DNA of 22,569 bases, from IMG/VR virus record IMGVR_UViG_3300007538_000213, positions 1-22,569 of that record; one strand, given 5' to 3'. The stretch is from a virus. This document shows, one piece after another, positions 1-22,569 of the stretch (its first letter is position 1; every line of letters begins with the position of its first letter). Position numbers and translations under genes: made by a program. The notes under the pieces were generated by a model. It made no database searches, was not told the DNA's origin, and saw only the letters and a program-made list of their open reading frames with translations.

Positions 1-1023
1 TCGGCGCATTTTCAGACGACAGTATACACAGGCAATGGAACAGCTATTGGCTCCGGTGGTCTTGAAGTAAACCAATCTGGGAATAGTACGTTCCAACCTG
101 ACTTTGCTTGGATCAAAAATAGAACAACTGGTGGTAATGAACATGATCTTTACGATGCTGTAAGAGGTGCTACAAAAGTAATCTTTTCGTCTACTGTTGG
201 CGCAGAGGCAACTGTTACTGAAGGTCTAGTTAGTTTTGATTCGGATGGTTTTACTGTTGGAAACAGGGGCGAAGTAAATACCAGCGGCAACTCTATGGTT
301 GCATGGCAGTGGAAAGCCAACGGCAGCGGCAGCAGCAATACTGATGGCAGCATCACGTCAACGGTGTCAACTAATAATACCAGTAATTTTAGTATAGTTA
401 CTTACGTTGGCAACTCTACATCAGGAGCAACTGTAGGCCATGGCCTTGGTGCAGTTCCTAAGATGATGATCCTTAAAGATAGGGATGTTGGAGAAAACTG
501 GTGTATTTATCACGAAGAGTTAGGACCAACAAAGTTTTTGTTTTTTACAACTGACGGTGCCTTTACGGTTAGTAATCGATGGAATGACACTGCTCCGACA
601 AGTTCAGTTTTTACTTTAGGAAATGAAACTCAAGTTAATGCAACGGGACGAGACTACGTTGTATATTGTTTCGCAGAAGTGGAAAATTTTAGTTCCGTCG
701 GAGGCTACACGGGCAATGGTTCGACAGATGGTCCATTTGTGTACACAAATGGATTCGCACCTGCTTTTGTGATGACCAAGCGCACTAACGCTGCTGGTGA
801 TTGGAAAATGTGGGATAACAAAAGAGGACCATACAACGTCAACGGCCTGACGTTAGCAGCCAATTCGAGTGGGGCAGAAAGCAGCGGTGTAGCACAGCAC
901 ATCGATTTTCTGTCAAATGGATTTAAGATTAGAGGCAACGATACAGAAACAAATGGCTCCGGCAGCACTTACATCTTCATGGCCGTCGCCGAATCACCGT
1001 TCAAAACAGCGACCGCCCGATAG
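1..1023 (+). CDS. Tail/receptor-interaction virion protein of tandem DUF7483-like modules (5' end missing)
   Basis: The frame is open from the first base, so the true start lies upstream and only the C-terminal 340 residues are seen. They fall into three successive beta-rich modules: about residues 1-104, 129-229 and 230-340. Each has a GN-containing opening (YTGNG or YVGNS), a glycine-rich turn, a P-x-F/M-x-x-x-K strand (for example PAFVMTKR), an F.S.GF.. strand, and a closing aromatic strand such as YIFMAVAE. The last module ends in PFKTATAR, a C-terminus I associate with DUF7483-type proteins of marine phages. No enzyme motif or membrane segment is visible. Its place at the head of the virion genes seen here, before a fibre-assembly-like gene, suggests a tail fibre or adhesion role; that is inference. 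The gene looks more AT-rich than its downstream neighbours. Confidence 0.75.
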   Translation, partial: SAHFQTTVYTGNGTAIGSGGLEVNQSGNSTFQPDFAWIKNRTTGGNEHDLYDAVRGATKVIFSSTVGAEATVTEGLVSFDSDGFTVGNRGEVNTSGNSMVAWQWKANGSGSSNTDGSITSTVSTNNTSNFSIVTYVGNSTSGATVGHGLGAVPKMMILKDRDVGENWCIYHEELGPTKFLFFTTDGAFTVSNRWNDTAPTSSVFTLGNETQVNATGRDYVVYCFAEVENFSSVGGYTGNGSTDGPFVYTNGFAPAFVMTKRTNAAGDWKMWDNKRGPYNVNGLTLAANSSGAESSGVAQHIDFLSNGFKIRGNDTETNGSGSTYIFMAVAESPFKTATAR

Positions 1024-1033
1024 GAGATAGGTT

Positions 1034-1597
1034 ATGTGGAAATATGGCAGCAAGACAATTAGAGAAGGTCGTTCGTGGACCGACGACAACGGCATCACGC
1101 ACCCTAGAAATTGGCATATCTGGTCAGCGGATGAGAAGGCAGCGGCGGGGCTAACGGAAGTTACTCCTGAGACGCCGCCGGACTCGCGCCTGTACACTTG
1201 GGGATACCAGACGGATGGTGTGACTATCTCTAAGACAGCTAAAAGACTGACCGATGTGGGTTTGGTGGATAGCGACGGGAATGCGGTAAACGATGAAGAC
1301 GGCAACCAGATCATGGAACCGGGCGTCCGCTCTCAGCTAAAGGCTGAAGTAAAGGCGCAACAGGCATCTCTTCTGGCTGAGACAGATTGGGCCATCGTCC
1401 GTAAGGCTGATAACAATACCGCTGTTCCAGCCAACATCCAGACGTACCGAGATGCAATCCGCACCAAGGCTACGGAGATGGAGACGGCTATCGACAACGC
1501 GGCGGATACAGACGCAATGGCTGCACTGTTTGTCAGCTATGACGCTGAAGGGAATAAGTCTGGCGTTCTTTATGATTGGCCTGAACTGGGTGACTAA
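1034..1597 (+). CDS. Probable tail fibre assembly-like protein (187 aa)
   Basis: A purine-rich AGGAG sits about 7 bases before the ATG, overlapping the stop of the upstream tail gene. The N-terminal part (about residues 1-60) is rich in W and charged residues and resembles no enzyme. The C-terminal half contains LLAETDWAIVRKADNNTAVP followed by a YRDAIRTKA helix. This pattern (L..TDW...RK......P.....YR.A.R) is typical of the C-terminal domain of caudoviral tail fibre assembly chaperones and related DUF4376-like proteins. Such proteins usually lie directly downstream of the fibre gene and help it fold or attach, which fits the position here. A minor virion component is the alternative. The stop codon directly abuts the next ATG, suggesting coupled translation. 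Confidence 0.6.
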   Translation: MWKYGSKTIREGRSWTDDNGITHPRNWHIWSADEKAAAGLTEVTPETPPDSRLYTWGYQTDGVTISKTAKRLTDVGLVDSDGNAVNDEDGNQIMEPGVRSQLKAEVKAQQASLLAETDWAIVRKADNNTAVPANIQTYRDAIRTKATEMETAIDNAADTDAMAALFVSYDAEGNKSGVLYDWPELGD

Positions 1598-3883
1598 ATG
1601 CCTCTGTCGAAGATACAGTTTCGCCCTGGCGTAAATCGTGAGACTACGTCTTACGGAGACGAAAACGGCTGGTTTGATTCGGACCTGATACGGTTCCGAA
1701 AAGGCCGTCCCGAAAAGATGGGCGGCTGGTCGCGTCTTAGCAGTAACACGATTGAAGGCACTGGCCGTTCGCTGCACGTATGGGCCGCGTTGAGCGGTTC
1801 CAAGTACATGGGCCTTGGCACGGAAACCAAGTTTTATATTGAAGAGGGCGGTGGCTACAACGATGTCACGCCTATTCGAGCAATCACCACGCTTGGATCA
1901 GACCCTTTGAAAACCGGAGCTTCTGGCAGCGCCGTGGTGACTGTCACGGCACCTGGCCATGGAGCTGTTACCGGCGACTTTGTAACAATTAGTGGCGCAA
2001 CGGCTACGGATGGAATTAGTGCGACTCAATTAAACACGGAACACGAAGTCACGGTCATTGACTCAAACTCGTACACGATAACGACCGCTGGCACGGCGTC
2101 CTCTGGCAACACGGCTGGCGGTGGATCTGCCGTTGTGGCAACGTACCAGATCAATACGGGTCTAGGCACTGTTGTTTCCGGCAACGGCTGGGGGGCAGGA
2201 ACGTGGGGTGGTTACAGCACGGGTTACCCTCAGACCACGCTCAATGATGCTGGTGGCATCAGCGACTCGGACACTTCGTTCACGCTGACTAGCGCGTCCG
2301 ATTTTGAAACGGCATCCACAACAACGTCTGCAAACCTCACTGCGGCAAGCACAACGATATCCGTGGCCGATTCTTCTAGCTTCCCTGCCAAGGGGACTAT
2401 CAAGATTGGTAGCGAGAACATTCGTTACGGAACCAATGTAGGGAACGTGTTTGCTGATCTGACGCGAGGCGATGACGGCACCACTGCTGCAAGTTCATCC
2501 AGTGGCGATACGGTTACGTTTGTCGGCCTCATGCTGATAGAAGACGAGCTTATCCAGTACACCGGCAAGTCTACGAACACGATAAACGCAGGCGTTGCTC
2601 GAGGCGCGAGGGGCACCACTGCGGCGGCTCACGATGACGGCGTGGTGGTCAAAGAAGCAAACGACTTTGTTGGATGGGGCGAAGAATCAGCCACCGCCGC
2701 CGAAACGGGCTCTAACATTCGTCTCTGGTCTCAGGATAACTGGGGCGAAGACCTGATGTTCAACGTCTTCGACGGAAACCTGTTCTACTGGGACAAGACG
2801 CTTGGCCTTGGTAACCGGGCTTCGACGTTTTCCTCGCAGTCTGGCGCTTCCGATGCGCCAACCATAACCCGCAGGCTAATGACCTCAACCACCGACAGGC
2901 ACGTGGTTTGTTTCGGCTGTAACCCGCAAGGAGAGACGGACCAAGATTTGCTTATGGTGCGCTGGTCCGATCAAGAGAATCCATTTGATTGGACGCCTAC
3001 GGCTACGAACACTGCCGGATCACAGCGCATTTCGTCAGGCTCCGAGATCATTTCGGCTCAGAAGACGCGCCAAGAGATGCTTATCTTTACGGACACGTCG
3101 CTTCATTCCATGCGGTTTACAGGTCCTCCGTTCACCTTTGGGTTTAGCATGTTGTCGAACAACATATCGATTCTAGGCCCGAACGCCGTAGCCACGGTAG
3201 GCGACAAGGTGTTCTGGATGGATCGTGAAAACTTCTATGTGTACACGGGCCGTGTGCAGACCATTCCGTGTACGCTGCTTCGATACGTGTTCGATGACAT
3301 CAACCTCGAACAGAGCTTCAAGTGCTTTGCGGCGTCCAACAAGATGTTTGACGAGGTGTTCTGGTTCTATCCGAGTGCGGATGCAACAGAGATAGACCGC
3401 TATGTAAAGTTCAACTTTACAGAAAACACTTGGGACTTGGGTACGCTGTCGCGGACCGCTTGGGTGGATTATGGCATTCACGATAATCCAAGGGCATGTG
3501 GCACGGCCAGCGGTACGAATTTTGTGTACGTCCACGAAAGCGGTGATGACGACGACGGATCACCGATGACCTCGTTTATTGAGTCTGCTGACTTTGACCT
3601 TGGTGATGGCGAACAGTTTATGTTCGTGGATCGGCTTATTCCAGACATCGACATTACCAGCTCGGATGCGGACGCCTCTGTTAACTACATACTAAAAGCG
3701 CGGAATTACCCTGGTGACCCGTTAACAATCAACTCGACTAACGCGGTCAAATCCAGCACGCAGCAGGCTTTTCTGCGTAGCCGGTCGCGTCAGATTGCGT
3801 TGCGTATCGAAAGCGATACGACCGATATAACGTGGACTTTGGGCGATTTGCGTCTGGGTCTTCGCCCGGATGGGAGGCGGTAA
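1598..3883 (+). CDS. Large virion protein, stabilization/tail-tube type, with inserted beta modules (761 aa)
   Basis: The ATG follows the previous TAA with no gap. The first 50 residues contain FRPGVNRETTSYGDENGW, then DSDLIRFRKGRPEKMGGW. This opening is recurrent in large virion proteins of marine podoviruses, which are often annotated as stabilization or tail proteins. Residues about 95-190 form a low-complexity beta/threonine-glycine stretch. Residues about 247-350 hold two copies of a module with the pattern I.IGSE.I.Y ... LTRG..GTTAA ... G.. (second copy LMLIEDELIQYTG ... ARGARGTTAAAHDDG), a known phage tail-associated beta module. The rest, about 355-761, is rich in W, F and D and is probably the conserved body. 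No catalytic motif is evident. A head-tail stabilization or tail tube-associated role is inferred from style and position. Confidence 0.65.
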   Translation: MPLSKIQFRPGVNRETTSYGDENGWFDSDLIRFRKGRPEKMGGWSRLSSNTIEGTGRSLHVWAALSGSKYMGLGTETKFYIEEGGGYNDVTPIRAITTLGSDPLKTGASGSAVVTVTAPGHGAVTGDFVTISGATATDGISATQLNTEHEVTVIDSNSYTITTAGTASSGNTAGGGSAVVATYQINTGLGTVVSGNGWGAGTWGGYSTGYPQTTLNDAGGISDSDTSFTLTSASDFETASTTTSANLTAASTTISVADSSSFPAKGTIKIGSENIRYGTNVGNVFADLTRGDDGTTAASSSSGDTVTFVGLMLIEDELIQYTGKSTNTINAGVARGARGTTAAAHDDGVVVKEANDFVGWGEESATAAETGSNIRLWSQDNWGEDLMFNVFDGNLFYWDKTLGLGNRASTFSSQSGASDAPTITRRLMTSTTDRHVVCFGCNPQGETDQDLLMVRWSDQENPFDWTPTATNTAGSQRISSGSEIISAQKTRQEMLIFTDTSLHSMRFTGPPFTFGFSMLSNNISILGPNAVATVGDKVFWMDRENFYVYTGRVQTIPCTLLRYVFDDINLEQSFKCFAASNKMFDEVFWFYPSADATEIDRYVKFNFTENTWDLGTLSRTAWVDYGIHDNPRACGTASGTNFVYVHESGDDDDGSPMTSFIESADFDLGDGEQFMFVDRLIPDIDITSSDADASVNYILKARNYPGDPLTINSTNAVKSSTQQAFLRSRSRQIALRIESDTTDITWTLGDLRLGLRPDGRR
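2332..2652 (+). repeat. Two tandem beta modules within the 761-aa virion gene
   Basis: At the protein level, about residues 246-304 and 308-352 share the order: strand with IG/IEDELI, I.Y or IQY.G, a spacer, then LTRG or ARGARG followed by GTTAA and a small G-rich turn. The DNA is diverged, so this is an old duplication. The module type is common in tail-associated proteins. Confidence 0.6.
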
Positions 3884-4050
3884 TGGCGAAACTTCTAGAT
3901 CACGCCATGCCCTTGGCCCCTGATGAGTACGATGCGGATACGTTTGTCCGGATCATGCGCGATATTGAAATGGCGCTTACAAAAATGGAATTTCCGGCTG
4001 TAATCAGCGGAGAAGACGACACGAATGGCATTAACTGGTTTATGGACTGA
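3883..4050 (+). CDS. Small hypothetical protein (55 aa) in the virion block
   Basis: It starts at the ATG of a TAATG overlap with the preceding stop, behind a strong GGGAGG ribosome binding site about 5 bases upstream; this is why I chose it over an in-frame upstream ATG inside the previous gene. The 55 residues are acidic (many D and E) and mostly helix-compatible (DADTFVRIMRDIEMALTKM), with no membrane segment or signal. The stop codon overlaps the next ATG as TGATG, so it sits within the coupled chain of virion genes. I recognise no family. It could be a small structural or assembly factor. The function is unknown, but the gene is credible from its spacing and RBS. Confidence 0.7.
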   Translation: MAKLLDHAMPLAPDEYDADTFVRIMRDIEMALTKMEFPAVISGEDDTNGINWFMD

Positions 4051-4370
4051 TGGCTTCTGCGTATAAAAACATAGCTACTGTGGTGGGCTCTACGGGGGAT
4101 GTTACGGTTTATACCTGTCCCGCAGCGACAGAAGCCATTGTAAAAAACATAAATCTGTATAATAGTCACACTGGGGATGTCGTTGTATTCCCTAAGATAA
4201 CCGATAGTTCTGCCTCTACTACGGTGATTCTTGAAAAGAACACCATCGGAACTCTCGCAGACACGTCTCTCGCTGGCCCTTTCGCGTTGGAGGCCGGCGA
4301 TGCGCTTATAATGAATTGCGATACAGCGTCGAAGATTAACGTCTTCGCTAGTGTTCTGGAGATATCCTAA
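4050..4370 (+). CDS. Small beta-rich virion-associated protein (106 aa)
   Basis: The protein has alternating hydrophobic beta strands throughout: YKNIATVVGSTGDVTVYTCP, then TEAIVKNINLYN, an FALEAGDALIM turn and a final strand INVFASVLEIS. This arrangement resembles small beta-sandwich proteins often found among tail genes of marine phages (pattern: YT.PA.T.AIV..I...N ... L..GD.I). No enzyme motifs or membrane segments are seen. It starts in a TGATG overlap with the 55-aa gene and ends in a TAATG overlap with the 590-aa gene, so it is almost certainly co-translated with them. A minor capsid or tail decoration role is plausible but is inference only. Confidence 0.7.
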   Translation: MASAYKNIATVVGSTGDVTVYTCPAATEAIVKNINLYNSHTGDVVVFPKITDSSASTTVILEKNTIGTLADTSLAGPFALEAGDALIMNCDTASKINVFASVLEIS

Positions 4371-6142
4371 TGTTGGTTGATACGTCCCCTAAATATTCTG
4401 GTGAGCCCACGGCTGAAGCATTAGCAAACGGCTTGGCAACACTCGGTCGCTACGGCGACAACTACATGGTTCATGCGGCAGAGGGTGAGACGGTTGTCCC
4501 CCGAGAAGTGCTGGATGCCAACCCTGGTTTGAAAGAAGACCTGTTCAAGCAAATGACGATGATGGGTATTGAAGACCCAAATCGTTATGTGGTGGGCAGC
4601 GAACTCAACTCAATCAACCCGATAACGGGTCAGCCGGAGTTCTTTTTCAAGAAAGTCTTTCGGGCAATCAAAAGGGTCGTAAAGAAGATCGCGCCGATTG
4701 CTGCGCCTATTATCGGCAACATAATCGCGCCGGGTATCGGCGGCATCATCGCATCAGGACTTGTTACAAAGCTTCAAGGCGGATCATGGGGAGACGCGCT
4801 GAAATCAGCCGCCCTTAGTTACGCTGGTAGCGCCCTTACTTCTGGAATAGGTAGCGCGCTGCAAGGGACAAGTGTCGGCAATGCATTTGGTTTAGGGGCG
4901 GCGGAGGCCGGATCTACGTTTGGTGGTCGCTTTGCTGAAGGACTTGGCAGAGGTCTTACCACACCCTTTAGCGCAGCCAGCAATTTGTTCTCTTCCGGAG
5001 CCCAGAACCCTCTTGCTCAAGGCATCTTTGGTCCTCGAGGCACAGGCACGTTCTTTAGTCAGTCTGTCGATCCTGCGGGCAAGTTTGCTCAAGGCGATGT
5101 TGGCTTGTTCCCCAGCTACAAGTCTGGAGCGGAATTGGCCCGAACCGGAATTGATCCGGTGACAGGTCGCTACGACTATTTCAAAGACACTACATCAAGC
5201 GGCTTTGATCCGCTGCGTGCTGGAGATACTCAGAACATCCGTAACGTTTCTTCGCAGGGCCGAGATGTCTTTGTTAGAGATCCTCAAACAGGTCAGCCTA
5301 TGCAGTTTACGGCTGATCAAGCCAATCAATTACGCGATGTAGGTGCCTTAACTACGGATGCTTCCGGTTCAAATGTATTAGCACCTGATTATCAAGCTAA
5401 AATGCAAGCGGCTATAAGATCTGCTGGGCCGGCCACCGGCACAGGATCTAATTTGCCGCCAGGTGTCAGGCAGGAAGGCAATAGGCTCTTCTTTGGTGAT
5501 CAGGAAGTTACTCGGAGCATACCGAAAGGATTCCAAGCCGTATCTCAAGCTAAACCAGAGGCAAGTTTCCTTGGGTATACAGGCCCCGGTGCCGAAACAT
5601 TAGGTAAAGCAGCTGGACAGCTTGCTGTCCCTGCCGCCTTGGCCGGTGCTGCATACTTCATGACTCCGGAAGTTGAAACGCAAGCGGAGCTGATGGCACA
5701 ACTGGACGCCAACAACCCGCGCAGAGTCGCTTACGACGAGTGGCAGGCGATTCAAGATAAGAACTCGCCGGAGGCTTTGGCTAAATTTGAACAGTGGTAC
5801 GGCAAGCCAGCTTACAGCGCATCGCAGTTGGCCAGCAGCTTTGGCGCTAATCCATTAAGTGGGATTACAGGAAATGTGGCTCCGGTTACTGGAGGTGTGG
5901 CCAGTATCCCCACCTATAGCGGTCCGATAGGACCCGGTATGGGTCTTCCCGTCATAGCCGCTGGCGGAGGTGAAATCGTTGGTCCTGGTACGGGAACCTC
6001 TGACAGTATTCCCGCGATGCTGTCTGATGGCGAGTTTGTCATGACTGCCAAGGCTGTGCGTAATGCTGGTAACGGTGATCGCGATCTGGGCGCCGCTCGA
6101 ATGTACGATATGATGAATCGATTTGAGCGGGGAATGGTCTGA
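4370..6142 (+). CDS. Large virion protein with cationic/hydrophobic segment, possible internal or ejection protein (590 aa)
   Basis: The N-terminal 90 residues include MVHAAEGETVVPREVLDANP and NSINPITGQPEFFF, a signature I recognise from uncharacterised virion proteins of marine phages. Residues about 93-108 are strongly basic (KKVFRAIKRVVKK). They run into a hydrophobic Gly/Ala/Ile stretch up to about 131 (APIIGNIIAPGIGGIIASG), which could contact membrane. The middle is Gly/Ala/Ser/Gln-rich, suggesting flexible or repetitive structure. The last 59 residues (532-590) carry GPGTGTSDSIPAMLSDGEFV and an RMYDMMNRFE helix, a motif also seen near the ends of some tape-measure-like proteins. Both ends overlap neighbours by one base (TAATG and TGATG), with GGAG about 8 bases before the start. 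An internal virion or tail role is inferred; no enzyme is apparent. Confidence 0.65.
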   Translation: MLVDTSPKYSGEPTAEALANGLATLGRYGDNYMVHAAEGETVVPREVLDANPGLKEDLFKQMTMMGIEDPNRYVVGSELNSINPITGQPEFFFKKVFRAIKRVVKKIAPIAAPIIGNIIAPGIGGIIASGLVTKLQGGSWGDALKSAALSYAGSALTSGIGSALQGTSVGNAFGLGAAEAGSTFGGRFAEGLGRGLTTPFSAASNLFSSGAQNPLAQGIFGPRGTGTFFSQSVDPAGKFAQGDVGLFPSYKSGAELARTGIDPVTGRYDYFKDTTSSGFDPLRAGDTQNIRNVSSQGRDVFVRDPQTGQPMQFTADQANQLRDVGALTTDASGSNVLAPDYQAKMQAAIRSAGPATGTGSNLPPGVRQEGNRLFFGDQEVTRSIPKGFQAVSQAKPEASFLGYTGPGAETLGKAAGQLAVPAALAGAAYFMTPEVETQAELMAQLDANNPRRVAYDEWQAIQDKNSPEALAKFEQWYGKPAYSASQLASSFGANPLSGITGNVAPVTGGVASIPTYSGPIGPGMGLPVIAAGGGEIVGPGTGTSDSIPAMLSDGEFVMTAKAVRNAGNGDRDLGAARMYDMMNRFERGMV

Positions 6143-7161
6143 TGGCTACCATAACAGAACAAATCGTTCGCCAAGCCCCGTTTCTAGAGGATTTCCAGAA
6201 AAGAATACTGGAAGCCGGATTTGCTCGAGGCGAGACGCCTGTAGAGATTCCGGACATTCAGGTAGCGGCTCTTGATCCGCTAACGCAGCAAGCAATTACA
6301 ACTGGTCAAGGCATTGGCCAGTTTATGCCTTTTCTGCAAACAGGCGCAGACACGCTTGGAACAGGGCTTGCCACGCTACAGCAACGGGCGGCGATGTCAC
6401 CCGAACTGTTTACGCAGGCGCAGCAGCAGGCTCTTGGCACCGCGCAGGCTTACGATCCGACAAGCGCAGCGGCGTTTATGGACCCGTATCAGCAGGCTGT
6501 TACCCAAGACGCCTTGGCAGAGATGCGGCGTCAGGCGGATATGCAGCGCAATCAACTGGCCGCGCAGGCCGTGGGTGCTGGCGCTTTTGGTGGTAGCCGT
6601 CAAGGTATTGCGGAAGCGGAACTGGACAGAAACCTTGCGGACATTCAAAGCCGTCGAATCTTTGAGGATCTGAGCCGCAACTTCAATCAAGCGCAAAATG
6701 CGGCGCAGACAGCTTTTGAGAACCAGCAGCGCCGCCAGCAGGGCGTAGCGCAGCTTCTTGGTGGTCTTGGTAGCACCACCACTCAGGAAGCCGCTCGATT
6801 GGGCGCAGGCATCGCTGGCATTGGTACTACCCAAGCAAATATCGCTGGAGCCGGGCAGAGCCTGATTGGCCAGCAGTCGCAGTTGTTGTCACAACTCGGA
6901 GCCGCGCAGCAGACGCAGGCTCAAAGAGAGCTTGACGCCGCTCGACAGTCACAGCTACAGCAGTCCTATGAGCCCTTCCAGCGAGTCAGCTTTATGAGCG
7001 ACATCTTCAAACCGCAGATTGGCTCGGCATCCTCTACGATTGGAACGCAAGTCGCGCCGTCGCCAAGTCCGCTGTCACAGGCCATTGGCGCTGGTATAGT
7101 TGGCTTCGGCGCAAACAAAGCTTTGGGTAACCCGTTTGGCGATCTGTTTGGGAGCAGCTGA
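6142..7161 (+). CDS. Gln/Ala-rich helical virion protein (339 aa)
   Basis: The protein is extremely rich in Q, A and G and is predicted by eye to be mostly helical, with long heptad-compatible runs from about residue 85 to 290. A recognisable core is MDPYQQAVTQDALAEMRRQ followed by AVGAGAFGGSRQGIAEAELDRN. This motif recurs in uncharacterised structural proteins of marine podoviruses. A short conserved-looking element near the end is YEPFQRVSFMSDIFKP. There is no signal peptide, metal site or catalytic motif; a small Gly/Ala-rich stretch (about 312-330) lies near the C-terminus. It is coupled to both neighbours by TGATG overlaps and sits between two large proteins of probable ejection or tail type. 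A shaft, adaptor or internal core role is possible. The function is not known. Confidence 0.65.
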   Translation: MATITEQIVRQAPFLEDFQKRILEAGFARGETPVEIPDIQVAALDPLTQQAITTGQGIGQFMPFLQTGADTLGTGLATLQQRAAMSPELFTQAQQQALGTAQAYDPTSAAAFMDPYQQAVTQDALAEMRRQADMQRNQLAAQAVGAGAFGGSRQGIAEAELDRNLADIQSRRIFEDLSRNFNQAQNAAQTAFENQQRRQQGVAQLLGGLGSTTTQEAARLGAGIAGIGTTQANIAGAGQSLIGQQSQLLSQLGAAQQTQAQRELDAARQSQLQQSYEPFQRVSFMSDIFKPQIGSASSTIGTQVAPSPSPLSQAIGAGIVGFGANKALGNPFGDLFGSS

Positions 7162-9680
7162 TGATTGAGCGTCGTCGTCCGATACTATCGGCTATCGCAA
7201 ATAGGAAGATGTTCATGGGCGGGGGTCTGGCGACCCCTATGCCGCAGCCGACGTATATGGACCTGATGCCGCAGCAGATGGGCCTCCCGCGAGAGGCGCA
7301 AGGCATTATGGCCTCGTCCCAGCCCTTGGTCGATGCTATCGCTAGCGATGCTAACAACCCCTATGGCGGTGATACACTGTCCATGGCCCAGGGTGGTGTG
7401 GCCAAGTTTCAACGGGGTGGTGTTCAGTATGATCCGGCCACTGCCGTCACACGCGCTCAGAGAACTCGTTCTGAAAACCTTCAGACACTGTTTCCTCCCG
7501 AAAGAGCCGCCGGTCTATTGGATCAAATCGGCATTGGAAAAGGCCCGGGAGAGCTTTACTCGGATGAACCGTCGTTTACACGTAGGATGGTGGGCATGAT
7601 TCCGGGTCGAGCAGGGACAGCTTTGGAAGGCGCCGCAGAAGTGGGAGAAACAATCGGCAACGTTGTTGACTCTTTCTTAGGCGCACGATTCCGTGGTCAA
7701 AAAAACATCTTATCATATCTCTTCAGCGAGGAAGAGGAGGCTTCCGGTCGAAGCTTGAACGAGCGATATGGCCTTACAGAAATACTGTCTCGTATTTCCC
7801 CTGAATTGAAACAACAGAATCCCAATATCGAACGGGACATATTGGAGATTGGGGCTAACCTGATCGGGAAAACAGGATCTCAGCAAGAGTTTATGGAAGC
7901 GGTTGCCGATCAATACGCCAAGCAGCAAGAGGCCGGTTACGCAGCCGCCATGGCAGATGTCAATCGTGGACAAGTGGACGCAGTTTCAGACGAAGGATTT
8001 CCCGCACCGCAGCAGCCCGGCGATATCGTGATGCCTGGTGATGAAGGTGAGTTCTATCGAGAGGAGCTGAACAAGAAGATTGATGAGTACCGTGTTGCTA
8101 TGAGCCAAGGTCCAGAGGCTCAAATGAAGTTTGCTCAAGATCTTTCTGCGGACTCCGGCTTCTCGCAAGCTTTCAAAGACGAGGTCTTTCAGTCAGCGGA
8201 CGTGGGACCTCCTGTAAACGTCGGCAGATCTGTAGAAAGCGACTTTCCGGGCTTGGTTCCCACAAGTCCGGAAAGCGACTTTGAGGGCTTAGTTCCTATA
8301 AGCGAAGAGGAAGAAGCCACAGTACCACGTCCCAAAGAGAAGCCTCCCGTTCCGGACATCGCCCAAGGACAAACCGCCGCTACCGTAGACACAGCGCCTT
8401 CGGCAACGGGCGAGACAACGCCTGACACTTCCGCCCCCGCACAGGTGGCCAAAGCTTTCGATAAACCCATGACGAAGCCGGAAGCTGAGAAGACTATTGA
8501 GGATTATAAAAAAGATTTTATGAAAGCCATGCCCGAATACGATGGTGTGTCGGAAGAAGAAAAGGGATATCGGTTTATTGAAGCTGGTCTACGCGTGATG
8601 GCTGGGCAAAGCCCCAACGCGATTGAAAACATCGCAAATGGTCTTAAAGGGCTGGGCGCAGAGTTCGCTAAGGACGAAAAAGAGAAACGCGCCTACGACC
8701 GGCAAGTTGACTTGTCCGCCGCTAACTACGCTTTAGGCGCGATAGCCAAGGATGTCGCACAAGATCGTGCTGATGAAAGGAACCGGATTATCATGTACGA
8801 CATGACCGATCCGAAGAATCCTAAAGCCGTTTCTGTTGGAATGGATGAAATTATAGCAAACGATGGCAAACTTCCTGATAATCTTGTCGGCGAAAAAATT
8901 ATGTCCGCAAAGGTCAAAGCGGCAAATGATGCGACGGTAAGGTTACGGACGTTGCTTAGTGAAAACGCAAAGTCAATGCGTATCACTGCTACGGAAGCCA
9001 AGGATCTTAGAGATAGTTTGGGCAAGGCTCGAGAGTCTTTTGTTAGCGGCGAGAGCGGAATCCAGCTTCTTTCTCAAGTTAAAGCTAGGGTTGCAGCAGG
9101 GGGCGTTACAGGCTTTGGAGCCGCCGGCAAAGAATTAATCCGTCAGGCTTTTGCTGCTGCTGGTAAACAAGATCTACTGGGACAAAAATACAAAAACCTG
9201 TCAGAAGCTAGAGAAGAAATTCGTCGTGCTTTCCAAGCCTTGATACCGATCAGTCTTGGTTCTACTCAAACTGCGAACTCAATTTCAAACCGAGACGTTC
9301 AATTCTTGGCAGATGCTTATGTAAATTCTGGTTTCTTGGAAAACGGGGTATTTAGTTTTACAACGGTGAACGACGAAACGTTAGGGCAGCAGCTTGAAGG
9401 AGCCATTGGTAAGTTCCGAGACAGGCAAAAAGAAGGTTTAGCGGACTATGATCGTGTCTTGTCTCGCATAAACTCAGCGGAACAAGCCTTTCAGGACGCT
9501 AGGGGCTCTGGGATATTTGTTTCTCCTGGGCCGTTTACCTCATCTTATTTTGATCCTATTACCAAAGAGATTGATCCTTACGCTCAAAAAACGAGAGCTG
9601 TCTTAGAAGGCCGAACAGCAAAACCCGTTTTTACCTACGAGTTTAAAGATGGTGTTTATCGACGTGTTCCAGCGAGGTAG
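7161..9680 (+). CDS. Large virion protein, likely internal/tail structural (839 aa)
   Basis: It starts at the ATG of a TGATG overlap with GGGAG about 7 bases upstream. The N-terminus carries RKMFMGGG, then ASSQPLVDAIASDA and GGDTLSMAQGGVAKFQRGG, glycine-rich motifs recurring in uncharacterised marine phage virion proteins. Residues about 110-280 look helical. Residues about 355-460 are acidic and Pro/Thr/Ala-rich, probably disordered, and contain a tandem 12-residue duplication (ESDFPGLVPTSP then ESDFEGLVPISE). The C-terminal half (about 465-839) is charged and helical, and may be the folded body. No lytic transglycosylase or protease motif was found by reading. With the next gene it forms the pair of largest proteins in the block, a position often taken by ejection proteins in podoviruses; that role is inference. 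Confidence 0.65.
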   Translation: MIERRRPILSAIANRKMFMGGGLATPMPQPTYMDLMPQQMGLPREAQGIMASSQPLVDAIASDANNPYGGDTLSMAQGGVAKFQRGGVQYDPATAVTRAQRTRSENLQTLFPPERAAGLLDQIGIGKGPGELYSDEPSFTRRMVGMIPGRAGTALEGAAEVGETIGNVVDSFLGARFRGQKNILSYLFSEEEEASGRSLNERYGLTEILSRISPELKQQNPNIERDILEIGANLIGKTGSQQEFMEAVADQYAKQQEAGYAAAMADVNRGQVDAVSDEGFPAPQQPGDIVMPGDEGEFYREELNKKIDEYRVAMSQGPEAQMKFAQDLSADSGFSQAFKDEVFQSADVGPPVNVGRSVESDFPGLVPTSPESDFEGLVPISEEEEATVPRPKEKPPVPDIAQGQTAATVDTAPSATGETTPDTSAPAQVAKAFDKPMTKPEAEKTIEDYKKDFMKAMPEYDGVSEEEKGYRFIEAGLRVMAGQSPNAIENIANGLKGLGAEFAKDEKEKRAYDRQVDLSAANYALGAIAKDVAQDRADERNRIIMYDMTDPKNPKAVSVGMDEIIANDGKLPDNLVGEKIMSAKVKAANDATVRLRTLLSENAKSMRITATEAKDLRDSLGKARESFVSGESGIQLLSQVKARVAAGGVTGFGAAGKELIRQAFAAAGKQDLLGQKYKNLSEAREEIRRAFQALIPISLGSTQTANSISNRDVQFLADAYVNSGFLENGVFSFTTVNDETLGQQLEGAIGKFRDRQKEGLADYDRVLSRINSAEQAFQDARGSGIFVSPGPFTSSYFDPITKEIDPYAQKTRAVLEGRTAKPVFTYEFKDGVYRRVPAR
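8235..8306 (+). repeat. Tandem duplication, two 36-base units within the 839-aa virion gene
   Basis: Two adjacent 36-base units both begin GAAAGCGACTTT and encode ESDFPGLVPTSP and ESDFEGLVPISE. The units differ mostly at third positions and near their ends, so the duplication is not brand new and the amino acid pattern has been kept. It sits in an acidic, Pro/Thr/Ala-rich, probably disordered linker. It could be a short binding motif in two copies. Confidence 0.75.
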
Positions 9681-9685
9681 CGGCA

Positions 9686-12600
9686 ATGGCTATTATTAGC
9701 GTAGAAACGCCCGATGGCATCAAGAAGGTTGAAATTGAGGGCGATGCTCCCACAGAAGAGGAAGAACTGTTAATACAACAGACGTTTTTTTCTGATGACG
9801 CTCCGGCTCCATCTGGACCTCCAGACCCCGCTACAACACCTTACAGTGAATTAAAAGCTTACTATCAAGCACAGGAATCCACTGACGAGGTATCCGACAT
9901 CGCCCCCACGGTTGAGGGACAGGTTACCGACTCTGGTGTTCGCTATGAGTTTGGTAAAAGGGACACCGCTCAAGAACAAGAAGAGTTCCTGACTCGGGTC
10001 TATGGCCCAGACTCTTTTGTCAAGGACAACCGTGGCCGATATCTTCTGAACCTAGATAACATTTCGCCAGAGGTAAAAGCCCGGCAGAACTTGCCTGATG
10101 AAGGTGGGCTCATGTGGTTCAACAAGCCGGGCGGAGGCTTCTTAGGCCTTTTCGACATGCCCGACATTGTTGAGTTTGGAGGTCGATATCGAGGCGAGCT
10201 TATTGGTGGAACGGCAGCGGCGCTGGCAACAACTGGCGTTGGTTTGCTGCCAGCCTCTATTTTAATAGGTCTGGGCGCTGGCGCTGGTAAAGGGTTTGAT
10301 GAACTTCAGGAGTACGTGCAGGGAACGCAGCGGCAAACTCCTGATGAAATCTACGGCGATGTGGCGACAGCAGCCGCGTATAACGCTGGCGGTAATCTTA
10401 TCGTTGGTGGTGCAATACGAACTGTTGGTAAACTCATTCGAGGTCCTGGTAATCCGGACGCGCAAGTTATTTCTGATCTTATGGATCAAGGCCTTTCTGC
10501 ATCCGCAGCGAAAGCGGCAGCGGTTCAGATGCAAAGAACGCAGACTAGAGAGGCCATAAAAGGTGGCGCACGGCCCACGATCCAAGAAGCAACCGGCAAA
10601 TCCGTTCTTGGTCGTATACAGGCTATTCAGGAATCTATCTTCCCGAACAAGAAAGCCGCACGCGCTAATCGCAAGTACGTGCAAGACCTTATTCAGAAAT
10701 ACAAAAGCGGTGAGCTTAGTGATGAGGCTTTCGGAGCCGCGCTTGATCAAAACGTAAAAGACGTTTCGCGCTTGATAAGTGGCGCGATGAAGGATCCTGA
10801 CGAGGCTGTTAAGCTGGCTAATCAGCAGCTTCGTGACGTTATTGAGCAAGAGATGAATCTGTTGAAACAGGTTTACACAACTGGGGACGAGACTGCTGCC
10901 GCGTTCCAGAATGAGATGACGCGCATGGTTCGTCTTTGGCAGAACAATAACAAGGAACTGTACGACAACGCTTCTAATTTAATGGACGATGTCCGTCTGT
11001 TTAACGCAGATGATTTGATACAAACCGTTAATGCTCAACTGAAAGCCCCACTGGCGGCAGAGCAGGGTCTGGCTAATAACCCTGTGTATCAGTACATCCT
11101 TAACAAGACAGATGATTATACTCTAGGCGAGCTTCAGGCTCTTCGATCAGCGGTTCAAAACTCTCGTAGCGGAAGTCTGGTTGGAGACGTTACAGACAAT
11201 CAGTTGAAGGGTCTGTCCGACAAGCTCGATGACATGTTTAACACTGCTGAGTTGAAAATTAACGAACTTAAAGTTCTTGCCGAGAATGGCCAGTTAACTT
11301 ATCAGCAAATAGGTAAGGCCGCTCCAACTTCTCCGGAAGGGGCTCAATTAGGATTTGATATATCCGGAAGACAATTTCTTACGGACACGGATGCAGCCGC
11401 GTTTGCAAAACAACTTGCCAATGGCTTGGTGAAGTTTAAAGACGCTCAGAAACACTACAAAGATGGCGCGGAGATATTCAAAACCGGCGCTATGAACATG
11501 CTCAACCAGAACATCAAGGAAGGCTACTTTGCCGACCTCAGTTCTGTTGTTGAGGCTGTAGTGCAGCCGGGTAAACCGCAACTTCTTCTTAACTATCTAA
11601 AAGGTGTTACACCGAACGCAACAGTGCGCGGCGCAATGCAGAGCATTCCAGAAACTCAGTGGAATGCGATGGCCAATGCTGCACGTCAAGGGAACATAAC
11701 AGAAGTTAATCGTCTTCTTGGGGCAAATTTTCCTGAGTTGGCTGGCGGAGGCTCCGCCGCACAAAAAGCCTTGTCCAAGATTGGGCTTGGTTTTCGTCCT
11801 CCGAAATTTATCGAATCACTGCCACAGAACGATCCGTATCGTCAGCGTGTTCTTGGAGAGCTTGCAGACACGTTTCAGCTTCATGCCGACGATGCCACAG
11901 CCGCAGCGGCTGGGACGGCACACAGGGATGTCGCTCGACAAGCGTTGGCAAGCACCTGGATAAAAAGCACGGTTCAACAAGCAAATGACTTGGGCGTTTT
12001 CGACCCCGCAGCATTTCGTAGATCGTTTGATAGCTTGGGTAAGGAAGTTCAAGATGCTTTGTTTGGCCAAGCAGAAGCTAGAAGACTTAACGGTGTTTTA
12101 AAAGATTTTGCACTGGTGGCACCTGATCCGGTGAGGGGTGGATTCCGGTTTGGGTCTGTTGCTCCATCGTCTATTACAAACCCAAACATGCGTAACATTG
12201 TGCAAAGTTTGCAGGCGGATGTGGCCGAAGCGCAGGCGCAAAGTTCTAGCGCATTGTTTAACGCTGTGAAAACAGGGCGGATAGACGATGCCGATGCGCT
12301 GGTTCAAGCGGCAGTAAAAGATCCAAAGCTTGTAGACGAGCTTATCAACAAAGTCCCTTCGTATAACTTAGACGAGCCCTTTGGACTGAAGGACGCCATG
12401 ATGTCTCGGATTATCCGAGAAGCGTTTCCAAAAGGGATTACAGAGGAAGCTGTGGCCTCCGGTGCTTGGAGAGATGCCATGGCAGCGTCCATCACCAACC
12501 TTAATCAAAGAGGCTCTTTGTCGAAGGTTCTTGGGCAGGATGTTGTTCGAGACTTGGTGAAGCTGACCAAGATTCCAGTTGGTGATCAGGCACTCAAGGG

Positions 12601-13138
12601 CAAAGGTGGTCTAGCCGCCCCCACGTATGTCGCCGGTTTGGGTGTTGCTTTGATCGCCAACCCTGCGGCAACGATTCCTTCCGTTGCTGGTATATTCCTC
12701 AGTTCTAGGATATTGCGAAACAAAACCTTTCTTAATTTGCTGACACGTCCAAACATCAGGGCTGGAGAACTGAAGAAAGGTATAAGAGCTTTGGCTGATG
12801 ATCTTATGGCCAAGGCTAAAGCAGATGGCGTGACACTGACCCGACAGCAAGCTACGGCAGAAGCAAAGAAGCAGCTTGGTAATCTGAGCGTGTTCCGGCG
12901 TCAGGTTAATGACGTTATTGGCAAAGAGCTTCGTCTGATAAGCTCCACATACGCTTCAGGGTCGCTTGATTCGGACACGCGTCGAGAAATAGGCGAGACA
13001 GTGTCTCAAGGCATAGAGGCAGTGCGTCCCGTTGTTCAGGATATTCAGCAGCAGATTCCGGCTGCGGCACAAGCGGCGCAAGAAATGAATCCTCTACGAC
13101 AGCAAGAAATTAACAAGCTCATGACAGGACGACCCTAA
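9686..13138 (+). CDS. Very large internal virion/DNA-ejection-type protein (1150 aa)
   Basis: An SD-like GAGGT lies about 8 bases before the ATG, across a 5-base gap from the previous stop. The N-terminus (ISVETPDGIKKVEIEGDAPT, then a Glu-rich helix) resembles the start of large virion proteins in marine phages. Residues about 171-200 are Gly/Ala/Leu-rich and hydrophobic (GGTAAALATTGVGLLPASIL), and a second such stretch lies near 975-1005 (YVAGLGVALIANPAATIPSV). Between them the protein is long, helical and charged, and the C-terminus is Gln/Ala-rich. Its size, helical content and two possible membrane-contacting segments recall internal core proteins that leave the virion with DNA, such as the class of T7 gp16, but I see no transglycosylase motif. 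The role is inferred from architecture and from position just before the endolysin. Confidence 0.65.
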   Translation: MAIISVETPDGIKKVEIEGDAPTEEEELLIQQTFFSDDAPAPSGPPDPATTPYSELKAYYQAQESTDEVSDIAPTVEGQVTDSGVRYEFGKRDTAQEQEEFLTRVYGPDSFVKDNRGRYLLNLDNISPEVKARQNLPDEGGLMWFNKPGGGFLGLFDMPDIVEFGGRYRGELIGGTAAALATTGVGLLPASILIGLGAGAGKGFDELQEYVQGTQRQTPDEIYGDVATAAAYNAGGNLIVGGAIRTVGKLIRGPGNPDAQVISDLMDQGLSASAAKAAAVQMQRTQTREAIKGGARPTIQEATGKSVLGRIQAIQESIFPNKKAARANRKYVQDLIQKYKSGELSDEAFGAALDQNVKDVSRLISGAMKDPDEAVKLANQQLRDVIEQEMNLLKQVYTTGDETAAAFQNEMTRMVRLWQNNNKELYDNASNLMDDVRLFNADDLIQTVNAQLKAPLAAEQGLANNPVYQYILNKTDDYTLGELQALRSAVQNSRSGSLVGDVTDNQLKGLSDKLDDMFNTAELKINELKVLAENGQLTYQQIGKAAPTSPEGAQLGFDISGRQFLTDTDAAAFAKQLANGLVKFKDAQKHYKDGAEIFKTGAMNMLNQNIKEGYFADLSSVVEAVVQPGKPQLLLNYLKGVTPNATVRGAMQSIPETQWNAMANAARQGNITEVNRLLGANFPELAGGGSAAQKALSKIGLGFRPPKFIESLPQNDPYRQRVLGELADTFQLHADDATAAAAGTAHRDVARQALASTWIKSTVQQANDLGVFDPAAFRRSFDSLGKEVQDALFGQAEARRLNGVLKDFALVAPDPVRGGFRFGSVAPSSITNPNMRNIVQSLQADVAEAQAQSSSALFNAVKTGRIDDADALVQAAVKDPKLVDELINKVPSYNLDEPFGLKDAMMSRIIREAFPKGITEEAVASGAWRDAMAASITNLNQRGSLSKVLGQDVVRDLVKLTKIPVGDQALKGKGGLAAPTYVAGLGVALIANPAATIPSVAGIFLSSRILRNKTFLNLLTRPNIRAGELKKGIRALADDLMAKAKADGVTLTRQQATAEAKKQLGNLSVFRRQVNDVIGKELRLISSTYASGSLDSDTRREIGETVSQGIEAVRPVVQDIQQQIPAAAQAAQEMNPLRQQEINKLMTGRP

Positions 13139-13590
13139 TGAAGCTTTCCGACCACTTTACCCTGAGTGAACTCACGAGATCCGATACCGCCACACGGCAC
13201 GGCATCGACAATGAACCAGGGGACATGGAAGTTGAGAACCTGATTATGGTCTGTGACCGGATTCTTGAGCCTGTTCGCAACCACTACGGCATTCCGTTCG
13301 TCCCGAACAGCGGCTTCCGTAGCTTGGAACTGAACCGAAAGATTGGATCGTCCGACAAATCGCAGCATGTAAAGGGCGAAGCGGTAGACTTTGAAGTGCC
13401 GGGCATCCCGAATAAGGAAGTCGCACTATGGGTCAAGGACAACTGCGAGTTCGACCAGCTCATACTGGAGTTCTACAAGGAAGGTGTTCCTGACTCCGGC
13501 TGGGTGCATTGCAGCTACACGATTGCTAAAGAGAATCGAAAGTCTGCGCGTGTCTTTGATGGCCGAACTTGGAGCGCGTTAGATGGCTGA
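13138..13590 (+). CDS. Endolysin, peptidase M15 family (150 aa)
   Basis: This is a zinc peptidase of the M15 fold, expected to cut peptide bonds in host peptidoglycan at the end of infection. The diagnostic metal motif is present: SQH77VKGEAVD84 (H-x6-D) with the third ligand in GWVH124CSY. The LILEFY element (E111) and the SGFRSLELN stretch (about residues 58-66) fit M15_3/DUF882-like phage enzymes. At 150 residues it is a single catalytic domain with no binding domain and no signal peptide, so export would need a holin. It overlaps the previous gene as TAATG and the next gene by 8 bases. No holin or spanin was recognised nearby. A structural peptidase is a less likely alternative. Confidence 0.88.
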   Translation: MKLSDHFTLSELTRSDTATRHGIDNEPGDMEVENLIMVCDRILEPVRNHYGIPFVPNSGFRSLELNRKIGSSDKSQHVKGEAVDFEVPGIPNKEVALWVKDNCEFDQLILEFYKEGVPDSGWVHCSYTIAKENRKSARVFDGRTWSALDG

Positions 13591-14287
13591 ACCGTATCAA
13601 GATCTTGGCGGATATAAACGCAATCAGTCTGTACCCGGCGTTGATGTCCGTCAGTTTTCCGTGCAGACACCGCAGAAAGGCATACCCATATCCGCAGGCA
13701 TACTTGGCGGACAGGGGGATTTGCTTAGACTTTTCGGAAACTATGGCCAATCATCCGTTGAAGTTACCCCACAAGCAATGGGCATTCCTCAAGAAGCCAT
13801 CGACTTCTTTCGCTTACAAAATCAACAACAAGAATCAAAGTCCTACAATGTGGGCATCACAGCATTCTTTCCGCCCGGTGCCGTCCCTGAGTTTATGGAA
13901 AACGTTCTTCGACCAACGCAAGCAAGAGCAAGCTTTGGTCAAACGCGGCAATCTTTCAGGAACATATACGGCCAAGAGCAATCTATGTCTGACCGCAGGC
14001 GAGGCATAGGTGGGCAGGCTGTACTGTTTGATGGCCCTACCGTGGACGTTGAATATAAAGAACCAAACAAGTTCGACAGAATGTTTAAGGGTTCAATTAA
14101 AGGCCTTCCGATACAGGACGCACTTCTCAACCTCGAAGCATCTAGGCAGTTAAATGAGGGGCGTCCTGATAGAACCTCATATGGCGGCTCGCTTAATGTT
14201 CCGGTTGAAAGAGGTATTGTATCTTTATCTGGATCTAGAAACCCTGAAGAATCCAGAGTTAGACTCGGATTCAAAATGCCTCTTTAG
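13583..14287 (+). CDS. Hypothetical protein, last gene of the late block (234 aa)
   Basis: It starts inside the last codons of the endolysin gene (8-base overlap) with TTGGAG about 9 bases upstream. The first 60 residues are polar with a DVRQFSVQTP stretch; the middle (about 60-190) is Gln/Arg-rich. The last 35 or so residues form two or three alternating strands (YGGSLNVPVERGIVSLSGSR, then RVRLGFKMPL), which looks like beta-hairpins, perhaps of a barrel or virion beta domain. No signal peptide, membrane helix or enzyme motif is visible, so it is not an obvious holin. Position beside the endolysin would fit a lysis accessory or a late virion protein. I do not recognise the family. Its stop codon directly abuts the stop codon of the opposing polymerase gene. 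Confidence 0.65.
   Translation: MAEPYQDLGGYKRNQSVPGVDVRQFSVQTPQKGIPISAGILGGQGDLLRLFGNYGQSSVEVTPQAMGIPQEAIDFFRLQNQQQESKSYNVGITAFFPPGAVPEFMENVLRPTQARASFGQTRQSFRNIYGQEQSMSDRRRGIGGQAVLFDGPTVDVEYKEPNKFDRMFKGSIKGLPIQDALLNLEASRQLNEGRPDRTSYGGSLNVPVERGIVSLSGSRNPEESRVRLGFKMPL
14249..14272. terminator. Candidate bidirectional terminator hairpin between converging operons
   Basis: The arms GAATCC and GGATTC pair perfectly. Just inside them GAGT pairs with ACTC, leaving one bulged A and a TAG loop, so the stem has about 10 pairs. It lies within the last codons of the 234-aa gene and 15 bases beyond the polymerase stop on the other strand. It is followed on plus by AAAATGCCTCTTT and on minus by TTCAGGGTTTC, so neither side has a strong T-run. 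It is the only terminator-like structure I see at this convergence. Efficiency is uncertain. Confidence 0.4.
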
Positions 14288-16216
14288 TCACTTCGCTTCG
14301 CCCCAGTTATCGCCCAAGCCTACGTCCACCTTGGACGGTATGGTCAGACCCGGCGCACAGTTCTCCATCAGTGACTTGATCTCGGCCACCTGATCGTCGC
14401 TCTCTATCGAAAAGCACAGTTCGTCATGAACGGTAATCATGGGCCAATGTCCATGGTCCATGCAGTCCTTCATCGCCAACTTGGTCTGGTCCGCCGCCGA
14501 CGCCTGTATCAGCCTATTCAGCGCCTTGTACACGAACGCTACTTGATACCGTTCCGGGTTCAGGCTTGCCCAATTGTTGTCGCGCTCTTCGACCGGCGTA
14601 TCCAGAACATCGCGCCACCTCTCTTCGAGGCGGTCCACGTGGATCGGCTTCTTGTACTCCTTGGAGTAGCCTTTCAGTTCCCGCATGGGGAACCGGCACT
14701 TGCGGCCCAACAGCGTCCGCACTTCGCAACGCTTGGACGCGGCATCCATGACTGACGAAGCAAGAGCCCGGATGAACGGCACCTTCTCGTCATACTCGTT
14801 GCGGAGAAGCTTGGCTTCTTCAAACGGTATATCGCCCAAGGTCGCCGCCAGCTTGCCAATGCCCATGCCGTACATAATGCCCAGGTTAATCGTCTTGGCG
14901 TGAGTACGGCTGACGCCGGCCATGTCCGCGACAATCTGATGGAAGTCCAGATCATCGTTTTGGTACTGTTCCGCGATCTCCTTGACCTTCTCGTTGTCCC
15001 TCGTGGCCGGTGCTAACGACGCGTAGTGCATCATCCACCGTGGCTCTTGGGCGCTGTAATCAAAGCTGCCCCACCGGCATCCCTCCTCCGGTATAAACAG
15101 ACCACGGACCAAGGACTTTATTTCTGGGTGGCGGGACGGAACTTGCTGCAAATTCGGATTGCTCGATGAGAATCGTCCTGACACAGTTCCACCTTCGTCA
15201 GAGCGCAACTGGTTAAACTGACAGTGGATACGGCCATTGTGCTGATGATTGAGAATCGTATCAACAAAGGTGGTGTTCGCCTTGTTGTATTCACGAATCT
15301 CCAAGATTTTCTTGGCGATGGGGTGTTCGTGGGTTTTGAGGAAATGCTTTGTAAAGCTGGGCGCGTCTGACTTCGCTGTTCGCTCATACGTAAGGCCAAG
15401 GTTGTCAAAAACCATTGCCAGGCTTTTGGCGTTCCAAGGTTCGAGATGAACATCCGTTTCATCCTTGACCTCCTTTAACAGCTTGTCCTCTTTCTTTTGT
15501 AGAAACTCCTTGGTTTGCTCGGCCTTGTCCACGTCCACCCGAACACCACGTCGTTTCATCTCAAAGATCATAGGCAGAAGCGCCAGCTCTGTCTTCAGAA
15601 TCTCCTCGCAGTCATCCTCAATCAGCTTCTGATGTAGAACATGCCAGAGCTTGAGAGTCAGCGTTGCGTCCATTTCCGCATACGCCGCCACCCTTTCGGC
15701 TGGTAGCTTCCACATTTCCGCCTTGGCATCTACGCCATGCTGGTCTGCCGCCCTTCGAAGATCCTCCTCCGCTTTGCGCTCTCCAAGGTACGTGGATCCC
15801 AGAGCGTTAAGAGAATAACTGAACCTGTTCTCATCAAGCAGGGGCGCCGCAATCATTGTGTCCAGAATACGACCCTTAACCGTAATACCTTCCGATAACA
15901 GCCACCCTAAGTCATACTGTGCATTGTGAAACACCACGGACATGCCGTGGTCTAATTGGTCTTGGAGCCACCTGAGTACGAGATCCTTTGCCATGTTTCC
16001 CCCACCTTCGTGGGCAATCGGCAAGTAGGCGCTCCACTCAGAGGCGGCGACAGAAATCCCTATAAGGTTTCCATCGTTTCTAACCCACCCTGGCCCCAAG
16101 TCTCTTAAATGCGGATCCTTTGTTTCAGTGTCTATGGCAATAATTTTCTCGCCGGACAGGTCCGGTAGGTGTTCCGGCGGAAACCAGACCTTCTCATCAA
16201 ATAAGTCTTCACGCAT
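14288..16216 (-). CDS. polA: Family A DNA polymerase with 3'-5' exonuclease domain, Leu762 type (642 aa)
   Basis: This is the phage replicative polymerase. The proofreading domain (about residues 22-195) has Exo I D29-T-E31, Exo II FHNAQYD102 and Exo III Y179AEMD183, so it should be active. The polymerase domain has the SGRFSSSNPNLQQVP element (346-360), motif A D386YSAQEPR with H397, motif B R437THAK441TINL445GIMY449G and motif C VH597DE. No 5'-3' exonuclease domain is present, as is usual for phage enzymes. Leu445 replaces Phe762 of E. coli Pol I, a position known to affect nucleotide discrimination. Motif B places Arg, Lys and Tyr normally. The start ATG overlaps the stop of the DUF6378-type gene by 8 bases (ATGCGTGA), so translation is probably coupled. 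It is the last gene of the replication transcript. Confidence 0.96.
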   Translation of the reverse strand: MREDLFDEKVWFPPEHLPDLSGEKIIAIDTETKDPHLRDLGPGWVRNDGNLIGISVAASEWSAYLPIAHEGGGNMAKDLVLRWLQDQLDHGMSVVFHNAQYDLGWLLSEGITVKGRILDTMIAAPLLDENRFSYSLNALGSTYLGERKAEEDLRRAADQHGVDAKAEMWKLPAERVAAYAEMDATLTLKLWHVLHQKLIEDDCEEILKTELALLPMIFEMKRRGVRVDVDKAEQTKEFLQKKEDKLLKEVKDETDVHLEPWNAKSLAMVFDNLGLTYERTAKSDAPSFTKHFLKTHEHPIAKKILEIREYNKANTTFVDTILNHQHNGRIHCQFNQLRSDEGGTVSGRFSSSNPNLQQVPSRHPEIKSLVRGLFIPEEGCRWGSFDYSAQEPRWMMHYASLAPATRDNEKVKEIAEQYQNDDLDFHQIVADMAGVSRTHAKTINLGIMYGMGIGKLAATLGDIPFEEAKLLRNEYDEKVPFIRALASSVMDAASKRCEVRTLLGRKCRFPMRELKGYSKEYKKPIHVDRLEERWRDVLDTPVEERDNNWASLNPERYQVAFVYKALNRLIQASAADQTKLAMKDCMDHGHWPMITVHDELCFSIESDDQVAEIKSLMENCAPGLTIPSKVDVGLGDNWGEAK

Positions 16217-16481
16217 CTTTATTTTCCATTATCGCCGCCCACAAAGCGGTGTATGCGGAAGCATCTACACCGTTATCCGATTTTATCTTGCCCTTTTCGT
16301 TTCGAGCCACCTTCAGCAAAGTCATGCAGAAGGCGACCTGTTCCGCTGATATGTCTGTCTCTAGGTACGCGGTCCACAGGTCCGCCGCCCTTTGGTGCAT
16401 ATCTGTGTAGTCTCCGTACTGCTCCGCTCTGTCTCCGCTTACCAGAGCCGCTGCCGTCTCAAGAAACTCGCTGGGTTTCAT
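16209..16481 (-). CDS. DUF6378-type small helical protein (90 aa)
   Basis: The sequence matches the pattern I know for DUF6378: LVSGDRAEQYGD, then H29..AADLW36.AYL, a helix around LLKVAR60 and DNGVDASAY near residues 69-77. The whole protein appears alpha-helical and soluble. The biochemical function of the family is not established as far as I know. The conserved D/E/H/K positions and the D-N-x-x-D element recall all-alpha NTP pyrophosphohydrolases of the MazG group, which would suit a nucleotide-pool role beside a polymerase, but that is inference. It overlaps the helicase gene by 4 bases (ATGA) and the polymerase gene by 8 bases, so its expression is tied to both. Confidence 0.8.
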   Translation of the reverse strand: MKPSEFLETAAALVSGDRAEQYGDYTDMHQRAADLWTAYLETDISAEQVAFCMTLLKVARNEKGKIKSDNGVDASAYTALWAAIMENKDA

Positions 16482-18010
16482 ATCTCGTAGTACCTGTTTG
16501 TTTCCGGCAGCATGATATGGAGCGCCTTCTTGGCTCTGGTCACCGCGACGTAGTACACCCGATGCTCGGTCGCCGGGTTGCCCATATACTCCTTGTACGC
16601 GGCATAAGATAGGTCCGGAACCACTAGAATGTTATCCGCCTCGCCGCCTTTCATAGAATGTATAGTACTAACCTTTATTCGCGGATTACGCACGTTATCT
16701 TTTCGTTTCAACGCATTAAGGACGTAGTTCTTCGTATCGAGGTCGATCTTGGACAACGCCCGATGCCACCGCACAGATCCATCCAATAACAGGCCCAGCT
16801 TGTCCCGCGCTTCCGACATCCCGATCTCTGCTTCCGGGTCCAATCCCAAAAGGGCCTTGGAACGCGCTCCGAAGCCCCGTGAGTAGCCGTGGCCCATCTC
16901 CATGAAGGTGTAGACGTTCCGGATCTTCGTGGGCGTCAGCGGCTCTCCCTTGGACCATTGCTCCCAATCGTGCAGTGCCTCGTATGTCTTTGTCGGAATG
17001 CTGGGGTGACCATTGCGGCTGTAAACCCAACCCTCATCGCGCAAAGCTTGCGCGTAATGCGAAGCGATCCGGTTGGTCCGCGCCATGACGCACCACTCGC
17101 CCTCATCAAATGGGACATCCCAAATGCTCTGATGTACGTGGTAGCTGCCCTCTTCGTCCCTTGGCCGCCACTGCTTTGGGGCTCTACCTTCAATCCGGCT
17201 AACGATGTTCTGAGCCTCCGCCCACACCGTCTTGGGTAGCCGGTACGATTGCTCAAGGACCGTCTTCTTTTCGGTTGCGTTTAGAAAGGCCCCTACATCC
17301 GCGCCTTGGAATCCCATGATGGCTTGGTCATCATCGCCCGTGAATACCTGTATGCGGGGCTTCTTCCGGAGAACATTGACCATGGACCACTGAAGGGTAG
17401 ACAGATCCTGCGCCTCGTCCACGAACAGAGCCTCTATGTCTGGCCCATCGCCCGACTTGATGAAGTTCGTAATCATGTCCGTGAAATCGATTTTCTTACG
17501 AACACGCTTGTAATCTTCGTAGGCCAAGACAAGACGCTTCAACTCCGGCCAATCGACGTTGTAGTCCCCAAGACGCCTGTGCATCTCTTCGAGGCTTAGT
17601 CCCTTACTCCGCGACAGGTGATACCGGCTCATGTAGAAGTCACCCTTGGCCAAGCTCAACGTGTCGAAGTCTGACTCGGTATCGCCTCCGGACTTGCTAC
17701 CGAAGGGTATGCCTACCGCCTGACCGATCTCCTTCATGTCTTTGCCGCTCAGAACATCATCGGAGCTGTAGCCACCGGATCGAAACGCCATGGAATGCAG
17801 CGTCTGGAAGTAGGGCATGTCTTTCTCATCAATGCCCCAATCGCGGCATACGCGCTCCCGGCTTTCCTTTGCCGCCTTACGAGTAAACGAAACACAAGCA
17901 ATGCGGTCTGGGGCGATGCCCTGTTCGATGCACTCTCGTATCCGGTTGGAGTTGGTCTGCGTCTTGCCAGTGCCTGGTGGACCAAGGATGGTTTCGTGTT
18001 GGTCTGTCAA
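16478..18010 (-). CDS. UvrD/Rep-like superfamily 1A DNA helicase (510 aa, TTG start)
   Basis: This is an ATP-driven 3'-5' DNA helicase by family. The full SF1A motif set is visible: Walker A G10PPGTGKT17, Ia VSFTRKAAKE (40-49), Walker B VDEAQD (197-202), motif III TGDDDQAIMGFQGAD (224-238), motif IV EQSYR (253-257), motif V STIHSMKGGEADN (448-460) and motif VI YYVAVTRAKKAL (486-497). At 510 residues it is compact compared with UvrD/Rep (about 670-720), so the 1B and 2B subdomains must be reduced. The start is a TTG overlapping the primase stop (TTGA). The first in-frame ATG lies beyond Walker A, so TTG is the only start that keeps the ATPase intact. The upstream GAGG is about 10 bases away. 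It probably unwinds DNA for the neighbouring primase and polymerase. Confidence 0.93.
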   Translation of the reverse strand: MTDQHETILGPPGTGKTQTNSNRIRECIEQGIAPDRIACVSFTRKAAKESRERVCRDWGIDEKDMPYFQTLHSMAFRSGGYSSDDVLSGKDMKEIGQAVGIPFGSKSGGDTESDFDTLSLAKGDFYMSRYHLSRSKGLSLEEMHRRLGDYNVDWPELKRLVLAYEDYKRVRKKIDFTDMITNFIKSGDGPDIEALFVDEAQDLSTLQWSMVNVLRKKPRIQVFTGDDDQAIMGFQGADVGAFLNATEKKTVLEQSYRLPKTVWAEAQNIVSRIEGRAPKQWRPRDEEGSYHVHQSIWDVPFDEGEWCVMARTNRIASHYAQALRDEGWVYSRNGHPSIPTKTYEALHDWEQWSKGEPLTPTKIRNVYTFMEMGHGYSRGFGARSKALLGLDPEAEIGMSEARDKLGLLLDGSVRWHRALSKIDLDTKNYVLNALKRKDNVRNPRIKVSTIHSMKGGEADNILVVPDLSYAAYKEYMGNPATEHRVYYVAVTRAKKALHIMLPETNRYYEI

Positions 18011-19542
18011 AACGGTGGATCCTCTGGCTCAAACGTCACCTCTGGAAGGTCCACTTCACCACGATGCATCTCCGGTACAAACCAAACCCGCACCGACTTC
18101 CAGTTATCGTTGTTGTCGCGGAACCTGTAGGTCTTATCCGACTCCGTCCCGTTGTTCATCTCCTTCAGACGCTCGGTAATCTGACCCCGCGTGTACTGCG
18201 TAAAATTATTGCGCTTCAAAAAATCCTGTAGAGAACTAAGCTTGAAGTACGTAACACCGTCCTCGGTCCACGGTTTACCTGTCAGCAGTTCTTCTGGGCT
18301 GTGTGCCTGAATCCTCGAAGTGCAGAAGTTCTCCAGCAACTCCGTGAACAAGCCCTTCTGGGTAAGTTCCTCCGGCACCGATATCCTCGTCGCGTCACTG
18401 AGCAAACTGTCCACCAGATCTCGCCAATCCGATTCCTTCATCCGTGCCGGCATCTTGTACATCTGTTCCATGCAAGCCCTCTGAAACTCCACTTGCATCT
18501 GTAGCTGCTTGGTAGACAACTCCAGCCGGGCACCGTCCACGTCCACGAACCAGACAGGAGGCTCCGACTCCACAACCGTCAGGCCACCGACAGGGACGTG
18601 CGAGTTCGCATCCCCCACCCCAAACTTCCGCGACCGACAAAGAGACTTGTTACAGTGACTATGCAAGGGCTCCGACTTGCACGTGTAGAAGTACTCCTTC
18701 TTCTCCAGCTGCTCTTGCACAACGACCACTTCACGCGCTGGCAGCGGCGGATTGCAGTAATCCTGGTTATGCTTCTCAAGCAGTTGTTTCCAATCGTTTG
18801 GAGCGGCCTGTTTGTAGTAAACGCCAATGTTCATGAGCGTCATGTTGCGACCGCCCTCCGGCGTACCAAACTCGGTGAGCTGCTGTAGGCAAGGCGGTCC
18901 ATCCGGCAGGATTGCGCTGTCGCCCCCCAAGGATATACCCGCCAGTTGCTTGGCGGTGATCCGCGCCTTCTCCGCTGCCGCCAGAAACTCCTCCAGTGAC
19001 ATGGAGTCGCCGTTCTTCTTCAGCGCATATCGGGTGGTGTACTTCGCGTTCTGATAGGGCAGATTGATAAAGTTACCCACGTCGCCGCGCTCCGCCAGCA
19101 ATTCTTCCTGCTTCGGAAATATCTCGCAGTTGCCCCAACCCAACGCTGCGGCAAACTCGGCCAGACGGTCGCGCATCTCGGACGCTGCAATCCGCTCTGA
19201 CATAAATAAAAACAAATGAGCGCCCCCAGACTTGGATCGGCACAGAATCAGGGGCAGCTTGAACCTTTTGACCTTGGCCAGTAGAAGCGGAAGATTGAGG
19301 TTGTAGTCGTCAATGTCCAGCGCACCGAACTGACACTTGTTCGTTTCATCGATTGGTATCGACCCGACACCTAGTCGTCCGTCCAAGTGATCTTGAACGT
19401 GGTCCACGGACAACGGTTGACGGACGATCTCATACTTCGCCTGTTGCTTGCCGTTCCGCTGACGACCTAAAACGTCTGTCTGTCCATGGGCTCCTTGCGA
19501 CCCGGAAAACAGGTCAAGGAACCTTTGTGCTAAATCTTCCAT
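18007..19542 (-). CDS. Archaeo-eukaryotic-type (TOTE-like) DNA primase (511 aa)
   Basis: Expected role: synthesis of primers for the phage polymerase. Numbering from the ATG, the AEP metal motif is GALD76ID78D, followed by the nucleotide-binding RSKSGGAH109LFLF and the NFINLPY element (157-163), the layout of TOTE conflict-system-type primase domains. A cysteine/histidine cluster lies at C288, H296, C297 and C302, probably a zinc-binding insert. The C-terminal 200 residues look helical (winged-helix-like, near YFKLSSLQDFLKRNN) and carry no helicase motifs, so unwinding is left to the SF1 helicase that overlaps it by 4 bases. I chose the ATG at 19542 because MEDLAQRF fits the likely domain start. 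A GTG at 19581 would add 13 residues, encoded across a terminator-like hairpin. SD signals are poor for both, so the start is uncertain. Confidence 0.87.
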   Translation of the reverse strand: MEDLAQRFLDLFSGSQGAHGQTDVLGRQRNGKQQAKYEIVRQPLSVDHVQDHLDGRLGVGSIPIDETNKCQFGALDIDDYNLNLPLLLAKVKRFKLPLILCRSKSGGAHLFLFMSERIAASEMRDRLAEFAAALGWGNCEIFPKQEELLAERGDVGNFINLPYQNAKYTTRYALKKNGDSMSLEEFLAAAEKARITAKQLAGISLGGDSAILPDGPPCLQQLTEFGTPEGGRNMTLMNIGVYYKQAAPNDWKQLLEKHNQDYCNPPLPAREVVVVQEQLEKKEYFYTCKSEPLHSHCNKSLCRSRKFGVGDANSHVPVGGLTVVESEPPVWFVDVDGARLELSTKQLQMQVEFQRACMEQMYKMPARMKESDWRDLVDSLLSDATRISVPEELTQKGLFTELLENFCTSRIQAHSPEELLTGKPWTEDGVTYFKLSSLQDFLKRNNFTQYTRGQITERLKEMNNGTESDKTYRFRDNNDNWKSVRVWFVPEMHRGEVDLPEVTFEPEDPPF

Positions 19543-19543
19543 G

Positions 19544-19575
19544 AAAAAGTAGGGACCCGCGATTAAGCGGGTCCC
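19544..19575 (-). terminator. Intrinsic terminator/attenuator between SSB-like and primase genes
   Basis: On the minus strand GGGACCCGC pairs perfectly with GCGGGTCCC around a TTAATC loop (9 bp, nearly all GC). TAC and then five T residues follow, ending one base before the primase ATG. This is the standard shape of a Rho-independent terminator. It lies only 7 bases past the stop of the SSB-like gene and inside the replication operon, so it probably ends part of the transcripts and gives more SSB-like protein than primase, helicase and polymerase. The perfect stem is seen directly; the partial read-through is inference. Confidence 0.75.
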
Positions 19576-19581
19576 ACGCAC

Positions 19582-20352
19582 CTAGAATGGCACTTCTTCG
19601 GATTGATCCGCAATCACCTCAACTTCCTGCGGCGGCGGAGCAATCTTCAGTTCTCCCGAACTGATAGACGAATGCAGTTCCTTACAGTCGTTGTAAGCTT
19701 CTAGGGAAGGCACAGTGCCTTCCATTGCAATGCTCCAAGACCCCCACGAACCTTTGTCGTTACCATCTTCAACTGACTTGAGACGGTAGGTGTTGGCGAA
19801 CGACGGCATCGTCTTGCCGTTGTGCTTCTGCATCATCATCATAGACAACCAAAGGCGGCTCTTTTTCAGCTGCGTCTTCTTCATGTCAACGATGGCATTC
19901 TCAAGATTGCCGTCCTCGTGAACGATCTTGACGTAATGCTGCGCGGTGCGAACAAGCTCGTTACCGCTCGGCAGAAGTTCCATGCCGCTATCCTTGTCGC
20001 GAACCGCAGCCCGGATGTCCGGTGAGTCCGCTGCAATCTCGCCCAAGAAACCACCGCCTTGGGTTCGAGGTACAAATTCCAAAAACTTCATCTGGAAATG
20101 CACCGGCAGAACGACCACGCCTTCTTCGCCTTCCCACACATGGTTGGTCACCGTGTTGAAGATGTCGCCTTGGCTGGCTCCCGCGATGAAAGCTGGGTCG
20201 CTTTTCTTTAACTGCGGGGACAGCGCCTGAATGATCCGCAGAAAAGGTATCTGCAAATCCGACGAGGTGACTTCCTCAAAGCCGTATGAAGCGTCCTCTT
20301 CAAACGCGGCGGCGAGTTCTGCTGGTAGTTTTCCGTTTGCTTTAGCCATCAT
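19582..20352 (-). CDS. Probable single-stranded DNA-binding protein (256 aa)
   Basis: The start codon is the first of a tandem ATGATG, preceded by an excellent AAGGAG about 4 bases away and overlapping the previous stop as ATGA. The N-terminal half (about residues 25-95) has SSDLQIPFLRIIQ and GASQGDIFNTVTN, followed by a beta-rich core VVVLPVHFQMKFLEF. The last residues are acidic and end in DQSEEVPF. A flexible acidic tail ending in PF is the hallmark by which SSBs, and T7 gp2.5 by analogy, recruit partner enzymes. The strong RBS and the terminator immediately downstream suit a protein needed in large amounts. I place it as SSB-like from these features and context, not from a clear OB-fold match. 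A recombination-associated DNA-binding protein is the main alternative. Confidence 0.65.
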   Translation of the reverse strand: MMAKANGKLPAELAAAFEEDASYGFEEVTSSDLQIPFLRIIQALSPQLKKSDPAFIAGASQGDIFNTVTNHVWEGEEGVVVLPVHFQMKFLEFVPRTQGGGFLGEIAADSPDIRAAVRDKDSGMELLPSGNELVRTAQHYVKIVHEDGNLENAIVDMKKTQLKKSRLWLSMMMMQKHNGKTMPSFANTYRLKSVEDGNDKGSWGSWSIAMEGTVPSLEAYNDCKELHSSISSGELKIAPPPQEVEVIADQSEEVPF

Positions 20353-20933
20353 GATTCTCCTTTAATCTTGGCATATGTTCCAATTGACGCGTTAAACAGT
20401 TCTAGGTCGATCTCTTGACCTGATTCCATCCGCTCACGAATAAGCTTCTTGAGCGTCTGGGGTTCCACCCACGTTTTGGCGGCAGTGTCGTAACCTTGCG
20501 ATTCCAGATCCGCTTGCATTGCACGAGCGCGATTGTCCTCGCTCACGGCAAAATCAACGCTGATCTGATTCTTAATGAAATCAGACGCGCCGATCTCACG
20601 AAGGTGAGACAACGCAATGTCACGCTGTAAGGGATCTTTCGGCATGGTGCCGTTCACATAGGTGGCTAGGCTAATCTTGTTGCCTCCCACCTTCGCCTCA
20701 TCAAGACCTGTCTCTTGCATCTTCGCAGGAATCAGATCGTGGGTATAACGGTTGATCTGCCGCTTCAGGCCTTTCAACCGCTCCTCCGCCTCACCAAGCT
20801 GCGTCTGCAACTCACTGAGGTGACGGATCATCGACGCCAGCTCGGTGGCGCCCTCTGTAGTCAGATCGTTAAACGCATCAGCGTCAGCTTCCGCATCCGC
20901 CTCAATCGTTTTCCAAAGGTCGTTATCACTCAT
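20349..20933 (-). CDS. Conserved phage hypothetical, acidic N-terminus plus coiled coil (194 aa)
   Basis: The N-terminus is highly acidic (repeating EADAEADADAF). About residues 35-75 form a likely coiled coil (LSELQTQLGEAEERLKGLKR), followed by a compact region with VGGNKISLATYVNG and PKDPLQRDIALSHLREIGA. The end is LKKLIRERMESGQEID and FNASIGTYAKI. I recognise this overall pattern as recurring in replication regions of marine phages, but no function is assigned to it. No membrane segment or catalytic motif is seen. It starts in a TAATG overlap with the upstream gene and ends in an ATGA overlap with the SSB-like gene. The gene order suggests a replication accessory role, such as a loader or SSB partner. 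That is inference only. Confidence 0.75.
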   Translation of the reverse strand: MSDNDLWKTIEADAEADADAFNDLTTEGATELASMIRHLSELQTQLGEAEERLKGLKRQINRYTHDLIPAKMQETGLDEAKVGGNKISLATYVNGTMPKDPLQRDIALSHLREIGASDFIKNQISVDFAVSEDNRARAMQADLESQGYDTAAKTWVEPQTLKKLIRERMESGQEIDLELFNASIGTYAKIKGES

Positions 20934-21283
20934 TACCGTATCTCCTCGTCAGGTGCTAAGTTCTCAATGCCACCGCCGCGCAACTGTAGCTTTACGGGAT
21001 AGTATGTTTTCTCCATACGATCCCACTTCAGGATGTTGACACGACCGTGGTTTCGTTCCGCAAAAACGGCAAAAGCTACCCCGATGATGGCCGGGTCACC
21101 CATGGCCAACAACCAATCGTCATCACCAACGTTCCGTAGCTTGCGTCGTATCTGCGACACGATGCGGCCAGGGTTTACGTGTATCTGATCGAAGGGATTC
21201 GTAAGCGGTTCAAGGTCCCCCCACTTGTTTGCGGAAACGATATTCACGCGGGGGTTTTCTTGCGTTACGTAGACAGTTGCCAT
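20933..21283 (-). CDS. Conserved phage hypothetical, first gene of the replication operon (116 aa)
   Basis: The start is the ATG at 21283, giving MATVYVTQENP, with GAGAG about 5 bases upstream; a TTG one codon earlier is less likely. The protein has short strands and a helix, with RIVSQIRRKL near the middle, then a conserved-looking DDWLLAMGDPAIIGVAFAVF and ILKWDR. The LxxGDPAxIGxA ... LKWDR pattern is one I recognise in small proteins at the start of early gene blocks of podoviruses, with no known function. No DNA-binding motif is obvious. Its stop overlaps the next start as TAATG. As the first gene after the divergent promoter region it would be made early. Function unknown. Confidence 0.75.
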   Translation of the reverse strand: MATVYVTQENPRVNIVSANKWGDLEPLTNPFDQIHVNPGRIVSQIRRKLRNVGDDDWLLAMGDPAIIGVAFAVFAERNHGRVNILKWDRMEKTYYPVKLQLRGGGIENLAPDEEIR

Positions 21284-21366
21284 CAATCTCTCACTTTCTG
21301 ATTTTCACACCATAATCCATGATTTAGGGGTATGCAACAGGTAAATTGCAATATATAGTGCCAACC
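21284..21366. promoter_or_regulatory. Divergent promoter region between replication operon and SNF2 helicase
   Basis: These 83 AT-rich bases separate two divergent starts and are the largest non-coding gap in the window. For the minus strand, TTGCAT (21332-21337) and TATGGT (21309-21314) are spaced 17 bases apart, a weak but well-spaced sigma70-type pair. For the plus strand, TATAGT (21354-21359) is a good -10 look-alike without a clear -35, ending 7 bases before the helicase ATG. The region probably drives both transcripts. The exact elements are tentative. Confidence 0.5.
21333..21350. promoter_or_regulatory. Candidate operator dyad in divergent promoter region
   Basis: TGCAA and TTGCA form inverted arms separated by 8 bases (CAGGTAAA). 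The right arm is shared with an 8-base perfect palindrome ATTGCAAT (21345-21352). The left arm overlaps the candidate minus-strand -35 and the right arm lies just before the plus-strand -10-like box, so a bound protein could affect both directions. A dyad this short can arise by chance in AT-rich DNA, so confidence is low. Confidence 0.25.
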
Positions 21367-22569
21367 ATGGACTATCAGTACAAAACCAAGCCTTATAAAC
21401 ACCAAGACGATGTTTTGCGTCAATCCTGGTCGAAAGAGAACTGGGGTTTTTTCATGGAGATGGGGACCGGCAAGTCAAAGGTGTGCATCGATACGGCGGC
21501 GATGCTGTATCAGGCCGGCAAGATCGACACGTTCATCGTGATTGCGCCGAAGGGCGTGTACCGAAACTGGTCACGCACCGAGATACCCACCCACATGCCA
21601 GACGATTGTCTCGAGGCCGCGTTGTCTGCGACGTGGAACCCGAATCCTAAAAAGGCGGACAAGGTCGATCTAGCCAGCTTCATGCGACCGAGTGAAGGCT
21701 TCCGCATACTGGTCATGAACGTGGAGGCACTCAGCACGAAGAAGGGACAGAAGTACCTAACAGAAGTGTTGAGGATGTCGAACGCACTGTTAGCGGTAGA
21801 CGAAAGCACGTCAATCAAATCGCCCAAAGCTTCACGGACCAAGGCCCTTCTTCAGATGTCGCACTTGGCGAAGTATCGTCGAATCCTGACCGGGTTTCCT
21901 GTCACGCAATCGCCCATGGATCTCTGGTCGCAATGCCGGTTTATGGATAAGCGGCTGCTTGGCGAGACAGGTGACAACTTCTTTCAGTTTCAGTATCGAT
22001 ACGCCGTGATGAATCGACGCAACGTCGGATCACACAGCTTCAATCAAATCGTCGGCTATCGAAACTTGGAAGAGCTGTCCAGCCTGCTCAAGACATTCAG
22101 CAGCCGCGTCATGAAGGATGATTGCTTAGACCTACCAAAGAAGATTTACACCCGGCGTAGCGTTCAACTGTCGGAAGACCAGGCTCGAATCTATCGCGAC
22201 CTGAAAGAGTATGCGCTGGCGCACATTGAAGACGAAGAGTTCATGACCACGACCAACGTCATGACCCAGCTGTTACGGATGCAGCAAGTGCTGTCCGGTC
22301 ACACACGATCCGACAGCGGAGAAACGATAGAGATCAAAGACCATCGACTAAACGAACTGATGGACTGTCTCGAAGAGGTCGAGGGTAAAGCCATCATCTG
22401 GTCGCGGTTCCGCTACGACATAAAGCGTATCGAGAAGGCGCTGACCAAGAGGTATGGCCCACGGTCCACGGTCAGTTATTTTGGTGACACGTCGGACACG
22501 GAACGGTCGGAGGCCATCGAAAGCTTCCAGAACGGCGAGGCGCGGTTCTTTGTGGGCAACCCACAGACA
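21367..22569 (+). CDS. SNF2-type superfamily 2 helicase/ATPase (3' end missing)
   Basis: The frame stays open to the last base of the window, giving the first 401 residues. Motif I is M32GTGKS37; motif Ia VIAPKGVYRNW is at 58-68. The Walker B box is D145EST in AVDESTSIK, and motif III is LTGFPVT (174-180). The second RecA domain begins with AIIWSRFRYDIKRI, and YFGDTSDTERSEAIESFQNG (motif V region) lies near the end; motif VI is cut off. This is the usual layout of phage SNF2-like SF2 ATPases, which translocate on double-stranded DNA and are thought to help replication or recombination. It runs divergently from the replication operon. No Shine-Dalgarno is visible before the ATG, yet MDYQYKTKPYKHQ matches the expected N-terminus, so the start is kept. 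Confidence 0.9.
   Translation, partial: MDYQYKTKPYKHQDDVLRQSWSKENWGFFMEMGTGKSKVCIDTAAMLYQAGKIDTFIVIAPKGVYRNWSRTEIPTHMPDDCLEAALSATWNPNPKKADKVDLASFMRPSEGFRILVMNVEALSTKKGQKYLTEVLRMSNALLAVDESTSIKSPKASRTKALLQMSHLAKYRRILTGFPVTQSPMDLWSQCRFMDKRLLGETGDNFFQFQYRYAVMNRRNVGSHSFNQIVGYRNLEELSSLLKTFSSRVMKDDCLDLPKKIYTRRSVQLSEDQARIYRDLKEYALAHIEDEEFMTTTNVMTQLLRMQQVLSGHTRSDSGETIEIKDHRLNELMDCLEEVEGKAIIWSRFRYDIKRIEKALTKRYGPRSTVSYFGDTSDTERSEAIESFQNGEARFFVGNPQT

Follow-up and report, generated by a model that had tools for sequence, protein, structure and literature searches.

Replicative helicases are commonly taken to be rings. In the rolling-circle replication of phiX174, M13 and plasmids, the copying of a small replicon is served by an SF1A helicase (Rep, PcrA or UvrD) that is host-encoded and partnered with a nicking initiator. 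Passages of PMC5862659 state, from its authors' earlier survey, that almost every dsDNA virus possessing a primase also has a replicative helicase. In virioplankton, the combination of a Leu762 family A DNA polymerase (PolA) with UvrD and SNF2 was reported in 2018 (Nasko et al. 2018, PMC6302109). The relevant passages of that report describe the UvrD adjoining Group II PolA as always accompanied by SNF2, note non-ring helicases in place of gp4/DnaB and cite the poor processivity of free UvrD; they make no connection to an AEP primase or SSB and do not show complete genomes to be free of ring helicases. In the pTN2-like plasmids of Thermococcales, an AEP prim-pol gene is directly followed by the gene of a UvrD/Rep-like SF1 helicase, prim-pol types are swapped beside related helicases, and the helicase has been proposed to unwind the plasmid (PMC3543421). 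The herpesvirus UL5/UL52/UL8 complex, a viral fork engine with an SF1 helicase and an AEP-superfamily primase bearing a Zn motif, may serve as an analogue (PMC8187027).

The locus analyzed here lies in a 22,569-nt linear fragment of a marine phage genome (the window), whose relatives span 55 to 61 kb. Unlike in the rolling-circle systems, its SF1A helicase is encoded by the phage itself, next to the primase gene, and we saw no nickase. The Leu762 PolA, UvrD-like and SNF2-like genes adjoin in the window as they do in the passages on the virioplankton Group II module (PMC6302109), an assignment made from the Leu residue and the gene neighbourhood. The pTN2-like plasmids, likened here by their published description, differ in being archaeal and about 12 kb in size and in using the prim-pol as the replicase, whereas UL5 differs in moving 5'-3' and having been modelled on Pif1 (PMC8187027), the window enzyme being UvrD/PcrA/Rep-like, of SF1A, and expected to move 3'-5'. 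An earlier note on this DNA had called an SF1A motor coupled to an AEP primase mechanistically unusual, which is overstated given the precedents in the passages of PMC6302109, in PMC3543421 and, with the 5'-3' UL5, in PMC8187027. The module is widespread and already partly described, and the window is a further member of it.

Replication genes of the window

The window contains solely tail/virion, lysis and replication genes. Pfam and PHROG matches confirmed the PolA, UvrD, AEP primase, SSB-like and SNF2 genes named in the earlier note (Table 1). On the minus strand, the block runs in the order gp32-like, gp33-like, gp34-like, AEP primase, UvrD, DUF6378 and PolA; the Pam3 gp32-like, gp33-like and DUF6378 genes are additions to the earlier gene list. 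Neither a clamp nor an initiator, a ligase or a topoisomerase was identified among the genes of the block, for which the description "self-contained replisome" is too strong.

Table 1. Replication genes of the window and their profile matches
Feature	Coordinates	Strand	Matches
Family A DNA polymerase with 3'-5' exonuclease	14288..16216	-	PF00476 (DNA_pol_A) 8e-56, PF01612 4e-14
Small DUF6378 protein, encoded between UvrD and PolA	16209..16481	-	PF19905 1e-24
UvrD-like SF1A helicase, 510 aa, TTG start, candidate fork helicase	16478..18010	-	PF00580 1.6e-29, PF13361 7.5e-11, phrog_1967 5.7e-76
AEP-superfamily primase	18007..19581	-	PF22548 9.8e-15; PHROG "primase" 1.3e-91
Pam3 gp34-like protein, probable ssDNA-binding protein	19582..20352	-	PF23977 6e-66
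Pam3 gp33-like protein (DUF7307)	20349..20933	-	PF23984 5.5e-21
Pam3 gp32-like small protein, heads replication operon	20933..21286	-	PF23992 5e-26
SNF2-family SF2 translocase/helicase, 3' end cut off by contig end	21346..22569	+	PF00176 9e-19, phrog_62 6.8e-90

The primase is a stand-alone protein of 511 to 524 aa with a single Pfam domain (PF22548), encoded in the replication operon; the lack of a fused helicase, as first noted from the letters, held in the Pfam search. Translation most likely begins at the ATG at 19542 (511 aa), the position at which the primases of relatives begin. It consists of an AEP-TOTE domain, a Cys-rich Zn-type motif and a C-terminal region with an acidic ..EDPPF tip, and residues D76, D78, H109 and C288/C297/C302 (numbered from this ATG) were invariant in 15 diverse homologues. 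The AEP fold and the DxD and SxH motifs are present, and the model resembles the CAPP Prim-Pol 7nqd (E 1.4e-8, probability 1.00). The AlphaFold model of the whole protein was poor past the catalytic domain (pLDDT 62, with residues 299 to 387 below 50), so we make no structural claim for the C-terminal half. In TOTE conflict systems, a single defence protein combines an AEP with helicase/nuclease modules; we rejected this label for the primase, which has the AEP domain alone in common with them and lacks the fused modules.

The UvrD-like protein has the UvrD N- and C-terminal domains and motifs I to VI of SF1A, and its nearest solved structures are PcrA, UvrD and Rep (13/13 matches were PcrA/UvrD/Rep-type or mycobacterial UvrD-type). 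The motif residues (Walker A GK, DEAQD, GD..Q, SxR, H..KG and R) were invariant in 39 homologues with 27 to 88% identity to it. As kin of the SF1A enzymes, it is expected to translocate 3'-5'. The primase stop and the UvrD start overlap in the sequence TTGA, as had been read previously (...ccaccgttTTGAcagacc). Such a 4-base overlap occurs in about half of 100 primase-UvrD pairs, counted among related contigs; a universal overlap was rejected, other pairs having up to 1.2 kb of intervening genes.

In the window PolA, the residue corresponding to E. coli 762 is Leu (motif RTHAKTINLGIMYG), and 77/77 related PolA proteins share this Leu. The SNF2 homologue of G001, the closest long relative of the window, is full-length at 489 aa and has both PF00176 and PF00271. 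The gp34-like protein is a probable ssDNA-binding protein, as judged from structural modelling only: its model appears OB-fold-like (pLDDT 76) and aligns with the RB69/T4 gp32 cores (VIA Z 5.8/5.7 over 154 to 156 residues, Z < 8), and Foldseek with this model gave no match at E<=0.001. It has an acidic C-terminal tip, EEVPF, and PF forms the C-terminal end in 71/73 complete gp34 homologues, mostly as ..EVPF or ..DIPF. The gp33-like protein weakly resembles the Mu Gam end-protection protein (phrog_253, E 0.0023 only).

Linkage between the primase and UvrD genes

Among 50,697 phage records, the AEP was found in 25, the UvrD clade in 28 and both in 24. Where an AEP locus had sufficient downstream sequence, UvrD was present (69/69); the reverse held at 68/68, and the two genes lay on the same strand in 100/100 pairs. 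These counts include related, non-independent sequences, and the significance given by Fisher tests is therefore exaggerated. The AEP-linked UvrD proteins group together in a single clade (100/99) that excludes the UvrD and Rep of E. coli and the second UvrD of Pan1/R5C. The same clade occurs in Thermales phages with a different AEP primase (Prim-Pol PF09250 in MMP17); in MMP17 and Riverbug, AEP and UvrD occur as a pair with neither PolA nor SNF2 annotated, and UvrD and TerL are the only convincing P-loop ORFs in the Thermales phages.

In bacterial genome contigs, UvrD was within reach of 27/31 short AEPs and of 0/11 long or other AEPs. Of the latter, seven were scanned with Pfam: DUF5906/D5-type or AAA_25 domains exceeded the cut-off in four, and another had a sub-threshold DUF927 match. 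AEP relatives without UvrD mostly carry a fused D5/RepA/DUF927-type domain instead. Two Mesorhizobium AEP loci lack a dedicated UvrD. In DMU1 and PMBT28, the primase is followed by SNF2, not UvrD, and the UvrD of DMU1 lies 5 kb further down. Two contigs with primase-SNF2 and no UvrD (L179 and L182) were not counted as firm exceptions because they stop before the distance at which DMU1 has its UvrD.

Search for ring-shaped helicases

No DnaB_C match was found in the window record. Since this record is a linear fragment, its own lack of a hexameric helicase is weak evidence, and the absence was therefore checked on complete relatives. We used PF03796, PF19263, PF13481 and PF00493 together with a Walker-A listing, a search in which a helicase with neither a recognisable Walker A nor a profile match could be missed. 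G001 (57,823 bp, primase 84% identical to that of the window) is essentially a complete circle, its contig ends meeting inside gp34 with about eight codons missing, and the P-loop motors that can be recognised in it are UvrD, SNF2 and TerL. No hexameric helicase was found in G001, in G002 (55,988 bp, 69%) or in HTVC027P, 023Pt_psg01 and DSL-LC04, which are complete and belong to the same group of viruses.

The nine complete phages carrying the module had no DnaB_C, D5-type or MCM match, and DnaB_C gave none even at E<=10 across 13 records. AAA_25 was likewise absent from the complete phages, its weak matches coinciding with the Walker segments of either UvrD or TerL, and the two Thermales phages with the same UvrD clade had no DnaB, D5-type or MCM match. 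As a positive control, the DnaB-like protein of the outgroup MW202803 was recovered; this outgroup had no match to the module UvrD. A weak DUF5906 match in Pan1 falls within an annotated clamp-loader gene, and weak IstB matches were short AAA ATPase ORFs in Pan1/R5C and the UvrD in 023Pt. The RecA-type or SF3 hexameric gene of T7 gp4, DnaB or D5-type replisomes was thus recognised in none of the complete relatives, the window's genome being incomplete. The module phages, as judged from these relatives, encode no recognisable ring-shaped helicase, and the earlier statement that no DnaB, gp4 or D5 was seen extends to the near-complete G001 and the nine complete phages.

Proposed fork mechanism and its alternatives

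We consider it probable that the locus is a phage replication module that moves horizontally and relies on the UvrD-like SF1A protein as its main fork helicase. This candidate is preferred because the genes of primase and UvrD nearly always occur linked and because UvrD takes the place of the fused D5/RepA/DUF927-type domain of other AEP relatives. We infer unwinding by UvrD, its physical coupling and every fork step as follows. The motor would move 3'-5' on the leading-strand template and separate the strands in front of the Leu762 PolA; the AEP primase from the same operon would prime the displaced strand, the gp34-like SSB would cover it, and SNF2 may act as a dsDNA translocase, clearing or remodelling rather than unwinding. 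The earlier note had left the fork motor as either an SF1/SF2 enzyme or host DnaB; the linkage and the slot pattern make the SF1 candidate the better option, with host DnaB and PolA displacement as rivals. Counted against UvrD as the fork motor are the low processivity of free UvrD, the Mesorhizobium loci and the gene order of DMU1 and PMBT28, and the linkage fits an accessory or recombination helicase beside host DnaB too.

Recruitment of host DnaB, with the phage UvrD as an accessory motor for barrier removal, recombination or repair like E. coli Rep, seems unlikely. DnaB is always on hand in the host, passages of PMC2807033 describe UvrD/Rep enzymes as known accessory motors, and host dnaE, dnaN, dnaQ, dnaX and dnaG were upregulated during HTVC027P infection (PMC12753301). 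The Mesorhizobium loci lacking a dedicated UvrD would also fit. However, no DnaC/IstB-type loader was over the cut-off in the 13 records searched, and the 35 small ORFs of G001 had no match to known DnaB-loader families (loaders of other families would escape). The main text of the HTVC027P paper does not name dnaB (PMC12753301). DnaB recruitment alone would predict neither so strict a primase-UvrD linkage nor the missing UvrD where a D5/AAA_25-type domain is fused.

That PolA itself displaces the strand with SNF2 as a helper translocase, in continuous or rolling-circle type synthesis with no true fork helicase, strikes us as quite improbable. Passages of PMC9069017 report strand displacement in vitro by SNF2-adjacent virioplankton PolAs and propose the same model, and the window has the Leu762 PolA, with SNF2 accompanying the module in those complete relatives examined that are not Thermales phages; yet the displacing enzymes in those passages required high concentrations, MMP17 and Riverbug possess AEP and UvrD as a pair without an annotated PolA or SNF2, and the near-constant primase-UvrD linkage would be left unexplained. 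A hexameric helicase in the unrecovered part of this phage's genome is very hard to credit, since none was found in G001, G002, HTVC027P, 023Pt_psg01 or DSL-LC04, although the 22.6-kb linear contig is well under half of the relatives' 55 to 61 kb.

Returning to UvrD as the fork motor, new here are its linkage to the AEP primase, the dedicated UvrD clade, the exclusion against fused D5/AAA_25-type domains and the finding that complete genomes lack ring helicases. Were the forks of abundant marine phages driven by a non-ring motor of UvrD type, processive copying of 40 to 60 kb would be shown to need no ring, and the module would offer a small, purifiable replisome. A stronger version, which we advance tentatively and which may well fail, is that a globally spread class of phages with 40- to 60-kb genomes uses the 3'-5' UvrD-clade SF1A helicase, physically coupled to the AEP primase and Leu762 PolA, as its sole fork engine, with no viral or host hexamer; if true, the replisome of these bacterial viruses would share its leading-strand motor polarity with archaeal/eukaryotic forks.

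Relationship to cultured phages

The HTVC023P-type pelagiphages (HTVC027P, HTVC023P and 023Pt) and DSL-LC04 have the same gene order as the window, with SNF2 diverging from gp32-gp33-gp34-AEP-UvrD-x-PolA. G001 shares 25 to 26 proteins with HTVC027P, 023Pt and DSL-LC04 (terminase 61 to 64%, capsid 67 to 74%) and has the core genes of HTVC023P-type podoviruses, namely those for terminase, portal, capsid, GroES and replication. The module proteins of the window are just ~27 to 49% identical to those of the HTVC023P-type phages, from which, on this sequence comparison, the window is a distinct lineage. A temperate lifestyle was suggested in passages of PMC6302109, whereas the module phage HTVC027P is obligately lytic (PMC12753301).

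Distribution of hexameric helicases among module-bearing phages

Because the window, a linear piece of viral DNA 22,569 bases long, cannot by itself show that a gene is absent, we searched its relatives for a hexameric helicase. The long relative G001 (57,823 bp; 84%, 79%, and 88% identical to the window in the primase, UvrD, and PolA, respectively) has both contig ends inside gp34 with approximately 8 codons missing between them, and it is therefore essentially a complete circle. When all of its ORFs were screened for GK[ST]-type P-loops, UvrD and SNF2 emerged as the recognizable motors; the remaining matches sit in small or structural ORFs, and the terminase was detected by profile. We failed to find any helicase among its ten largest unknown early-region ORFs (Pfam and PHROG) or 35 smaller ORFs (Pfam), scans that returned a terminase, a methyltransferase, a PAPS reductase, GroES, hydrolases, and DNA-binding regulators.

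Nine complete module phages (MW202510, DSL-LC04, DMU1, 023Pt_psg01, PMBT28, Kokobel2, Pan1, R5C, and HTVC027P) had no match to DnaB_C, even at an E value of ≤10, or to MCM, and none to D5-type helicases except one sub-threshold match within the Pan1 clamp-loader gene; AAA_25, searched in seven of the nine, gave Walker-region fragments only. As a positive control, the same search recovered a DnaB-like protein in MW202803, an outgroup whose AEP is diverged and which lacks a match to the module UvrD. The lack of a hexameric helicase, as read from the window in the earlier note, thus holds in G001 and the nine complete phages by profile and P-loop searches. Pan1 and R5C carry an expanded version of the replisome, with a clamp, a clamp loader, queuosine-pathway genes, and two further SF1 helicases, so that UvrD is not the sole motor in these two phages.

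Organization and state of the replication enzymes

The left part of the window holds plus-strand virion genes and an endolysin. Gene calls and domain matches recovered all of the enzymes previously named from the sequence, and the primase stop does overlap the helicase start in a TTGA.

Features of the window and of compared loci
Feature	Position	Strand	Remarks
Replication operon	14288-21286	minus	Seven genes, read in the order Pam3 gp32-like, gp33-like, gp34-like, AEP primase, UvrD-like helicase, DUF6378 protein, family A polymerase
SNF2 gene	start 21346	opposite to operon	Leaves the contig at its end
AEP primase, probable start	19542		ATG; shared start site of relatives
Primase tip	18007-18030		..EPEDPPF
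gp34-like protein	19582-20352
gp34-like tip	19582-19600		..SEEVPF
gp33-like protein	20349-20933
Two virion-region proteins	7161-13138		839 and 1150 aa
Inserts at the primase-UvrD junction of relatives	L012:2354-3540, L025:4817-6015, L054:7194-7655
AEP relatives with a fused domain of the DUF5906/D5, AAA_25, or (weak match) DUF927 type	L183, L187, L191, L193, L198		Bacterial genome contigs

Residues of UvrD motifs I, II, III, IV, V, and VI were invariant in 39 homologues (window kin and ten distant phages). Since its relatives of solved structure are of the PcrA, UvrD, and Rep type only, the protein is by kinship SF1A with a predicted 3'-5' polarity. The model of the primase catalytic domain matches the CRISPR-associated Prim-Pol 7nqd (Foldseek E value, 1.4e-8), and D76, D78, H109, and the Cys triplet were invariant across 15 diverse homologues. 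Both exonuclease and polymerase domains were detected in PolA, which has Leu in place of Phe762 of E. coli, as do all 77 related PolAs compared.

UvrD is linked to the stand-alone primase

Among 50,697 phage records, the primase occurred in 25, the module UvrD in 28, and both in 24. In the IMG/VR loci, UvrD accompanied 69/69 AEPs with at least 3.2 kb downstream and an AEP accompanied 68/68 UvrDs with at least 3.2 kb upstream, counts from related contigs that are hence not independent trials. The pairs were always on the same strand, with a 4-base overlap in about half of 100. AEP-linked UvrDs formed one clade (100/99), separate, in a tree with only four outgroup rows, from E. coli UvrD, E. coli Rep, and the second UvrD of Pan1/R5C. 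A UvrD from the AEP-linked clade adjoins a different primase in the Meiothermus phage MMP17 (PF09250) and the Thermus phage Riverbug (an annotated primase with no Pfam match); their annotations include no PolA or SNF2, and their convincing P-loops are those of UvrD and TerL only.

Bacterial genome contigs yielded 47 AEP relatives. UvrD was in reach of 27 of the 31 short stand-alone AEPs with a readable flank and of 0 of the 11 long or otherwise different AEPs. A Pfam scan covered seven of these 11, together with an eighth AEP (L196): domains scoring over the cut-off were of the DUF5906/D5 type in three of the seven and AAA_25 in one, a further one had a sub-threshold DUF927 match, and the AEP domain alone was found in L189 (546 aa), in L190 (a 1065 aa protein that also has a P-loop), and in L196. 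The pattern suggests that UvrD occupies the place of a fused hexamer-type helicase. Two Mesorhizobium loci, which have neither UvrD nor a fused helicase domain, depart from it; two further UvrD-less loci stop too early for judgement.

Genes are inserted at the primase-UvrD junction in relatives. Some inserts encode a Vut_1 transporter together with a 225 aa protein lacking a Pfam match, others a protein with weak similarity to Mom. The cargo at this hot spot is possibly related to DNA modification or queuosine.

G001 has 25 to 26 proteins in common with HTVC027P, 023Pt, and DSL-LC04. With MW202510 and the phages of Acinetobacter, Salmonella, Providencia, Pseudanabaena, and Dinoroseobacter it has only 5 to 7 in common, most of them replication proteins; the module is thus transferred as one unit among unrelated virions. 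Module-bearing contigs were also binned in MAGs of widely differing phyla, namely Chloroflexi, Verrucomicrobia, Planctomycetes, Bacteroidetes, and Armatimonadetes (L157-L199), many of them probably misbinned phage contigs.

Candidate fork mechanism

Of the alternatives in the earlier note, an SF1/SF2 enzyme or host DnaB at the fork, the former is best supported, with UvrD as the candidate motor. UvrD would move on the leading-strand template, opening the fork, with PolA following behind, while the AEP primase would prime the other strand, the gp34-like protein cover it, and the SNF2 protein remodel. One rival is recruitment of host DnaB; no DnaC/IstB-type loader scored over the cut-off in 13 records, although loaders of unknown kinds are possible. 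The other is strand displacement by PolA itself, an activity that virioplankton PolAs linked to SNF2 displayed in vitro (PMC9069017).

The pairing proposed here, with UvrD as the motor, resembles archaeal pTN2-like plasmids, in which an AEP prim-pol is paired with a UvrD/Rep-like SF1 (PMC3543421), and herpesviruses, which pair the AEP UL52 with the SF1 UL5, although UL5 has a polarity opposite to that expected of the window UvrD (PMC8187027). Elements with a primase but no helicase gene are known, though rare (PMC5862659). Nasko et al. 2018 (PMC6302109) already noted non-ring helicases in contigs with Leu762 Group II PolAs, with UvrD in 68%, always with SNF2. Helicases and PolA are among the 13 core genes of HTVC023P-type genomes (PMC9599517). 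A temperate lifestyle has been suggested for the module, but the obligately lytic nature of HTVC027P (PMC12753301) speaks against it.

Accessory proteins

The gene for the SSB-like protein is present as noted earlier, its SSB identity being backed by structure and the C-terminal tip only. The gp34-like model (pLDDT 76) aligned best with the recombination directionality factor (RDF) of phiC31 (9teh; Z 7.5). The SSB cores of gp32 from RB69 (Z 5.8) and T4 (Z 5.7) came next, both alignments spanning 154 to 156 residues. The match to gp32, with all Z scores <8, is suggestive, and the ranking points to a possible kinship between RDF and phage SSB. An acidic C-terminal tip with Pro-Phe is a hallmark of bacterial SSBs; such an end was found in 71/73 gp34-like homologues and 88/88 primases. 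Because they share it, we infer that the primase and the SSB candidate may dock on a common partner.

The gp33-like protein had a weak Mu Gam-like match (E value, 0.0023), and the annotation of its counterpart in DSL-LC04 reads DNA-ends-protecting protein; the gp33-like protein may shield the ends of replicating DNA from host nucleases. Two very large virion-region proteins had no PHROG match and were 48% (839 aa) and 32% (1150 aa) identical to G001, whereas the endolysin and several of the replication proteins reach 80 to 88%; the two are fast evolving and perhaps have a host-contact or ejection role.
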